Positions 1 to 64,000 of a DNA stretch of 64,000 nt are shown piece by piece. Every line of letters starts with the position of its first letter. Position 1 is the stretch's first letter. The position numbers and the translations under genes are program-made. The notes beneath the pieces are model-generated. The model was not told the origin of the DNA and did no database searches. It was given only the letters and a program-made list of their open reading frames with translations. Source of the stretch: Lysobacter sp. ISL-50 (GTDB lineage Bacteria; Pseudomonadota; Gammaproteobacteria; Xanthomonadales; Xanthomonadaceae); NCBI RefSeq assembly GCF_018612875.1, contig NZ_JAGGRI010000017.1:62001-126000 (forward strand). Reading direction: 5' to 3'.

Positions 1-1057
1 CAATCTCGTGCGAGCCGATGCGGATGTCGGACACTTCGATGGGAATCTCGCGCGCCAGGGCATCATCGACTTCCAGGCCGATGCGCTCGCCTTCCTCAAA
101 GATCAGTTCGTGGACGTTGGCGCGGACGGTGACGATGTCGCCCTTGCGGATCTCGGGATTGCTCTGGATGTCCAGCACCTGGCCGTCGCGGATGATCCGC
201 AGGATCGGCGCCCGTGGGTATTTCCTGAAAAAATCCTCGATGTGCTGGCCTGCGATCGCGTCGTGCTCGACGCGGTAGGCGCGCAGGTCGTAGGGCGAGA
301 AGCCCAGCGTCAACGCGCTTGGGGAGCCGGGGAGGGCGTGGGTCGCGCCACCGCTGAACACCTGCTCGGCGACCTTCGCGTCCGCGACCGGATCGTGCCC
401 GGACAATTTGGGCAGGTAGCGGATCAACAAGATCGTCAACACGCTCGACAGGATATAGCTGATCGCATAGCCGGCCGCCATGTTGGCGCCGATCTGATCG
501 ACCGACACCCCCGTCGGTGGCTGGAACGCGCCGCTCTGCACCGCACTCTGCGCCGCGCCCATCACCGCGGTGATGGTGTAGCTGCCCGAGATCATGCCGG
601 CGGCGAAGCCTGGCTCCAGGCCAAGCAGTTTTGCGCCGCCCAAACAGATGATCCAGTTCAAACCCCAGACGATGACGCTGATTGCGACGATCGCGAGCCC
701 ACCTGAGCGCAGCCCGGCGAAGAACTGCGGCCCGACGCGCAGGCCGAGCGCGTACATGAACAGCAACAGGAACAGCGACGAGACGATGCCGGGAATCGAG
801 TAGGTGAGGTCGAACGCCAGCTTGGCCACAATCGATAGAGCGACGCCCGCCAGCAGTGTGCCCGCCGTCGAGCCGAGGGAAATGCCGGCCAGCGACACGC
901 GTCCGAGCGGATAGCCGATGGCCAGCGCAAGCAGCAGGAAGACGATGGGCTGGTTGCCGAGCAGGGCGAAGAAACCGTGGACGCCGCTTTCGGCAACGGG
1001 TTCGAAAAACTCGAACACGTTGCCGGCCGCCGATTCCAGTGTTGTGACTGCGTTCAA
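1..1057 (-). CDS. aspT: AspT/YidE/YbjL-family amino-acid antiporter, C-terminus beyond window
   Basis: An open frame reads in from position 1057 and leaves the window at position 1, giving at least 352 residues of a family that usually has about 560. I placed the start at a TTG because GGAG (complement of 1066-1069) lies eight bases upstream. The first ~190 residues hold several hydrophobic segments and the motif GLRVGPQFF, typical of AspT/YbjL transporters. A hydrophilic part follows that resembles a TrkA-C domain (RANVHELIFEEGERIGLEV). Family members exchange acidic amino acids for their decarboxylation products, for example aspartate for alanine. It follows gadB by 37 bases, so I infer glutamate/GABA exchange, but the substrate is not shown by the sequence. 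Confidence 0.85.
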   Translation of the reverse strand, partial: MNAVTTLESAAGNVFEFFEPVAESGVHGFFALLGNQPIVFLLLALAIGYPLGRVSLAGISLGSTAGTLLAGVALSIVAKLAFDLTYSIPGIVSSLFLLLFMYALGLRVGPQFFAGLRSGGLAIVAISVIVWGLNWIICLGGAKLLGLEPGFAAGMISGSYTITAVMGAAQSAVQSGAFQPPTGVSVDQIGANMAAGYAISYILSSVLTILLIRYLPKLSGHDPVADAKVAEQVFSGGATHALPGSPSALTLGFSPYDLRAYRVEHDAIAGQHIEDFFRKYPRAPILRIIRDGQVLDIQSNPEIRKGDIVTVRANVHELIFEEGERIGLEVDDALAREIPIEVSDIRIGSHEI

Positions 1058-1094
1058 TTCGACGTCTCCGGTGGGTGCGGGGCCAAGTCGTCCA

Positions 1095-2468
1095 TCAGCA
1101 CTTGCTGGGGGTGGATACCTCGTGACCGTGCAGTTCCGGCGGAGTTGAGGTACCGCCATGCTCCTTCAGCCAGTCGCAGACATGCACGATGTCCTTGGCC
1201 AAACCGCAGATGACATTGTGGTTGAGGTGCGGGCGGACAACGATGCGCAGGCTGTTCACGTTCTCCGCATTCGGCGGCATCGAGTAGGCCGACAGCACCC
1301 AGCCGCGCTCGCGGACTTTCGACGAGACGTCGAATTCATTGAAGTTATTGAACTCGGCCTTCAGCGTCAGCGCGACCACCGGAATGCGTTGGGTCTGGTT
1401 CATGATTTCGAAATAACCGCTGGCGACGAGCAGGTCGCGAAGGTGCTTGGCGTTCTCGACGGTGCGCTGCATGATCGCCTTGTAGCCGTCGAAGCCTAGC
1501 CGGATAAAGAGGTAGTACTGGTAGGCGATCTGAGCTGCATTACGGGAGAAGTTCAACGTCGCCGTCGGCATCTCGCCGCCGAGATAGTTCACGTAAAACA
1601 CCAGGTCCTTGTTGAAGACCTTGTTGTCCCGGAACACGATCCAGCCCAGGCCCGGCGGAACCAATCCGAACTTGTGCCCGGAAGCATTGATCGACTGCAC
1701 GCGCGGCAGGCGGAAGTCCCACTCGTAATCGGGATAGAGGAACGGGTTCACGAAACCGCCGGATGCGCCGTCGATGTGCATGGGAACGGAATGTCCGGTG
1801 CGTTTTTCGTACTCGTCCAGCCAGGCGTGGATTTCCTGAATGTCGTCGTCCTCGCCGGTGAAGGTCTGCCCCGCGATCGCGACAACGGCGATCGTGTTCT
1901 CGTCGACCAACTCCTCCAGGTGCTCGACCGTGAGGCGGTAGTTGCCGGGCTTGAGCGGCGCGATCCTCGGCTCGACGTCGAAATAGCGCATGAACTTCTT
2001 CCACACGATCTGTACGTTGCCACCGGTAACCAGATTCGGGCGCGAGCCGTCCTGGCCAGCCCGTTCGCGTGCCTGCCGCCAGTTCCACTTGTGTGCGAGG
2101 CCGGCCAGCATGCAGGCCTCGGACGAGCCGACCGTCGCCGTGCCATACGGCTCGACGTCCTTGGGGCCGTTCCACAGTTCGTGGAGCCAGCGCACCATCC
2201 GACTTTCCATCGCGAAAAGCTGCGGATACATATCGTGATCGATGTAGTTCTTCAGGAAATGCCGCTCCGCCACCTTCAGCGCTTCCGGCTCGGTGAACGT
2301 CGTGACGAACGAAGACAGGTTCATCACCGGCTGGGAGTCCGTCCAGGCCTCCGAGTTGACGATCGACTCGGCGGCGAAGGCCGAAATGCTCTTGCGCGGA
2401 AAGCGATCTTCCGGGATCTGCTCATTGAATTCATCGAAGAACAGGTCGAATGGCGAACGATGTGTCAT
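1095..2468 (-). CDS. gadB: glutamate decarboxylase (PLP-dependent)
   Basis: This 457-residue cytoplasmic enzyme converts glutamate to GABA and CO2, consuming a proton. The PLP lysine is K266 in NASGHKFGL, the cofactor aspartate is D233 in HIDGASGG, and the N-terminal region carries the GadA/B-like FTEPEALKVAERHFLKNYID stretch. Length fits the bacterial GadB family. The C-terminus ends in a His-containing tail (HGHEVSTPSKC) that differs from the E. coli His-Thr end used for pH gating, so pH control could differ. The stop of the preceding glutaminase gene lies 3 bases from this start and the AspT gene follows, so the three are very probably cotranscribed. Confidence 0.97.
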   Translation of the reverse strand: MTHRSPFDLFFDEFNEQIPEDRFPRKSISAFAAESIVNSEAWTDSQPVMNLSSFVTTFTEPEALKVAERHFLKNYIDHDMYPQLFAMESRMVRWLHELWNGPKDVEPYGTATVGSSEACMLAGLAHKWNWRQARERAGQDGSRPNLVTGGNVQIVWKKFMRYFDVEPRIAPLKPGNYRLTVEHLEELVDENTIAVVAIAGQTFTGEDDDIQEIHAWLDEYEKRTGHSVPMHIDGASGGFVNPFLYPDYEWDFRLPRVQSINASGHKFGLVPPGLGWIVFRDNKVFNKDLVFYVNYLGGEMPTATLNFSRNAAQIAYQYYLFIRLGFDGYKAIMQRTVENAKHLRDLLVASGYFEIMNQTQRIPVVALTLKAEFNNFNEFDVSSKVRERGWVLSAYSMPPNAENVNSLRIVVRPHLNHNVICGLAKDIVHVCDWLKEHGGTSTPPELHGHEVSTPSKC

Positions 2469-2471
2469 GGA

Positions 2472-3539
2472 TCAGTTCCTCGATTGGGTTCCAGTGTCGA
2501 ACAAGCCGCTGCCGAACAGTTCCTGCGCAATCATTTCAATGGCCTTCTGTGCCTTGACCGAGTTGCCGGCGGCATCGAGTGGCGGGGCGAACGCGGCGAT
2601 CGCCAGCTTGCCCGGGGCCACCGCGACGATGCCGCCGCCGACCCCGGATTTCGCTGGCAACCCGACATTCCACGACCAGGTGCCGGATGTCTCGTACAGG
2701 CCGGTGGTGAGCATCGCGGCCATGGTTTTCTCGGCCGCTATCGCGCCGACGACCTTCTTGCCGGTGACGGGATTGGTGCCGCCGTTGGCGAAGGTCGCGC
2801 CCATCGTCGCCAGGGTATTGGCCGTCACTTGGATCGAGCACTGGCGCGTGTACACATCCAAGGCGACTTCAGGATCGCCATTGAGTGTGCCGTAGCCTTT
2901 CAGCAGGTGTGCGATCGCGCGGTTGTGTTCGCTGCTGCCGGCCTCGGATTTATAGACAGTGAAGTCCATTTTGAGCTTTTGGCCGGCGTAATCGCTCATC
3001 AGTTTCTGGATCGCCTGCCAACGCCCAGTGGCCTCAGCCGGTTCGATCCAGCTGACAATAGCGATTGCGCCAGCATTGACGAGCGGATTCATGGCTGGCG
3101 TGGTTGTCGTATGGTTTTCGAGTGCGACGATCGAGTTGAAAGGTAGGCCAGTCTGGTTCGCGCCGATTTTGTCCCGGACCCAATCCGGGCCCCTATGGTC
3201 GATAACCTTGGCTGCCGCGAACGGCTTGGAAACAGACTCGATCGCGAAAGGATGGTCGGCATCGCCGATTGCGTAACGCTTGCCGTCAGCGGTGACCACA
3301 GCGATTCCGAACAGCTCGGCCGGAACCTTGGCCAATGCGGGAATGTAGTCCGCCTCCTTACCATCGGTGATGGTGCGCGCGGCGGCGTAGGCGCGATCGA
3401 CTGCCGCTTTGATTTCAGCCTCGGGCGGGATCGCGGCTGCAGTCGCGACAATCGGCATCAGCAGGGCCAGCGCGGCGGCATGAGCGAGCCATTGGCCGGC
3501 GCGGGGAGGACGACGTTGCGTGCTCGTGGGGGATCCCAT
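2472..3539 (-). CDS. glsA: glutaminase A with signal peptide
   Basis: A serine-dependent glutaminase (glutamine to glutamate plus ammonia) of 355 residues, against about 310 for cytoplasmic GlsA/YbaS proteins. The extra length is a basic N-terminus (RRPPR) plus a hydrophobic stretch ending in ATAAA near residue 36, which reads as a Sec signal peptide and places the enzyme in the periplasm. The catalytic S-x-x-K is S102-V-S-K105 in FAIESVSKPF. The family motifs NPLVNAGAI and SGVGGGI are intact. It lies between the porin gene and gadB with 3-base gaps on each side, so it is suited to make glutamate for the decarboxylase system. Confidence 0.95.
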   Translation of the reverse strand: MGSPTSTQRRPPRAGQWLAHAAALALLMPIVATAAAIPPEAEIKAAVDRAYAAARTITDGKEADYIPALAKVPAELFGIAVVTADGKRYAIGDADHPFAIESVSKPFAAAKVIDHRGPDWVRDKIGANQTGLPFNSIVALENHTTTTPAMNPLVNAGAIAIVSWIEPAEATGRWQAIQKLMSDYAGQKLKMDFTVYKSEAGSSEHNRAIAHLLKGYGTLNGDPEVALDVYTRQCSIQVTANTLATMGATFANGGTNPVTGKKVVGAIAAEKTMAAMLTTGLYETSGTWSWNVGLPAKSGVGGGIVAVAPGKLAIAAFAPPLDAAGNSVKAQKAIEMIAQELFGSGLFDTGTQSRN

Positions 3540-3542
3540 GAC

Positions 3543-4904
3543 CTAATCCTTGTTTGAGAAACTGTATTTGACGGTGAGCTGCAGGCGGCGGTCGCTGCTG
3601 CTGGCGCCGTCATGGTCGGTACGCCGTCCCCATAGGTATTCGGCGCCGATGAGGAATGCGGCGCTGGGACGGTTGATCAGGTTGACCGACGCATATTCGC
3701 CCTTGTGATAGGCGTCGGCGGTCTGGTTGTTGGTGTTGTCGACCTGGACGAACGAGTAACCGAGCGAGGAGCTCCAGTGTTGGTTCCACCAGCGGTCGTA
3801 GTAGAGAACCCCGGCCCAGAGCGGCAGAGCGACGGCGTCCGGAATTACGCCTGGCGGACTGTCGTCCGGAACTAGGTCGACGCCACCATCGTTCATGTAG
3901 TTGGCGATACCCCTGCCGCCAAGCGCGGACATGACGAGACGGTCCCTTTCCGCGAAACTCATGGTGGACGTCAAGGACAGGCCATATGCGGTGGCATTGC
4001 CGCGTGGCTCGTTGCCCGGTGTGCCTGCGGTTTCGAAGCCGATCCTGCGCAGCAGTCCGGAGGCCTGAAAATGGCCCCAACTCCGGTTCATGCGGAACTG
4101 TGCACTGACATCGGGATATCGGTTGCGGCCCTGCGCATGCTCGCCAAAGTCCGGGAACTGACGGCCGAACCGGCCGGTATCGATTGAATCGGTGGCGTCT
4201 TCGATTGCGAAGGCAAGGCTGTTCCGACCGCTGAATGGAGTCCAGCGGAACTGCACGGTGCGGAACAGCGCCAAGCCCGTGGGGCCCCAGTAGTCGAGCA
4301 CGTTCGGAAATACGTCGCCGTCCACGAACAGGCTGTTGGTCTGACCCGCCAGGAACGGTCCGAGTTGGCCGTAGGCATGGCGCAGGCGTAACGTAGTCTG
4401 GCCCGCGTTCTGGCCGACACCAAACATATCCGCCTCAAGGTTGACGAAGGCATCGCCGTATTCGGTCGTCCGCGTCGCCTTCACGCCGAGCCGGCTCTGC
4501 CGCACTCCAGCGGTGAAGCGGCCGCGGCCGCCGTACAGACCTTCGGTGGTCGGGATCACCGAAGGTCGCAAGGTGTCTTCCCAATCCGGGTGGACCCGGT
4601 CGAAATCCTGTATCGCATCGATCTGGGCAAAGCCGTAGAGTTCGATGTTGGTACCAAGATGGGATTCGTCGGCCTGGGCGGTGACCGGTGCCGGGGCAGC
4701 GGGTACCGCCGGCGCTGCCCGGTTTTCATGGGGCGATTCAAGCTTTTCCAGACGCGACTCGAGCGCCGACAGGCGTTGCCTGAGCGTCTCCATTTCCGCC
4801 TTCAGTGCTGCGCGCGAATCGGGTTGGAGGACTTCCTGCCCGATGGCAGGTATCGCGATTCCGAAAAGGACCAGACCCAGTGTGGTTCCAACACTGCCAT
4901 TCAT
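3543..4904 (-). CDS. DcaP-like trimeric outer-membrane channel
   Basis: A 453-residue protein with a signal peptide (cleavage near GIAIPAIGQ), a short coiled coil (residues about 31-57, LKAEMETLRQRLSALESRL), a Pro/Ala linker, then a beta-barrel. The stretch IELYGFAQIDAIQDF and the GQTNSLFVDGDVFPNVLDYWGP segment are typical of the DcaP-like porin family. DcaP channels are known to pass small, mostly anionic solutes. As the second gene of the glutaminase/gadB operon it is a reasonable entry route for glutamine or glutamate, but that substrate is inferred only from position. The C-terminal strand ends KYSFSNKD rather than in a terminal aromatic residue. Confidence 0.87.
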   Translation of the reverse strand: MNGSVGTTLGLVLFGIAIPAIGQEVLQPDSRAALKAEMETLRQRLSALESRLEKLESPHENRAAPAVPAAPAPVTAQADESHLGTNIELYGFAQIDAIQDFDRVHPDWEDTLRPSVIPTTEGLYGGRGRFTAGVRQSRLGVKATRTTEYGDAFVNLEADMFGVGQNAGQTTLRLRHAYGQLGPFLAGQTNSLFVDGDVFPNVLDYWGPTGLALFRTVQFRWTPFSGRNSLAFAIEDATDSIDTGRFGRQFPDFGEHAQGRNRYPDVSAQFRMNRSWGHFQASGLLRRIGFETAGTPGNEPRGNATAYGLSLTSTMSFAERDRLVMSALGGRGIANYMNDGGVDLVPDDSPPGVIPDAVALPLWAGVLYYDRWWNQHWSSSLGYSFVQVDNTNNQTADAYHKGEYASVNLINRPSAAFLIGAEYLWGRRTDHDGASSSDRRLQLTVKYSFSNKD

Positions 4905-4926
4905 GGCATTTCTCCCTGCGCTGTAC

Positions 4927-5388
4927 TTACGCGGTCAACGGTCCTTCACACAAGCGCACGGCGGCAAGACCGGTTGCCATGCGCTTGTCGAGCGAAAATG
5001 ATCTGGCCATTGCGACGACCGTGACGACCGTGACGACTCGCACGGTGGCCATGAAGGCGGTGGTCACAGCGGATTTCACCGTTTCGATCGTGATCTGCTT
5101 TCCCGAATCGGCCAGAAACGCTTTGACTTTCCCCCAGCAGGTTTCGTCGCCAACCGGCTCGATGAAGTCGTGCACTGCCCGGGTCAAGCGCGTCGACATG
5201 ACCGCAGTCGGAACTTCGACGGCACGGTCCGGGTCATTTACAAGGCAACCATCCGCCAAGCCTTCGTTGATGAGCACAAACCGGTGACAGCGCAACTCAT
5301 CTTGCGAGTACCCGTCGATGAGGCGATGCGGGATGCGCAACTCCACGGCCAGCAACACTTTGCGAATAAACTCCATGTTTCGGCGCAT
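4927..5388 (-). CDS. DUF2513-type protein, first gene of the glutamate operon
   Basis: About 153 residues. The start MRRNMEFIRKVLLAVE is chosen because GGAG lies five bases upstream and because DUF2513 proteins begin in this way. The family pattern is visible: an opening helix, then RFVLINEGLADGCLV, RLTRAVHDFIEPV and a tryptophan-lysine helix (CWGKVKAFLADSGK). The domain has a winged-helix-like layout and no established biochemical function. Residues 110-140 form a valine-rich hydrophobic stretch. It ends 22 bases before the porin gene and could regulate the operon, but this is only inferred from its first position. Confidence 0.75.
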   Translation of the reverse strand: MRRNMEFIRKVLLAVELRIPHRLIDGYSQDELRCHRFVLINEGLADGCLVNDPDRAVEVPTAVMSTRLTRAVHDFIEPVGDETCWGKVKAFLADSGKQITIETVKSAVTTAFMATVRVVTVVTVVAMARSFSLDKRMATGLAAVRLCEGPLTA

Positions 5389-7035
5389 CGTGACTCCGTC
5401 TAGTGGTTGAGCGGGTGCGGTCGCGCATCTGTTGATGCGTCGCTTCCGGCGTCTCCATCGCATCGAGAGGCTCAGAACATTCCTTTGGACACGGCAGATG
5501 TGGGGCGGCCACCATCGATTCATATCGCCTTGCGCATCAGCAGGACTGCACGGCATCAACGATACTCAGGCCGAATAGGCGAAACCCGCACGTTGATCAC
5601 CTTTCCCTTAGGCCGAGCGGAATGCACGCGTGCCCGGCATTTATCGCGCCCGGACTCAGGCGACGCTTACGAAGCCGATGGCCGGCCGCGGATGTCCAAG
5701 CGATCTTGGTCTTGATAGAAGCGCCCTGCCAGACCGATGCTTTGTGCAGGAAGGGCTTCCGGAGATATGCGCACAGCCTTTTGACTGGCAAAGCTATCGC
5801 GATTTTATGTTTGGTCCCGAAACGTACTCGGCCAAGTACCGAATGGCGGCTGCCGACCGGAGCTGCGGATGTTGGGCGGATCCGGACATAACGATATTTG
5901 GTGGGGAGCCGGAGCAAATGTCTGTTCTCTCGCGGCTTTGGGTGGGCCAGATCATCTTCTGGCTCACATGCGGCAAGAGTTCTTGCTGGGCGATGTGGCC
6001 GGTTACAGCGATATGGATCTTTTTTTCCAAGGGCTTTTGTTCCCGGATCGGCGGAAACGGAAGTCTGCGTAGGGCCGGCCATGCCGGAGCGTTGATGAGT
6101 CGAAGACGCGGTGCGACGTTCGAAGTTTTCCCGAGGCAATCAGCTCATGACCACCAGGAACGCTATGGCAGCAGCTGCCCGCACATCCTCCCATCGAACA
6201 GGGAGCTTGCCGCGCGGCGACCCGGCGCGGGGCATCCGCACATCCGCATGCACTTTCGTCGAACGATCTGCTTCACCGGTCGAAAACCCGCGTCGACATT
6301 CGGCGAATATCGCCCTTGCTATGACAAACGCGAGAACAACGGCCATGCGGCCCGCGCTGCGGTTGTTCGACTTGACGGTTTACGACCGACAAGAAACCTG
6401 GGAGGACTCGCCTAGCGGGTGGCTCAATGAGGGGGCGTCAGGCTCTTGGTGGCGACGCGATGGCCGACCCGTGGACGCTTGCAGTTCGACGTCAGCCCTG
6501 CGTCGACGCCGCTTCTCAAGCACGAACGCCCCGCGGTGCGGAGCGTTCGCGTCATGGCCGGAGAACCTAAACGGATTTCAGCCGAACACGCTATTCCAAA
6601 GGCTTTTGACGCCCTCGTAGGCTTTTTCAGCCAGACCGCTGCCGGCCAGATGCCGAGTCAGCCAACCACCATGATGTCAGCTCGAATTAGTTCGAAACGA
6701 TGGATCGGGCACGCCGGCCAAGTGTCCACGAAATCCTGGTAACTCAAGTGCGAAATTTGTATGGAAATCGTAGATGAGCTTAGCTGTCGGCGGATTGCTG
6801 CGGTTGCTTATCGTGGATGACGTCCTCCGCATGCCATGCCCGACATAAACTGGAAAATTCGGCCTGTGCGACGTGGCTTTAGGTTTGTTCAGTTGATTCA
6901 CAGACCGTGCTTCGTCGGTTTTTTTCGCGAATCCGTCACGCGCGCGCAATCCACAATGTCGAGCCGGAAATCTCTGGGCAGCAGTCCGCAAAGTAGGTGT
7001 TCCATTCGTCCGGCACACACAGGGGCAGGTCGTAA
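5389..7035. other. coding-poor stretch upstream of the exopolysaccharide cluster
   Basis: No frame in these 1.65 kb shows the codon bias, domain signatures or ribosome-binding sites seen in the neighbouring genes; overlapping open frames on both strands are short and unrecognised. Around 5630-6075 two plus-strand frames together read protein-like segments (FDWQSYRDFMFGPETY, then in another frame GDVAGYSDMDLFFQGLLFP), which could be a frameshifted gene remnant. The last 350 bases are richer in A/T and probably contain the promoter for the gene at 7036, although I could not pick a convincing -35/-10 pair. Confidence 0.5.
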
Positions 7036-8481
7036 GTGAAGTTGCCATTATCCAGCGCGCTGTTCGCGTTCGCGCGACCCACCGTCATCCGCTACACCGT
7101 CGTTATGGCTCGATTGGCTCATTTCGCCATCGCTGCCACCCCTGGCTTTGCGATCTTGTCTTGGGTGCAGGCCGAACCATCTGCGCAGATTGCCCATTAT
7201 CTGGCCTTGTCGCTGATCGCGGGACTGCTGTGCGTATTAGTGTTCAACACGTTCGACATGTACGGCCGCGACATGTTCAGCAATCTGCTGCTGATCCGAC
7301 GGACCTTCTTCGCGTGGTCGGCCACGTTTGGCATGCTGATGATGTTGCATCAGTCATCGCCGTTCATCTTGCCGAATCCGCCCAGAGTCCTGGTGCCGTG
7401 GTATTTGCTGAGTTTTGGCTTGTTCGTGCTCAGCCGGCTGGTCATGCTGTCGTTCTTCCGGCGCCGGATCCGCGCCGGACATTTCATCCAGCGCTCGGTG
7501 ATTCTGGGCATGACCGACAATGCGCTGCGTCTGGCCGAGCAGATTCATCACCATGCCGACGTGATATCTGGCCTAATCGGCTATATCGACGATCGGCGCT
7601 CGCATCGTTTGCACGAAGCGCCACCGATCGCCTTGCCGCACTTGGGCGATATCGGCACGCTGGAGCAATTGATTCGCGACGGCTGCGTCGATCAGGTTTT
7701 GGTCGCGCTTCCAGCGCAGGCTCAGGACCGCAACGAAGCACTTGCGCAGCGGCTGCGCCGTTTGCCGGTGCAAGTTCTGCTGATCCCCGACATGAACACG
7801 TTCCATTTCGCTCATCGTCGCATGGTGCCGATGGGCGGCGTGCCGATGTTTGTGGTCGCCGCGCCACCGTTACAGGGGTGGGCTCCTTTATATAAGCGTT
7901 GCGAAGACATCGTGCTGGCCGGGCTGGCTTTGTTGGCATTGTCGCCATTGATGCTGCTGATCGCGCTGGCGGTGAAGCTGGAATCGCGCGGTCCAGTGTT
8001 GTTCCGGCAGAAGCGCTATGGTTACAACCAGCGGCTGATCGAGGTCTATAAGTTCCGTTCGATGTACCACCACCTGCGCGACGAACATGCCAGCCGGCAG
8101 ACCGGCCGCGACGACCCGCGCGTCACCCGACTCGGCCGTTTTATCCGCAAGACCAGCTTGGATGAATTGCCGCAGCTGTTCAATGTGCTCGGCGGTAGCA
8201 TGTCGATGGTCGGCCCGCGTCCGCACGCCACCGCGACCAAGGCCGCCAACGTGTTATTCGAAGACGCTGTCGAAGAGTACGTGGCGCGTCATCGGGTCAA
8301 GCCCGGCATCACAGGGTTGGCCCAGGTCAACGGTTACCGCGGCGAGACTGACACCATCGAGAAGATCCAGAAGCGCGTTGAGTACGACCTGGAATACATC
8401 GAAAACTGGTCGCTATGGCTGGACCTGTCGATCCTGCTGCGGACCGTTCCGGCAGTGCTTTCGGCCGAGGCGGCGTACTGA
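7036..8481 (+). CDS. gumD: undecaprenyl-phosphate glucose phosphotransferase (GumD/WcaJ type)
   Basis: Initiating enzyme of exopolysaccharide assembly: transfers a hexose-1-phosphate, usually glucose, from its UDP form to undecaprenyl phosphate at the inner membrane. The 481-residue protein has N-terminal membrane segments, a middle nucleotide-binding-like region ([17 protein letters not shown]), a further hydrophobic segment ([18 protein letters not shown]), then the catalytic domain with [36 protein letters not shown] and [17 protein letters not shown]. All hallmark residues are present. The start is a GTG preceded by AGGT. It is separated from the export gene by 222 bases holding a CRP-like site and hairpins. 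Confidence 0.95.
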
Positions 8482-8565
8482 AGTCGCCGGCCCGGTTCAT
8501 CGAGTTCATACAGCCGGACGCCACATTCTCTGCGTCCACGGCGCCGTGACATGCAGATCATATAA

Positions 8566-8581
8566 TGTGATGTAAGTCGCA
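8566..8581 (+). promoter_or_regulatory. CRP/Clp-like binding site upstream of the polysaccharide export gene
   Basis: TGTGATGTAAGTCGCA matches the CRP/Clp consensus TGTGA-N6-TCACA with one mismatch, and the symmetry extends to AATG...CATT (8564-8583). It lies 122 bases before the export gene start at 8704. In Xanthomonadaceae, Clp is a c-di-GMP-responsive CRP homologue known to control exopolysaccharide genes. Binding here is inferred from the motif alone. Confidence 0.55.
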
Positions 8582-8604
8582 TTATTTTCGGTCGCCCGAA
8601 TGTT

Positions 8605-8648
8605 CCCGCCAGCCGGCGGGGCATCCGGTGGATGACCGGATTCCTTTT
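8605..8648 (+). terminator. two adjacent hairpins, the second terminator-like
   Basis: CCCGCC-agcc-GGCGGG (8605-8620) forms a 6-bp stem. ATCCGGT-ggatg-ACCGGAT (8623-8641) forms a 7-bp stem followed by TCCTTTT. The pair may end transcription of the gumD-like gene, or, because the CRP-like site lies upstream, may act as a leader attenuator for the export operon. The sequence does not decide between these. Confidence 0.5.
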
Positions 8649-8703
8649 GTAATCAGTCTATTACGAAGCCGTTGCGGGAAGCGCAGCGGCCGGGACGGAA
8701 GGC

Positions 8704-9558
8704 ATGGTCGAGTGGTTGGCAGGGGGGCGGTCATTGGCCTGCGGCAGGCAGGCGGCGGGACGGAATTCGGCCTCGCGTCCATGGCGGGCCGGCGCTGCCG
8801 CCGCGATTCGCGTGGTGTTGGTGTGTGTACTGCTGATGTGCGCCGCCCTGTCCTCGGCAACGGCGCACGGCCGCGGCGAAACCACGCCGGTTGAAGACGC
8901 GAACCTCGCGATGCGGTTGTCGACGCGCGACGCGCGGCTTGCCGACACCCCCGTTGCCGACGATTACCGCATCGCGCCGGGCGACGAACTGGCGTTGAAA
9001 TTCTTCTACGTCCCCGAGCTCAACGAAGTCGCGATCGTGCGGCCCGACGGCAGGATTCATCTGCAACTCGTGGGCGAAATCCGCGCGGCCGATCTCACGC
9101 CCGAGCAACTGGCCGCGGCGCTGAAACGCGCGTATGCCTCGAATCTACGCCATCCGGAAGTCTCGGTCGAAGTGCAGAAGGGCTTCGCCCGGCAACAGGT
9201 GTTCGTCGGCGGCGAAGTCGCCCGTCCCGGCGCGCAGCCGCTGCTGCCGTCGCTGACGGTGATGCGCGCATTGATCGTCGCGCAGGGACTCAAGGACACC
9301 GCCGCGGCCAATCGCGTGGTGATTCTGCGTCGCGGCGAAGACGGAAAACCGCAGGTCATCCAGGTCAACGTCGCCTCGCAATCGCGCAAGGGCGCCAGCG
9401 ACAGCAACGACCCCTTGCTGCAACCCTTCGACGTGGTGCTAGCGGTTCCCTCGCGCGTTTCGCGTCTGAATAAGTGGATCGACCAGTACGTGCGCCGAAA
9501 CCTGCCGGTCAACGTGGGCTTCTCCTACGACCTCAACGACAACCGGTCGGGTTATTGA
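8704..9558 (+). CDS. gumB: polysaccharide export outer-membrane protein (GumB/Wza family)
   Basis: A 284-residue OPX protein that should form the outer-membrane or periplasmic exit for the polymer. A long basic N-terminus precedes the hydrophobic segment at residues 33-51, which serves as signal sequence; there is no clear lipobox, unlike Wza. The Poly_export domain begins DYRIAPGDELALKFFYVPEL and continues with VRPDGRIHLQLVGEIRA; a SLBB-like segment follows (QQVFVGGEVARPGAQPLLPS). The start at 8704 has GGA four bases upstream, but a shorter form beginning inside the hydrophobic segment is possible. It is directly followed by the co-polymerase gene, with no gap. Confidence 0.9.
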   Translation: MVEWLAGGRSLACGRQAAGRNSASRPWRAGAAAAIRVVLVCVLLMCAALSSATAHGRGETTPVEDANLAMRLSTRDARLADTPVADDYRIAPGDELALKFFYVPELNEVAIVRPDGRIHLQLVGEIRAADLTPEQLAAALKRAYASNLRHPEVSVEVQKGFARQQVFVGGEVARPGAQPLLPSLTVMRALIVAQGLKDTAAANRVVILRRGEDGKPQVIQVNVASQSRKGASDSNDPLLQPFDVVLAVPSRVSRLNKWIDQYVRRNLPVNVGFSYDLNDNRSGY

Positions 9559-11064
9559 ATGGACAAGCCGACGCACCACGGCGCGGGCGCCGAGCCCGGT
9601 AACGGATTGCGTAAGCCCGCCGCGGCCTTTTCGCTGCGGGAAATGCTTGAGATCGCGTTCAAGGACCGGCGCCGCATCGCGCTGGCGTTTGCGATCTCCT
9701 TCGGCCTGGTGCTGTTGGCGTCGCTCCTGCCGACCGCGCGCTATGTCTCCGACGCCAGTCTGCTGGTGCGCCTGGGCCATGAATACGTCTACCTCGCCGA
9801 TACCTCCGAAGGTGGCGGCACCGGCGGCGCCACGCCGCTGATGTTCGACCGCACCGAGGCATTGAGCGCGGAAACCGAGATCCTCGCCAGCCGCGACGTG
9901 ATCCGCGATGCAGTCGCGCGCGTCGGTCTGAGCCGGCTGTATCCCTCGATCGCCAGGCAGAGCGAAGACCCGCGCCGTCCCAAGATCGATCAGGCCGTGC
10001 AGGCCTTCCGCGAACACCTGGACGCGCACCTGCTCAAGGGCGCCACGGTGATCCAGATCAACTTCAGCCATCCCGATCCGGTCGTCGCGCAACAGGCGTT
10101 GCGTGCCTTGGTCGAGACCTATCTCGACCGCCGCCGCGCGATTTTCTCCGACGACCAGGTGCGTTTTCTCGCCGGCCAGGTCGCCGCCGTCGACAAGCGC
10201 CTGAAAGATTCCGAGCGGCGCCTGACCGCGTTCAAGCAGACCCACGGCATCGTCAACTACGACCAGCAGATCAGCTTGTTGCTGCAGCAGGGCAACGACC
10301 TGGAAACCCGTTTCAACGAGGCCAGCCAACAGGCGCAGACCGCGAACGCGCGGGCCAAGACGCTCAAGCGGATCGCCGGAAAGACCCCGGCGAATCTGGT
10401 CCAGTACAGCGAAACCCTGGGCGATCCGCAGGTGCCGCGCCAGTTGTTGGACCTTCAGCTCAAGGAACAGAGCCTGCGTTCACGCTATGTCGATGACAAC
10501 CCGTTGGTGGTGAACGCGCAGAAGGATGTTTCCACCGCGGAATCCTTCATCCGGCAACAGCGCCGCGCGCCGCCTACCACGGTCCGCACCGGCCGCAATC
10601 CGGTGCGCGAGGCCGCCGAGCTGGATCTGCTGCGTGCGACCTCGGACGAATCGGCGCTGGCGGGCGGCCGCAAAGCCTTGCAGGAGCGCCTCACCCAGTT
10701 GCGCAAGCGCGCCGCCGAGCTGAGTCGGCAGCAGATCGAACTGGGCGCGCTGAGCCGCGAACAGAAACTGCTGGAAGACAGCTACGCGAACTATGGGCGC
10801 AAACTGGAAGCCGCCCGCATCAACGAGGCGCGCGACCAGAAACAGCGCACGAGCGTCAGCGTGCTGCAGGCGGCGAGTTGGCCGCTCAAGCCCAAGAGCG
10901 TGCGACTGGCGATCATCGGCATCGGTTTCTTCTTCAGCCTGGGCGTGGCGCTGGTCGTGGCTTTCTTGTGCGAGGCCTTGCGTTCGAGTTTCCTGTCGCC
11001 GCAGAAGCTGGAACGCAGCCTGGGCGTGCCGGTGCTGGCGACGATGCCGCTGGTGGAGCGCTGA
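9559..11064 (+). CDS. gumC: polysaccharide co-polymerase / chain-length protein (GumC/Wzz family)
   Basis: Inner-membrane protein of 501 residues expected to set chain length and couple polymerisation to export. It has two membrane segments (about residues 36-56, IALAFAISFGLVLLASLL, and 447-467, LAIIGIGFFFSLGVALVVAF) bracketing a long periplasmic helical region rich in coiled coil (roughly 190-430). No C-terminal tyrosine-kinase domain is present, so a separate ATPase partner would be expected. The CpsD-like domain fused to the WecG-type gene at 14679 is a candidate partner. The gene touches the export gene upstream and overlaps the GH5 gene by one base. Confidence 0.92.
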   Translation: MDKPTHHGAGAEPGNGLRKPAAAFSLREMLEIAFKDRRRIALAFAISFGLVLLASLLPTARYVSDASLLVRLGHEYVYLADTSEGGGTGGATPLMFDRTEALSAETEILASRDVIRDAVARVGLSRLYPSIARQSEDPRRPKIDQAVQAFREHLDAHLLKGATVIQINFSHPDPVVAQQALRALVETYLDRRRAIFSDDQVRFLAGQVAAVDKRLKDSERRLTAFKQTHGIVNYDQQISLLLQQGNDLETRFNEASQQAQTANARAKTLKRIAGKTPANLVQYSETLGDPQVPRQLLDLQLKEQSLRSRYVDDNPLVVNAQKDVSTAESFIRQQRRAPPTTVRTGRNPVREAAELDLLRATSDESALAGGRKALQERLTQLRKRAAELSRQQIELGALSREQKLLEDSYANYGRKLEAARINEARDQKQRTSVSVLQAASWPLKPKSVRLAIIGIGFFFSLGVALVVAFLCEALRSSFLSPQKLERSLGVPVLATMPLVER

Positions 11065-12200
11065 TGGCGGCGGGCCGTCCGCCGCTGAGTAGGCGTGCAT
11101 GGCGCGGCCTGATGTTCTTGCTGTTGCTGCTCAGCGGCAGCGCGGGCGCGGCCGGGTTTCAGCGCGGCGTCAATCTGAGCCGATGGTTCGAGGCCAGCGC
11201 GGGAGCGCCGGTGGAGAGCAGCGAGCTGCGCCGCCTGCGCGATGCCGGTTTCGATCACGTGCGTATCCCGGTCGATCCGGTCGCGCTGGGCTGGTCGCCG
11301 GTTCGCGGTCCGCGACTGATCGGTAGCGCGCGATTGCGCGCCGCGATCGACGCCGCCTTGGCGGCCGGGTTGGACGTGATCGTCGATCTGCATCCCGACC
11401 AGGACGCGAAGCTGTCGATCGAGAGCGACCCGGTGTGGGCCGACGGCTATGTCGCGATGTGGGAACATCTGGCGACCGAGTTCAAGCCGCTGCCGCCGCG
11501 TCGCGTCGCTTTCGAGCTGCTCAACGAACCGGGTTATTACGGGCTGACCGGTTCCTTCGCCTGGAGCCGATACCAGCGACGATTGGTGAAGGCCGTTCGC
11601 GGCGTATTGCCGCGGCACACGCTTATCGTCAGCGGCCGCAAGGGCGGCAGCCTGGAAGGTCTGACTGAACTGGCCCGGCTCGACGACGACAATCTGATCT
11701 ACAGCTTCCACTACTACCTGCCGTACATCTTCACCCACCAAGGCGCGAGCTGGATGCAAGGCGACGAATGGACCACTGCCGGGCATTGGCGCCGCGTGCG
11801 CTACCCGTCGGCGCTCGCACGCGCACAGTTGCCGCGTACCGACGGAAAAGTCGCGGTGGATCGGGCCAAGGACGAGTTGACCGAGTATTTCCAGGCCGGC
11901 TGGGACCGCGAGCAGATCGCCAAGCAGTGGCAGCCGCTGCGCGACTGGGCGCGACGCAACCGGGTCCGCGTGCACTGCGGCGAGTTCGGGGTGATCCGTA
12001 ACGGCGTGGACGCGCAATCGCGCTATCGCTGGATCGGCGACGTGCGTTCGCTGGTCGAGGCGAACGGCTGGGGCTGGTCGATGTGGAACTACGCCGACGA
12101 TTTCGGCATCACCGGCAATAGCAACACCGACGGGAGCGCGCGCGGCGAACTCGAACCGGCGGCCCTGCAGGCACTGGGCCTGAAGAAGGCCGCGCCATGA
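11064..12200 (+). CDS. secreted GH5 glycoside hydrolase in the exopolysaccharide operon
   Basis: A 378-residue GH5 (endoglucanase-like) enzyme with a signal peptide (LMFLLLLLSGSAGAAG). Family features in order: RGVNLSRWFE, HVRIPVDP, VDLHPDQDAK, the acid/base glutamate in FELLNEPGY, HYYLPYIFTHQ, and the nucleophile glutamate in HCGEFGVIRNG; the end carries WSMWNYADDFGITG. Start and stop overlap both neighbours (TGATG and ATGA), so it is translated as part of the operon. Glycanases inside export clusters, such as BcsZ and AlgL, trim or clear polymer in the periplasm. I infer a similar role here, which would imply beta-glucan linkages in the exopolysaccharide backbone. Confidence 0.92.
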   Translation: MAAGRPPLSRRAWRGLMFLLLLLSGSAGAAGFQRGVNLSRWFEASAGAPVESSELRRLRDAGFDHVRIPVDPVALGWSPVRGPRLIGSARLRAAIDAALAAGLDVIVDLHPDQDAKLSIESDPVWADGYVAMWEHLATEFKPLPPRRVAFELLNEPGYYGLTGSFAWSRYQRRLVKAVRGVLPRHTLIVSGRKGGSLEGLTELARLDDDNLIYSFHYYLPYIFTHQGASWMQGDEWTTAGHWRRVRYPSALARAQLPRTDGKVAVDRAKDELTEYFQAGWDREQIAKQWQPLRDWARRNRVRVHCGEFGVIRNGVDAQSRYRWIGDVRSLVEANGWGWSMWNYADDFGITGNSNTDGSARGELEPAALQALGLKKAAP

Positions 12201-13519
12201 ATACGGCCGGCGCACAGGCGGGCATCCTTCAGCGCATCGGTTATGCGATCGCCGCGTTGGCCCTGGTCGCGTATCTGACCTTGTCGCCGGCGTTGCTGTC
12301 CGTGCTGGGGATTCCCTACGACGCGCCTTACGGCAACTTCCTGTTCAAGCTGCACCCTGGCGACTACTTGCTCGCCCTGGCGCTGGCGTTTTCCCTGGCC
12401 GGGCAGGGCAATCCCCTGGTGGCGTTGCTCGGGCGCCTGCGCGAATCGCCGCCGCTGAGCCTGTATCTGGCCGCGATGACGCTGACTTTCGTCTACTCGT
12501 TGCTGCGTTACGGTCCCTCGGGGTCCGCGTTTTTTATCGACACGTTGATGATGCCGGCGGTGGTCGTGTTGATCATGAGCCGTTTGAACGACGCGCAGTT
12601 GCGCGGTCTTTGCCGGCTCATCGTGGTACTGGTGGTGGTAAACGCGGCGATCGGTCTGGCCGAAGCGGCGTTCCAGCATCACTTGGTGCCCTATACCGTG
12701 GCCGGCGGCGTGCCGGTCATCGAAGACAAATTCCGCGCGACCGCCTTGCTCGGCCACCCGCTTGAAAACGCCTTGCTGACCAGCATCGTGCTGCTGGCCT
12801 GCCTGGATATGCCGATGCCGCCGTGGCGGCGCTGGGCGTTGAGCGGCTTCCTGGTTCTTGCCTTGCTCGCCTTCGGCGGGCGTACCAGCTTCCTGCTGAC
12901 CGTCATGGCGGTGCTGGCCTATTCGGCGTTGCACGCGGGCAAGGGGCTGCGCGCCGGGCGTTACGGCTATCTGCACATCGTCGGCTCCTGCGTTGCCGCA
13001 TTGTTCGCGCTGCCGGTAGTGGCGGCATTGGTCTGGAGCAGCGGCCTGGGCGAGCGGATCTTCGAAGGTCTGTATCTGGACGACAGCGCCGCCGTGCGCT
13101 TTCGCATCTTCTCGGTATTCGATTACCTCGACCTCTTTGATGTTCTGTTCGGTATTTCGCCGGCGCAGATCCAGGAGCTGTCGGCGCGCATCGGCCTGTC
13201 CACGAATCTTGAAGCGATCGAGAACTTTTGGTTGTTCATGCTGCTGCAGCTGGGCGTATTCGGTTTCGCGACGTTCGCGATCGGTCTGTTCAGCGGCTTG
13301 TGGCTGCTGTGGCGCCGCGCCGGAACCGGCGCGCGCTGGACCTTGCTGGTGTTTCTGATCACCGCATCGACCACCAATTCGCTGGCCTCGAAGACCAGCG
13401 CCTTGACCTTGCTGTTCGCGATGCTGTGCGCTGCGGCCGGCTACCGCCCGGCGCGTCAGCTTACTTCTCAGGCCGCCAGAAGCTGGGATATGCCCGTGCG
13501 ACAGGGAGTCTATGCATGA
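12197..13519 (+). CDS. VpsF-like polysaccharide polymerase (Wzy-type membrane protein)
   Basis: A 440-residue integral membrane protein with about ten hydrophobic segments and a larger soluble loop around residues 285-335, the general plan of O-antigen/exopolysaccharide polymerases. The segment ATALLGHPLENALL and the loop DDSAAVRFRIFSVFDYL resemble VpsF-type proteins of Vibrio and other gammaproteobacteria. Its likely task is polymerising lipid-linked repeat units in the periplasm. It overlaps the GH5 gene and the next glycosyltransferase by four bases each (ATGA). Wzy-type sequences diverge quickly, so the family assignment rests on layout plus a few motifs. Confidence 0.8.
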   Translation: MNTAGAQAGILQRIGYAIAALALVAYLTLSPALLSVLGIPYDAPYGNFLFKLHPGDYLLALALAFSLAGQGNPLVALLGRLRESPPLSLYLAAMTLTFVYSLLRYGPSGSAFFIDTLMMPAVVVLIMSRLNDAQLRGLCRLIVVLVVVNAAIGLAEAAFQHHLVPYTVAGGVPVIEDKFRATALLGHPLENALLTSIVLLACLDMPMPPWRRWALSGFLVLALLAFGGRTSFLLTVMAVLAYSALHAGKGLRAGRYGYLHIVGSCVAALFALPVVAALVWSSGLGERIFEGLYLDDSAAVRFRIFSVFDYLDLFDVLFGISPAQIQELSARIGLSTNLEAIENFWLFMLLQLGVFGFATFAIGLFSGLWLLWRRAGTGARWTLLVFLITASTTNSLASKTSALTLLFAMLCAAAGYRPARQLTSQAARSWDMPVRQGVYA

Positions 13520-14682
13520 CCCGAGTATCCGTCATCAGCGCGCACGATGGATGGCAGATCAGGCCGCCACGCCCGCTGCGCGCCTTGCACCTCATCAACG
13601 GCGAGCACTACGCCGGCGCGGAGCGCGTGCAGGATCTGCTGGCGCAGCAACTGTCGCGGTTCGGTTGGGTGGCTGATTTCGTCTGTCTCAAGCAAGGCGT
13701 GTTCGAGCAAGTCCGCGAGTCGACAGAAAGCCGGGTCACCACGCTCAACATGCGTTCGCGCCTGGATTTTTCGCCGGTAAGCCAAGTCGCCCGTCTGCTG
13801 CGCGAAGGCAATTACGACCTGTTGAATACCCACACCGTTCGTTCGGCCTTGATCGGACGCTTCGCCGCGCGCCGCGCGCGCAAGCCCATGGTCCACCACG
13901 TCCACAGCCGTACCGACTTCGATACCGAGAGCGCCCTGCGTAACGGGATCAACAGCGCGATCCAGACCTTCAGTCTCAGGCGCGCGAAGCGCCTGATCGC
14001 GGTGTCGCACGGAACCGCCGACTATCTGCGCAAGATCGGCTACGACGACGACCGGATCCGTGTCGTCCCGAACGGGGTCCCCCGCGCGGATTCGCCGCGA
14101 GACTGGCGGCCGCCGCCGTCGCAATGGGTGCTCGGCATGGTCGCCTTGTTCCGTCCGCGCAAGGGGGTCGAGGTGTTGATTCGGACGCTGGCCTCGCTGC
14201 GAGCGGCCGGATATCCGGTGGTCTTGCACGCGATCGGCGGTTTCGAAAGCGAGTCGTATCGCCAGCAAGTGCTCGAGTTCGCGCAAGTGCAGGGCGTGGC
14301 CGAGTCCATCGTGTGGACCGGTTTCACCCGCGATATCGCCGGCGAGCTGGCCAAGATCCATTTGTTCGTACTGCCCAGTCTGTACGGCGAAGGCTTGCCG
14401 ATGGTGCTGATCGAAGCATTGGCGGTCGGTTTGCCGGTTATCGCCACCTCGAACGAGGGCATTCCCGAAGTGCTGGCTTATGGCGGCGCCGGAATGCTGG
14501 TGCCGCCGGGCGATGCGGCCGCATTGACCCAGGCGGTGATCGCGATGGTCGAGCAACCAAAACGCACGCAATTGCTGGCGCACGCGGGTCTGCGCCGGCA
14601 GCGCGAGCACTATTCCGATATCGCGATGGCGCGACAGGTCGCCGCGGTTTATCAGGAAGTGCTGCAGGAAGCCAAGCCATGA
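13516..14682 (+). CDS. GT4-family glycosyltransferase
   Basis: A cytoplasmic GT-B glycosyltransferase of 388 residues, starting at an ATG that overlaps the polymerase stop (ATGA). The N-terminal domain opens with LRALHLINGEHYAGAERVQ, the typical donor/acceptor loop of GT4 enzymes; the C-terminal domain carries LGMVALFRPRKGVEVLI and the E-x7-E region GEGLPMVLIEALAVGLPVIA. It should add one sugar to the lipid-linked repeat unit. Donor sugar and linkage cannot be read from the sequence. Confidence 0.92.
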   Translation: MTRVSVISAHDGWQIRPPRPLRALHLINGEHYAGAERVQDLLAQQLSRFGWVADFVCLKQGVFEQVRESTESRVTTLNMRSRLDFSPVSQVARLLREGNYDLLNTHTVRSALIGRFAARRARKPMVHHVHSRTDFDTESALRNGINSAIQTFSLRRAKRLIAVSHGTADYLRKIGYDDDRIRVVPNGVPRADSPRDWRPPPSQWVLGMVALFRPRKGVEVLIRTLASLRAAGYPVVLHAIGGFESESYRQQVLEFAQVQGVAESIVWTGFTRDIAGELAKIHLFVLPSLYGEGLPMVLIEALAVGLPVIATSNEGIPEVLAYGGAGMLVPPGDAAALTQAVIAMVEQPKRTQLLAHAGLRRQREHYSDIAMARQVAAVYQEVLQEAKP

Positions 14683-16121
14683 GCGATATTCTGGCCGCGT
14701 CCGCCGCGGGCGAGCGCAAGGTTTCGCGAATTCACGATTTGCTCGACCGGATGCGCGTCGTCGCGGACGTGCGCCAGCATCGCCGTTTGCTCGATGAGTT
14801 GAGCCGGCCGAAGCGCGTGCGAGTCGTTTCGTTTCTGAATCAGCATGCCTTCAATCTGGCGTGGACCGATCCTGCGTTCGGCGACGATCTGCTGCGCAGC
14901 GATGTCCTGCTGCGCGATGGCGTCGGCATGGCCGCCTGCCTGCGCCTGCTCGCCCGCGAGCCCGGGATGAATTTGAACGGCACCGACTTCATTCCCGAGG
15001 TGATCGCGGCCTATGCGGGCCGGCCCGTGGCGTTGATCGGCACCACCGAACCCTATCTGGAACGCGCCAGGCAATACCTGCACGAACGCGGCGCCGAGGT
15101 CGTCTGCGCGCTCGACGGATTCGGCGATGAAGCGCGTTACCTGGCGGCGGTCGCGGAATCCCGGCCGGACCTGATCATCCTCGGCATGGGGATGCCGAAG
15201 CAGGAGCGGATCGCTTCGTGCCTGGCCGCGGCGGCGGACTATCCGGTGGTCATCATCAACGGCGGCGCGATTCTCGATTTTCTCGCCGGGCGTTTCCCGC
15301 GGGCGCCGATGTGGGTTCGCCGCGTCCGGATGGAGTGGCTGTACCGGCTGGCCCGCGAGCCGCGCCGTTTGTGGCGCCGTTATCTGCTCGGCGGCGCGCA
15401 GTTCCTGTCGCGCGTTATCCGGCTGTGTTGGGGCGATGGCCCCGTCCCGTCCGCGGCCGGGATGAGTCACGCCGTCGATTCCACCGTAACGACCTGGGAG
15501 ATGCCCTCGATGGCCATGGATACGCAGCCTTTGTTCGCTCAGACCGATACGCGTCTGGCCCAGTTGGTGCAGCGCCTAGATGTGGGCCTGGGCGAAGGCG
15601 GAAGACGCATCGTGCAATTCATCGCGGCGCGGCCGGGCGAGGGGGTCAGCAGCCTGGCCTACAGTTACGCGCTGGCCTGCGCGCAACTGCGCAAGCGCAG
15701 GGTGCTGCTGCTTTCCAACGACATGGACGATGCCGAACAGGCCGCGTGCCTGGTCGATGAGGTCGGCAGGGACGATCCCGATCCAATCGTGCCGGCCGCC
15801 GGCGAGGGGGTGACGCGCATGCGCTTGTTCAGTCACACGCGCAGTTATCAAGACAATTACGCGGTGCTCGACGACCGCGCCGTGTGGAAAGGGCTGGCCG
15901 AGCGCTTCGACGAAATCGTCGTGGATGCGCGCTCGCCTTTCGCCCTGGCGACGGCCAAGCACGCCGGCGGGGTGATTCTTGTGGTCGAAGCCGAAGTCAC
16001 GCGCGCTTCGTTGCTGCGTAAGTTGCTCGACGATCTGGCCGGAGTCAACGCGCGCGTGCTCGGATCGGTATTGAACAAGCATCGTAGCCACCTGCCGTAT
16101 GCGTTGCATGAGCGACTTTGA
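14679..16121 (+). CDS. WecG/TagA/CpsF-type glycosyltransferase fused to a degenerate CpsD-like P-loop domain
   Basis: One uninterrupted frame of 480 residues. Residues about 45-250 are a GT26 (WecG/TagA/CpsF) enzyme: LLRDGVGMAACLRLL, GTDFIPEV, VALIGTTEPYLERA, DLIILGMGMPKQE and VIINGGAILDFLAGRFPRAP are all present. Residues about 262-480 resemble the cytoplasmic BY-kinase/CpsD ATPase module (IVQFIAARPGEGVSSLAYSY, EIVVDARSPF, GVILVVEAEVTRASLLRKLL, VLGSVLNKHRSHLP). The Walker A lysine is replaced by valine (GEGVSS instead of GEGKS/T), and there is no tyrosine cluster at the end. An ATG at codon 262 could give a separate second product, but no stop separates the two parts. It overlaps both neighbours. 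Confidence 0.88.
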   Translation: MSDILAASAAGERKVSRIHDLLDRMRVVADVRQHRRLLDELSRPKRVRVVSFLNQHAFNLAWTDPAFGDDLLRSDVLLRDGVGMAACLRLLAREPGMNLNGTDFIPEVIAAYAGRPVALIGTTEPYLERARQYLHERGAEVVCALDGFGDEARYLAAVAESRPDLIILGMGMPKQERIASCLAAAADYPVVIINGGAILDFLAGRFPRAPMWVRRVRMEWLYRLAREPRRLWRRYLLGGAQFLSRVIRLCWGDGPVPSAAGMSHAVDSTVTTWEMPSMAMDTQPLFAQTDTRLAQLVQRLDVGLGEGGRRIVQFIAARPGEGVSSLAYSYALACAQLRKRRVLLLSNDMDDAEQAACLVDEVGRDDPDPIVPAAGEGVTRMRLFSHTRSYQDNYAVLDDRAVWKGLAERFDEIVVDARSPFALATAKHAGGVILVVEAEVTRASLLRKLLDDLAGVNARVLGSVLNKHRSHLPYALHERL

Positions 16122-17655
16122 AGATCCCTCGGCCGCGCGGGTCCGTATCGCCGTACTGTTGCCCGCGGTCCGCAGTCGCACATGGCAGGAAGACGCAGCC
16201 ATGGCGCTGCGCCGGTTGTCCGCGGTAGAGGTCGAGATCCGTCGCGTCGATGTCGAGCACACCGGTGATGCTCAGTGGCGAAGGTTGCAGACCACCGTGC
16301 CCGCCATGCTCGAATCTTCCGTGTCCTGTATCGATTCCGAGCCGGGCGACCCTTTCTGGAATGCGGTGATCGACCTGGCGGGCGTCGATGATCCCAACGC
16401 GTGGCGCGCATGCAGCATGCGCGGCGTATGGCAGCCGTTGGATGCGCAGGGTACGCACTTGGCCGCCGCCTATCCCTGCCTGGCCTCGATCACCTCCGGC
16501 ACCGGCGGCGAGCTGTTGTTGGTCCGCAATGGCGACACGGTCATCGATTCGGTTCGCTTCTTCGCTGATCCGCGCTACTCGAACTCGCTGGAAAACCTCT
16601 ACAAGCAGATCGTTCCGTTGCTGAGCAACGCGGTGCGGGATATGGCTTACGCCGACCACGACGAACCCGCATCGGTATTTTCGCGCCAGCCGCGCCCGAC
16701 CCGGTTGCGGCGGGCGGTTCATGAGCTCCGCGGCCGTGCATTGGCTTGGCGCAGGCGTGTGCAGGCGCGATGGTTCAGCGAGAGTTGGATGATCGGAGTC
16801 ATCGACGCGCCGATCCAGCACATGATCGACCAGCCGACGGAGCGCAGGGTTCGATGGCTCGGTACGCGCGAATCGATGTTCTATCGCGCCGATCCATTCG
16901 GCGTTCCGGGCGACGATCGCGTCGTCTATTGCGAAGTCTACGATTACCGCGACGGATTCGGCCGCATCGAAGCCGTCGAACTCGGCGACGGCCACGACAT
17001 CGTCGGTGCGGTGCCGGCCCAGCTGAAACTGCCCGGGCATATGTCCTATCCGTATTTGTTCGAGCATGAGGGCCGGGTGTATGCCGTGCCCGAAACCGCC
17101 GCCCGTGGAAAATGCGAGCTGTACGAAATCGATAAGACCGGGCAGTGGCGCTTTGTCGCGGTCCTGCTGGACGGCGTGGCCGCGGCCGATGCGAGCTTGT
17201 TCTGGTGGAACGATTTGTTTTGGCTGGCTTATACCGACCTGGCCCTGGGCCCGTTCGACAACTTGTGCTTGAGCTATTCCGAGGAACTGCATGGCCCTTG
17301 GAAGCCGCACCCGCGCAATCCGGTCAAGGTCGATCACCGCAGTTCGCGCCCGGCGGGAACGCCGTTCGTTCGCGATGGCGTGCTGTATCGGCCGGCGCAG
17401 GATTGCGGCAGCGGCTACGGACAAGCGGTCGTGATCAATCGGGTGTCGTTGTGCACGCCGCAGCAGTATCGCGAGCAGTCCGTGCGCCATTGCCTTCCCG
17501 ATCCGGGCGGGCGCAATCCGCATGGCTTGCATACCGTGTCGGCCTGGGGCGAGCGGACCTTGGTCGACGGAAAACGTTATGTTTTCAATCTGCATGAGCT
17601 GACTCGCAAGCTGCGGCATCGGCGCGACGATTCTCGCCGGGCGGTTCGCGAATGA
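16099..17655 (+). CDS. two-domain protein with a GINT1/GH43-like beta-propeller
   Basis: About 518 residues without signal peptide. The N-terminal ~200 residues (RIAVLLPAVRSRTWQEDAA onwards) I do not recognise, although the layout resembles N-terminal domains fused to bacterial sugar-modifying propellers. From about residue 230 the sequence follows a five-bladed propeller pattern similar to GH43/GH68 enzymes and to the N-terminal domain of plant GINT1: HMSYPYLFEHEGRVYAVPET, then CELYEID, DASLFWWNDLFWLAYTD and SRPAGTPFVRDGVLYRPAQD. Bacterial relatives occur in polysaccharide clusters, but their reaction is not established. An ATG at 16108 (MSDFED) is an equally possible start. Confidence 0.7.
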   Translation: MRCMSDFEDPSAARVRIAVLLPAVRSRTWQEDAAMALRRLSAVEVEIRRVDVEHTGDAQWRRLQTTVPAMLESSVSCIDSEPGDPFWNAVIDLAGVDDPNAWRACSMRGVWQPLDAQGTHLAAAYPCLASITSGTGGELLLVRNGDTVIDSVRFFADPRYSNSLENLYKQIVPLLSNAVRDMAYADHDEPASVFSRQPRPTRLRRAVHELRGRALAWRRRVQARWFSESWMIGVIDAPIQHMIDQPTERRVRWLGTRESMFYRADPFGVPGDDRVVYCEVYDYRDGFGRIEAVELGDGHDIVGAVPAQLKLPGHMSYPYLFEHEGRVYAVPETAARGKCELYEIDKTGQWRFVAVLLDGVAAADASLFWWNDLFWLAYTDLALGPFDNLCLSYSEELHGPWKPHPRNPVKVDHRSSRPAGTPFVRDGVLYRPAQDCGSGYGQAVVINRVSLCTPQQYREQSVRHCLPDPGGRNPHGLHTVSAWGERTLVDGKRYVFNLHELTRKLRHRRDDSRRAVRE

Positions 17656-18830
17656 GCCTCATCGGCTCCACGGCAGGCGTGCCCGGCAATCGGTCCGGGC
17701 TTGCGCCTGCGCGTAAGGTCATGGTCTATCTGCCGCAGCTCAAGGTGGGCGGCGCCGAGATTTCGATGCTGCGCCTGGCCCAGGGGCTACGGCAGCGGGG
17801 CGTCGAAACAGCGCTGGTGGTGCATCGCGCCGACGAAGCGGCCCGGGCCTTGGCCGGCGATATCGAGCTGATATCGCTGGCGGCCGACAGGACCTTGAGC
17901 GTGCCGATTCGATTGGCGCGTCTGCTGCGCAGCCGAAGGCCCGAGATCCTGATTTCGGCGCTCACGCACAGCAATATCGTCGCGTGCCTGGCCGCGCGTC
18001 TGGCCGGTTCGCGAACGCGCGTGGTCGTGACCGAGCACGCGCCGGTTTCGTCGATGCGGCAGTTGGACCGGTCGCGGCGCTATCGCGCGACGCTGCGATT
18101 GATGCCCTGGGCTTATCGGCTCAGCGATGCGATCGTAGCGGTATCGCAAGGCGTATCGAACGATATCGCCGGACCGCTGGGGCCGGCCAATCGGTCGCGC
18201 CTGTCGGTTATTGCGAATCCGATCCTGCGCGAGGATTGGCAGGCGCTGTCGGAAGCGGCGTTGGACGACGATTGGTTCCGGCCGGGCAGCACGCCGGTGA
18301 TCGTATCGGTCGGCCGCCTGAGTCCGGAGAAGAACTTCATCGGATTGATCGGCGCCTACGCCGGGCTGCGCCTGCCGATGCGCGTGCATCTGGCGATCGT
18401 CGGTGAAGGTCCGCAGCGACCGGTCTTGCAGGCGCTGATCGACGATCTGGGTTTGGGCGAGCGCGTGCGCTTGCTGGGGCAGCGCGATAATCCCTACGCC
18501 TATATGCGCCACGCCCGCGTCTTCGCGCTGGCTTCCGTGTTCGAAGGCTTCGGCAACGTATTGATCGAAGCCATGGCCTGCGGCGCGCCGGTCGTCAGTA
18601 CCGATTGCCCGGTGGGGCCGCGCGAAATACTGCGCGACGGGCTCTACGGCACCTTGGTCGCGGTCGGCGATACGGCGGCGCTGACCGCGGCCATCGAGAA
18701 CCAACTGCAACGGCCCAATGCCCGGGTCGAGGCCGACGCCAAGGCGCATGCGTTGCAGTTCACGGTCGAGCGCAGCGTCGATCGGTATCTGGCGCTGTTC
18801 GATCGCATCGCGCCGATCCGCGGCGCGTAG
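17652..18830 (+). CDS. GT4-family glycosyltransferase
   Basis: A 392-residue GT-B enzyme. The N-terminal domain has VMVYLPQLKVGGAEISMLRL, the usual GT4 opening glycine loop; the middle has VIVSVGRLSPEKNFIGLIGAY; the nucleotide-binding part has FEGFGNVLIEAMACGAPVVS with the E-x7-E pattern. It overlaps the preceding gene by four bases (ATGA) and is the last plus-strand gene before the convergent minus-strand block. It presumably adds a further sugar in repeat-unit assembly; donor unknown. Confidence 0.92.
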   Translation: MSLIGSTAGVPGNRSGLAPARKVMVYLPQLKVGGAEISMLRLAQGLRQRGVETALVVHRADEAARALAGDIELISLAADRTLSVPIRLARLLRSRRPEILISALTHSNIVACLAARLAGSRTRVVVTEHAPVSSMRQLDRSRRYRATLRLMPWAYRLSDAIVAVSQGVSNDIAGPLGPANRSRLSVIANPILREDWQALSEAALDDDWFRPGSTPVIVSVGRLSPEKNFIGLIGAYAGLRLPMRVHLAIVGEGPQRPVLQALIDDLGLGERVRLLGQRDNPYAYMRHARVFALASVFEGFGNVLIEAMACGAPVVSTDCPVGPREILRDGLYGTLVAVGDTAALTAAIENQLQRPNARVEADAKAHALQFTVERSVDRYLALFDRIAPIRGA

Positions 18831-18850
18831 CGAAATCGCATTCCCGGATA

Positions 18851-20005
18851 TTACTGGGCCCGGTCCGCGCGCCGGGATTTCATCGCCGAGAGCCGCTCGC
18901 GCAGCCGCGGATGGGTCGCCAGCCATCGCCTGGCCCGGTGCTTGAGCGCGACCTGGGCGCTTCGGGGCAGCCCCCTCCACGACAGGGCGACGGTCGAGTC
19001 GAACAAGCCCAGTTGATCAGGCATGAAGCCGCGTTTGTAAGCGTAGTCGCCGATGGTGAAATCGAAACGACGCACGCCCTGGGCGTGCAGCGCGGCCATC
19101 GTGCGCTCGATCACCAGCCGGCCGGGCGAGCAACTGCGCCATTCGCCGGCGGCGTTGCCGATTCGGATCATCGCGTATTCGCTATCCCGGCGCAGACCGA
19201 GCAAGGCCGCGACGACTTCTTCGCCCGCCATCAACGCGGTCAGGACCACCTCGCCGCCGGGTAGTCCTTGTCGGATCACGGTTCGGTAGAACTCGCGATA
19301 ACCCGGCTCATCGAGCAGGTAGGCCCAGCCTTTGCCCAGGATCGCGGCGCGCTGATGGACTTCCAGCGCGTCCATGACCTGCATCGCTCGCTCGACATCG
19401 AGGATCTGCTCGAAGCGCGCATCGGCGTGGCGGGTGAACACGCGCCAGGACCGTTCCAGTTCCTTGCGATGGGTCTTTTCGCGGCTGAAACGCCAGGCCT
19501 CGAAGTCCTCGCCGATCGTCGCCGGATTGCCGAACAAGGCCGATGGTCGCGTTCCGGGAAGCCGGCGCAACGGATTGGGGCAATCGCCGACGCGCTCGGG
19601 CATTTTGTCGATCGTCCACAGGTCGGCGCGGGGCAGGGCGCGGCGCAGAGCGGCGAACATCGCGCGCACGGCTTCGCCGTCGTCCGGGCAGTCGGGCATC
19701 CACAGCGGCGCGGCATAGTCGGTCACGCCCGCGTCGGCGAAGGCGATACGGATCAGGCCGCCGCGTTCTTCGCGTATCAACGGCAGCGCCATTACCGTGC
19801 GGCCGTCCGAGCGGCGGGCGATGCTGGCCAACAAGGGCGTGCGTCCGGCCTGAGCGCCTAGTGTGGCGTACCAGGCCGCCAGCCAATGCGTGGTCTGGAA
19901 TACGCTGGCGATCGCGCCGGATTCGATCAAGCCCTGCCAACGCGGCAGCGCTTTGGCGACATCGGTTTCGATGATCGCGGTGTAGGCGTCGCGGTCCATG
20001 CTCAT
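18851..20005 (-). CDS. GNAT acyltransferase of the BioF2-like/CelD type
   Basis: A 384-residue cytoplasmic protein with the acetyltransferase-6 layout: an N-terminal region (SVFQTTHWLAAWYATLGAQ) followed by the GNAT core (WAYLLDEPGYREFYRTVIRQ, then VVLTALMAGEEVVAALLGLR and FDFTIGDYAYKRGFM). The ending EYAMIRIGNAAGEWRSCSPG matches the strand-helix that precedes acyl-CoA binding in this family. Members acylate sugars or polymer precursors in exopolysaccharide clusters, so acetylation of a repeat-unit sugar is a reasonable inference. The ATG at 20005 overlaps the upstream gene by four bases; a much longer open frame exists upstream but runs antisense to other genes. Confidence 0.85.
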   Translation of the reverse strand: MSMDRDAYTAIIETDVAKALPRWQGLIESGAIASVFQTTHWLAAWYATLGAQAGRTPLLASIARRSDGRTVMALPLIREERGGLIRIAFADAGVTDYAAPLWMPDCPDDGEAVRAMFAALRRALPRADLWTIDKMPERVGDCPNPLRRLPGTRPSALFGNPATIGEDFEAWRFSREKTHRKELERSWRVFTRHADARFEQILDVERAMQVMDALEVHQRAAILGKGWAYLLDEPGYREFYRTVIRQGLPGGEVVLTALMAGEEVVAALLGLRRDSEYAMIRIGNAAGEWRSCSPGRLVIERTMAALHAQGVRRFDFTIGDYAYKRGFMPDQLGLFDSTVALSWRGLPRSAQVALKHRARRWLATHPRLRERLSAMKSRRADRAQ

Positions 20006-20955
20006 GCGGGAAGGTTGCCGTCGAGATCGACAATTCGGCCGGGGTATTCGGGGTCGAGGCGGAAATCCACCGGTCGCGCGGCGCGGCGCAGGGCGTTCAG
20101 CCGGCCGCTGCGGCGCCACAATGATTGCAAGGCCGCCTTGGCGTAGAACGAGGGGCCGCTCAAGCGGCGATTGCGCGGCGTGTGATGGAAGTAGCGGCGC
20201 AAAATGCCGTTGGCCATGTTGATCATATGGCTGCGGCGAATCTCCTGCGTCCAATACTCCAGCGTCATGGAGATGTTGAGGCAGTCGTGGTTCTCGATCC
20301 GATGCGGCGAATTGAGCGGCCAGAACAGGCCTTGTCCGGCTTCCAGATCGAACACTTGCGCGCCCTGGTCGAAATCCGGCTCGTAGCGCAATCCGACTTC
20401 CAGCTGGCTCAGCGCGATGTTTTCCAATCCTTCCGGGCTCAGGAAGGGCGGGCGCGGCGGATAGAGGTAGATGCGTTTGCGGCCGTGCAGTTGCAAGAGC
20501 CCCTGGCCGGGCAGGTCGGCGTGGTAATAGACCTGCGCGTTCGGCGAGGACACCAGGATGCCCATGCGGTGGTCGTAGCTCGACACCGGTGGCGCCAGCG
20601 CGCCGGCCTCGGCGAACAAGCTCATCATCGCCGCGCGCAGCGACGGGTCGATGTCGTGCCCGTCGCGCAGGTTCAGCCACAGTCGGCCGTGTTCGATCGC
20701 ATCGAGCACCCGATGGCCGTCGAGTCCGCCGAATTCGCCTTCGCGCCACACCCGCTTGCCGTTCGCGCCTTGCTCGCCCATGTGCACGATGGAGTAGTTC
20801 TGCCGCGGATAACGGCCGATCAGATCCGCGATGGCGGCTTTATCGAAGCCCGGATCGGTATGCAGACGGTGTTCGAACAACAACGGCGCGCGTTGCCATC
20901 GCGCGGGCGATTGCGGGGTCAGTGCGCTCAATGGCGGGATTGCGGTGCGATCCAT
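20002..20955 (-). CDS. JmjC/cupin-like oxygenase-type protein
   Basis: A 317-residue soluble protein with a double-stranded beta-helix fold signature. The metal triad is visible as H145-A-D147 (YYHADLPGQGLLQLHGRKRI) and a later histidine in NSPHRIENHD (H218 or H223), the pattern of Fe(II)/2-oxoglutarate-dependent cupin-like-8/JmjC proteins. Start chosen at MDRTAIPP. It overlaps the acyltransferase gene by four bases and follows the flippase gene by 11 bases, so it belongs to the same minus-strand operon. A hydroxylation step on polymer, lipid carrier or protein is possible, but no substrate can be named. Confidence 0.8.
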   Translation of the reverse strand: MDRTAIPPLSALTPQSPARWQRAPLLFEHRLHTDPGFDKAAIADLIGRYPRQNYSIVHMGEQGANGKRVWREGEFGGLDGHRVLDAIEHGRLWLNLRDGHDIDPSLRAAMMSLFAEAGALAPPVSSYDHRMGILVSSPNAQVYYHADLPGQGLLQLHGRKRIYLYPPRPPFLSPEGLENIALSQLEVGLRYEPDFDQGAQVFDLEAGQGLFWPLNSPHRIENHDCLNISMTLEYWTQEIRRSHMINMANGILRRYFHHTPRNRRLSGPSFYAKAALQSLWRRSGRLNALRRAARPVDFRLDPEYPGRIVDLDGNLPA

Positions 20956-20966
20956 GTCGGGAGTCT

Positions 20967-22412
20967 TCAGGATGTGGGATTGAGAGAGCCGCGCAACTTG
21001 CCCAGATGGCCGCGATAGCACAGCGCGAGCGTCGCCGCATACACCGTGCCGCCGAGCGATACCGCGCCGATCAACGCGGCCCAGCCCGACAGCGGCGGCA
21101 GCAGCGACAGCGTCGCGGCCATCGCCGCGGTCGCCAGCGCGATGCGCAGCAAGTGCGCGAGCGGGACCGGCATGTCGAGCTTGCGCACGGCGATGACGAA
21201 GGACACCAGCGCGCCGATAAGCACCGCCGCGAACGCGCCCCAGGCCGCGCCGGCCAGACCCATCGTGCGCAGGCCGATCGCCGCGCCGATGAGGAACAAG
21301 CCGGTTTCCAGGGCGTCGATCGCCAGGGTCCAGGCGGTTTTCTGCGCCAGCAGGAACGGCTGATTGGCGAAGTGGCTGCGCAGGTTCTTGACCAGGCCGG
21401 CGAGCGTCGCGATGGGCAGGATGCTCAGCGTCGTCGCGACATAGACGCCTGAGACGGCCAAGCGCGACAGCGGCGCGGCGAGCAGTATCAATCCGGCCGC
21501 GGTCGGCAGCACGATCGCGCACAGCAGCGCGCCGTTGAGCGCGAGTTGTTCGAGCGCGCGGTGCTTTTCGCCGTCGGCTTCCAGGCGCAATGCGATCGGG
21601 AACGCGGCCGCGGTGACCAACATCGCGGCGAACGCGCAAGCGCGCTGGCCCAAGGTCCAGCCGACCGAGAACAGGCCGACCGCGGCGATGCCCATGCCGT
21701 GTTCCACTACGAAACGGATGCCGTTGCCGGGCACCCAGGCCAGCACGCCGCTGACGGCCAGCGGCAAACCGTAGAGGCAGATCCGCCGCAACAACGCAGC
21801 GTCGGGGCGGCGCAGGCGCAATTTCAGGCGCAGGCTGGGCACGGCGAACACCAGCGAGAGAGTCTGTGCGATCGCGTAAGCGGCCAGCACCTGGGCGGGG
21901 CCGATCTGCGCGGGGCCGTTCGACATCGAACTGGCCCAGATCCAGCCGATGATCAATCCGCCCAGCGGGCCGACACTCTGCAAGGCGGTGTATACGCCGA
22001 TCGCGTTGGCGACCTTGGCGCGCTCGGCCAGGTGCGTGCAATACGAACGGGTGAAGGTGAATACGAACAAGGTCAGCAGCAAACTCGCGTCGGGCCATTC
22101 GTGCGCGACATAGCGCAACAGCACGAGCAATGTCGCCGCCTGCAGCGCGCCGTTGGCGAAGAACACCCAGCTCTCGATCGCGTCAATGCGTTCGCGCGTG
22201 GCCGCATCGGCGCCGGGCAGAAAGCGCAACAGGAAGTACGACCAGAACGCCAGGAACAGCAGGTACACCGCTTCCTGCGTCGCCAGCGCCAAGGTGAACA
22301 AGCCGAATTCGTTCGGATCCAGCCAATGCGTCCACAGCACGATGGCCGCGAGCTGGGCCAAAGGGCCGAGCAATTGCGCAGGCAGATACAGAACGGTCTG
22401 ACGGATCAGCAT
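20967..22412 (-). CDS. oligosaccharide flippase (Wzx/MATE-like membrane protein)
   Basis: A 481-residue integral membrane protein with about 12-14 hydrophobic segments, starting MLIRQTVLYLPAQLLGPLAQ. The repeated pattern of small-residue-rich helices (VGLFSVGWTLGQRACAFAAM, TTLSILPIATLAGLVKNLRS) fits the polysaccharide transporter branch of the MOP superfamily. Its role would be to flip undecaprenyl-linked repeat units to the periplasmic side for the VpsF-like polymerase. It is the first gene of the minus-strand operon and is divergent from galE across a 232-base region with a CRP/Clp-like palindrome. Confidence 0.87.
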   Translation of the reverse strand: MLIRQTVLYLPAQLLGPLAQLAAIVLWTHWLDPNEFGLFTLALATQEAVYLLFLAFWSYFLLRFLPGADAATRERIDAIESWVFFANGALQAATLLVLLRYVAHEWPDASLLLTLFVFTFTRSYCTHLAERAKVANAIGVYTALQSVGPLGGLIIGWIWASSMSNGPAQIGPAQVLAAYAIAQTLSLVFAVPSLRLKLRLRRPDAALLRRICLYGLPLAVSGVLAWVPGNGIRFVVEHGMGIAAVGLFSVGWTLGQRACAFAAMLVTAAAFPIALRLEADGEKHRALEQLALNGALLCAIVLPTAAGLILLAAPLSRLAVSGVYVATTLSILPIATLAGLVKNLRSHFANQPFLLAQKTAWTLAIDALETGLFLIGAAIGLRTMGLAGAAWGAFAAVLIGALVSFVIAVRKLDMPVPLAHLLRIALATAAMAATLSLLPPLSGWAALIGAVSLGGTVYAATLALCYRGHLGKLRGSLNPTS

Positions 22413-22534
22413 GCCGCGTTCACGCCGGCGGCGTGCGTCGCGGCATCCGCGGTGTCCGGTTGGGGACGGTTGCCGCCTACTGGCCGACTCATGTCCTTAG
22501 GTGGCCAGTTCATTCATAAGTCTGAATATATTTA

Positions 22535-22550
22535 AGTGATTTGCGTCACA
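22535..22550 (+). promoter_or_regulatory. CRP/Clp-like palindrome between flippase and galE genes
   Basis: AGTGATTTGCGTCACA fits TGTGA-N6-TCACA with one mismatch and sits in an A/T-rich patch (AATATATTTAA at 22525-22535) in the divergent region 22413-22644. It could control either or both of the flippase operon and galE. Together with the similar site at 8566 it points to one CRP-family regulator for the cluster; this is motif inference only. Confidence 0.5.
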
Positions 22551-22644
22551 AATTGATCGTGCCGCATACTCCCATGCAACGGCCCGGAGCGACAAGAGTT
22601 CGCCGCGGAAAACCAGGAAATCGCTTCAGATTCAAAGGAATTTC

Positions 22645-23688
22645 GTGACATTTTCTTCACCCGGGCCGCGGCCCGGGACGAGCCGCGTTCCTGTCCCGGC
22701 CGACACGCGGCGCGCGCGCCATATCCTGGTCTGCGGCGGCGCCGGTTACATCGGCGCGCACGTCGCTTATGCGCTCGCGCAACAAGGATTCGAAGTCAGC
22801 GTGCTCGACAATCTGAGCACCGGCCATCGCGAAGCCTTGCGTTGGGGGCGATGGATCGACTCCGATCTGCTGCAGCCGCGATCGCTCGACGCCGCGTTCG
22901 CGCGGCAGGTCGATGCGGTGATGCATTTCTGCGCTCGCTCGCTGGTCGGCGAATCGGTAATCGCGCCTTACGACTATTACGACAACAATGTCGTGGGCAG
23001 TCTGAATCTTCTGCGCGCGATGCATCGGCACGGCGTTGGCAAGCTGGTGTTTTCCTCATCCGCCGCGGTGTTCGGACACCCGGTCGGCGAAAGAATCGAC
23101 GAAGCCCATCCCAAAGCGCCGATCAATCCCTACGGCGCCAGCAAGCTGATGGTCGAGCGCATCCTCGCCGATGCGGCTCAGGCCTACGGTCTGCGCTCGG
23201 TGTCGTTGCGCTACTTCAATGCGGCCGGCGCGGCGGTCGAGGCCGGCATCGGCGAATCGCACGATCCCGAAACCCATCTGATCCCCAATGTGATCCGTGC
23301 AGGATTGGGGCATGGTGGCGCACTCAACGTTTTCGGCGATGACTACGACACTATCGACGGCACCTGCGTGCGCGACTACGTGCATGTGCTCGATCTGGCT
23401 GACGCGCACATCCGCGCCTTGGACTGGATGGACGGCAACGAGGGCGCGCACAGTTTCAATCTTGGCAACGGCGCCGGATTCAGTGTGCTGCAGGTCATCC
23501 GCGCGGCATCGGTGGTGATGGAGCGCGATATCGATTATCGAACCGCGCCACGACGACACGGCGATCCCGCGGTGCTGGTCGCATCGAGCGAGGCAGCGCG
23601 CACCCATCTGGGATGGATGCCGCGTTTTGCCGATATCGAGCGCATCATCGAAAGCGCATACCGCTGGCATTGTGATCCTGCATTTTGA
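22645..23688 (+). CDS. galE: UDP-glucose 4-epimerase
   Basis: Extended short-chain dehydrogenase of 347 residues interconverting UDP-glucose and UDP-galactose. The NAD-binding glycine motif is GGAGYIGAH, the catalytic Y-x3-K is in NPYGASKLM with the serine in VFSSSAAVFG. The GTG start has AAGGA five bases upstream and produces a 28-residue basic/proline-rich N-terminal extension before the Rossmann fold; an internal start is not excluded. Position beside the exopolysaccharide cluster suggests it supplies UDP-galactose for repeat-unit synthesis. Confidence 0.95.
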   Translation: MTFSSPGPRPGTSRVPVPADTRRARHILVCGGAGYIGAHVAYALAQQGFEVSVLDNLSTGHREALRWGRWIDSDLLQPRSLDAAFARQVDAVMHFCARSLVGESVIAPYDYYDNNVVGSLNLLRAMHRHGVGKLVFSSSAAVFGHPVGERIDEAHPKAPINPYGASKLMVERILADAAQAYGLRSVSLRYFNAAGAAVEAGIGESHDPETHLIPNVIRAGLGHGGALNVFGDDYDTIDGTCVRDYVHVLDLADAHIRALDWMDGNEGAHSFNLGNGAGFSVLQVIRAASVVMERDIDYRTAPRRHGDPAVLVASSEAARTHLGWMPRFADIERIIESAYRWHCDPAF

Positions 23689-23882
23689 GCAGCGGATGGC
23701 TTCACGAATGCCAGTCGCCCTGGATGGGTCATGACATGAACGGGGGCGGAGCCGTCCTCTCCCTAGCGTCCTTCATTGGCCCCTCAGAAGGTTTGAATAG
23801 GGGTTCGGTTGCGACCCAAAATCGCCCTTATCGGCTGAGGAGACTCGCGCTCCTTTTGGCATCAAATACCGACTCACCTCAA

Positions 23883-23925
23883 CCCCCATTCGCCCCCAAC
23901 AGCCTCCAGCCACCCCCATTCGCCC
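23883..23925 (+). repeat. 30-nt-period C-rich direct repeat, left copy
   Basis: CCCCCATTCGCCC occurs at 23883-23895 and again at 23913-23925, a period of exactly 30. It immediately precedes the attachment-like sequence. A related arrangement with the same period lies at 39882-39926, next to the distal attachment-like repeat. Confidence 0.6.
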
Positions 23926-23927
23926 GT

Positions 23928-23963
23928 CAAGGGGGTTTGAACCCGGTTCCCGTGGCTCCACCA
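23928..23963 (+). repeat. attachment-like sequence ending in GCTCCACCA (diverged copy)
   Basis: The 36 bases share 26 positions with the last 36 bases of the direct repeat at 39812-39876, including the start CAAG and the end GCTCCACCA. GCTCCACCA is the typical 3' end of tmRNA in many gammaproteobacteria and is a common target of integrases. The copy is diverged, so an old or secondary attachment site is more likely than an active one. Confidence 0.45.
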
Positions 23964-24242
23964 AACCCCAGCAGCGCTCATCGGCGCTTAAAGACCGCAT
24001 TGAATTAGGTGAGCATGGCGCCGGCGTCGTGGTATCCAATCAAGGATGCTGGGTAGAGAGGGTTCGTCGGGCGAACGCACGAAGTGCAGCAGGGGCGCCT
24101 GCCATGGCAGTCACGCAGAACGTAACGCGGAATTCTGCGAAGTGGTTGTCAGTGCAGGGATCGCTAGGGTTGGAGGCTGGCTATGTAAGCTTGACACGCC
24201 TGGTCCAAGTATCCGCCGAACTAGCAATACGGTTAACGGATA

Positions 24243-24893
24243 TCAGAATAGAGTTAGTTGATTTTCAGGTGACGCTCTCGATTTTCCTGGTCTGTACCAC
24301 CGTTTTCTCCACGGGATGAACGCAGGCTCGATCTCTTCTATGCCGTCAAATAAAGAGGATTGTACTCTTGCGATGAGGCCGATCCGTTTTATCCGATCTT
24401 TCACCGTGGCTGTTTGAATCCACAGTAGCGCAGCCAAGCCTTCAAAGTCCCAGTCCAGCCGGACGAGTAGTAACGCGTATGCTGCGGCTTGGGAGTAGCT
24501 CCGTTGAATTTTTGCGAGGAGCTCGTTACGTCCTTCAGCGGCAAGCAGTCGCATTTGCGGATCAGATTCGATTGGCGCGCTGAGCATGCGTGTGAGCATT
24601 GCTCCGAGGGTTTCGCGATCTTCGTCGTCTCCGTTTCCCAGTTTTACTGCAAAGCGGACGACCTTGTTCGCGTACTTCACCAGCCGGGAGTGGAGCCACG
24701 CGAGGAGAGTGTCTTGGTCGTCGGGATTTAAGAAGCGAAAGGGCTGGGCGCGCTTGGTACTGATTTCAAGAGCGACTAGCCATGCTTCTTGGACAAGATC
24801 GTCGTAGTCCAGTTCGCCGTTCGTACCTCGAGCGATCCGTTTCAGATCGCTTTTTCGAAGCTGAACGAAATGATGAAAGTCGTGTTCGAACAA
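24243..24893 (-). CDS. sigma-70-like (region 2/region 4) protein
   Basis: A 216-residue protein beginning at a TTG with a purine-rich stretch upstream. LDYDDLVQEAWLVALEI matches the sigma-70 region 2 pattern that contacts core polymerase, and the segment YALLLVRLDWDFEGLAALLW resembles a degenerate region 4 helix-turn-helix. Spacing between them is longer than in ECF factors. It is divergent from the Wadjet genes and inside the accessory region. It could be a sigma-like regulator carried by the element; direct control of jetABCD is only a positional guess. No anti-sigma partner is visible. Confidence 0.6.
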   Translation of the reverse strand: MFEHDFHHFVQLRKSDLKRIARGTNGELDYDDLVQEAWLVALEISTKRAQPFRFLNPDDQDTLLAWLHSRLVKYANKVVRFAVKLGNGDDEDRETLGAMLTRMLSAPIESDPQMRLLAAEGRNELLAKIQRSYSQAAAYALLLVRLDWDFEGLAALLWIQTATVKDRIKRIGLIARVQSSLFDGIEEIEPAFIPWRKRWYRPGKSRASPENQLTLF

Positions 24894-25171
24894 GGTCTCG
24901 CCCTTCGAACTTCGCGTTGAATCTCAAACTCCGTGCCTTCTATGTCCATATCACGACTAGGGGATGACACTGGCAATGCGTCGATATCAAGTGTGGTGTG
25001 TTGCGCATTCCTACGGCGCCAGGGCGGAGAAAGATGGCCGGATTAAGGCCCGTGTGCCGTTCATCCGAGTTTCCAGTTGTCTGTGGTCGTCTTAATCGGT
25101 GAGACGGAAGCGATTAAGATTCAAGATTGATGGCAAGGCCGCGGTGCCCGAACTCAAGGATGTGTGATTTG

Positions 25172-26596
25172 ATGCAGCAAGAGGACACTCCGCCGCTATT
25201 TGATCGGCTGCCGCCTGAGCTGTTCCGCCCGCTGGCCGCCAGCAACGCCCGCCGCTACTGGACGTTGCTTTGCCGGTTGATCGATGAAATGTGGGGCGAT
25301 GGGGGCCGCTCGCCAGGCGAGGAGGCGGCTAAGTCGGTAGTGGTACGCAAGGTCGAGACCCTACTGGCCGCAGACGATCCCTGGGACGAAGAGTTGGAAA
25401 CGCCGATCGGCGTCCGAGCGCACGAGATCGTTCGCATCCTGGCCGAGTCCGGTTGGCTCAGCCAGCGCCGCCGCGGGGTCGTCGAGATGATCACCCTGCG
25501 TCCGGTCATCGCCCAGTTCTACAACGTGCTGTGCGAGTTCTCCTGCCACGAACCCGAGTTTCTCGGCAGCAAGGTCCGTTCGATCTATTTCAATCTGCGT
25601 GCGGTGGCCAACGGCGAGGCCAGCGGCGACCAATACGCCGAGGCGGCCAAGCAGGCCAAGCAATGCATGGCCCATATTGCCAACACCGGCTGCCGGGTCC
25701 AGGACCTGATGGAAGAACTGCTCAAGAGAACTAGTGCGCGCGAGTTCGTACGCGGCTTCTTCGAGGAGTATGTCGAGAAGGTCTTCATCGCCGACTACAG
25801 CGAGCTGCGCACGAAGGACCACCCGCTGCAGCACCGCTCGCAGATCGTAGCTATGACCCTGCAGCTACAGCACGATCCGGATCGACGCAGCACGCTCACC
25901 GCTTGGTACCAGGAAAAGAAGGCCGGCGGTGCTGCTGCCCGCGCCGAATACCTGTACGAACGCGACACCCGGTTGCTGTTGCGCCTGAAGGATGTGGACG
26001 AGCAACTGCAGCGGCTGGATGAGGAGATCCGCGACGCCAACCAGCGCGCGATCGCCTTCATCGAGTACAAGATGCGCGCGCCCAAGCACCTGGACAAGCT
26101 GCTGGCCCGCGCCCTGCAGGCCAGCGACCGCCTCGCCGAGGGCCACCTGGCCCTGCCCGCGGCCTGCGGCGTCCGCCACGCCGGCCCGGAACTGCTCGCC
26201 AGGGCGCGCGCAGCGCAGCGCCCGGCGCTGGCGACGGCGGTGGAAAAGCATCCACCGACCCTGCAGGAACTGGCAATGGAGCAGTTGCGCAAGCGCATGG
26301 CCGACAACCGCCTGGTCGACAAGGTGAAACTGGCCAATTATTTGGTCCGCCAGTTGGCCGGGCGCCAGGCCGTCACCTCCGACGACTTGCGCATCGATTC
26401 GATTAACGACCTGTGCTGCTACCAGCGCCTGTTGCTGATCGCCGCGCACGGCAGTTGTCCGCCGTCGCAGCGCCGCAGCGATCCGCAACTGCAGATGCTC
26501 AAGGGCGTGCGCATCGACTTCCTGGCCCGGGGCACCACCCGCAACGCCTATCTCGAACATCCCCGGTTCCACATCCAACGCGAGGACGCCCGATGA
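25172..26596 (+). CDS. jetA: Wadjet subunit JetA (MksF/kleisin-like)
   Basis: A 474-residue protein opening LFDRLPPELFRPLAASNARR, the characteristic start of the JetA family (DUF5716), which replaces DUF3375 in type II Wadjet systems. Helical winged-helix-like N-terminal and C-terminal parts flank coiled-coil segments (RLLLRLKDVDEQLQRLDEEI), as expected of a kleisin that bridges SMC heads. The start MQQED is chosen for AAGG ten bases upstream; ATG codons at 25130 and 25160 are alternatives. It is the first gene of a four-gene overlapping operon. In known Wadjet systems the JetABC complex extrudes DNA loops and recognises small circular plasmids. Confidence 0.88.
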   Translation: MQQEDTPPLFDRLPPELFRPLAASNARRYWTLLCRLIDEMWGDGGRSPGEEAAKSVVVRKVETLLAADDPWDEELETPIGVRAHEIVRILAESGWLSQRRRGVVEMITLRPVIAQFYNVLCEFSCHEPEFLGSKVRSIYFNLRAVANGEASGDQYAEAAKQAKQCMAHIANTGCRVQDLMEELLKRTSAREFVRGFFEEYVEKVFIADYSELRTKDHPLQHRSQIVAMTLQLQHDPDRRSTLTAWYQEKKAGGAAARAEYLYERDTRLLLRLKDVDEQLQRLDEEIRDANQRAIAFIEYKMRAPKHLDKLLARALQASDRLAEGHLALPAACGVRHAGPELLARARAAQRPALATAVEKHPPTLQELAMEQLRKRMADNRLVDKVKLANYLVRQLAGRQAVTSDDLRIDSINDLCCYQRLLLIAAHGSCPPSQRRSDPQLQMLKGVRIDFLARGTTRNAYLEHPRFHIQREDAR

Positions 26597-27192
26597 GCCA
26601 TTGGGAACGACTGGCCGCCCAGAACCCGGCCTACGCCGAAAGCGACTACCAGAAAGCCGGCTACCGGCTGGTCATGGAGCAGGTGCTGTACGCCAGCGAC
26701 CCGCGCAGCCGCATCGCCTACGAACTGGTGGTCCGGCACCGCAAGGAATACGAGACCCTGCTCACCCAGTTGGGCATCAGCATGGTCCACAACCCGCACC
26801 TGGGCTATCTGGTGGCCACACCCAGCCAGTACGTGGCGGAGAAGATGCGCCTGACCGAAACCAGACTCGCCCTGGTCCTGCGGCGGCTGTACGACGACAA
26901 GATGCACGCCACCGAAATCGTCGCCGGCGAAGCCTTCGTCGACATGATCGAGCTCGAGCGCGCCTACAAGGACCTGCTCAACCGCGAGCTGCCGGTCACT
27001 TCCGCGCTCAATGAACAACTGCAGGCGATGAAGCGCTACGGGATCGTCCGCCTGGAGGACAGCCGCGACGAGCAGCGCGTGCAACTGGCGATCCGCCCGG
27101 GCATCGTCGACGTGCTGGGCGAGACCGCCCTGCTGCAGCTGGCCGCGCATGCTGTTTCTCAGGAAGAGGAAGACGCCGATGAAGCAGCTTGA
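26593..27192 (+). CDS. jetB: Wadjet subunit JetB (MksE-like, DUF4194)
   Basis: A 199-residue protein of two winged-helix-like halves, with RKEYETLLTQLGISMVHNPH, ATPSQYVAEKMRLTETRLAL and ALNEQLQAMKRYGIVRLEDS as the DUF4194/MksE landmarks. Its ATG overlaps the jetA stop (ATGA) and its 3' end overlaps jetC by 14 bases. In MukBEF/MksBEF-type complexes this subunit forms dimers that bind the kleisin. The order JetA-JetB-JetC-JetD is the standard Wadjet order. Confidence 0.9.
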   Translation: MSHWERLAAQNPAYAESDYQKAGYRLVMEQVLYASDPRSRIAYELVVRHRKEYETLLTQLGISMVHNPHLGYLVATPSQYVAEKMRLTETRLALVLRRLYDDKMHATEIVAGEAFVDMIELERAYKDLLNRELPVTSALNEQLQAMKRYGIVRLEDSRDEQRVQLAIRPGIVDVLGETALLQLAAHAVSQEEEDADEAA

Positions 27193-30100
27193 AGGCTTAG
27201 GGATGGTCCAGTACTTCCTGTACGAACGCGAGGACCTACAACTGGGCGGCAACACCGCGTTTCTTGGGCCCAACGGCACCGGCAAGACCGCCTTGCTGGA
27301 CGCCTTCCAGATCGTGCTGCTGGCCGCCGACAGCAACAAGACCCACTTCAACGCCTCAGGCGAAGGCAAAAAGCGCGCCCGTTCGCTGCGCGAGTACTGT
27401 CTGGGCATCTACGGCCAAAGCGATGTCGAACGCTGCCGGACTTCGGCAAATACCTACATCAACCTAATTTTTCGCGACTCGGAAAGTGGCATTCCGATAA
27501 CCGCCGGTGTGTCGCTCTCGGCCAACGCCGAAGATCAGGACCACAGTTTCAACAGTCTCTACATCCTGCCCGGCGTGGCTTTAGCAACCCAGGATCACGT
27601 GGATCCAGGCGCCGAGAGGGAAACGATCCTGCCCTGGCGCAAGTTCCAGCACGTGGCCAAGGACGCATGCACGCTGGCCGGCACCACGCCGGTGTTCACC
27701 CAGAACCGCGAGGAGTTTCTGCGCCAGCTCTTCATTGGCCACCTGGCCTCACCCGGCGAGCGCCCCAACACTCGTGCCATTCGTTCCGCCTTCGCCCGTT
27801 CGCTCAAGCTCAACAAGGACGTGGACGATCTCGACGAGACCCTGCGCCAGCACTTGATCGAGCAGCGCCTGACCAATGTGAAGGCGTTTCGGGTCCGCCT
27901 GGAGCAGTTCCGCGAGGTGCGCGAAATGATCCGGCGACTGGTCGAGCGCATCGACCGCGCTAGCGCCGTGGCCGATCGTTACACCCAGGTCAAGCGCGAA
28001 CGCACCACCCACGCCAATCTCGACGCGCTGCACGCGCTCTACGAAACCGAACGCTTGTCCGAGCTACTGACCGAACAACTGGATAAGGCTGAGGAACTTC
28101 GCGAGCAGTTGCAGGCAGCCAGCTTGGACCTTGGGCGCGCGGAGACCGAAAAGGCTCAGGCGCAGGACGCGCGCGAACGTGCGCAGCGATTGCTGTACAG
28201 CGACCCTGATTACCTGAAGCAGGCCGGCGAATCCGGACGCGTGAAGGACAAGCAGGACCAGCACGAAAGCACCCGCAAAGAACTCGCCAAGCTGCTCAAG
28301 CTGGCGCTGGAAACGGCGGTCGGCGCGGGAAAACTCCCGGCGATGTCCAACCGTCGCGGGGAGTTCGAAGATGCCGTCAATCAACTGCTCGAGCTGCAAC
28401 TGCAGGCCGATGAGCTGCAGGCGCCGCCGCCGGCCGCGATCCGATCGGCAATGCAGGCCATGGCCCAGGTGCGCGGCTTGGTCGCCAAGGCCCTGGCTGG
28501 CGCCACCCGCGATGCCGACAAGGCCAAGGACGACGCGCACGACGCCAGAACCGCATGGGAACGTACCCAACGCGGCCTCGCCCCGTTGCGCCGTGAAACA
28601 CTCGCCTTGCAGCGCCTGCTCGACGATGCGGGGATCGAGGCCAGGCCGATCTGCGACCTGGTTGCGATTGCCGACCCGCAATGGCAGCCGGCGCTGGAAG
28701 CCTACCTGGGCATCCACGCCGACGCCCTGTTGGTGCCCGAGGCACGGGAGCTGGATGCTATCCGGGTCTACAAGGAGCACAAGGACGCCCGCAACATCTT
28801 CCGGGTCAAGCTGGCCCTACCCTCGCGCGGCCAAGCCTGGCAGGCGCGCAGCGGCGGCAAGTTCGCCGCGCAGTTGATCGAAAGCGAAGACCGCGCGGCG
28901 ATGCGCTACCTCCAGGGTGAGCTGGGACAGCTCAACCTCGCCGGCAGCGCCGAACAATTGCAGGTCGGCCGCAGGGCGCTGTCCAGCGACGGCATGGTCA
29001 GCTCCGGCGGCGGCGTAGAACGCCTTCGGCTGCCCGCCCGCAACGACCTGCTGATCGGCCGCGGTGACAGTCAAGCCCAGCGCGAGGCCGCCTACGCTGC
29101 CCACCAGCAGGCCGAGGCTGCGCTAAAACAGGCCAACGACCTGGTCGCGCAACTCGCTCCGGTGGAACAGCGCCTGGCGCTGTTTGCCGATGTGGAGACC
29201 ACCTATCCGCAGTTGGAGACGCTGTTTACCACGGCGGAGGCAGGCAGCCGCGAACTGCGCGAGCTGCAGGAAGCCTTGGCTTCGACCCAGTCCGATCAGC
29301 TGAGCGTGTTGAATTTCAATTCCGAGCAAGCCGGCAAGCGCCTAGCCGGCGCCGATTCCGAGGTAAAGCGCCTGGTCGGGCACCTGTCGACGCTGAACGC
29401 CGACGCGAAAAACGTGGCGGGGCGCATCGACGGCCTGACCCAGCGCCAGGGCTTGGCCGCAGCGCACGAAGCCCGGACCCGCCAGCATCCGCTGTACGGA
29501 GCAAACGAGGTCCAACGCCATCGCACTCGCTACGATGAGCGCCACGGCGACGATTGGGATGAGCGCTTGAATGCTCTGCACTCTGCGAGGCGGAACGCCG
29601 AGGCGGCGGCGAACAATCACGACCGCGATGCCTGGGAGAAATTCAGCGTCTATCTACGCGATTTCCAATTGCAGAACATCGCCATTGCCAGTAACCAGTG
29701 GGAGCGCGCCTACCAGTACATTCTTGAGGATAGGCAGCGTCTGGTGGACCTGGAACTGGCTGACCAGGAAGCCAGGTCGCAGGAAGCCTACGAGGCCGCG
29801 GTGAAGGTATTCCGCACCGACGTGGCACAGACCCTGCTGGAAGGCTTCGACGCGATCGAGGAGCAGATCGGTGGTTTGAACGAGGTGCTCAAGCACGCGC
29901 CGGAGTTCAGCAACGGCGAGCGCTACCGCTTCAAGTACGCGCCCGTCGAGCAGCACCGGCCCCTGTACGACTTCCTCAAGCGCGTGCGCGAATTGGGAGA
30001 TATCGAGGAGGATCTGCTCGACAGCCCGGGCAAGGTGCCGGAGGAATTCAAGGCCTTGATCGAGGGCGACGTCACTTCCGAGCTGCTGCACGAAACCAGC

Positions 30101-30601
30101 CCGCTCAATGACCACCGCCGGTTCTTCAGCTACGACGTAGAGATATTCACACAGAACAAGGCGATCGGCCTATTGAGCAAGCGTCTGGGGCCAGGCTCCG
30201 GCGGTGAGCACCGCACGCCCTTGTATGTGATCTTCGGCGCGGCCTTGGCGGCAGCATACGGCAAGACCCGCGGTAGCCGGACTGGCGGAGGGATCATGCT
30301 GCTGGACGAGGCGTTCGAAAAAATGGATGCGCAGAACGTGCGCGCCACCGCCGACTACCTCAACGCGCTGGGCCTGCAACTGGTCATGGCCGGGCCCGAA
30401 GCCGACCAAGCCAAGATGTCGTCGTTCCTGAATATTTACTACGATATGGCGCGCTACGGTTCGCGCACCGTACAACTGACCCAGAACATCGTTCTAGACG
30501 AGGCGCGCGAACTGCTGCAGAGCGACAACTATCTGCTGCACCCAGAACTGCTGGAGCAGACCATGGCGAAGATCGCGGAAACCGAACGTGCACTTGGCTG
30601 A
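27179..30601 (+). CDS. jetC: Wadjet SMC-family ATPase JetC (MksB-like)
   Basis: An 1140-residue SMC/MukB-like ATPase. Walker A is GPNGTGKT at residues 30-37 in the N-terminal head; the C-terminal head has the signature GPGSGGE near residue 1003 and Walker B GGIMLLDEAFEKMD near 1037. Between them run two long coiled-coil arms separated by a hinge-like globular region around residues 480-640. All ATPase hallmarks are intact. The start is fixed by GAGGA eight bases upstream; it overlaps jetB by 14 bases and jetD overlaps its end by 14 bases. Function in the family: ATP-driven loop extrusion on incoming plasmids. Confidence 0.95.
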   Translation: MKQLEGLGMVQYFLYEREDLQLGGNTAFLGPNGTGKTALLDAFQIVLLAADSNKTHFNASGEGKKRARSLREYCLGIYGQSDVERCRTSANTYINLIFRDSESGIPITAGVSLSANAEDQDHSFNSLYILPGVALATQDHVDPGAERETILPWRKFQHVAKDACTLAGTTPVFTQNREEFLRQLFIGHLASPGERPNTRAIRSAFARSLKLNKDVDDLDETLRQHLIEQRLTNVKAFRVRLEQFREVREMIRRLVERIDRASAVADRYTQVKRERTTHANLDALHALYETERLSELLTEQLDKAEELREQLQAASLDLGRAETEKAQAQDARERAQRLLYSDPDYLKQAGESGRVKDKQDQHESTRKELAKLLKLALETAVGAGKLPAMSNRRGEFEDAVNQLLELQLQADELQAPPPAAIRSAMQAMAQVRGLVAKALAGATRDADKAKDDAHDARTAWERTQRGLAPLRRETLALQRLLDDAGIEARPICDLVAIADPQWQPALEAYLGIHADALLVPEARELDAIRVYKEHKDARNIFRVKLALPSRGQAWQARSGGKFAAQLIESEDRAAMRYLQGELGQLNLAGSAEQLQVGRRALSSDGMVSSGGGVERLRLPARNDLLIGRGDSQAQREAAYAAHQQAEAALKQANDLVAQLAPVEQRLALFADVETTYPQLETLFTTAEAGSRELRELQEALASTQSDQLSVLNFNSEQAGKRLAGADSEVKRLVGHLSTLNADAKNVAGRIDGLTQRQGLAAAHEARTRQHPLYGANEVQRHRTRYDERHGDDWDERLNALHSARRNAEAAANNHDRDAWEKFSVYLRDFQLQNIAIASNQWERAYQYILEDRQRLVDLELADQEARSQEAYEAAVKVFRTDVAQTLLEGFDAIEEQIGGLNEVLKHAPEFSNGERYRFKYAPVEQHRPLYDFLKRVRELGDIEEDLLDSPGKVPEEFKALIEGDVTSELLHETSPLNDHRRFFSYDVEIFTQNKAIGLLSKRLGPGSGGEHRTPLYVIFGAALAAAYGKTRGSRTGGGIMLLDEAFEKMDAQNVRATADYLNALGLQLVMAGPEADQAKMSSFLNIYYDMARYGSRTVQLTQNIVLDEARELLQSDNYLLHPELLEQTMAKIAETERALG

Positions 30602-31760
30602 GGACGTCCTAGCCGGCTTGCTGCAACGAGGTGAGCGCGCCGTGTTGCGCGGCTCGGATCGGGTTATCCAGACCCGCTTCAACGCCGCGGATTCGCTGTA
30701 CTGGCGCCAAAGCTACGAACAGCGCCAGCGCTGCCATCTGCGTTTTGCCGAGGCCGAACGCGTTGGCGCAGTAACACTGCACTGGGCCAAGCATGGCGGC
30801 GAAGACCGGCCGCTTGAAAGGGTGCGCTTGGTCGAACTCGGTCGGCTGGCGTCCTTCCTCGGCGTCGCTACCGTATCTGACGCGGTGCGCGCGGCGAAAA
30901 CAACTTTGGATCCGTGGTTGGATGGATATCCTCGCGCGGCAGAACTGCTCGACGCCTGGACCAAGCTGAAATCGCCGCGCGGACTAGGCAAAGACTGTGC
31001 CGCTGACTTCGCCGACGCCCTGCGGGTGTTGGATGCATTGGCGCAGGATGGTGGTCAGGATCAGATCGTCCGCGTTCTGAGCCGCAGTTTGTTCCGCGAT
31101 AGCAAGCGGATCGAGGCGCTCTGGCGCCACGTCGATCTGTTGACCGGTGAACATTTAGGCTCCCCGGCGAGACAGCAGGAGGAGGTGTTCAGCGCGCTGG
31201 GTCTAGTCAAGGCGCCGCAACCGTTCCTGGTCGCTGGCACCGGCAGCCTGCAGCTGGCGCCAACGCAGACTTGCGCAATCGCGTGGCCCTTCATCGGCGT
31301 ATCCAACCAGCATGTAATGGGTTACGCCGGAGCGCCGGCCTGGGTACTGAGCATCGAGAATCTGACCACCTTTCATCAAGCGAGCCAACATCCGGATGCC
31401 GCCTCCGGTTTGGTGCTCTACACCGGAGGCATGCCATCACCTAGTTGGTGCCGCGCTTATGGTCGCATCTTGGAAGCGGTTCCCGGGCGGATCCAGGTTT
31501 TCCATTGGGGCGACATCGATCAGGGCGGATTCCGGATCGCGGCGCATCTAAAGCGCAAGTGCGTCCAGCGACATGCCTTTCTTCCTTGGTTGATGGATGC
31601 GAACGATCAGGATCGCGAAGCGGCGTCCGACGTAACCGAAGACGCGCGTCGAAACATGGCGCGGCATGCCCATGAAGCGGGGTGGAATGCGCTTTCTCTA
31701 TGTATGCCCGCTCTCAAGATCGAGCAGGAGGGAATTGAGCTCTATCTGCCGACGAGCTGA
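30588..31760 (+). CDS. jetD: Wadjet nuclease subunit JetD (DUF3322/DUF2220, Toprim)
   Basis: A 390-residue protein with an N-terminal DUF3322-like part and a C-terminal Toprim-type nuclease domain. The metal-binding glutamate is seen in LSIENLTTF (about residue 254) and the D-x-D in FHWGDIDQGGF (about residue 307). JetD homologues cut circular DNA after the JetABC complex has extruded the loop. The GTG start overlaps jetC by 14 bases, so translation is coupled. With intact catalytic residues in both jetC and jetD the system looks functional. Confidence 0.92.
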   Translation: MHLAEDVLAGLLQRGERAVLRGSDRVIQTRFNAADSLYWRQSYEQRQRCHLRFAEAERVGAVTLHWAKHGGEDRPLERVRLVELGRLASFLGVATVSDAVRAAKTTLDPWLDGYPRAAELLDAWTKLKSPRGLGKDCAADFADALRVLDALAQDGGQDQIVRVLSRSLFRDSKRIEALWRHVDLLTGEHLGSPARQQEEVFSALGLVKAPQPFLVAGTGSLQLAPTQTCAIAWPFIGVSNQHVMGYAGAPAWVLSIENLTTFHQASQHPDAASGLVLYTGGMPSPSWCRAYGRILEAVPGRIQVFHWGDIDQGGFRIAAHLKRKCVQRHAFLPWLMDANDQDREAASDVTEDARRNMARHAHEAGWNALSLCMPALKIEQEGIELYLPTS

Positions 31761-32210
31761 CTAGGCCAGATATCGCCGAAACTCTGGGCGACTCAGTCGA
31801 GCGCCTCGCGTTGGTCGCCAAGATTTCCTCGAAAACCAAGTCAAGGCTTAAGCGGAGCTCCTCCACTGAGGGAGCCGGTGATCCCGGGCACGATTTGCGT
31901 AATGTCAGCGGCGCGGTGGGATCTCGGCCAAGCGGATGGTGGTCGGACTAATAGTGCGAAGGGCCGCCGGCTCGTTGACGCCGCTCAATTGAGTGCGTTG
32001 GGGCCCTGGGGTTCCGCGGACGTCAGCCATGGCTTTGATCCATTTCGGGAATAGACGATTGCGGTCAGGAGGTCGCTCCGGAACAGCAGCCCGCTTAACC
32101 CGGTAGGCAGGCACTGCCCACCACAGCCCCGTTTAGGTCGCTAGCCAGGATCTTACCCGCCGGTAACTCATGCGCGAGCTGGCTACAAGGAGCGCATGAT
32201 CCAGATAACT

Positions 32211-32275
32211 CTAGGTAACCGTGGGTGATCCTGGGTAATCAAGAGAGTTGGATTCCGGTTGCTCAGGCTCCACCA
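32211..32275 (+). repeat. 65-nt direct repeat, attachment-like, copy A
   Basis: Aligns without gaps to 39812-39876. The central 30 bases (32233-32262) are identical between the copies and both end in GCTCCACCA. The two copies bracket the 7.5-kb compartment with the HAF-repeat genes and the ParB-methyltransferase remnant, as left and right ends of an integrated element would. Confidence 0.65.
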
Positions 32276-32587
32276 CTGCCCCGCGGTCAAATGCGCGCCT
32301 CCCCTCTCCGCGCCTCACGAAAACGCCTTATTTTCGGCCTTTTCGGCAATGGCCTTTGGTTTCGTGAAATCCAACGCGCCCGGTTTCTGGTGAAAATTTC
32401 GCCGAATTTTCTCCGTTTTCTCCGCACCTTTGGACCGCGAACCAAAGCCGCCATTTTTCCGAGTCTTACGAATCAATGGGTTAGCTTTGGACTTATCACG
32501 CAAGTTTTTTCGCCATCAACCTGCCAGCCAGAACACTCAACTCGAAACCACGGTCCGAGAGTGCTGAGGCTAAGCGCCGCAGCAGTC

Positions 32588-32640
32588 GTTTAAAAACATC
32601 AATTATTGGTCGGAGGTTCGAACTCCTCCCGGTGCGCCCA
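32588..32640 (+). other. degenerate tRNA-Lys-like 3' fragment
   Basis: The stretch from the TTT-containing sequence through ATCAATTATTGGTCGGAGG, GTTCGAAC and CCTCCCGGTGCGCCCA resembles the anticodon-to-acceptor half of a bacterial tRNA-Lys. The T-loop has eight rather than seven bases, and no matching D-arm or 5' acceptor strand precedes it. It is best read as the 3' tRNA fragment left by a tRNA-targeting element, not as a working tRNA. Confidence 0.4.
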
Positions 32641-32898
32641 CGACTACCCAGTTCAAACCAGTCTATTCACTCTGGGGAGCCTTGGGGAACAATAGGCTGT
32701 CAGCATTGAGGATCGGTCGCCGGACGACCCAAAGCCCTCGCCGCAGCCAACCGGAGCCCAATGGAGTAAGCGCCTCACCTTAATTATCTGGACAGCCGCG
32801 TCGCCTCCACACGGGCGATCGAGATCGGCAAGTATTTATCCTCTTGAGGCTGTGGTCGAGGCAACATCGCTGGGCTGGAGCAGAGGCGGCAGTTAGTG

Positions 32899-33078
32899 TC
32901 AGCCGCGAATTATCGGAGCAAATAGCGCCAGTGCGTTCCCCCGGTTCTGCCCGAAATAGTGCTCGGCAAATACATCGAAAAGCTGGCGAGCGATGTGCTC
33001 GCGGGATTGGGTGGCCTTCACCGTGCGAATGTGATCAATCACCGCAGCGACCGCCAGGGCAGCATCAAATCAAGATCG
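32899..33078 (-). pseudogene. possible decayed coding fragment, unrecognised
   Basis: The minus strand reads about 58 residues without a stop, including TVKATQSREHIARQLFDVFA and EHYFGQNRGNALALFAP, ending at a TGA (complement of 32899-32901). The residue composition is protein-like, but an in-frame stop lies just upstream and there is no start with a ribosome-binding site. I do not recognise the family. Confidence 0.22.
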
Positions 33079-33278
33079 ACATCAGGGATACGGAAGATCA
33101 GCCACGCCTATTTGCCAAGAGCAGCCAAGACGCATACGAGCTTGCGCAGAGTAGTTCTCATCAATTTATGGAGCAGCAGGTCCACGGCATAGGAAGCGTA
33201 AGTCAAGCGGCGCACATTCCGAAGTAGGTGCGACGTTTAGCAGAATCTCAGTGATCGATCGATGACATCCTGATCGCG

Positions 33279-33356
33279 TTGCGTCGTTGAACATTTCGTC
33301 GCAACGACGCAACGACGCAACGACGCAACGACGCCGCGACGCCGCGACGCCGCGAC
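33279..33356 (+). repeat. inverted repeat leading into seven 8-nt tandem repeats
   Basis: Seven 8-base units run from 33301 to 33356: four GCAACGAC followed by three GCCGCGAC. The sequence TTGCGTCGTTG at 33279-33289 is the exact inverse complement of 33302-33312, so an 11-bp hairpin with a 12-base loop can form at the left edge. No spacers exist, so it is not a CRISPR array. Confidence 0.75.
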
Positions 33357-33624
33357 ACAGCCGCGATGTGCGGGCGCGCCACTGAGCCGCCGCCCTTGCC
33401 TCACTCTCGTAGGACGCGGCCCACACGCACCGACACGGCGCGACGTCGGGCCATAAAATCGGCGGGTCCTACCTCGCCGAGTCGGGGTGCGGGGGGCAGC
33501 CGCCAAATGTGGCTAGCGTCCGGCCATGAAACTCGGTTTGCACCGCAAGAGTTTGCATGAGGCTTGCGGCCTGCTGCAAAAGAACGCCCTGAACCTAACC
33601 CCCTCCCTCGGGAGGCCCCAACGA

Positions 33625-35010
33625 CTAGCTCTCTTTGCCACTCTTCATTATTCGACACGTTGATTGGATTTCCTGGGGAAATAAGTCGCAGTTCGGTCCG
33701 CCTCCAGCTGACTTGGAGCCGCCGTTGCTCTCGAACATCAGAGGTGTAAGAGCCCGGGGTGGGGCCGATCCGCTCTGTCGCAACTTAGTGGCCGTGACGA
33801 TGTAAGCATGATCGAATCCCATCGCCGTCTGGCTGGTCCCGACCTGGTATAGGCCATTGTCGCTGAGCGCACTCGAGCGACTGGTAAATCCGCCGAGCGT
33901 CGGCACCTCGGTAATTTCGGAGGTCGGCGACCAGACAAAGGAGCGCGTCAACCCCAGGGCATTCTGGGATGTGCCGACCACCTTGCCGTTGTCCGCGATG
34001 TCCTTCGCGCGTGTCCAGTACCCGCCTAGCGTTCCCAGGTCCAAACCAGACTCCGCGGCTGGGTTATTGAGGGGCGCCCACACGAACGCATAATTACGCC
34101 CATCGTCGGACAGGTAATTGCCGACAATGACGCCCACCTCGTTCATGTCTATTGCCTGGAGTTGTTGGCGCGTGACGCCATCGCCGTCTAGATCCGTGAG
34201 CCATGTCAGGCGGCGTCCATCCGGAAACCATCGAACCGCCGCGAGATCGCCTTTCTCGTCATGGCAAGTGCCTGCGACATTCAAGTTGGAATTTACCGAG
34301 ACGGCCATGCAATTAGTGCCACCTGGGATTTGCGGTAGTTCACGCGCTCGATAGCCCAACAGCTGTGGATCCCAGCGAATCGCCACCGAGCCGCCATCAC
34401 GAAGATCACAGGTGCCAACAATCACTGGCTCGGCCGAGTCCTCCAAGTCCGCAATGCTGCATTCTGTGCTGCTTGGCAGAAGTGGTGGCAGTAGGCCCAA
34501 TTCCGGAAGGGACTTGGCCTTGCTGGTATTGGCGGCCCACATCACCGGGGTCTTGCTGCCGTCCGCGGCGATACTCTCTCCGACGACCACGCCGGTGTGA
34601 CTGATGGCGATCGCGACCGCCTTGGCGTGCGAGGCTAGCGGATCGAGCCGCTGAGGCGCGCGGCCTGGCAGCGACGCCACCCAACGGACGGGGAAATACT
34701 CTCCGTTACCGCCAGAGGTGCAATTGCCGGCGATCACACCAGCATTATTAATGTCGTAGGGCTCACAGCTGCCTCCGCTCTCCAACGGTGTCAACGGTAA
34801 CGGATCAGCCTCTCCAGCGGGCCAGTACACAGGAACGACATCTCCATCAACGCTACGGCACGTGCCAATAGATTCACCGCGGTTGTTGGTGTTTAAGCTT
34901 CGACAAGTGTTGCCCCCCAGCGTACCCAATTCTTCCATCCCGGCCCTTGCTGGCGCCAAAGAGGTCACAAGAAGTGACAGCAAGATCCAACTCGCGGTTG
35001 ATAGTTTCAC
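33625..35010 (-). CDS. secreted HAF-repeat protein
   Basis: A 461-residue protein starting at GTG with GGAG six bases upstream and a Sec signal peptide (WILLSLLVTSLAPARAG). The mature part carries repeated HAF-type units of the form LGTLGG...S.A..IN..G.VVG: for example ELGTLGGNTCRSLNTNNRGE, DLGTLGGYWTRAKDIADNGK and TLGGFTSRSSALSDNGLYQV. Such repeats are predicted to build a beta-propeller-like extracellular domain of unknown function. Paired cysteines per blade (CRS, SCEPYDINN, NCTS) suggest disulphides. It is one of three paralogues here and is divergent from the ParB-methyltransferase remnant. Confidence 0.85.
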   Translation of the reverse strand: MKLSTASWILLSLLVTSLAPARAGMEELGTLGGNTCRSLNTNNRGESIGTCRSVDGDVVPVYWPAGEADPLPLTPLESGGSCEPYDINNAGVIAGNCTSGGNGEYFPVRWVASLPGRAPQRLDPLASHAKAVAIAISHTGVVVGESIAADGSKTPVMWAANTSKAKSLPELGLLPPLLPSSTECSIADLEDSAEPVIVGTCDLRDGGSVAIRWDPQLLGYRARELPQIPGGTNCMAVSVNSNLNVAGTCHDEKGDLAAVRWFPDGRRLTWLTDLDGDGVTRQQLQAIDMNEVGVIVGNYLSDDGRNYAFVWAPLNNPAAESGLDLGTLGGYWTRAKDIADNGKVVGTSQNALGLTRSFVWSPTSEITEVPTLGGFTSRSSALSDNGLYQVGTSQTAMGFDHAYIVTATKLRQSGSAPPRALTPLMFESNGGSKSAGGGPNCDLFPQEIQSTCRIMKSGKES

Positions 35011-35273
35011 GTTTCGCTCCTCGAATGGCGAAGCTCTTGCTTACGCTGATCCGGTCGGGCCGACCGTGAAAGAATTCAGCTTTTGTCCAACAAAGTTGAT
35101 TGCTCACCTTCAAGAACCAAAGCTCACTGGAGCTTTGTGATGGGCATAGTTCCCAGTTTCATGCAGATGCGATCTGCGGCGGGTACTTGAGTCCGCGACC
35201 TGCTGTCCCGAACACCGGGTTTGGCACTTCGCCCACTGAAACTATCATTCGACAGCCTCATTCCGAGTAACGA

Positions 35274-36449
35274 TTGAACCTCCACATCGAACGACGCTCC
35301 GTCGGCGCGCTCATTCCGTATGCGCGCAACGCGCGCACGCACTCCGACGCGCAGGTCGCCAAGATCGCGGCGAGCATCGTAGAATTTGGTTGGACCAACC
35401 CGATCCTGGTTGATGGCGACAACGGCATCATCGCCGGCCATAGCCTGTTGCTCGCCGCACGTCAATTGAGCTTCGACAAGGTGCCGGTCATCGAACTGGC
35501 GCACCTGACCTCGGCGCAGAAGCGCGCCTACGTCATCGCCGATAACCGACTCGCCGAGAACGCGGGTTGGGATGAGGAACTGCTGCGGCTGGAACTAGCT
35601 GATCTACGCGATCACGATTTCGGCCTGGACTTGCTCGGCTTCACCGATGACGAACTGGATGAACTGCTGCTCGACGGCCACCAGGCCGGCTAGACGGACG
35701 GCGACGAGGTGCCTGAAGTGCAGGAGCAGCCGGCCTCCCGTCGCGGCGACGTTTGGATTTGCGGTAGCCACAAGGTGCTGTGCGGCGATGCCACTCAGGC
35801 GGATGACTACGCGGCGCTGCTCGGCGACGAACTGGTGGACATGACCTTCACCGATCCGCCCTACAACGTCGGCTACGCCAACAACCCGAAAGACAAGCTG
35901 CGCGGTAAGCATCGCCCGATCCTCAACGACAACCTGGGCAGCGATTTCGGCGCATTCCTGGAAGCGTGTTGCACGCAGATGGTGGCCCTGACCAAGGGCG
36001 CGATCTACATCGCCGTGTCATCGTCGGAACTGGACCGGTTGCAGTCGGCGTTCCGCGCTGCCGGCGGTCGGTGGTCCACCTTCATCATCTGGGCCAAGAA
36101 CAAGTTCGCCACGGGGCACGCTGATTATCAGCGGCAATACGAGCCGATCCTCTACGGTTGGCGGGACGGCAATGATCGGTTCTGGTGCGGCGCGCGCGAC
36201 CAGGGCGACGTGTGGTTCATCGACCGCACCAGCAAGAACGGCCTGCACCCGACCATGAAGCCGGTAGCGCTAGTCGGGTGGCGGGAAATAATTGTCGTCC
36301 GTCTGCCCCACGATCCACTGCTCCTGAGCGGCGACGCGTGGCTGGTGCCAGCGATCGGCGGCAGATGGACCGTCTCGGCTCGCGTTGGCCAGCGCTCTAA
36401 TCACAATTCGAAGAAGATCTGCCAGCAGCTTGGCTGCGCACATTGTTGA
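35274..36449 (+). pseudogene. broken ParB-domain/DNA methyltransferase gene of phage or mobile-element type
   Basis: Residues 1-139 are a ParB/Srx nuclease-like N-terminal domain (RRSVGALIPYARNARTHSDA, DGDNGIIAGHSLLLAARQLS), then an amber codon at 35691-35693 interrupts. In the same frame 15 bases later a DNA methyltransferase continues with GDVWICGSHKVLCGDATQAD and the catalytic DPPY (TFTDPPYNVGYAN). Intact relatives are single ParB-methyltransferase proteins of about 420 residues. After HPTMKPVALV the expected DPFxGSG region is replaced by unrelated sequence, so the S-adenosylmethionine-binding motif is lost. Both changes argue for a dead gene. Such genes are common next to terminase genes of prophages, none of which is seen here. 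Confidence 0.85.
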
Positions 36450-36647
36450 AACGTGCTTTAGCGTGAGTTGTCAGTGAGGAACGGTGATCGAGAGTCGAAA
36501 TGCAATCGGCATCACTTCATTACATAGTGCCTTGATCAACCATCGACTTATGCGCATCCAGCGAGGCTGGTCTGTACGGAATATTCCTGCAAGTCACATA
36601 GGCACGCGCGATGCGTGCCGTCCTTCGGCTGCTCTCGGAGATTGCAT

Positions 36648-37886
36648 ATGAGAACGATGGCACACACCCTTATTTTTTGCTCCGCTGCGGCCCTTCTCGG
36701 AACGGCACCGCACGCAAGAGCAGCTGCCGTCTTCGACGTGCTTGGACTGCCTTCTTGTGTTGCGATCGGGGTGAACGATTCCGGCGAAGTCCTCGCGAAA
36801 TGCGCTATCAGCGAGGCAAACGGCCTCTATCGGATTCCGTTGTTTGGGCCGAGGGTACGCCTTCCTATTGACACATTTTGTGGCGTTGCGGGGATCGCCA
36901 ATAATGGTGTCGTGTTCGTCAATTGCCCCGAGAATGATAGACTGCGCGGGTACGTTTGGCTGCCTCAGCAGTCCACCCTCCTGCCCCTGAAGCCAGTTTT
37001 CGGGCACGAGCGGGCTACCATCTCGGGTTTCAGCAGTAAGGGCGTTGCGATCGGAACGTCCGTCGATCAACGAGGCAATGCCTATCCCGTGTTATGGCGA
37101 GACCCGACCGCCCGGCCGACAGAACTAAAGGTTGGGCTGTTAGGAACTGAAGGTCGCAATTGCGTGGCTATTGGTGTCGAGAAGGACAATGCGGTCGCCC
37201 CCGCAGTGACTGGAAGTTGCGTCGCTAACGGTGGCGAGGTTCGAGTTCCCATTGTCTGGAAGCGCGACTCGCTTCTACTGACGTATCGGGCCCACAAACT
37301 TGCATATCCAGACACTGAGGATGATCCGGATCAATGCGATGCGCTGGGAATCGCGGGTGATATCGTCGTCGGCAGGTGCGCCGGCGATACAGTGCACACC
37401 GTCGCTTGGGACTCAAGCACTGGAGATCCTGAAGTCCTGGATACGACCGCGGACGGCGAACCGTTCATTTTTAGCAACCTCACCGACGTGGCAATCGATG
37501 GAGGGGTCGCTGGCTACGCGCTTGTAGCTAACGGAGGCGCCCGGCCGTTCATCTGGTGGCCGAAAGACGAAGAGCTCAGTTGGTACCCGGATCCTTCAGA
37601 TCCCGATCGCCCGAATTACAACGTTATTCCTAAGCGTTACGTCGTAAACAAGGCTCTGATCGGAGAGATGGAAGTATACGATTCTGGACATCCGAGCTGG
37701 CCGACCAAAGTTCTATTCCGATTGAACTTGGCTAATGGCGTTCGCGAAAACCTCGGCATTCCGCCGGAATTTCGCTCTATGGAGGTTACGACCATTTCGG
37801 AGTCGGGTTGTTATGCGTCCGCAACCGGCCTGAGGGCGCCGACCGGCAGGATCCCCGAGGTTATACGCGTGCGGATGTGCCCTTAG
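36648..37886 (+). CDS. secreted diverged HAF-repeat-like protein
   Basis: A 412-residue protein; the ATG start has GGAG seven bases upstream and begins a signal peptide (MRTMAHTLIFCSAAALLGTA, cleavage near HARA). The mature part follows the same plan as the other two HAF proteins in this region (FDVLGLPSCVAIGVNDSGEV, CGVAGIANNGVVFVNC, NCVAIGVEKDNAVAPAVTGS, DQCDALGIAGDIVVGRC) but with fewer canonical HAF motifs. Base composition is visibly less GC-rich than that of the paralogue at 38143. Function unknown; exported. Confidence 0.75.
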   Translation: MRTMAHTLIFCSAAALLGTAPHARAAAVFDVLGLPSCVAIGVNDSGEVLAKCAISEANGLYRIPLFGPRVRLPIDTFCGVAGIANNGVVFVNCPENDRLRGYVWLPQQSTLLPLKPVFGHERATISGFSSKGVAIGTSVDQRGNAYPVLWRDPTARPTELKVGLLGTEGRNCVAIGVEKDNAVAPAVTGSCVANGGEVRVPIVWKRDSLLLTYRAHKLAYPDTEDDPDQCDALGIAGDIVVGRCAGDTVHTVAWDSSTGDPEVLDTTADGEPFIFSNLTDVAIDGGVAGYALVANGGARPFIWWPKDEELSWYPDPSDPDRPNYNVIPKRYVVNKALIGEMEVYDSGHPSWPTKVLFRLNLANGVRENLGIPPEFRSMEVTTISESGCYASATGLRAPTGRIPEVIRVRMCP

Positions 37887-38142
37887 GCGATCTTCGTGTC
37901 CGCGCGCTTGGGCTTCTTCGGCGAGGCCGGTGCAGTGGGCGCGGGCGGCGCGGCGTCGGTCCCGGGGGCGGTGCATTCAGTCTGTCGGCTGCCCTGTCGA
38001 GGATGTTGAAAGAGGCGGCTCTTATGCTCACCGATCCTCATACTGTGACGAGGCCGGGGAATCTCCGCGTTGCGCTGGATAACACTGAGCGAAATGCGTC
38101 GCCGAAGTTGCCAATCGCATCTCGCCCAAGCTGGAGTACGCC

Positions 38143-39756
38143 TTGCGCAAAAGGATATCGCTGGTCGCCTTTGCGCTATTGGTGGGCGCAACCCCCGGCG
38201 CTGCAGCGCCCACCGCGCTGGGCGTGCTCGGCGGCAACACCTGTCGCGCGATCGACGTCAACGACGGCGGCGCAGCGATCGGCGACTGTCGTACCGGCGG
38301 CGGTGACTTCGTCCCGGTCTACTGGCCCGCCGCCGGCACCGGAGCCCTGGTCCTGTCGGCATTGCTGGACAACGGCGCCTGCAACGTGGTCGGCCTCGCC
38401 GAGGACGGTGCGATCGGTGGCAACTGCGATTGGGGCGACACCGGCGAACAGGCGCCGGTGCGCTGGGCGGCGCCGTCGCTACCGTCGATGCGGCCGGAAA
38501 TCCTCAATGCGCGCACCGGCGACGACCGCGCAGAAGCCCGGTTCGTCAATGCCGCCGGTGCCGTCGCCGGAATCAGTACCACCCCCGGCGGCAAGGATCA
38601 GCCGGTCGTATGGAAGGGCGGACAGCGTGTGGCGACCGCGCTGCCGGTGCCCGGCCTGCTACCGCCGTTGCTGTCGCCGGCGACCGAGTGCAGCGTTGTC
38701 GCCCTGAGTCCCGCGCCGACGCCGGTCGCGGTGGGTCTGTGCGAGTTGCGCCGCGGCGGCGTCGCGGCGGTGCAATGGACGCCCAACGCGCTCGGCGGCT
38801 ACAGCGTGAACGTGCTGCCGGGCCTGGCCTCCGGCGCCGATTGCACGGCTGTCGCGATCAATGGCGCAGGCCAGATCGCCGGTACCTGCGAGGACGAGAC
38901 CGGCGATCTCGTGGCGGTGCGCTGGAGCGCAGCGCAGGCGGTGCCCGCGGCGCTGCGCGGCCTGCCGCGCGAGGCGGCAGCGGGGCAGCAACTGTCCGCG
39001 GTCGATATCAATCAAGCCGGCATCGTCGCCGGCTACTACATCGACAGCGCCGGGCGTTCGCGCAGCTTCGTCTGGGCGCCGAGCCAGGATCAGACGAGCG
39101 AGGACGCGCTCGACCTGGGTACGCTCGGCGGCGCCGGTGTATTTGCGCGGCAGATCGCCGACGACGGCCGCATCGTCGGTTCGGCCGAAAATGCGCAGGG
39201 CGCAGAAGTCGGCTTCGCCTGGGGCCCTGGAACGGCTATCGCCGACCTGGGCACGCTCGGCGGCCGCACCAATTCGCCCGCCGCTATCAGCCGCAGTGGC
39301 CAGTGGATTGTCGGCACCAGCACGAACGAGGTGGGGCAACGGCGAGCCTATAGAATCGGCCCGGAGCGGCGAGGCGCGGTTACTGCGTCTGCGCAGCGGG
39401 GCCTAGCGCGAACCGCGTACCGGTATCGCGCGTCGGTGCTGCTGGAACCCGCGCCCTCGTCCTCATGCCAAGACTTGGCGGCGGATTGTCCGGCACGCGC
39501 ACACCTGTGCAACGACTCCAACTACTACGCCCTGATGACGGCACAGTGCCCGAGAACATGCGGCCGATGCCCGCAGTACCCGCCTGGTGGCGCCGCGTCG
39601 GCGCTATTCGACGGACCGCCCTCTTGCGAAGATAAGGTACCTAGTTGCAACGCCAACGCTAGCCTGTGCCACAACAGCGCCTACTACACGCTGATGACCG
39701 ACCGGTGTGCGAAGACCTGCAATCGTTGTCCGCAACTAGCCTACGGAATTCGTTAG
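38143..39756 (+). CDS. secreted HAF-repeat protein with two C-terminal ShKT domains
   Basis: A 537-residue protein starting at TTG with GGAG six bases upstream. A signal peptide (ISLVAFALLVGATPGAAA) precedes HAF repeats (LGVLGGNTCRAIDVNDGGAA, DLGTLGGAGVFARQIADDGR, DLGTLGGRTNSPAAISRSGQ). The last ~90 residues are two six-cysteine units: CQDLAADC, HLCNDSNYYALMTAQC, PRTCGRC, and then CEDKVPSC, LCHNSAYYTLMTDRC, AKTCNRC. The spacing C-x6-C-x6-C-x10-C-x3-C-x2-C and the YYxLM and TCxRC features match the ShKT domain. ShKT is mainly known from animals, where it often blocks channels or sits in secreted enzymes; its role here is unknown. Confidence 0.87.
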   Translation: MRKRISLVAFALLVGATPGAAAPTALGVLGGNTCRAIDVNDGGAAIGDCRTGGGDFVPVYWPAAGTGALVLSALLDNGACNVVGLAEDGAIGGNCDWGDTGEQAPVRWAAPSLPSMRPEILNARTGDDRAEARFVNAAGAVAGISTTPGGKDQPVVWKGGQRVATALPVPGLLPPLLSPATECSVVALSPAPTPVAVGLCELRRGGVAAVQWTPNALGGYSVNVLPGLASGADCTAVAINGAGQIAGTCEDETGDLVAVRWSAAQAVPAALRGLPREAAAGQQLSAVDINQAGIVAGYYIDSAGRSRSFVWAPSQDQTSEDALDLGTLGGAGVFARQIADDGRIVGSAENAQGAEVGFAWGPGTAIADLGTLGGRTNSPAAISRSGQWIVGTSTNEVGQRRAYRIGPERRGAVTASAQRGLARTAYRYRASVLLEPAPSSSCQDLAADCPARAHLCNDSNYYALMTAQCPRTCGRCPQYPPGGAASALFDGPPSCEDKVPSCNANASLCHNSAYYTLMTDRCAKTCNRCPQLAYGIR

Positions 39757-39811
39757 GGCCGGTCGCAAGCTGGCCTGATCGCCAGTGAGCCGATGATGAT
39801 TTCAGATATCG

Positions 39812-39876
39812 CTGGATAACCGTGAGTAACTCAGGGTAATCAAGAGAGTTGGATTCCGGTTGCCCACGCTCCACCA
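39812..39876 (+). repeat. 65-nt direct repeat, attachment-like, copy B
   Basis: Ungapped partner of 32211-32275, with a 30-base identical core at 39834-39863 and the common end GCTCCACCA. It lies 55 bases after the HAF-ShKT gene and marks the apparent right end of the second compartment. Confidence 0.65.
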
Positions 39877-39881
39877 ACCCT

Positions 39882-39926
39882 CATTAGCCCTCACTGACCT
39901 CCGCTGGCCCCCATTAGCCCTCACTG
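39882..39926 (+). repeat. 30-nt-period C-rich direct repeat, right copy
   Basis: CATTAGCCCTCACTG occurs at 39882-39896 and 39912-39926, period 30. It follows attachment-like repeat B directly. Its period and its CCCCCATT-like wording resemble the repeat at 23883-23925 near the other end of the accessory region. Confidence 0.6.
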
Positions 39927-40500
39927 GCCCCACTATCCCTAAGTGGTCCCATAAAGAAAGCTTGCGGACGGCGGCGACTGCCTGCGAAAGATTGGGCGAT
40001 TCACTTTGTCCACGGCCACTCTTGGTGGACCTATCGATTCATTTAGCCGAAGCCGCTTCGCGGCCCGGCCTCGCGCGAGCCGCGCCCGAAGCAGGATGGC
40101 AATCGGACTCCTCATTTGTCGCTTTAGCCAGGGCATGAAAAAAAACACCCACGCATCGGTGGACTCCATGCCGAAGCTCGGGACAATCTCTGGCTCCAGG
40201 TTACTCATTGGCCCTGTATCCGAGCGTCCGCTCGGCTTCGTCTTGCGAGGTCAGCGCGATGCGCGAGAACGACGGTTGAAAGGTGCTGAGATTTCTATCG
40301 TCAATAAGCCGGACGACTTCGACAGGTTCGCGCCGGCCAGCGCGAGACACTTCAACGGTATCCCGAGCGTGGTCCATTGGCCGACCGGCAGCGACGTTGA
40401 CGACGGTGTCCGCCCCCGATGAACGTCGCGCAGATGCGCTGCTGCGGTGCGGCATCCACGCATTACACGGAGCAATGGCGTGACGCCGTAAGAAGTACAA

Positions 40501-40535
40501 CGGTAGCGCTACCATTTTCAGATTGACAGCGCTGC
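40501..40535 (+). promoter_or_regulatory. pair of LacI-family-type operator palindromes
   Basis: GGTAGCGCTACC at 40501-40512 is a perfect 12-base palindrome; GACAGCGCTGCC at 40524-40535 repeats the pattern imperfectly 23 bases later. The first, extended by one base either side, matches 12 of 14 positions of the xyl-box TGGTAGCGCTAACA described for the Xanthomonas xylan/XylR regulon. The gene it served may be the decayed GH3 frame just downstream. Confidence 0.5.
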
Positions 40536-40659
40536 CATTCGGGCGTATCACTCGCTCCGCTCCACACCGGCCGCCGACGGTTGCCGCCACGAGAGCTGGA
40601 AGATGGGAGCGTCCGAACTGTAGGGAGAGGACATGGCGTACCGCTTGCACGCGCTGCAT

Positions 40660-40776
40660 GGCGCACTTGAGTATCGCGCGGCCGCGCGCCGGGTGGTGTG
40701 TGAATCGTTGGTTCTGTTGAAGAAACTGAGCGGCGTACTCCCGGCTTACAGCGATGATTCCGTGCCCGCGCCTGAC
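40660..40776 (+). pseudogene. remnant of a GH3 beta-glucosidase/xylosidase gene
   Basis: One frame reads LEYRAAARRVVCESLVLLKK followed by GVLP, which matches the conserved GH3 segment where a helix with ESLVLLKN precedes the second domain (x-GVLPL). The rest of the roughly 700-900-residue enzyme is absent on either side. A cysteine replaces the usual arginine of the helix, and no ribosome-binding site or start fits. It is evidence that another sugar-utilisation gene once stood here. Confidence 0.45.
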
Positions 40777-40976
40777 GTGATGACGGCGGAGGGCCTCGCG
40801 AGACTCGTACAGGACAATTGTTCTTCTCTCATTCGTTGCAACGTTCGCGGGACGCGGGCGACAACAGTGGATCAGCGTGGCATAGGGGTGCTGGAGTCGG
40901 CTATATGCGACAAATGAAATCTTCTTCATGTGCTGTCCCCGCGCATATAGCTGCTGAGCGATCGAGGGAGAGTCTC

Positions 40977-41927
40977 ATGATCCAATCCCCAGCCAAACTG
41001 CTAAAGGCTTCGCGGCTTAAAACCCGCCACCTGCAGCTGCTACTGCACTTGTACGAACATCGATCGGTGGTGCGAGCGGCCGATGCGGCCGATATGACCC
41101 AGCCAGCGGCCTCCAAGCTGCTGTCGGAAATGGAACACATCTTGGGCGTGCCGCTATTCGAGCGACACGCGCGCGGGGTGGAGCCCACTTGGTATGGCCA
41201 GGCACTGATCCGTCGTGCGCGCTCGGCCTTGTCGGAAATTGGACGCGCCCATCACGAGATAGAAGCCATGCGCAGCGGACGCATGGGCCAGGCGGCGATT
41301 GGCACGGTGGTCAATCCGGGCACCAACTTGGTCCCGCAGGCCATCGCCGCGGTGAAGCGTGACTTCCCCGACATTCTGATCCGGGTGGAAATGGACTACA
41401 GCCGGCCATTGGTGGCGAAGCTGCTGGGCGGGCAATTGGACATCGTGATCGGTCGGATCCTGGGGCCAGAAGGAGCAGGCGATCTGGAGTTCGAACCGCT
41501 GGCCGACGAACCGCATTCGGTGATCGTAAGGGCCGGGCATCCGTTGACGCAGCGCAGTGAAGTGACCCACGCCGATCTGCTCGAGTACGGTTGGATCATG
41601 CCGCCGGCAGCCAGCATATTGCGCACGCGCTTGGATTCGATGTTCCTGGAACGTGGCTTGGCGCCGCCGCAGAACATCATCGAGACCGCGTCGCTACCGC
41701 TCATTATTCATCTACTGCGCTATGGCGATTTGCTGACCGCCCTACCTGCCGAATCGGTGGCGCCGTACATTCAAACGGCGCAAATGCAGGTTTTGCCGAT
41801 AGATCTGCGCGTGCGAATGGAATTCTTCGGAATCATCCGCCGCCGCGACCAGCAACTGTCTCCCGGGGCGGAATGCGTCCTGCAAGCGCTTCGCGCAACC
41901 GCGCGCAATTTATATCCAGCCCTGTAA
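40977..41927 (+). CDS. LysR-family regulator of the GbpR type
   Basis: A 316-residue regulator with an N-terminal winged HTH (LQLLLHLYEHRSVVRAADAA, DMTQPAASKLLSEMEHILGV) and a periplasmic-binding-like effector domain (VVNPGTNLVPQAIAAVKRDF, GGQLDIVIGRI). The start has GGGAG nearby upstream; longer in-frame starts exist but have no such site. GbpR-like members respond to sugars or sugar acids. Located directly upstream of the TonB receptor and the xyloglucan genes, it is the best candidate for a local activator in this window, though control of that locus is inferred. Confidence 0.9.
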   Translation: MIQSPAKLLKASRLKTRHLQLLLHLYEHRSVVRAADAADMTQPAASKLLSEMEHILGVPLFERHARGVEPTWYGQALIRRARSALSEIGRAHHEIEAMRSGRMGQAAIGTVVNPGTNLVPQAIAAVKRDFPDILIRVEMDYSRPLVAKLLGGQLDIVIGRILGPEGAGDLEFEPLADEPHSVIVRAGHPLTQRSEVTHADLLEYGWIMPPAASILRTRLDSMFLERGLAPPQNIIETASLPLIIHLLRYGDLLTALPAESVAPYIQTAQMQVLPIDLRVRMEFFGIIRRRDQQLSPGAECVLQALRATARNLYPAL

Positions 41928-42272
41928 CCGATTGCACCGCCTGAGCGGCAGATTTTTCGGTTATGTATTCCAAAAGCACATAGGTTTTGCCAAACATTTC
42001 ATTGGCGTGGAATGTCGAGAGCGGCCTATGCTGCCATGGAAGTCGCAACGTGACATCGGCGTAAGGCGGATGCGACAAACGTCCAGAACATCAGACAGCT
42101 GTTGGAACGATGTCGCGACAGCCGAGAGGACGAGTGATAACAACGCACGGGGAACCGGCAGGCGCCGGGGCGGGCGCGAAAACATCTAAAAACCCGGACG
42201 AGGAACGCAACAGTACCCACGGGTTAGAAAACCAGCCAATCGTTCGTCAAGGTGTCCTGGGAGGGAACAACC
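41928..42272. promoter_or_regulatory. upstream region of the TonB-dependent receptor gene
   Basis: 345 bases without a gene. Near its start is the weak hairpin at 41937-41957. The rest presumably carries the receptor promoter and the 5' leader, ending in GGGAGGG before the start codon. I found neither a xyl-box-like palindrome nor a clear -35/-10 pair. Confidence 0.4.
41937..41957 (+). terminator. weak intrinsic-terminator-like hairpin after the LysR gene
   Basis: CCGC-ctga-GCGG (41937-41948) is followed by caga and TTTTT at 41953-41957. The stem has only four pairs, so efficiency would be low. Confidence 0.3.
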
Positions 42273-45239
42273 ATGTCAACGCGCCAAAGCCGTACTCTGG
42301 CGAATCGGGTAGCCGGGCGTGCCAGTTTCCGTCGATTGCAGCATTCGGCCATCGCTTTAAGCATCGCTGCGCTACTCAGCACCAATGCCTATGCGCAAGA
42401 ACCCCAGGTCGCCCAGGACAACGCCGGCGAGAAGAAAAAAGCGGCCGTCGATCTGGACGCTGTCGTCGTCACCGGAATCCGGGGTTCCGTCGCCAAGGCA
42501 CAGGACCTCAAGCGCGACTCCGACACCTTCGTCGATTCCGTCACCGCGTTAGACATCGGCGCGTTGCCCGATCGCAGCGTCACTGAAACGCTTTCACGCA
42601 TCCCCGGCGTGACCATCGACCACTTCCTGTCAGTGGGCGATCCGGAACACTTCTCTGCCGAGGGCAGCGGCGTACAGGTTCGCGGTTTGACCCAGGTCCG
42701 TTCCGAACTGAACGGTCGCGATAGCTTCTCTGCCTCCGGCGGCCGCAACCTGAGTTTTCAGGACGTGCCCGCCGAACTGATGGCGGGCGTCGATGTCTAC
42801 AAGAACCAGAAGGCCGATATGATCGAGGGAGGAGTGGGCGGCAGCGTGGATCTGCGCACCTTCATGCCCTTCGACTTCGATGGCCAGAAGATCAGCGGTA
42901 GCTTGAGCGAGAACTACGGCGACTTCGCCGAGAAATACAAGCCTACCGTTTCCGCCCTTTACAGCAACACCTGGGACACCAGCGTTGGGAAAGTCGGTTT
43001 CCTGGTCGATATCACCCACTCGGAACTGGCCACGCGCACCGACGGCCTGTTCGTGCGTCCGTTCTTCAAGAACGGCAATAACGATCTCAATGGCGACGGC
43101 GTCAATGAGGCGCTCTGGCTGCCACGCGGCGCCGACTGGCGCACCCTGGAGTACGAACGCGAGCGCGAGGGCGCCTATATCGCTCTGCAGTGGCGCCCCA
43201 GCGATGACGTTGAGCTCTACGCGACCGCCTTCCAGAGCAAATACGATGAGTTGTGGAACGAGGACGCCATCTTCGTCTCGAACAATCCCCTGCAAGTAAT
43301 GCTCGACGCAAGTCAGCCTTATCAAATGGACGGCGATGTATTCCGTTCGGGCCGGCTGACCCAGCCCGGCGGCGTTCCCATGGGGACGGATATCCGTGCC
43401 TCTCACCGTAAATCCAAGACCACTGACTTTTCCTTCGGATTGAAGTGGTCGCTCAGCGACAGCACCGAACTGACGACCGATTTTCAGTACATCAAGGCCA
43501 CCACTCAGGGCCTCGATTCGACGGTGGCCCTGGGCGTCGATGTGCCTTATATCGACGTCACCCTCGGCGGCAGACCGACCATCGGCGTCGACGAACAGTT
43601 CACGGGCAATCCCAATAACTATTATTGGGGCTTCACCATGGACCATCAGGACGACAACAAGGCCGACGAACTGGCTTGGCGCGCAGACCTCAAGCACAGC
43701 TTCGATAGCGGCTTCATCAAGTCGATCAAGTTCGGCGTGCGTTTGACCGATCGTGGCGCCACCAGCATCGATACCGGCTACAACTGGAAACCCGTGTTCC
43801 AGACCTGGATGCGCGGGGGGGCGTTGCCCAACGGCGCGATGCCGTCGCTGAATCTAAACGGCGAAGTCAACTCCAGCCTGGTGCACGTGAATTCGTTCGA
43901 CAACTTTTATCGTGGCGACGCCAACACGCCGGGAGGATTCTACGCGCCGGTTCTGGGTACTGCGCTTGGGTATCCAGGCAGCTATCAGGCCATCCACGAT
44001 GCTGCCGCTGCGTATTACCAGCCCGATTCTGGCATCTCGTACACGACAACGCAACCGGACAACCTGCACACCAACGTTCAGGCCGAGATCACCCGGGCCG
44101 TTTATCTAATGGCGAATTTTGGTCTCGACAACGCGCGTCTGGACGGCAACGTCGGCGTGCGTGTGGTGCACACCGAGAATGCCGCCAGGGGGTTTTTGGT
44201 CTACCCGAACAAATCCTTCGCGCCGTATCTGGGAGCCGGTGAATCGGAACCCATCACGGCGGAAAATTCCTATACGGATGTGCTGCCCAGCTTGAATCTG
44301 CGTTGGGAAGTTGCCGATAACCTGATCATGCGTTTCGCCGCCTCCAAAGCCATCGCTCGTCCGAATTTCAGTGACATGCAGGCGTACCAGGTACTGAACG
44401 CCGATCCGAAGCAGGGGGTCGAGCAGCCAAACCCAGGCGACCCTTCGACCCTGCCGGTCACTCAGCTGAATCTGGCGGGCAGTTCCTTCGACAACCCCTA
44501 CCTGGAGCCGATGAAGGCCAAGCAGTTCGATCTGTCGTTGGAGTGGTACTTCGATCCCGATCGCGGCGGCATGGCCTGGATCAACCTGTTCCACAAGGAC
44601 GTCGAGGACTATTTCCGCCGTCAGACGCAACTGGTCGCCTATCCGGGCGCCGATGGCAAGCAATACGATTATCTGATCACTCGCCCCGTGAACGTCGGTA
44701 CGGCACGCATCCAGGGTGTGGAGGTCGGCTGGAACCAGTTCTTCGACTTCCTGCCGGCACCTTTCGACGGATTCGGAATGTCGGCGAACTACACCTACAT
44801 CGACAGCTCCACCAAAGTGCCGAATAACCTGGATACACAGCCGGTCGACACCGATGGATCAGTGTTTACCGACTTGCCGGCCGATGGGCTGTCCAAGAAT
44901 TCCTACAACGTGGCCGCCTTCTACGAGAAGGGGCCCTGGCAGATCCGTTTGGCCTACAACTGGCGCAGCCAGTACCTGCTGTCGACGGGGCCCAATGGCT
45001 ACAACGGAACCGACAACGGTATTGCCTGGAAACTGCCGGTGTACAGCGACGCCTACGGACAGCTGGATGGCTCGATCTTCTACAAGTTCAGCGATCACAT
45101 CCAACTTGGCCTGGAAATGAACAATCTCAACAACGCCGAACAGCGCACGCTGATGGATCAGAACGGAGCCGGCCGCCGCGTCACTTCCTGGTACGTAAAC
45201 GACACACGCTACGCCGCGACCCTCCGCGTTACGTTCTAA
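42273..45239 (+). CDS. TonB-dependent receptor, probable xyloglucan-oligosaccharide transporter
   Basis: A 988-residue outer-membrane receptor. The ATG is fixed by GGGAGGG seven bases upstream. A signal peptide ends in NAYAQ; a TonB-box-like LDAVVVTGIRGS follows, then the plug (ALPDRSVTETLSRIPGVTID, VQVRGL) and a long beta-barrel ending YAATLRVTF with the terminal phenylalanine needed for barrel insertion. It belongs to the large carbohydrate-linked TonB receptor group (IPR010104 type) expanded in Xanthomonadaceae. As first gene before GH74 and the debranching enzymes it most likely imports xyloglucan oligosaccharides; the ligand is inferred from context. Confidence 0.92.
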   Translation: MSTRQSRTLANRVAGRASFRRLQHSAIALSIAALLSTNAYAQEPQVAQDNAGEKKKAAVDLDAVVVTGIRGSVAKAQDLKRDSDTFVDSVTALDIGALPDRSVTETLSRIPGVTIDHFLSVGDPEHFSAEGSGVQVRGLTQVRSELNGRDSFSASGGRNLSFQDVPAELMAGVDVYKNQKADMIEGGVGGSVDLRTFMPFDFDGQKISGSLSENYGDFAEKYKPTVSALYSNTWDTSVGKVGFLVDITHSELATRTDGLFVRPFFKNGNNDLNGDGVNEALWLPRGADWRTLEYEREREGAYIALQWRPSDDVELYATAFQSKYDELWNEDAIFVSNNPLQVMLDASQPYQMDGDVFRSGRLTQPGGVPMGTDIRASHRKSKTTDFSFGLKWSLSDSTELTTDFQYIKATTQGLDSTVALGVDVPYIDVTLGGRPTIGVDEQFTGNPNNYYWGFTMDHQDDNKADELAWRADLKHSFDSGFIKSIKFGVRLTDRGATSIDTGYNWKPVFQTWMRGGALPNGAMPSLNLNGEVNSSLVHVNSFDNFYRGDANTPGGFYAPVLGTALGYPGSYQAIHDAAAAYYQPDSGISYTTTQPDNLHTNVQAEITRAVYLMANFGLDNARLDGNVGVRVVHTENAARGFLVYPNKSFAPYLGAGESEPITAENSYTDVLPSLNLRWEVADNLIMRFAASKAIARPNFSDMQAYQVLNADPKQGVEQPNPGDPSTLPVTQLNLAGSSFDNPYLEPMKAKQFDLSLEWYFDPDRGGMAWINLFHKDVEDYFRRQTQLVAYPGADGKQYDYLITRPVNVGTARIQGVEVGWNQFFDFLPAPFDGFGMSANYTYIDSSTKVPNNLDTQPVDTDGSVFTDLPADGLSKNSYNVAAFYEKGPWQIRLAYNWRSQYLLSTGPNGYNGTDNGIAWKLPVYSDAYGQLDGSIFYKFSDHIQLGLEMNNLNNAEQRTLMDQNGAGRRVTSWYVNDTRYAATLRVTF

Positions 45240-45242
45240 GCG

Positions 45243-45266
45243 TGATGGGCCTGAGAACGGCCCTCA
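45243..45266 (+). terminator. hairpin between receptor and GH74 genes
   Basis: TGA(t)GGGCC pairs with GGCCCTCA around a 7-base loop, an 8-bp stem with one bulge starting 4 bases after the receptor stop. There is no proper T run, so partial termination or mRNA 3'-end protection is more likely than full termination. It would allow the receptor to be made in different amounts from the enzymes. Confidence 0.45.
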
Positions 45267-45421
45267 CCTTCCTCCCGCTCAGTGTTTACCGCCCCACCGC
45301 AGAGCAGAAAACGCAGAGCGAGTTGAGACTTGCTCTTTAAGGCTTGCTCTGCAGCTACACGTTTGACTCCCGAGAGTGTGCCTGCTGCGTCTGCATCGAC
45401 CCTCACTGCACAGAAGAGCCC

Positions 45422-47626
45422 ATGCCTAAGCTTCGTCTGACATTCGCACTCTTTGCTTTCTTGCTGGCGCCCGGTGCGGCGGCGAAGGGCGAAACCGCCG
45501 AGTATCGTTGGCGAAATGTCTCCATCGGTGGCGGAGGCTTCGTCACCGGCTTAGTGTTTCATCCCGCCGAGAAGGGATTGGCCTATGCGCGTACCGACGT
45601 TGGTGGTGCCTACCGTTGGGACGACAAGGCGCATCGCTGGATACCGTTGACCGACTGGCTGGGCGCGGAAGATACCAACCTGTTGGGGATAGAAAGCTTG
45701 GCGATCGATCCGTCCGATCCCGAGCGTGTCTACCTGGCGGCGGGCACTTACTTGAACAAGTGGGTGGGCAACGGCGCGATCCTGCGTTCGCTCGACCGAG
45801 GTAAAAACTTCCAGCGCACCGATCTTCCGTTCAAGCTGGGCGGCAACGAAATGGGGCGTGGCAACGGCGAACGCCTGGCAGTCGACCCCAACGACGGCAG
45901 AGTGTTGTTTTTTGGCACTCGCGCGTCGGGTCTGTGGCGCAGCCAGGACAGCGGTGCAAGCTGGTCGCAGTCGGAGTCGTTTCCTGCGATCGCTCATTCG
46001 CCTTCGGCCAGCGTGCAGACTTCGTGGGCGGGCCCGCAGCCGGTGGGTATCGTGTTCGTCGTATTCGATCCCGCTAGCGGCCAGAAGGGCGCACCGACGC
46101 CGAAGCTGTATGCTGGTGTTTCCACCCGCGAAACCAGCGTGTACGAATCCAGCGATGGCGGCACGAGCTGGCGGCCGGTGGCCAAACAGCCGCTGGGCCT
46201 GCGCCCGAACCATATGGCGCGTGCATCCAATGGCGACTATTTCCTGAGCTACGGCGACGAACCCGGGCCCAACACCATGAACAACGGCGCGGTGTGGAAG
46301 TTCGCACCCGCGTCGGGCCAATGGACCGACATCACTCCAGCGCCGCAGTCCATCGATGCCGAAAACGACGGGTTCGGCTGGGGCGCGGTCGCGGTCGATC
46401 CACGCAATCCTCAGGTGTTGCTGGCGACAACGTTCAACCGCTTCGTTCCACACGATGAGATCTACCGCAGTAGCGACGGCGGTCGGCATTGGCAGCCGCT
46501 GTTCCCGCGCTCCGAGTTCGACCACACCATTTCGCCGTGGACCGCGCATGCCAGTCCGCACTGGATGGCCGACATCGAGATCAACCCGTTCGACAGCGAC
46601 GAGGCGATGTTCGTCACCGGTTACGGCATCTGGGCGTCGCGCAACCTGACCGCGTTCGACGAAAGCCAATCCAAAGTGAAGTGGTGGTTCAAGAACACTC
46701 ATCTGGAAGAAACCGTGCCTCTGGATCTGATCAGTCCACCGCAGGGCGCGCATCTACTCAGCGCGGTCGGCGATATCGATGGCTTCCGTCACGACGATCT
46801 GGCGACCTCGCCGTTGCAGTTCGCCGGTCCGCGCTTGACCAATGGCGAGAGCATCGCCTATGCCGGGCAGGCGCCGCAGATTGTGGTGCGCAGCGGTACC
46901 GTCCGTCATCGCAACAACAACGAAGTGCGCGCGGCCTATTCGCTCGATGGCGGCAGCAACTGGAGCTCGTTCGCCAGCGAACCGCCGCAGGGCGAGGGCG
47001 CCGGACACATCAGCATCGCCGCCGACGGCAAGCGCGTGATCTGGACGCCGTTGAAATCGGGCGCGTGGATCACCGCGGATTTCGGTAAGCGCTGGCAGAA
47101 GGTCGAGGGCGTCCCAGATACGGCGGTGATTGAAGCCGATCAGGTCGACGAAGACATCTATTACGGATTCGACGGAATCACCGGCAAGCTGTACGTCAGC
47201 GATAACGGCGGCATGGAATTCCAGGAATCCCAGAACGCGGTGGGCGAGTTCGACGACCGGTTTCGTCCCGAGGTGCATCCTGATCCACAGCGCAGCGGCG
47301 TGGTCTATCTCACTGCCTCCTGGCGTGGCCTGTTGCGCTGGTCGGCGGGCAAGCTGGAGAAGTTGCCTGGCGTGGAGAACGCGTATTCGCTGGGGTTGGG
47401 CAAGCCGAAGCAGGGCAACGAAACGCCGGCCCTGTATCTGTTCGGACAGATCGCCGGCAAGACCGGCCTGTTCCGTTCCGACGACGATGGCCGCCGCTGG
47501 ACGCGCATCGACGACGATGCGCACCGCTACGGCAAGATCTACCACGTCACCGGCGACCCACGCTTATACGGCCGAGTGTATTTCGCCGCCGGCGGCAGGG
47601 GAATCGTGTATGGCGATCCGCGCTGA
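45422..47626 (+). CDS. GH74 endo-xyloglucanase
   Basis: A 734-residue secreted enzyme with signal peptide MPKLRLTFALFAFLLAPGAA. It has the two-propeller GH74 organisation, with Asp-box-like repeats (YRSSDGGRHW, YESSDGGTSW). The two catalytic aspartates are expected at D59 (YARTDVGGAYRWDD) and D451 (LLSAVGDIDGFRHDDL), both present. GH74 enzymes cut the glucan backbone of xyloglucan, releasing oligosaccharides. The first ATG with AGAAGAG upstream is used; an earlier in-frame start would place cysteine-rich residues before the signal peptide. The end overlaps the GH2 gene by 17 bases. Confidence 0.95.
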   Translation: MPKLRLTFALFAFLLAPGAAAKGETAEYRWRNVSIGGGGFVTGLVFHPAEKGLAYARTDVGGAYRWDDKAHRWIPLTDWLGAEDTNLLGIESLAIDPSDPERVYLAAGTYLNKWVGNGAILRSLDRGKNFQRTDLPFKLGGNEMGRGNGERLAVDPNDGRVLFFGTRASGLWRSQDSGASWSQSESFPAIAHSPSASVQTSWAGPQPVGIVFVVFDPASGQKGAPTPKLYAGVSTRETSVYESSDGGTSWRPVAKQPLGLRPNHMARASNGDYFLSYGDEPGPNTMNNGAVWKFAPASGQWTDITPAPQSIDAENDGFGWGAVAVDPRNPQVLLATTFNRFVPHDEIYRSSDGGRHWQPLFPRSEFDHTISPWTAHASPHWMADIEINPFDSDEAMFVTGYGIWASRNLTAFDESQSKVKWWFKNTHLEETVPLDLISPPQGAHLLSAVGDIDGFRHDDLATSPLQFAGPRLTNGESIAYAGQAPQIVVRSGTVRHRNNNEVRAAYSLDGGSNWSSFASEPPQGEGAGHISIAADGKRVIWTPLKSGAWITADFGKRWQKVEGVPDTAVIEADQVDEDIYYGFDGITGKLYVSDNGGMEFQESQNAVGEFDDRFRPEVHPDPQRSGVVYLTASWRGLLRWSAGKLEKLPGVENAYSLGLGKPKQGNETPALYLFGQIAGKTGLFRSDDDGRRWTRIDDDAHRYGKIYHVTGDPRLYGRVYFAAGGRGIVYGDPR

Positions 47627-49490
47627 ATCCCCAGGCTCGTACGTGCTGCGCCGGCTCGCTATTTCGCTGCTGGCATGTTCGCCGTTGCTGGCCGCTGCGC
47701 AGGGTTACGCGCCACGTCCGCAGGAGCGCGTGAGCGATGCGCGGATTTCCGCGCCCGATGCAGAGCCCGCCTCCGCACCGCTGACCAATTTGCCGGACCG
47801 AAAACGACGCAGTCTCAACGGCAAATGGCAGGCGCTCGTGGACGGCTACGCCGCGGGCATGGGTGACTGGAAAGCCGTCTGGAAAGACCGCACCGCGACA
47901 GGCAAGAGCCAGTTCTTCGAATACGGATTCGACGACAGCGTCACTCTGGACGTGCCGGGCGATTTCAATACGCAACGGCCGGAACTGACTTGGCTGGAAG
48001 GTTCGGTGTGGTATCGCAAGGCGTTCGAGCACGACGCCGCTGCCGCTCGGCGCGAAGGGCGGCGCTTGTTCGTTCATTTCGGCGCTGCAAATTACCGCGC
48101 CGACGTGTTTCTCAACGGCGAGAAACTCGGCAGTCACGAAGGCGGGTTCACGCCATTCCAGTTCGAACTGACCGAACGGGCGAAGCCTGGTGAAAACCGA
48201 CTACTGGTACACGTCAACAACGAACGCCGCAAGGACGGCATTCCGGCGCAGGGTTTCGACTGGTTCAACTACGGTGGACTGACCCGCGATGTGGCTCTGA
48301 TCGAAACTCCGAAAACCTACATTCAGGACTACTCCCTGCAACTGGCGCCGGATTCGTTGCGGCGCGTCGATGGCTGGGTGCAACTGGCCGGTACCGCGCC
48401 GCGCCAACCCGTGCGCGTCCGCATTCGCGAGCTGGGCGTGGACGTGCGCGCCCAGACTGGCGCAGACGGTCGCGCGCCGTTGCGTTTCGAGGCGTCGTTC
48501 GCATTGTGGTCGCCAGCGCAACCCAAGCTGTACCGCGTGGAAGTCTCCACGCCGGAAGAGTCGCTGCACGAAGACATCGGTTTCCGCAGCATCGCCGTCC
48601 ACGGCGACGAGCTCCTGCTCAACGGAAAGCCGCTGTTTCTGCGCGGCGTCAATTTCCACGAAGAGATCGACGGCCGTCGCGCGCATTCCGAGGCCGATGC
48701 ACAGCGCATGCTGGAGCAGGCGAAACAATTGGGCGCCAATTTCGTGCGTTTGGCGCATTACCCATACAGCGAGCATCTGCTGCGCCAAGCCGATCGTCTG
48801 GGCCTGCTGTTGTGGCAGGAAATTCCGGTCTACCAGGGCATCGACTTCGCCGCTGCCGGCATGCAGGACAAGCTCGAAGCCATGCTGGCGGAGATGATCG
48901 GTCGCGACCGTAATCGCGCGGCGGTCATCGTGTGGGGGATCGCCAACGAGACGTCGCCCGGCCCTGCACGCAACGCGGCGCTCACGGCGCTGGCGCAACA
49001 GGCGCGCCGACTGGATCCGACCCGGCTGATCAGCGCGGCGTTCTATGGCCCAGGTTTCCATGGTCGTACGTTGACCGTCGCCGATCCGTTAATCGCTTCA
49101 CTGGATGTCGTTGGCATCAACGAGTACTTCGGATGGTACACACCCTGGCCGGTCGAACCTGTGCAAGCCGAGTGGAAACCATTCGGCAAGCTGCTGCTGA
49201 TCACTGAATTCGGCGCCGAGGCGCGTTACGGCCATCACGGCGCGAACGATGTGGCCAGCGCCTGGAACGAGGAGTTCCAAGCTGAGATCCATCGCAAACA
49301 GCTGCGCATGTTCGCGCGTATTCCGTTCCTGCGCGGCACGGCGCCCTGGGTGATGACGGATTTCCGTTCGCCGGTGCGAATGCATCCGCTGCAGTCCGGC
49401 TACAACCGCAAGGGACTGTTGTCCGAGCGCGGTGAGCGCAAGCTGGCCTGGCAGGTGATCCACGACTATTACGTAGAGGTGGAACGGTGA
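47610..49490 (+). CDS. GH2 glycoside hydrolase (beta-galactosidase-like)
   Basis: A 626-residue exported enzyme; a signal peptide (LRRLAISLLACSPLLAAAQG) follows the start. Domains in order: jelly-roll N-terminal (residues ~65-235; ADVFLNGEKLGSHEGGF), immunoglobulin-like (~236-330), and TIM barrel. The acid/base glutamate is E447 in VWGIANETS and the nucleophile E533 in LLITEFGAEA, both intact. GH2 members include beta-galactosidase, glucuronidase and mannosidase. Beta-galactose removal from xyloglucan side chains is the likely job in this locus, shared perhaps with the GH35 enzyme. A GTG a few codons in (VLRRLAIS) could also be the start. Confidence 0.9.
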   Translation: MAIRAESPGSYVLRRLAISLLACSPLLAAAQGYAPRPQERVSDARISAPDAEPASAPLTNLPDRKRRSLNGKWQALVDGYAAGMGDWKAVWKDRTATGKSQFFEYGFDDSVTLDVPGDFNTQRPELTWLEGSVWYRKAFEHDAAAARREGRRLFVHFGAANYRADVFLNGEKLGSHEGGFTPFQFELTERAKPGENRLLVHVNNERRKDGIPAQGFDWFNYGGLTRDVALIETPKTYIQDYSLQLAPDSLRRVDGWVQLAGTAPRQPVRVRIRELGVDVRAQTGADGRAPLRFEASFALWSPAQPKLYRVEVSTPEESLHEDIGFRSIAVHGDELLLNGKPLFLRGVNFHEEIDGRRAHSEADAQRMLEQAKQLGANFVRLAHYPYSEHLLRQADRLGLLLWQEIPVYQGIDFAAAGMQDKLEAMLAEMIGRDRNRAAVIVWGIANETSPGPARNAALTALAQQARRLDPTRLISAAFYGPGFHGRTLTVADPLIASLDVVGINEYFGWYTPWPVEPVQAEWKPFGKLLLITEFGAEARYGHHGANDVASAWNEEFQAEIHRKQLRMFARIPFLRGTAPWVMTDFRSPVRMHPLQSGYNRKGLLSERGERKLAWQVIHDYYVEVER

Positions 49491-51421
49491 AACGCAGGCT
49501 TTTTATCGTATTGGGACTGTTGCTGACGGCAGCGCAGTCTGCGCAGGCGAAGATCGTGTTGCCGCTGCTGTTTTCCGATGGCGCCGTGGTGCAGCGCGAT
49601 CAGCCGTTACCGGTCTGGGGCTGGGCGACGCCGGGCGCGAAGATCGAAGTCGAGCTCGACGGCCGCAGCGCAAAAGCTACAGCTTCCGACGACGGCGCGT
49701 GGCGGCTTGAATTGCCCGCGCACGCGGCGGGTGGCCCTTATCTGTTGAAGGTCAGCGAGCACGCAGGCAACACCGCCATCGTGCGCGATCTCCTGGTCGG
49801 CGACGTGTGGCTGGCTTCAGGCCAGTCGAATATGGAATGGCCGGTCGCCCAGGCCAAGGATGCGGAGCGAGAAATCGCGCGCGCGGGCGACCAACGTATC
49901 CGCCATTTCAAGGTGCCAAAGTCTTGGTCGGGACAACCACAAGCGCGTTTGACCGGCGGTCAATGGCAAGCGGCTTCGCCGCAGACGGCAGGTGCATTCT
50001 CGGCGGTCGGATACTTCTTCGCGCGCGAATTACGGGCGAAGACGGGTGTCCCCATCGGCATCATCGACAGCACCTGGGGCGGCAGCAGCATCGAGGCCTG
50101 GACCGAAGCATCTGCGCAAGGGTTGGATGCGAAGGCGATCGCGCGGCAGGAGAGTGAGTTGCACGCGCGCGATCAAAGCGCCGTGTCCGAGACCCTTGCA
50201 CGCCTGGCTCGATGGCCGCAGAAGGGCGTGGATACTTCGCGCTGGAGCCAGGCCGATTTCGACGATCGCGATTGGGGTCGCATTGCGGTGCCGGGCTTGT
50301 GGGAAAAGAGCGGCTACAGCGGCATGGATGGCGAGGCGTGGTATCGCGCCAGCTTCACCCTGAGCGATGCCGAAGCGAAGGCGGGGATCGTGCTGGGCGT
50401 GGGCCGTATCGACGATTCCGACACCACCTGGGTCAATGGCCAGCAAGTAGGCGAGACGCGCATGCAGTACAGCCTGCCGCGCGAATATCCGGTGCCGCCG
50501 CAGGCGCTGCGCGCCGGCATCAACCAAGTCGCGGTGCGGGTGCAGGATTTCGGCGGCGGCGGCGGTATCCATGGCGAGGCTGGCGAAGTGTTCGTACAAC
50601 CGCAAGGCGCGGCTAAGCGGCCCTTGGATGGTTCGTGGAAATTCCGACCGGCACAGGTATCGGTAGCGCTGATCGACGACAAGAACCAGTACCCCGCGCT
50701 GCTGTACAACCAGATGATCCATCCGCTGTGGCCGTATCCGCTGCGCGGAGTGATCTGGTATCAGGGCGAAGCCAATGCCACCGCGACCGGTGCCTTGCGG
50801 TACCGCGACCAGTTCGCCGCATTGATCGACCAATGGCGCGGCGACTGGAAACAACCGGCCTTACCGTTCCTATGGGTGCAACTGGCCAATTTCATTTCCG
50901 GTGCGGATGTTCCTGGCGAAAGTGCCGGCGCCGGTAGTCCATGGGCGCTGCTGCGCGAGTCGCAATCGCGCGCGCTCGCCCTGCCGGCCACCGCGCAGGC
51001 GGTCGCCATCGATATCGGCAATCCCCACGACATTCATCCGCTCGACAAACAGGAAGTCGGCCGCCGCTTGGCCTTGGCCGCGCGCCATGTCGCCTACGGC
51101 GAATCGCTGGTGTATTCCGGGCCGGTTTACCGAACTGCCCGATTCAAGGGCCGTGAAGCGCGAGTGGAGTTCGAACCTTCCACCAGTGCATTGACCGTGC
51201 GCGGTGGCGGCGATACAGCGCTTGGCTTCGAACTGGCCGGCGCCGATCGCCGTTTCCATCCGGCCATCGCCGTCGTCCAGGGCGACATCGTCGTCCTGAC
51301 CAGTGCCGCAGTCGCGCAGCCGCAGGCCGTGCGTTACGCGTGGCGCGACAACCCCGAACAAGCCGATCTGATCAACCGCGACGGGCTGCCGGCATCGCCG
51401 TTCCGCAGCGACACGTGGTGA
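49487..51421 (+). CDS. SGNH-type carbohydrate acetylesterase (sialate O-acetylesterase-like)
   Basis: A 644-residue secreted esterase; GTG start overlapping the GH2 stop (GTGA), signal peptide LFIVLGLLLTAAQSAQA. The catalytic serine is S114 in WLASGQSNMEWP, with GGSSIEAW as a following block and the Asp/His pair in NPHDIHPLDK. An inserted domain at about residues 235-375 (RWSQADFDDRDWGRIAVPGL) looks like a GH2-type jelly roll, as known for sialate-O-acetylesterase-like enzymes. Comparable esterases in Xanthomonas xyloglucan loci remove acetyl groups from galactosyl residues, which opens the substrate to the glycosidases. That substrate is inferred from context. Confidence 0.9.
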   Translation: MKRRLFIVLGLLLTAAQSAQAKIVLPLLFSDGAVVQRDQPLPVWGWATPGAKIEVELDGRSAKATASDDGAWRLELPAHAAGGPYLLKVSEHAGNTAIVRDLLVGDVWLASGQSNMEWPVAQAKDAEREIARAGDQRIRHFKVPKSWSGQPQARLTGGQWQAASPQTAGAFSAVGYFFARELRAKTGVPIGIIDSTWGGSSIEAWTEASAQGLDAKAIARQESELHARDQSAVSETLARLARWPQKGVDTSRWSQADFDDRDWGRIAVPGLWEKSGYSGMDGEAWYRASFTLSDAEAKAGIVLGVGRIDDSDTTWVNGQQVGETRMQYSLPREYPVPPQALRAGINQVAVRVQDFGGGGGIHGEAGEVFVQPQGAAKRPLDGSWKFRPAQVSVALIDDKNQYPALLYNQMIHPLWPYPLRGVIWYQGEANATATGALRYRDQFAALIDQWRGDWKQPALPFLWVQLANFISGADVPGESAGAGSPWALLRESQSRALALPATAQAVAIDIGNPHDIHPLDKQEVGRRLALAARHVAYGESLVYSGPVYRTARFKGREARVEFEPSTSALTVRGGGDTALGFELAGADRRFHPAIAVVQGDIVVLTSAAVAQPQAVRYAWRDNPEQADLINRDGLPASPFRSDTW

Positions 51422-51422
51422 C

Positions 51423-53147
51423 ATGGACAACCCTACGATGATGATGGCCCGAATTCCGAACCGAACTACTGTCCTTGGCTTGTTGCGATCGGCGGCAGTG
51501 ATGGCGGCGCTGGCGGTTCTGACCGCATGCAAGCCTGCATCCGATGCACCGCAGACGACTGCGCCTGTCGACGGAAAAGTCGCGCCCAAGTCGGAAATGC
51601 GCCACGCCGAGGCGCCGATTCCGAAACTGGTGAGCAAAAACGGCCGTCACGCGTTGCTGGTGGATGGCGAACCCTTTCTGCTGCTGGGCGCGCAGGTCAA
51701 CAACTCCAGTAACTATCCCGCCGCCCTCGAAAAGGTGTGGCCCGCCATTGAAGTGCTGAAGCCGAACACGGTGATGGTGCCGATCGCCTGGGAGCAGGTC
51801 GAACCGCGGGAAGGCAAGTTCGATTTCTCTTTCCTCGACACTTTGTTGACACAGGCGCGTCAACACGACGTACGGCTGGTGCTGTTGTGGTTCGCCACTT
51901 GGAAGAACAACGGCCCCAACTATGCGCCGGCCTGGGTCAAGCTGGACAACAGACGTTTCCCACGCGTTATCACGGCTGACGGCAAGACGTTGAATTCACT
52001 GTCGCCGTTGGCGGCGCAAACACTGGACGCCGATAAAAAGGCTTTCGTGCGATTGATGCGCCATCTCAAGCAAGCCGATCCGCAGCGCACCGTCATCATG
52101 GTGCAACCGCAGAACGAGCCCGGCACCTATGGCGCGCCGAGGGATTTCTCGCCGCTGGCGCAGAAGGCGTTCGACGGCGCCGTGCCGGAAGCGTTGGTCA
52201 GGAAGATGGGCAAACAGGCGGGCGACTGGAAGCGGGTATTCGGCGGCGACGCCGACGAGTTCTTCCACGCCTGGCATGTAGCGCATTACATCGATCAAGT
52301 CGCGGCCGCGGGCAAGGCCGAGTATCCGTTGCCCATGTACGTGAACGCGGCCTTGCGCGATCCGTTCACTCCGGGCTTGCCAGGTCAGTACGAAAGCGGC
52401 GGCCCCACCGACAACGTGCTAGATGTCTACAAAGCGGCCGCACCCCATATCGATCTGCTGGCGCCGGACATCTACATGCGCGAGTACGGAAAGTACATCA
52501 CCGTGCTGAATCGTTACTCGCGCTCCGACAACGCCTTGCTGGTGGCCGAAACCGGCAACGATGTGCCGTTCGCGCGATATTTCTTTGCCGCGCTCGGTCA
52601 CCAGGCCATTGGCTGGTCGCCGTTCGGCATCGACTACACGCGTTACTCCAACTGGCCGCTCGGGGCGAAAGGCATGTCGCCCGAATCGTTGGAGCCGTTC
52701 GCGCTGAACTATCGCCTGGTGCGGCCAGCCGCGCGGCTGTTGGCCAAGCTCAGCTTCGAAGGAAAGGTGCACGGCACAGCGGAGCAGAGTGGACAGCCGA
52801 TACAAACCCTCAAACTCAACGAACGCTGGAATGCGGTGATTACCTACGGCGTGCCGCAGTTCTGGTTCCGGGGTGAAGCAGCGGGCAACCCGACGCCGAT
52901 CGGCGCGGCATTGATCGCTGAAACCGGTGTCGATGAATTCCTGGTCACCGCTTACCACGCGCGGGTGAACATCGTCGCTGCCGACCCCGAGGTCGCCGCG
53001 CGACAGATATACGACCGCGTCGAGGAAGGCACGTACGAAGACGATCAATGGAAATTCCAGCGGATCTGGAACGGCGACCAAACCGACTATGGTTTGAATT
53101 TCTCCAATGCCACCCAGTTGCTGAGAGTCAAGCTGGCGACATACTGA
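51423..53147 (+). CDS. GH35-like beta-galactosidase lipoprotein with DUF5597-type tail
   Basis: A 574-residue exported enzyme. The signal ends in a lipobox (LAVLTACKP, lipidated Cys at residue 36), so it is probably anchored in a membrane. The TIM barrel shows VMVPIAWEQVEPREGKFDF and the acid/base glutamate E232 in MVQPQNEPG; the likely nucleophile is E377 in LLVAETGND. The C-terminal ~200 residues match the DUF5597 type found in bacterial GH35/GH42-like galactosidases of xyloglucan loci. It should remove terminal beta-galactose from oligosaccharides. One base separates it from the esterase gene. Confidence 0.88.
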   Translation: MDNPTMMMARIPNRTTVLGLLRSAAVMAALAVLTACKPASDAPQTTAPVDGKVAPKSEMRHAEAPIPKLVSKNGRHALLVDGEPFLLLGAQVNNSSNYPAALEKVWPAIEVLKPNTVMVPIAWEQVEPREGKFDFSFLDTLLTQARQHDVRLVLLWFATWKNNGPNYAPAWVKLDNRRFPRVITADGKTLNSLSPLAAQTLDADKKAFVRLMRHLKQADPQRTVIMVQPQNEPGTYGAPRDFSPLAQKAFDGAVPEALVRKMGKQAGDWKRVFGGDADEFFHAWHVAHYIDQVAAAGKAEYPLPMYVNAALRDPFTPGLPGQYESGGPTDNVLDVYKAAAPHIDLLAPDIYMREYGKYITVLNRYSRSDNALLVAETGNDVPFARYFFAALGHQAIGWSPFGIDYTRYSNWPLGAKGMSPESLEPFALNYRLVRPAARLLAKLSFEGKVHGTAEQSGQPIQTLKLNERWNAVITYGVPQFWFRGEAAGNPTPIGAALIAETGVDEFLVTAYHARVNIVAADPEVAARQIYDRVEEGTYEDDQWKFQRIWNGDQTDYGLNFSNATQLLRVKLATY

Positions 53148-53164
53148 TGAAGAAGGAAACGGGC

Positions 53165-56038
53165 ATGCGTTATCTGATCGCAGTGGCGGTTCTGCTGCCG
53201 GCATTGCTGGCATCGGCGTATGCCGGCGCAGTCGAAGCGGGAAAGTACGAACGAAACAGCAACGGCATCGTGGTTCATCCGGCGGAAAGCGACGTCGCAC
53301 AGGTCAGGTTGGAAGTCGTCGCGGCAGGGATTATCCGCGTCAGCGCCGACCCGGATGGCGACTTCAAGCGTAGTGCCAGTTTGATGCGGGTTGGAGGTGC
53401 ACCCGAGCCCGTGCTGTTCGACGTCTCCGAAAAGGCGGGGTATGTGCGTCTGAGCACGGCGGAGGTCGCGGTCGACGTGTCGCTGCAGAGCGGCCGTGTA
53501 GCGTTCTTCGATGCGGCCGGAAAACCCATCCTGTCGGAAGTCGAAGGCGGGCGCACGTTCACACCGCTGCGGGCTGAGGGCCAGTCGTACCTCAGCGTGC
53601 GCCAACGTTTCCAGTCGCCCGACGACGAAGCCATCTACGGATTCGGTCAGCACCAGCAGGGCTGGATGAACCAGAAGGGTCGCGACGTGGAGCTGTTACA
53701 GCACAACGTCGACATGGCGGTTCCGTATCTGGTTTCCAGTCGTGGTTACGGACTGCTGTGGGACAACAACTCGATCACCCGGCTCGGCGATCCGCGCGGC
53801 CTCCAACCGCTGCCGCAGTCGCTGAATCTGTACGACGCGAACGGCGAAGCGGGTGCGCTGACCGCGCGCTATTCGGTGAATGGCGTGCAGAAGATCGAGC
53901 GTCGGGAATCGGAGATCAACTACCAATACATCAAGGATCTGAAGAAATGGCCGGCCGAGGCCACGCTGCCGAAAGCAGCGGAAGGACAAGCGCCGCAGCG
54001 CTTGCACGTGACATGGGAAGGCGAGATCGAGGCGAAAACAGCAGGCCGCCACACGTTCTCGCTGTTCTCCAGCGAATACGCCAAATTGTGGATCGATGGA
54101 AAGCTGATTTCCGACAGCTGGCGCCAGAACTGGAATCCCTGGCACCGCGAATTCGCCCTGCAGATGCAGCCCGGCCAACGCCACAAATTAAAGATCGAGT
54201 GGAACTTGATCGATCCCAGCTATCTCGCTCTGCTGCACCGCGATCCCTTGCCGACCAGCGGAGCCAAGGATCTGTCGCTGTGGTCCGAAGCCGGGCAGAT
54301 GATCGACTACTACTTCGTGGCCGGCGACTCGGCTGACCAGGCGATCGCCGGCTATCGCCAGCTCACCGGCAAGTCGGTGCTGTTGCCGCGATGGGCCTAT
54401 GGCTTCTGGCAAAGCCGCGAACGCTACAAGACACAGGCCGAGATGGTCGGTGCGCTGGATGAATACCGCAAACGCAAGCTGCCGATCGACGCGATCGTGA
54501 TGGACTGGTCGTACTGGCCGGAAGATGCCTGGGGCTCGCACGATTTCGATAAGGCGCGTTTCCCTGATCCGCGGGCCATGGTCAAGCACATCCACGACCA
54601 GCATGCGCGAATGATGATTTCGGTGTGGCCCAAGTTCTATCCCGGCACGGCGAATTTCAAGGAACTCGACGCCAAGGGGCATATCTACAAGCGCAACATC
54701 GAAGTGAAGGAAAGGGACTGGATCGGCAAGGGCTATCTTTCTTCGTTCTACGATCCCTATTCGAAGGAGGCGCGCGATATCTATTGGCGCCAGATCGACG
54801 AAAAGTTGAATGTGCTGGGTATCGATGCATGGTGGCTGGATTCGGACGAACCCGACATGCATTCCAACCTGGACATCGACGAACGCAAGGCGCGCGCCAC
54901 GCCCACGGCGATCGGTTCCTCGACCGAGTTCTTCAATTCGTTCCCGCTGGTTCACACCGAGGGCGTCTACCAGGGCGATCGCGCCAAGAACCCCGGCCAG
55001 CGCGTCTTCATCCTGTCGCGCAAGGGCTATGCCGGCACCCAGCGCAACGCGGTGGCGGTGTGGAGTGGCGATGTGGCGTCGCGCTGGAGCGATCTGCGTG
55101 AACAGGTTTCGGCCGGCGTGAACCTGTCCCTGTCCGGCTTGGCCAACTGGACCTTCGACATCGGCGGATTCGCGGTGGAGAAGCGCTATGAGAACCAGGA
55201 ACCTGCGCATCTGGCCGAGTGGCGCGAACTGAACCTGCGCTGGTTCCAGTTCGGCGCCTTCGCCCCGATCTTCCGGTCGCACGGACAGTTCCCGACCCGC
55301 GAAATCTGGAATATTTCGCCGGAGGGCACGGCGATCTACGACAGCCTCGTGTACTACGACCGCCTGCGTTACACGCTGCTGCCTTACATTTACACGCTGG
55401 CAGGCGATACCTGGCATCGCGACGGAACGATCATGCGCGGGCTGGCAATGGATTTCCCGAACGATCCAAAGGTTCGCGATATCGACGACCAGTACCTGTT
55501 CGGTCCGGCGTTCCTGGTCAATCCGGTGTCGGAGTTCAAGGCGACCAGCCGCAAGGTCTATCTGCCCGCGGGGTCGGACTGGTACGACTTCAACACAGGC
55601 AAGCGCCACAGTGGCGGACAGACCTTACAAGCCGACGCGCCGCTGGCACGCATGCCATTGTTCGTGCGCGCGGGCTCCATCGTCCCGACAGGTCCGGTGG
55701 TGCAATACGTGGACGAGCAGCCGACCGCGCCGCTGACGTTGGTGGTGTACACCGGCGCCGACGGCAAGTTCTCGCTGTACGAGGACGATGGCAAAGGCTA
55801 CGGCTACGAGAAGGGCGAGTTCAGCCGCATCCCGCTGTCGTGGAATGAGCGCACCGGCGAACTGAGCATCGGCGCACGCGAAGGTTCGTATCCGGGCATG
55901 CAGCAGCAGCGGACGATACGCGCGCGTTTCGTCAGCGGCCCACGCGCCGACGCTGGTGCGCTGGAACCTGCCGTCGACGCCACCGTGCAATACGACGGCA
56001 AGGCGATCACGGTTAGCAAGGTTGCCGGGCCGAACTGA
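53165..56038 (+). CDS. GH31 alpha-xylosidase with PA14 insertion
   Basis: A 957-residue exported enzyme (signal MRYLIAVAVLLPALLASAYA). The start at 53165 has AAGGA seven bases upstream; an ATG at 53147 would add six residues. An N-terminal beta-sandwich is interrupted by a PA14-like domain (about residues 225-365, with VTWEGEIEAKTAGRHTFSLF). The catalytic barrel has the nucleophile D559 in WWLDSDEPD and the acid/base D636 in AVWSGDVASRW. The PA14 insertion is known from Cellvibrio Xyl31A, an alpha-xylosidase acting on xyloglucan oligosaccharides, and the same substrate is expected here. It supplies free xylose to the kinase and isomerase downstream. Confidence 0.95.
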   Translation: MRYLIAVAVLLPALLASAYAGAVEAGKYERNSNGIVVHPAESDVAQVRLEVVAAGIIRVSADPDGDFKRSASLMRVGGAPEPVLFDVSEKAGYVRLSTAEVAVDVSLQSGRVAFFDAAGKPILSEVEGGRTFTPLRAEGQSYLSVRQRFQSPDDEAIYGFGQHQQGWMNQKGRDVELLQHNVDMAVPYLVSSRGYGLLWDNNSITRLGDPRGLQPLPQSLNLYDANGEAGALTARYSVNGVQKIERRESEINYQYIKDLKKWPAEATLPKAAEGQAPQRLHVTWEGEIEAKTAGRHTFSLFSSEYAKLWIDGKLISDSWRQNWNPWHREFALQMQPGQRHKLKIEWNLIDPSYLALLHRDPLPTSGAKDLSLWSEAGQMIDYYFVAGDSADQAIAGYRQLTGKSVLLPRWAYGFWQSRERYKTQAEMVGALDEYRKRKLPIDAIVMDWSYWPEDAWGSHDFDKARFPDPRAMVKHIHDQHARMMISVWPKFYPGTANFKELDAKGHIYKRNIEVKERDWIGKGYLSSFYDPYSKEARDIYWRQIDEKLNVLGIDAWWLDSDEPDMHSNLDIDERKARATPTAIGSSTEFFNSFPLVHTEGVYQGDRAKNPGQRVFILSRKGYAGTQRNAVAVWSGDVASRWSDLREQVSAGVNLSLSGLANWTFDIGGFAVEKRYENQEPAHLAEWRELNLRWFQFGAFAPIFRSHGQFPTREIWNISPEGTAIYDSLVYYDRLRYTLLPYIYTLAGDTWHRDGTIMRGLAMDFPNDPKVRDIDDQYLFGPAFLVNPVSEFKATSRKVYLPAGSDWYDFNTGKRHSGGQTLQADAPLARMPLFVRAGSIVPTGPVVQYVDEQPTAPLTLVVYTGADGKFSLYEDDGKGYGYEKGEFSRIPLSWNERTGELSIGAREGSYPGMQQQRTIRARFVSGPRADAGALEPAVDATVQYDGKAITVSKVAGPN

Positions 56039-56039
56039 C

Positions 56040-58403
56040 ATGAGCATCGACCCGACGCGCCGCGAGTTGTTCAAGGGAGTGGGCGCGGGCATCGCGATCG
56101 CGGGTCTGATGCCGTCGTCCGCCGTGCGAGCGGCGGCCGACGCCATTCCCGATGGCGATGCGCTCAAGCTCTGGTACCGACGGCCGGCGACGAGGTGGGT
56201 CGAGGCGTTGCCTCTGGGCAACGGACGTCTCGGCGCGATGGTTTGGGGCGGCATCGAGCATGAACGGCTGCAGCTCAACGAGGACACGTTGTATGCGGGC
56301 GGCCCGTACGAAGCCGATACTTCCGGCGCACTGGAGGCATTGCCGGACGTGCGCCGGCTGATCTTCGCCGGCGAGTACGCGCGCGCGGAAGACTTGGCCA
56401 ACGCCAAGATGATGGCGCGGCCGCTCAAGCAGATGCCTTATCAACCACTCGCCGACGTGGTGCTGGATTTCCGCGATATTCCGGATATCTCCGACTATCG
56501 CCGCGAGCTCGATCTGGATGCGGCGATCACGCGGTCGCGGTTCAAAACCTGGAAGATGGAGCATACGCGCGAAGCCTTTATTTCACCGGTCGACCAATGC
56601 GTCGTGATGCGCTTGTCTGCCGACCGACCCGGCAGCATCAATCTGCGGGTGTCGCTGGATAGCGATCAGCAGAACGAAATGCTCGCCGACGACGGCGCTC
56701 TGCTGCTGCGCGGACGCAACGCCACGCGCCATGGTGTCGAGGGCCGGTTGAAGTTCGCGGTGAGGATTCGCGCCATTCCGCGTGGCGGTTCGTTGCGGCT
56801 ACGTGGCGAACGCATCGAAATCGAAGGCGCGGACGAGGTGGTGCTGTTGATTACGGCCGCTACCAGCTATCGCCGCTACGACGATGTCGGCGGCGATCCA
56901 GAAGCGATCACGCGCCAGCAGTTGATCGCCGCGCAACAGCGCGGGTTCAAAGAACTGCGTGCAGCGCATGTGGCCGAACACCAGCGTTTGTTCCATCGCG
57001 TCTCAATCGACCTGGGCCATACCGAGGCCGCTCGGTTGCCTACCGACGAACGCGTCGAACGCTTCGCGGATGGCAACGACCCGGCACTCGCCGCGCTCTA
57101 CCATCAATACGGCCGCTATCTGCTGATCTCCAGTTCGCGCCCCGGTACGCAGCCGGCTAATCTGCAGGGCATCTGGAACGATCTGATGGATCCGCCCTGG
57201 GAGAGCAAGTACACCGTCAACATCAACACTGAGATGAACTACTGGCCGAGCGAAGCCAACGCATTGCACGAATGCGTCGAACCGCTGGAGCGCATGATGT
57301 TCGATCTGGCCGAAAGCGGTGCGCGTACCGCCAAGACCATGTACGGCGCGCCAGGCTGGGTGATGCACCACAACACGGATTTGTGGCGGCAGACTCGCCC
57401 GATTGACGGCGCGCAGTACGGACTGTGGTCGATGGGCGGCGCGTGGTTGTTGCAGCAACTGTGGGACCGCTGGGATTACGGTCGCGATCGCGCGTATCTG
57501 GCGAAGATCTATCCCTTGTTCAAGGGCGCGGCAGAATTCTTCGCGGCGACCTTGACGAGCGATCCCCACACCGGCGAACGGGTCACCAACCCCTCGATGT
57601 CGCCGGAGAACGTGCATCCGCACGGCGCGTCGCTTTGCGCCGGGCCGGCGATGGATTCGCAGTTGCTGCGCGATCTCTTCACACAGTGCATCCAGGCCGC
57701 CGGCCTGCTGGGTGTTGACGCCGGTTTCGCACAGCAGTTGCAGCAATTACGCGACCAGCTGCCACCCGATCGCGTAGGCAAAGCGGGCCAGCTGCAGGAG
57801 TGGCGCGAAGATTGGGATATGCAGGTTCCGGAAATTCACCACCGCCACGTCTCGCATCTTTACGCATTGCATCCGAGTTCGCAGATCAACGTGCGCGATA
57901 CGCCGAAACTCGCCGCGGCCGCGAGGCGCTCTCTGGAAATCCGCGGCGACGACGCCACCGGCTGGGGCCTGGGTTGGCGCTTGAATCTATGGGCGCGGCT
58001 TGGCGATGGCGAACACGCGCTGAAGATTCTGCGCATGCTGCTGGGACCGCAGCGGACCTACCCGAACCTGTTCGATGCCCATCCACCATTCCAGATCGAC
58101 GGTAACTTTGGCGGCACCGCCGGCATCACCGAAATGCTGCTGCAGAGTTGGGGCGGTTCGATCTTTCTGCTGCCGGCTCTGCCGGAAACGTGGAAAGCAG
58201 GATCCGTGCGTGGTCTTAAGGTGCGTGGCGCCGCCGGCATCGAGCTGTCGTGGAAAGCAGGTCGCCTGACCGAGGCCACGCTCACCAGTATGCGCGGTGG
58301 TCGCTATAACATCGTTCTGGGAAAGCAGAGTCTGGACGTCGAACTCGGCGCGGGCCAGTCGCGCCGCCTGCGCGTTAAAGACGGCAAGCTGGTGGCGGCA
58401 TGA
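56040..58403 (+). CDS. GH95 alpha-L-fucosidase
   Basis: A 787-residue enzyme. The N-terminus PTRRELFKGVGAG followed by a hydrophobic stretch looks like a Tat signal, unlike the Sec signals of the neighbours, so export in folded form to the periplasm is likely. GH95 features: LWYRRPATRWVEALPLGNGR, RLQLNEDTLYAGGPYEAD, VNINTEMNYWPSEANAL, NPSMSPEN and FQIDGNFGGTAGITEML. The family removes alpha-1,2-fucose from xyloglucan side chains. It starts one base after the GH31 stop and overlaps xylB by four bases. Confidence 0.94.
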   Translation: MSIDPTRRELFKGVGAGIAIAGLMPSSAVRAAADAIPDGDALKLWYRRPATRWVEALPLGNGRLGAMVWGGIEHERLQLNEDTLYAGGPYEADTSGALEALPDVRRLIFAGEYARAEDLANAKMMARPLKQMPYQPLADVVLDFRDIPDISDYRRELDLDAAITRSRFKTWKMEHTREAFISPVDQCVVMRLSADRPGSINLRVSLDSDQQNEMLADDGALLLRGRNATRHGVEGRLKFAVRIRAIPRGGSLRLRGERIEIEGADEVVLLITAATSYRRYDDVGGDPEAITRQQLIAAQQRGFKELRAAHVAEHQRLFHRVSIDLGHTEAARLPTDERVERFADGNDPALAALYHQYGRYLLISSSRPGTQPANLQGIWNDLMDPPWESKYTVNINTEMNYWPSEANALHECVEPLERMMFDLAESGARTAKTMYGAPGWVMHHNTDLWRQTRPIDGAQYGLWSMGGAWLLQQLWDRWDYGRDRAYLAKIYPLFKGAAEFFAATLTSDPHTGERVTNPSMSPENVHPHGASLCAGPAMDSQLLRDLFTQCIQAAGLLGVDAGFAQQLQQLRDQLPPDRVGKAGQLQEWREDWDMQVPEIHHRHVSHLYALHPSSQINVRDTPKLAAAARRSLEIRGDDATGWGLGWRLNLWARLGDGEHALKILRMLLGPQRTYPNLFDAHPPFQIDGNFGGTAGITEMLLQSWGGSIFLLPALPETWKAGSVRGLKVRGAAGIELSWKAGRLTEATLTSMRGGRYNIVLGKQSLDVELGAGQSRRLRVKDGKLVAA

Positions 58404-59932
58404 GCTTGTATGCCGGCATCGACGCGGGAACCCAGAGTATCAAGCTGCTCGTCTACGACGCGCAGTCCAGGCAAGTCGTCGCGACGGCGAGCGCGCCGCT
58501 CGAACTGATCAGTGGCGCGGACGGCAGCCGCGAACAACTGGCCTCGTGGTGGATCGAAGGCGTACACGCTTGCTTCGCGCAATTGGACGCGTCGATCCGC
58601 GCCTCGATCGTCGCCATCGGCGTCTCCGGGCAACAGCATGGCTTCGTGCCGCTGGGCCGCGACGGCAAAGTGCTCGCGCCGGTCAAGCTATGGTGCGATA
58701 CCAGCAGCGCCCATGAATGCCAGCAGATCATGCAGGCGGTGGGAGGGGAGCGGCGCTGCATCGAACTGGCCGGCAATCCGATACTGCCTGGCTACACCGC
58801 CTCCAAGCTGCCTTGGACACGCCATCACCGGCCCGAGGTCTACCGCGATCTGGCGGTAATCCTGTTGCCGCACGACTATCTCAATTTCTACCTCACGGGC
58901 GAAGGTTTCATGGAAGCCGGTGATGCCTCCGGGACCGGCTGGCTCGACGTGCGCACGCGCCAGTGGTCGCCGGACCTGCTGGCGGCCACCGATCCCGATC
59001 GCGATCTGTTGCAATGCCTGCCGCCGCTGATCGAACCAGGCACCACCTTCTCGATCGTGCCCACTATCGCCACCGCGCTGGGGCTATCCCACGCAGTACG
59101 CATCGCGGTCGGCGGCGGCGACAACATGATGGCGGCCATCGGTACCGGCTGCGTGGTGCCGGATCGTTTGTCGATGAGCCTGGGCACTTCCGGAACCTTG
59201 TTCGCCTACGCCGATCGTCCGGTGGTGGATGCGAATGGCGGTTGGGCCGCTTTCTGCTCCTCGTCCGGCGGCTGGCTGCCGTTGATCTGCACGATGAATT
59301 GCACGGTCGCCACTGAGACCATCGCGCGCTTGTTCGATTTCAGCGTCGGCCAGGGCGAGGCCATGATCGACGCGACCTCTCCGGGCGCCGCCGGCTTGAC
59401 CCTGCTGCCTTTCTTTAATGGCGAACGCACGCCAAATCTACCCGACGCCCGCGCCTCGATGCTGGGCATGGATCTGCGCAACCTCACGCCGGCCAACTGC
59501 TACCGCGCGGCCATGGAAGGCGCGACCTACACGATGAAGTATGGCTACGACGCATTCGCCGCTGCGGGTCTGGAATTCGACGCCATCGTGCTGACCGGCG
59601 GCGGCAGTAAGAGCGCTGCCTGGAAGCAGATGATCGCCGATGTCTTCGATCTGCCGGTGGCAGTTCCCCGACAAGCCGAAGGGGCCGCGTTTGGCGCTGC
59701 ACTGCAGGCGTTGTGGTCGCAACTGCGCGACAACGGGGACAGCACTACCTTGCCGGAATTGGTGGCGCAGCACGCAGCCATCGATCTCTCGCTTTCGACC
59801 CGCCCCGACCCTGTGCGCGTGGACGAATACCAAATGCATTACGCGCGTTTTCTGCGACATCTCGAGGCGGTGCGCGGGCTGGACGCGGCCCAGGCAAGCA
59901 CCCCGCATAACAGGACGGAAGACAGACCATGA
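58400..59932 (+). CDS. xylB: xylulokinase
   Basis: A 510-residue FGGY-family kinase phosphorylating D-xylulose to D-xylulose-5-phosphate with ATP. The N-terminal phosphate motif is [28 protein letters not shown] and the [12 protein letters not shown] block typical of xylulokinases follow, and the C-terminal adenosine motif is [19 protein letters not shown]. Its ATG overlaps the GH95 stop (ATGA). It is cytoplasmic, so xylose must be imported after release by the GH31 enzyme. It lies directly before xylA, which is the reverse of the E. coli xylAB order. Confidence 0.97.
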
Positions 59933-61263
59933 GCAATCCCTATTTCATCGGCGCGCGGGAATACTTTCCGGGTATAGGCAACATCGCCTTCGAAGGTAAA
60001 GACTCGGATAATCCGCTCGCCTTCAAGGTCTACGACGAAAACAAACGCGTCGGCGGCAAGAGCATGCGCGAGCACCTGCGTTTTGCGGTGTGCTACTGGC
60101 ATACCTTCTGCAACACCGGCCACGATCCCTTCGGTCCGGGCACGCGCCGCTTTCCCTGGGAAGCCGATACGTCGATGGCCACCGCAGAGGCCAAGGTCGA
60201 CGCCGCGTTCGAGTTCTTTACCAAGCTGGGCGTGCCGTACTGGTGCTTCCACGATATCGATCTGGCGCCCGACGCCGAAGATATCGGCGAGTACGAAAAC
60301 AACCTCAAGCATATGGTCGCTCTGGCCAAGGCGCGCCAGGATGCCACCGGTGTGAAACTGCTGTGGGGCACGGCGAACCTGTTCTCGCATCCGCGCTACA
60401 TGAATGGCGCTTCGACCAATCCGGAATTCGCCGTGGTCGCGCGCGCGGCTGTGCAGGTCAAGGCGGCGCTCGACGCCACCGTTGAGTTGGGCGGGGAGCA
60501 CTACGTGTTCTGGGGCGGTCGCGAGGGCTACGCCTCACTGGTCAATACCGACATGAAGCGCGAAGTCGAACACTTCGCTCGCTTCCTTATCATGGCGCGC
60601 GACTATGGACGCAGCATCGGCTTGAAGGGCAATTTCCTGATCGAGCCCAAACCGATGGAGCCAATGAAGCACCAGTACGACTTCGACAGCGCCACGGTCG
60701 CCGGCTTTCTGCGCCAGCATGGCCTGGAGCACGACTTCAAGCTCAACATCGAAGCCAACCACGCCACCTTGTCCGGGCACACGTTCGAGCACGACCTGCA
60801 GGTCGCGTCGGATCAGGGCCTGCTGGGCAGCATCGATGCCAACCGTGGCAACGCGCAGAACGGTTGGGACACCGACCAGTTCCCGACAGATCTGTACGAC
60901 ACCGTCGGCGCCATGCTGGTGGTGCTGCGCCAGGGCGGTCTGGAAGGCGGTCTGAATTTCGATGCCAAGGTTCGGCGCGAATCGACCGACCTGGAAGACA
61001 TGTTCATCGCCCACATCGGCGGAATGGACGCGTTCGCGCGCGGCCTGGAAGTGGCGCATGCACTGCTGACGGATTCGCCGTGGGAACAGTGGCGCACTGA
61101 GCGTTATTCCAGCTTCGACAGCGGCGACGGCCGCGATTTCGAACAGGGCAAGCTGACTCTGGACGATCTGCGCGCCATCGCGGCTCGCAACGGCGAACCC
61201 AACCGAATCAGCGGCAAACAGGAGCGATACGAGAACCTGCTGAATCAATATCTGTTGCGCTGA
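59929..61263 (+). CDS. xylA: xylose isomerase
   Basis: A 444-residue class II xylose isomerase converting D-xylose to D-xylulose. The metal and active-site regions are intact: [18 protein letters not shown] with the catalytic histidine, [29 protein letters not shown] with the bridging glutamate, and [18 protein letters not shown]. It overlaps xylB by four bases (ATGA). It is the last gene of the tight run that starts with the GH74 gene; the transporter gene follows after 73 bases. Confidence 0.98.
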
Positions 61264-61336
61264 TGCTCGCCGTCGTATCGGCGTCGCCGATCACTCGATC
61301 CATACCTGTCCGGGCCGTACTCACCCAAGGCATCTC

Positions 61337-62767
61337 ATGAACAGCATTCCTCTCGGCAAGGCGTCCACGGATGGAGGCGAAAACACCCGGCTGATCGTCC
61401 TGATCAGTTGCGTGGCCACCATCGGCGGCTTCCTGTTCGGTTTCGATAGCGGCGTCATCAACGGCACCGTCGACGGACTTAAGCAGGCCTTTCACTCCAG
61501 TTCCGCCGGGACCGGTTTCGAAGTGGCCTCGATGCTGCTCGGCTGCGCCATCGGCGCGTTCTTCGCCGGCCGTCTGGCAGACCGCTGGGGACGCCGCGCG
61601 GTACTGATCATCTCGGCGGTGCTGTTCCTGATCTCGGCAGTGGGCGCCGGCCTGGCCAACACGTCGGCGATATTCATCATCGCGCGTGTCTTTGGCGGCT
61701 TCGCGGTCGGCGCGGCCAGTGTAATGTCGCCGGCGTACATCGCCGAAGTGACCCCGGCCCGCTATCGCGGACGCCTGGCGACGGTGCAGCAGATCGCGAT
61801 CATCGGTGGACTGTTCTGCGCGTTCCTCAGCAACTACCTGCTGGCCAAGGCCGCGGGCGCTTCCACCGAAGCCTTATGGCTGGGTCATGCGGCTTGGCGC
61901 TGGATGTTCTGGATGCAGGCGATCCCCTCGACAGTCTTCCTGTTGCTGTTGCTGCTGATTCCGGAAAGCCCGCGTTACCTGGTGGTCAAGGATCGCAAGA
62001 AAGATGCGTTGAAAGTGTTGACCCGCCTATACGGAGCCGCGGAAGCGAAAACCAAGCTCGTCGAGATCGAGGGCTCGTTGTCGGCAGACCATCATCGTCC
62101 ACGCCTGTCGGATCTGGTCGACAAGACGACCGGGAAAGTCCGCAAGATCGTCTGGATCGGCATCGGACTTGCCACGTTCCAGCAACTGGTCGGCATCAAT
62201 GTGGTGTTCTACTACGGCGCCGTACTGTGGCAGGCGGTTGGCTTCTCCGAAAGCGACGCGCTGCTGATCAACGTGCTGTCCGGCGCGCTCAGCATCGGCG
62301 CTTGCCTGGTGACAGTGATGCTGATCGATCGGATCGGCCGCAAGCCGTTGCTGTGGATCGGGTCGGCAGGCATGGCGGTGTCGCTGGCGCTAGTGACGTT
62401 TGCTTTCGCCAGCGCCGGAGTGGATGCCGCGGGCAAGCTTGAACTATCCGATTCGATGGGCACGCTGGCGCTGGTTGCCGCCAACGTCTACGTGGTGTTC
62501 TTCAACATGTCCTGGGGCCCGGTGATGTGGGTGATGCTGGGCGAGATGTTTCCCAATCAGATCCGCGGTTCCAGCCTTGCGGTGGCGGGCGCGGCGCAGT
62601 GGACGTCGAACTTCATCATCACCGTGACATTCCCGGTCCTGCTGGTCAGCATCGGACTGGCCGGCGCCTATGGCATCTACACGGTGGCTGCGGTGATTTC
62701 GGTGTTCTTCGTACTGAAGTACGTGTACGAAACCAAGGGTCGGGAGCTGGAGCAGATGGAAGGCTGA
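61337..62767 (+). CDS. xylE: MFS sugar:proton symporter, xylose-type
   Basis: A 476-residue inner-membrane transporter of the sugar porter family with twelve predicted membrane segments. Hallmarks: GFDSGVINGTVDGLK in helix 1, GRLADRWGRR between helices 2 and 3, PESPRYLV before the central loop, QQLVGINVVFYYG in helix 7, and WGPVMWVMLGEMFP in helix 10. The position after xylBA and likeness to XylE suggest that it imports D-xylose, but glucose or other hexoses cannot be excluded from the sequence. Confidence 0.92.
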   Translation: MNSIPLGKASTDGGENTRLIVLISCVATIGGFLFGFDSGVINGTVDGLKQAFHSSSAGTGFEVASMLLGCAIGAFFAGRLADRWGRRAVLIISAVLFLISAVGAGLANTSAIFIIARVFGGFAVGAASVMSPAYIAEVTPARYRGRLATVQQIAIIGGLFCAFLSNYLLAKAAGASTEALWLGHAAWRWMFWMQAIPSTVFLLLLLLIPESPRYLVVKDRKKDALKVLTRLYGAAEAKTKLVEIEGSLSADHHRPRLSDLVDKTTGKVRKIVWIGIGLATFQQLVGINVVFYYGAVLWQAVGFSESDALLINVLSGALSIGACLVTVMLIDRIGRKPLLWIGSAGMAVSLALVTFAFASAGVDAAGKLELSDSMGTLALVAANVYVVFFNMSWGPVMWVMLGEMFPNQIRGSSLAVAGAAQWTSNFIITVTFPVLLVSIGLAGAYGIYTVAAVISVFFVLKYVYETKGRELEQMEG

Positions 62768-62844
62768 CGGGTCGATGCGGGTACCCGGCCGTGGTCGCCG
62801 TGGATAACGGCTTCGAAGGATGGAAGTCCGAAGCAACGGCGGAT

Positions 62845-62866
62845 TGCCCGGCCGGATGACCGGGCA
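62845..62866 (+). terminator. hairpin after the transporter gene
   Basis: TGCCCGG (62845-62851) pairs perfectly with CCGGGCA (62860-62866) around an 8-base loop. No T run follows, so it may be a rho-assisted or weak terminator separating the xyloglucan genes from the LacI-type gene. Confidence 0.4.
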
Positions 62867-63051
62867 TCCACACCATCGGTAGTGCTTAAGGGAGAGGGCG
62901 AAATGAGGCTGCCGACTTTCCGCAGCTCCCGGAACAGCGTTACGGCACACGCATCCGCAAGCGGGATGGCGGTGTTCTGACCAGGCATGTACGGGTTCGG
63001 CGCGAATGAGTGAGGAGCGTGGTCGTGGTTGTCGCGAGCGCAGGGAAATTC

Positions 63052-63462
63052 ATGGCAGGAAGGCGAGCCCGTGCCGGATTACCGAAGGCGCGAATCGACG
63101 ACGTGGCCAATCTTGCGGGTGTGTCGATCAAGACCGTATCGCGGGTGCTCAACGAAGAACCGAACGTCTCGGCGGTTACCAGGGGCAAGGTGCTCACGGC
63201 GATCGAGGGGTTGGACTACAGGCCATGCGTGGAGGCGCGGTGTCTGGCGAAAAACAAGAATCAGTCGAATCCGAAAACAATTGCCAGGGACTGCGGGGAT
63301 GCCTCGATCCCACCGGTGGCGACCACCCACCGTTCCAGTGACGGAAGAAGGTCGCGCTTATATCTGGAACTCTTGCAGTTGGCCGACTTGAGGAAACGCC
63401 GGGTCCTCTCGAACAGAGAATTCGAACTGCAGATAATCAACTTGCTGGCTAGTACAGGCTAA
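63052..63462 (+). CDS. short LacI-type HTH protein lacking a sugar-binding domain, with a SHOCT-like tail
   Basis: A 136-residue protein. The ATG has AGGGA five bases upstream. Residues about 10-60 form a LacI-type HTH with hinge ([39 protein letters not shown]). The ~280-residue periplasmic-binding-like effector domain of LacI proteins is missing. Instead a short linker leads to [20 protein letters not shown] plus [11 protein letters not shown], which has the pattern of a SHOCT (short C-terminal) helix pair. It could bind LacI-type operators without sensing a sugar, or it could be a truncated repressor that happened to keep an open frame. It is transcribed in the same direction as xylE. Confidence 0.7.
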
Positions 63463-63689
63463 AGAAATCGCTGCCTTGCGCCGACGGGATGGTGGCGACC
63501 GGCAACACGACGCCATGAAATTCTACGTGATGGCGTGATGAAACCAGAGGAATGCCGGAACTGATTTCTCAGGGGGTGGAGACAAGCAAGAGCTTGATGC
63601 AGCTGCTCCTTGCGACAGGACGTGAGTTCAATCGATGACACGGCCGCCGAATTTCAGTCATAGTTTTTTGGTCAACACCAGGAGGATTT

Positions 63690-64000
63690 ATGTCCAGCCG
63701 CATGCCTTTCGCTGTGACATGGCAGAAATCGCTGGCGCTTTTCGCGTCACGCAATTCTTCCATACGCTCGATTCAAACCAGATTGATCAAGCAATTGTCG
63801 GTGTGTGGTGCGGCAGCGTTGCTGCTCGCAGGGCCTGCATTCGCTCAGCTTCCAACGGCCCAGCAAGTCGCAGCTCCAATCCGTATCGGTTGGAACGTTG
63901 GCAACACCATGGAAGCCATCTGCGGCGAGACCGCCTGGGGCAATCCTGCTATTACGCAGCAACTCATCACCTCAGTGAAAGCTGCTGGCTTCAACGCCAT
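63690..64000 (+). CDS. secreted GH5 glucanase, N-terminal part
   Basis: The frame opens at an ATG with GGAGG four bases upstream and continues past the window end (103 codons visible). A long signal peptide with hydrophobic core ALLLAGPAFA is followed by IGWNVGNTMEAICGETAWGN and QQLITSVKAAGFNAI, the usual opening of GH5 endoglucanase barrels. The catalytic glutamates lie beyond the window. Located after the xyloglucan locus, it may act on cellulose or on the xyloglucan backbone. Confidence 0.88.
   Translation, partial: MSSRMPFAVTWQKSLALFASRNSSIRSIQTRLIKQLSVCGAAALLLAGPAFAQLPTAQQVAAPIRIGWNVGNTMEAICGETAWGNPAITQQLITSVKAAGFNA

Follow-up and report, generated by a model that had tools for sequence, protein, structure and literature searches.

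A very probable Wadjet (JetABCD) plasmid-restriction operon in Lysobacter sp. ISL-50, filed as type I in the PADLOC scheme and carrying a DUF5716 kleisin

For the published Wadjet systems, the view given in PMC10586767 (see also PMC10123090) is that JetABC probably acts as a DNA extruder, that its two motors come together when the DNA is a small circle and JetD then makes the cut, and that linear or large DNA is spared. The Wadjet-I system treated in PMC12647877 is that of Escherichia coli GF4-3, and a type II structure from Neobacillus vireti (nvJET) is cited there; as described in that paper, the elbow-to-hinge segment of the nvJET JetC is much larger and its hinge has no notable central channel. 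The MksBEFG system of Corynebacterium glutamicum has been termed a Wadjet type I, and the account of its MksG subunit has metal bound by E236 and D279, with E349 and E351 corresponding to the proposed JetD nucleophiles (PMC10123090).

The locus described here lies in a 64,000-nucleotide stretch of the Lysobacter sp. ISL-50 genome (the window), and very probably represents a complete Wadjet (JetABCD) plasmid-restriction operon of PADLOC type I and of a DUF5716-kleisin branch, probably acquired horizontally and held under purifying selection, with its mechanism assigned by homology. With the type I systems of E. coli GF4-3 and Pseudomonas aeruginosa PA14 it shares the gene order, a MukB-like SMC ATPase, a KITE subunit and a Toprim JetD, and with the N. 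vireti system a JetABCD set that includes an SMC ATPase. The features are collected in Table 1. In the list of open reading frames the four jet frames are open from 25172 to 31760, all on the forward strand and with zero internal stops, and every one of them is matched by PADLOC Wadjet and Pfam models, in agreement with the preliminary description of a complete, canonically ordered, overlapping and unbroken four-gene operon. The best PADLOC scores were 692.7 (JetA1, PDLC00456), 250.3 (JetB1, PDLC00498), 1367.7 (JetC1, PDLC00513, spanning residues 1–1136 of 1140) and 469.5 bits (JetD1, PDLC00529). Pfam scores of 158.9 (PF18982, JetA), 60.0 (PF13835), 75.7 (PF13558) and 55.7 bits (PF09983, JetD_C) all exceeded the curated cut-offs; the SMC hinge family PF06470 was matched in JetC at 22.7 bits, barely above its cut-off of 22.5. 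An NCBIfam scan named none of the four proteins over its cut-offs. The check suggested earlier, an HMM search and a defence-system classifier, returned the expected PF18982, PF13835 and PF09983 matches, with PADLOC Wadjet models best for all four proteins: JetA scored best with JetA1 models and not with an unrelated family, JetD has its PF09983 match, and the proposed DUF4194 identity of JetB is upheld by its Pfam and PADLOC scores. PF18982 and PF09983 were each matched only here in the whole genome.

The list of open reading frames begins jetC at 27149, probably 10 codons ahead of the true start. The ATG at 27179 is taken as the start because the PADLOC profile opens there and because the JetC protein of a congener, G010, begins with the same MKQLE as the window JetC read from this codon. 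With this start the overlaps are 4 bases for jetA/jetB, 14 for jetB/jetC and 14 for jetC/jetD.

Table 1. Positions in the window of the jet genes and of neighbouring features
Feature	Coordinates	Strand	Remarks
Weakly sigma-70-like gene, divergent upstream	24243..24893	-	216 aa; candidate regulator, putative; PF04542 and TIGR02937 below cut-off
jetA, kleisin subunit (MukF-like), DUF5716/PF18982 form	25172..26596	+	474 aa; N-terminal PLFDRL motif; PADLOC JetA1 PDLC00456, PF18982
jetB, KITE subunit (MukE-like), DUF4194	26593..27192	+	199 aa; PADLOC JetB1 PDLC00498, PF13835
jetC, SMC ATPase (MukB-like)	27179..30601	+	1140 aa from ATG 27179; PADLOC JetC1 PDLC00513, PF13558, PF06470
jetD, Toprim nuclease subunit	30588..31760	+	390 aa, GTG start; PADLOC JetD1 PDLC00529, PF09983
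Accessory stretch between two G006-conserved blocks	23696..40044		operon, repeat-type proteins, broken ParB-methyltransferase
Frame with GTLGG-type repeats	33625-35010	-	
Prophage-type ParB-methyltransferase, two frames, end cut short	35274-35693 and 35709-36449	+	
Frame with two ShK stretches	38143-39756	+	

The catalytic motifs named in the preliminary description were all located. JetC carries a Walker A motif (GPNGTGKT at 30; N32, G33, G35 and K36), a signature motif (GPGSGGEH at 1004; S1007, G1008, G1009 and E1010) and a Walker B motif (IMLLDEAFEKMD at 1039; D1043 and E1044), and the residues listed are invariant in 15 JetC sequences. The JetD Toprim glutamate and D-x-D, E257 and D309/D311, are invariant in 14 aligned JetD sequences, as are E379 and E381. 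These residues are equated with the published MksG residues by motif: a PDB search with the JetD profile returned three rows, and the one relevant row, MksG in 8b7f, pairs with the D-x-D and E-x-E segments of JetD but is not significant (E 0.36). The jetABCD operon of Lysobacter silvestris AM20-91 (locus L002, also found as genome G064) has the same gene order, with identities of 82% for JetA, 80% for JetB, 75% for JetC and 67% for JetD, the least conserved of the four. With pN/pS against this relative at 0.22 for jetA (473 codons compared), 0.22 for jetB (199), 0.27 for jetC (1138) and 0.34 for jetD (390), purifying selection apparently acts on all four genes.

JetC matches (E 1e-10) were found in 14 of 149 genomes of relatives, the strain's own included. 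Within the genus they are confined to two of 20 genomes, the strain's own (G000) and G010; the remaining matches range from 75% identity (L. silvestris) down to 30%. A 21-row JetC tree joins the window copy to L. silvestris (support 100/100). Dyella and three Pseudomonas sequences cluster with this pair (99/99), and support falls to 86/78 at the fork excluding Dyella. The G010 copy clusters with L. gilvus, L. tolerans and Rhodanobacter (100/100), away from the window copy. This placement and the patchy occurrence of JetC among congeners suggest that the operon was probably acquired by horizontal transfer. A phage or plasmid origin was considered and set aside, as no carrier element was found among viral contigs, phage records or plasmid records: single-protein queries of viral contigs, whose reach is limited to close relatives, turned up nothing related to either JetA or the sigma-like gene, phage records contained no relative of JetD, and the 14 JetC matches in plasmid records are all distant, none of them spanning 80% of the query. 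A JetD profile match lies just downstream of jetC in nine of the 13 other loci; none was found in the 1.5 kb downstream of jetC in L022, L025 and L027 (genomes G071, G073 and G024), nor in L031, which stops at a contig end. In Stenotrophomonas maltophilia, jetD has been described as missing from most Wadjet I systems (PMC11680222).

The preliminary description correctly recognized JetA as the DUF5716 form, which its PF18982 score bears out, and took this to suggest a type II Wadjet. In favor of that assignment, this kleisin differs from the DUF3375 form, the one that recovered solved JetA chains; the other comparisons nevertheless make type II very unlikely. All 10 matching PADLOC models for JetA are JetA1 models, JetB, JetC and JetD likewise score best with label-1 models, and the label-2 models are far weaker (JetC2, 45.9 against 1367.7 bits; JetD2, 23.7 against 469.5 bits); the digit 1 in these names we take to denote type I. 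As a control, the DUF3375 JetA of a relative (L100, in G139) was also JetA1 in 12 of 12 matching models, so in PADLOC a type I system cannot be told from a type II system by the domain name. The three best PDB matches of the JetC profile were all chains named JetC. The best were 9qxt (1096 aa, 39.8 bits) and 8dk1 (37.7 bits), presumably the proteins of E. coli GF4-3 and P. aeruginosa PA14, each over some 60 N-terminal positions; 9qe0 (1371 aa) scored 25.6 bits over a C-terminal stretch. These matches are weak and short-spanning, 39.8 bits at most, and the scores for 9qxt and 9qe0 come from different short stretches. The chain lengths and the account in PMC12647877 suggest that 9qxt comes from the type I system of E. 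coli and 9qe0 from the type II system of N. vireti, and the window JetC at 1140 aa lies near the length of the former and not of the latter. On the PADLOC label-1 scores (nvJET being type II, the window's best models carry label 1, not 2), the DUF3375 control and the JetC PDB scores, the operon is filed as type I in the PADLOC scheme, in a DUF5716 branch.

Could the same genes serve the chromosome and not defence? JetABC is homologous to MukFEB, MksBEF of P. aeruginosa without JetD is reported to contribute to chromosome organisation (PMC10586767), and the three loci above without JetD near jetC, with the fourth that ends at its contig, would fit a MksBEF/MukBEF-like condensin. For the window this is extremely improbable, as jetD is present, keeps its catalytic residues, shares 14 bases with the end of jetC and apparently evolves under purifying selection, and JetC is absent from 18 of the 20 genus genomes searched, unlike a core segregation system. 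An operon with intact frames may also be silent or decaying, that is, unexpressed in its host. A broken prophage-type gene lies within a few kb, and a simple scan of 24850-32300 found zero sigma-70-like promoters; such a scan overlooks many genuine promoters, with only 0.7 sites expected by chance, and the apparent purifying selection on all four jet genes makes silence unlikely. The preferred reading is that JetABCD is apparently a functional type I Wadjet and an ordinary member of its family.

If the operon works as the published systems do, dimers of JetC with JetA and JetB would assemble into a dimer-of-dimers motor that extrudes DNA loops. On a small circular molecule extrusion would run to completion until the two motors meet, and this meeting would activate the JetD Toprim nuclease to cut the molecule. 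Neither the chromosome nor linear DNA would be cut. Extrusion, size sensing, cleavage and the resulting plasmid loss are ascribed to the window operon by this analogy. With an intact Wadjet the strain would be expected to turn away small circular plasmids, a point that bears on its transformation and on the way such genomes are kept free of plasmids.

The kleisin differs from that of the solved systems: the JetA chains presumed to be those of the E. coli GF4-3 and P. aeruginosa PA14 type I systems answer to a DUF3375 JetA and not to the DUF5716 JetA of the window. Searches of the PDB with the DUF5716 JetA, by sequence and by profile up to E 1, matched no JetA chain, whereas a DUF3375 JetA matched the JetA chains of 8dk1, 8q72, 8as8 and 9qxt. 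Direct comparison of the two JetA profiles gave no similarity (probability 0.4% and 0.7%, the profiles being shallow), and single-sequence PDB searches with JetA, JetB, JetC and JetD matched nothing relevant. Because JetA is unmatched to the solved JetA chains, transfer of the mechanism to the DUF5716 branch rests on JetB, JetC, JetD and the gene order. PF18982 was matched in none of 14 control genomes; the C. glutamicum control has a DUF3375 match and no PF18982 match, in contrast to the window. A literature search on DUF5716 returned no on-topic paper as judged by title, and one combining Lysobacter and Wadjet returned none. A DUF5716 kleisin with no JetA match in the PDB by sequence may be a new point, and this branch offers a possible test of the loop-extrusion and cleavage model, which was built on a different kleisin, and of nuclease switching. 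The JetA opening noted in the preliminary description was found as a PLFDR-like motif at 25196-25207, with P8, L9 and F10 invariant in nine JetA sequences. This motif of the DUF5716 clade sits at the N terminus of JetA; the IFDR motif that contacts JetD is placed at the N terminus of JetB in a review (PMC10586767).

The gene upstream of jetA encodes a weakly sigma-70-like protein, with matches to PF04542 (E 0.0017) and TIGR02937 (E 0.0028) that both fall below cut-off. No sigma-70 match was found in four scanned homologues, that of L. silvestris included, so the term sigma-like is to be read as a lead. The L. silvestris homologue (L002, 7116-7925, +) is also directly upstream of jetA; it is co-directional with jetA, whereas the window gene is divergent. 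The two proteins belong to one family of 216 to 269 aa (37% identity over 116 aa). Homologues occur in five of the 149 genomes, and a role as a general Wadjet partner is not supported, as three of these five (G018, G021 and G065) are outside the 14 with a JetC match. In seven related loci (L003, L004, L005, L007, L008, L009 and that of G010, L096) the position directly upstream of jetA is held by a divergent WYL-type gene, with PF13280 confirmed in six and L009 outside that scan. L005/L009 and L008/G010 are near-identical pairs, so the seven loci amount to about five lineages. No WYL gene precedes jetA in L006, the window or L. silvestris, and no match was found in L010–L016, which are distant or short. 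In the window and L. silvestris, then, a sigma-like family gene occupies the slot that a WYL gene holds in the seven related loci, which may be a further new point; phage defence systems with adjoining WYL regulators have been described (PMC9122601). The upstream sigma-like protein may, speculatively, control jet expression. In G010, a gene matching the OLD family comes after the WYL gene.

The kleisin and the regulator slot can be read together, doubtful as this joint reading is: DUF5716-kleisin Wadjets would make up a second kind of type I, structurally unexplored, whose kleisin has no recognisable sequence relationship to the one studied; in this clade a sigma-70-like protein (window and L. 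silvestris) would have taken over the control position beside jetA from WYL, so that a sigma factor of its own, and not a WYL sensor, may switch this Wadjet on.

The operon was earlier placed in an accessory region, and comparison with the congener G006 agrees with this. Contiguous synteny covers 20253-23695, just past galE, at 93% and resumes at 40045 at 95%, leaving a gap of 16.3 kb for which G006 has scattered short matches and a methyltransferase (85%, at 5.49 Mb). The blocks flanking the gap are located at 4.05 Mb and 2.00 Mb of the 6.06-Mb G006 record, about 2.05 Mb apart; since the two positions sum to approximately the record length, they would fit an inversion centred on the start of the record. 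The six congeners compared show four arrangements on the downstream side of galE (G004 and G008; G005 and, in part, G017; G006 alone; G002 alone), and this region is a variable junction. DNA at 35274-36276, in the ParB-methyltransferase region, is kept in five of six congeners searched. No integrase was found among those frames of the accessory stretch that were scanned. Repeats ending in CTCCACCA (~23956, 32268 and 39869) were considered as attachment sites for a tmRNA 3' end and dropped: when the genome's tmRNA 3' end was compared with the window, only the ~39869 copy of the three was among the best-scoring places, and its score of 27 does not exceed the range of maxima (21–27) from ten composition-keeping shuffles and is lower than that of a minus-strand match elsewhere (28). 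The frames with GTLGG-type repeats and ShK stretches we take to resemble HAF-type extracellular repeat proteins. A 74-nt repeat, with copies at 32202-32275 and 39803-39876 (85% identical), recurs on contig C16 and in congeners, and the stretch 32270-32678 is 89% identical to DNA adjoining a tRNA-Met gene on contig C1.
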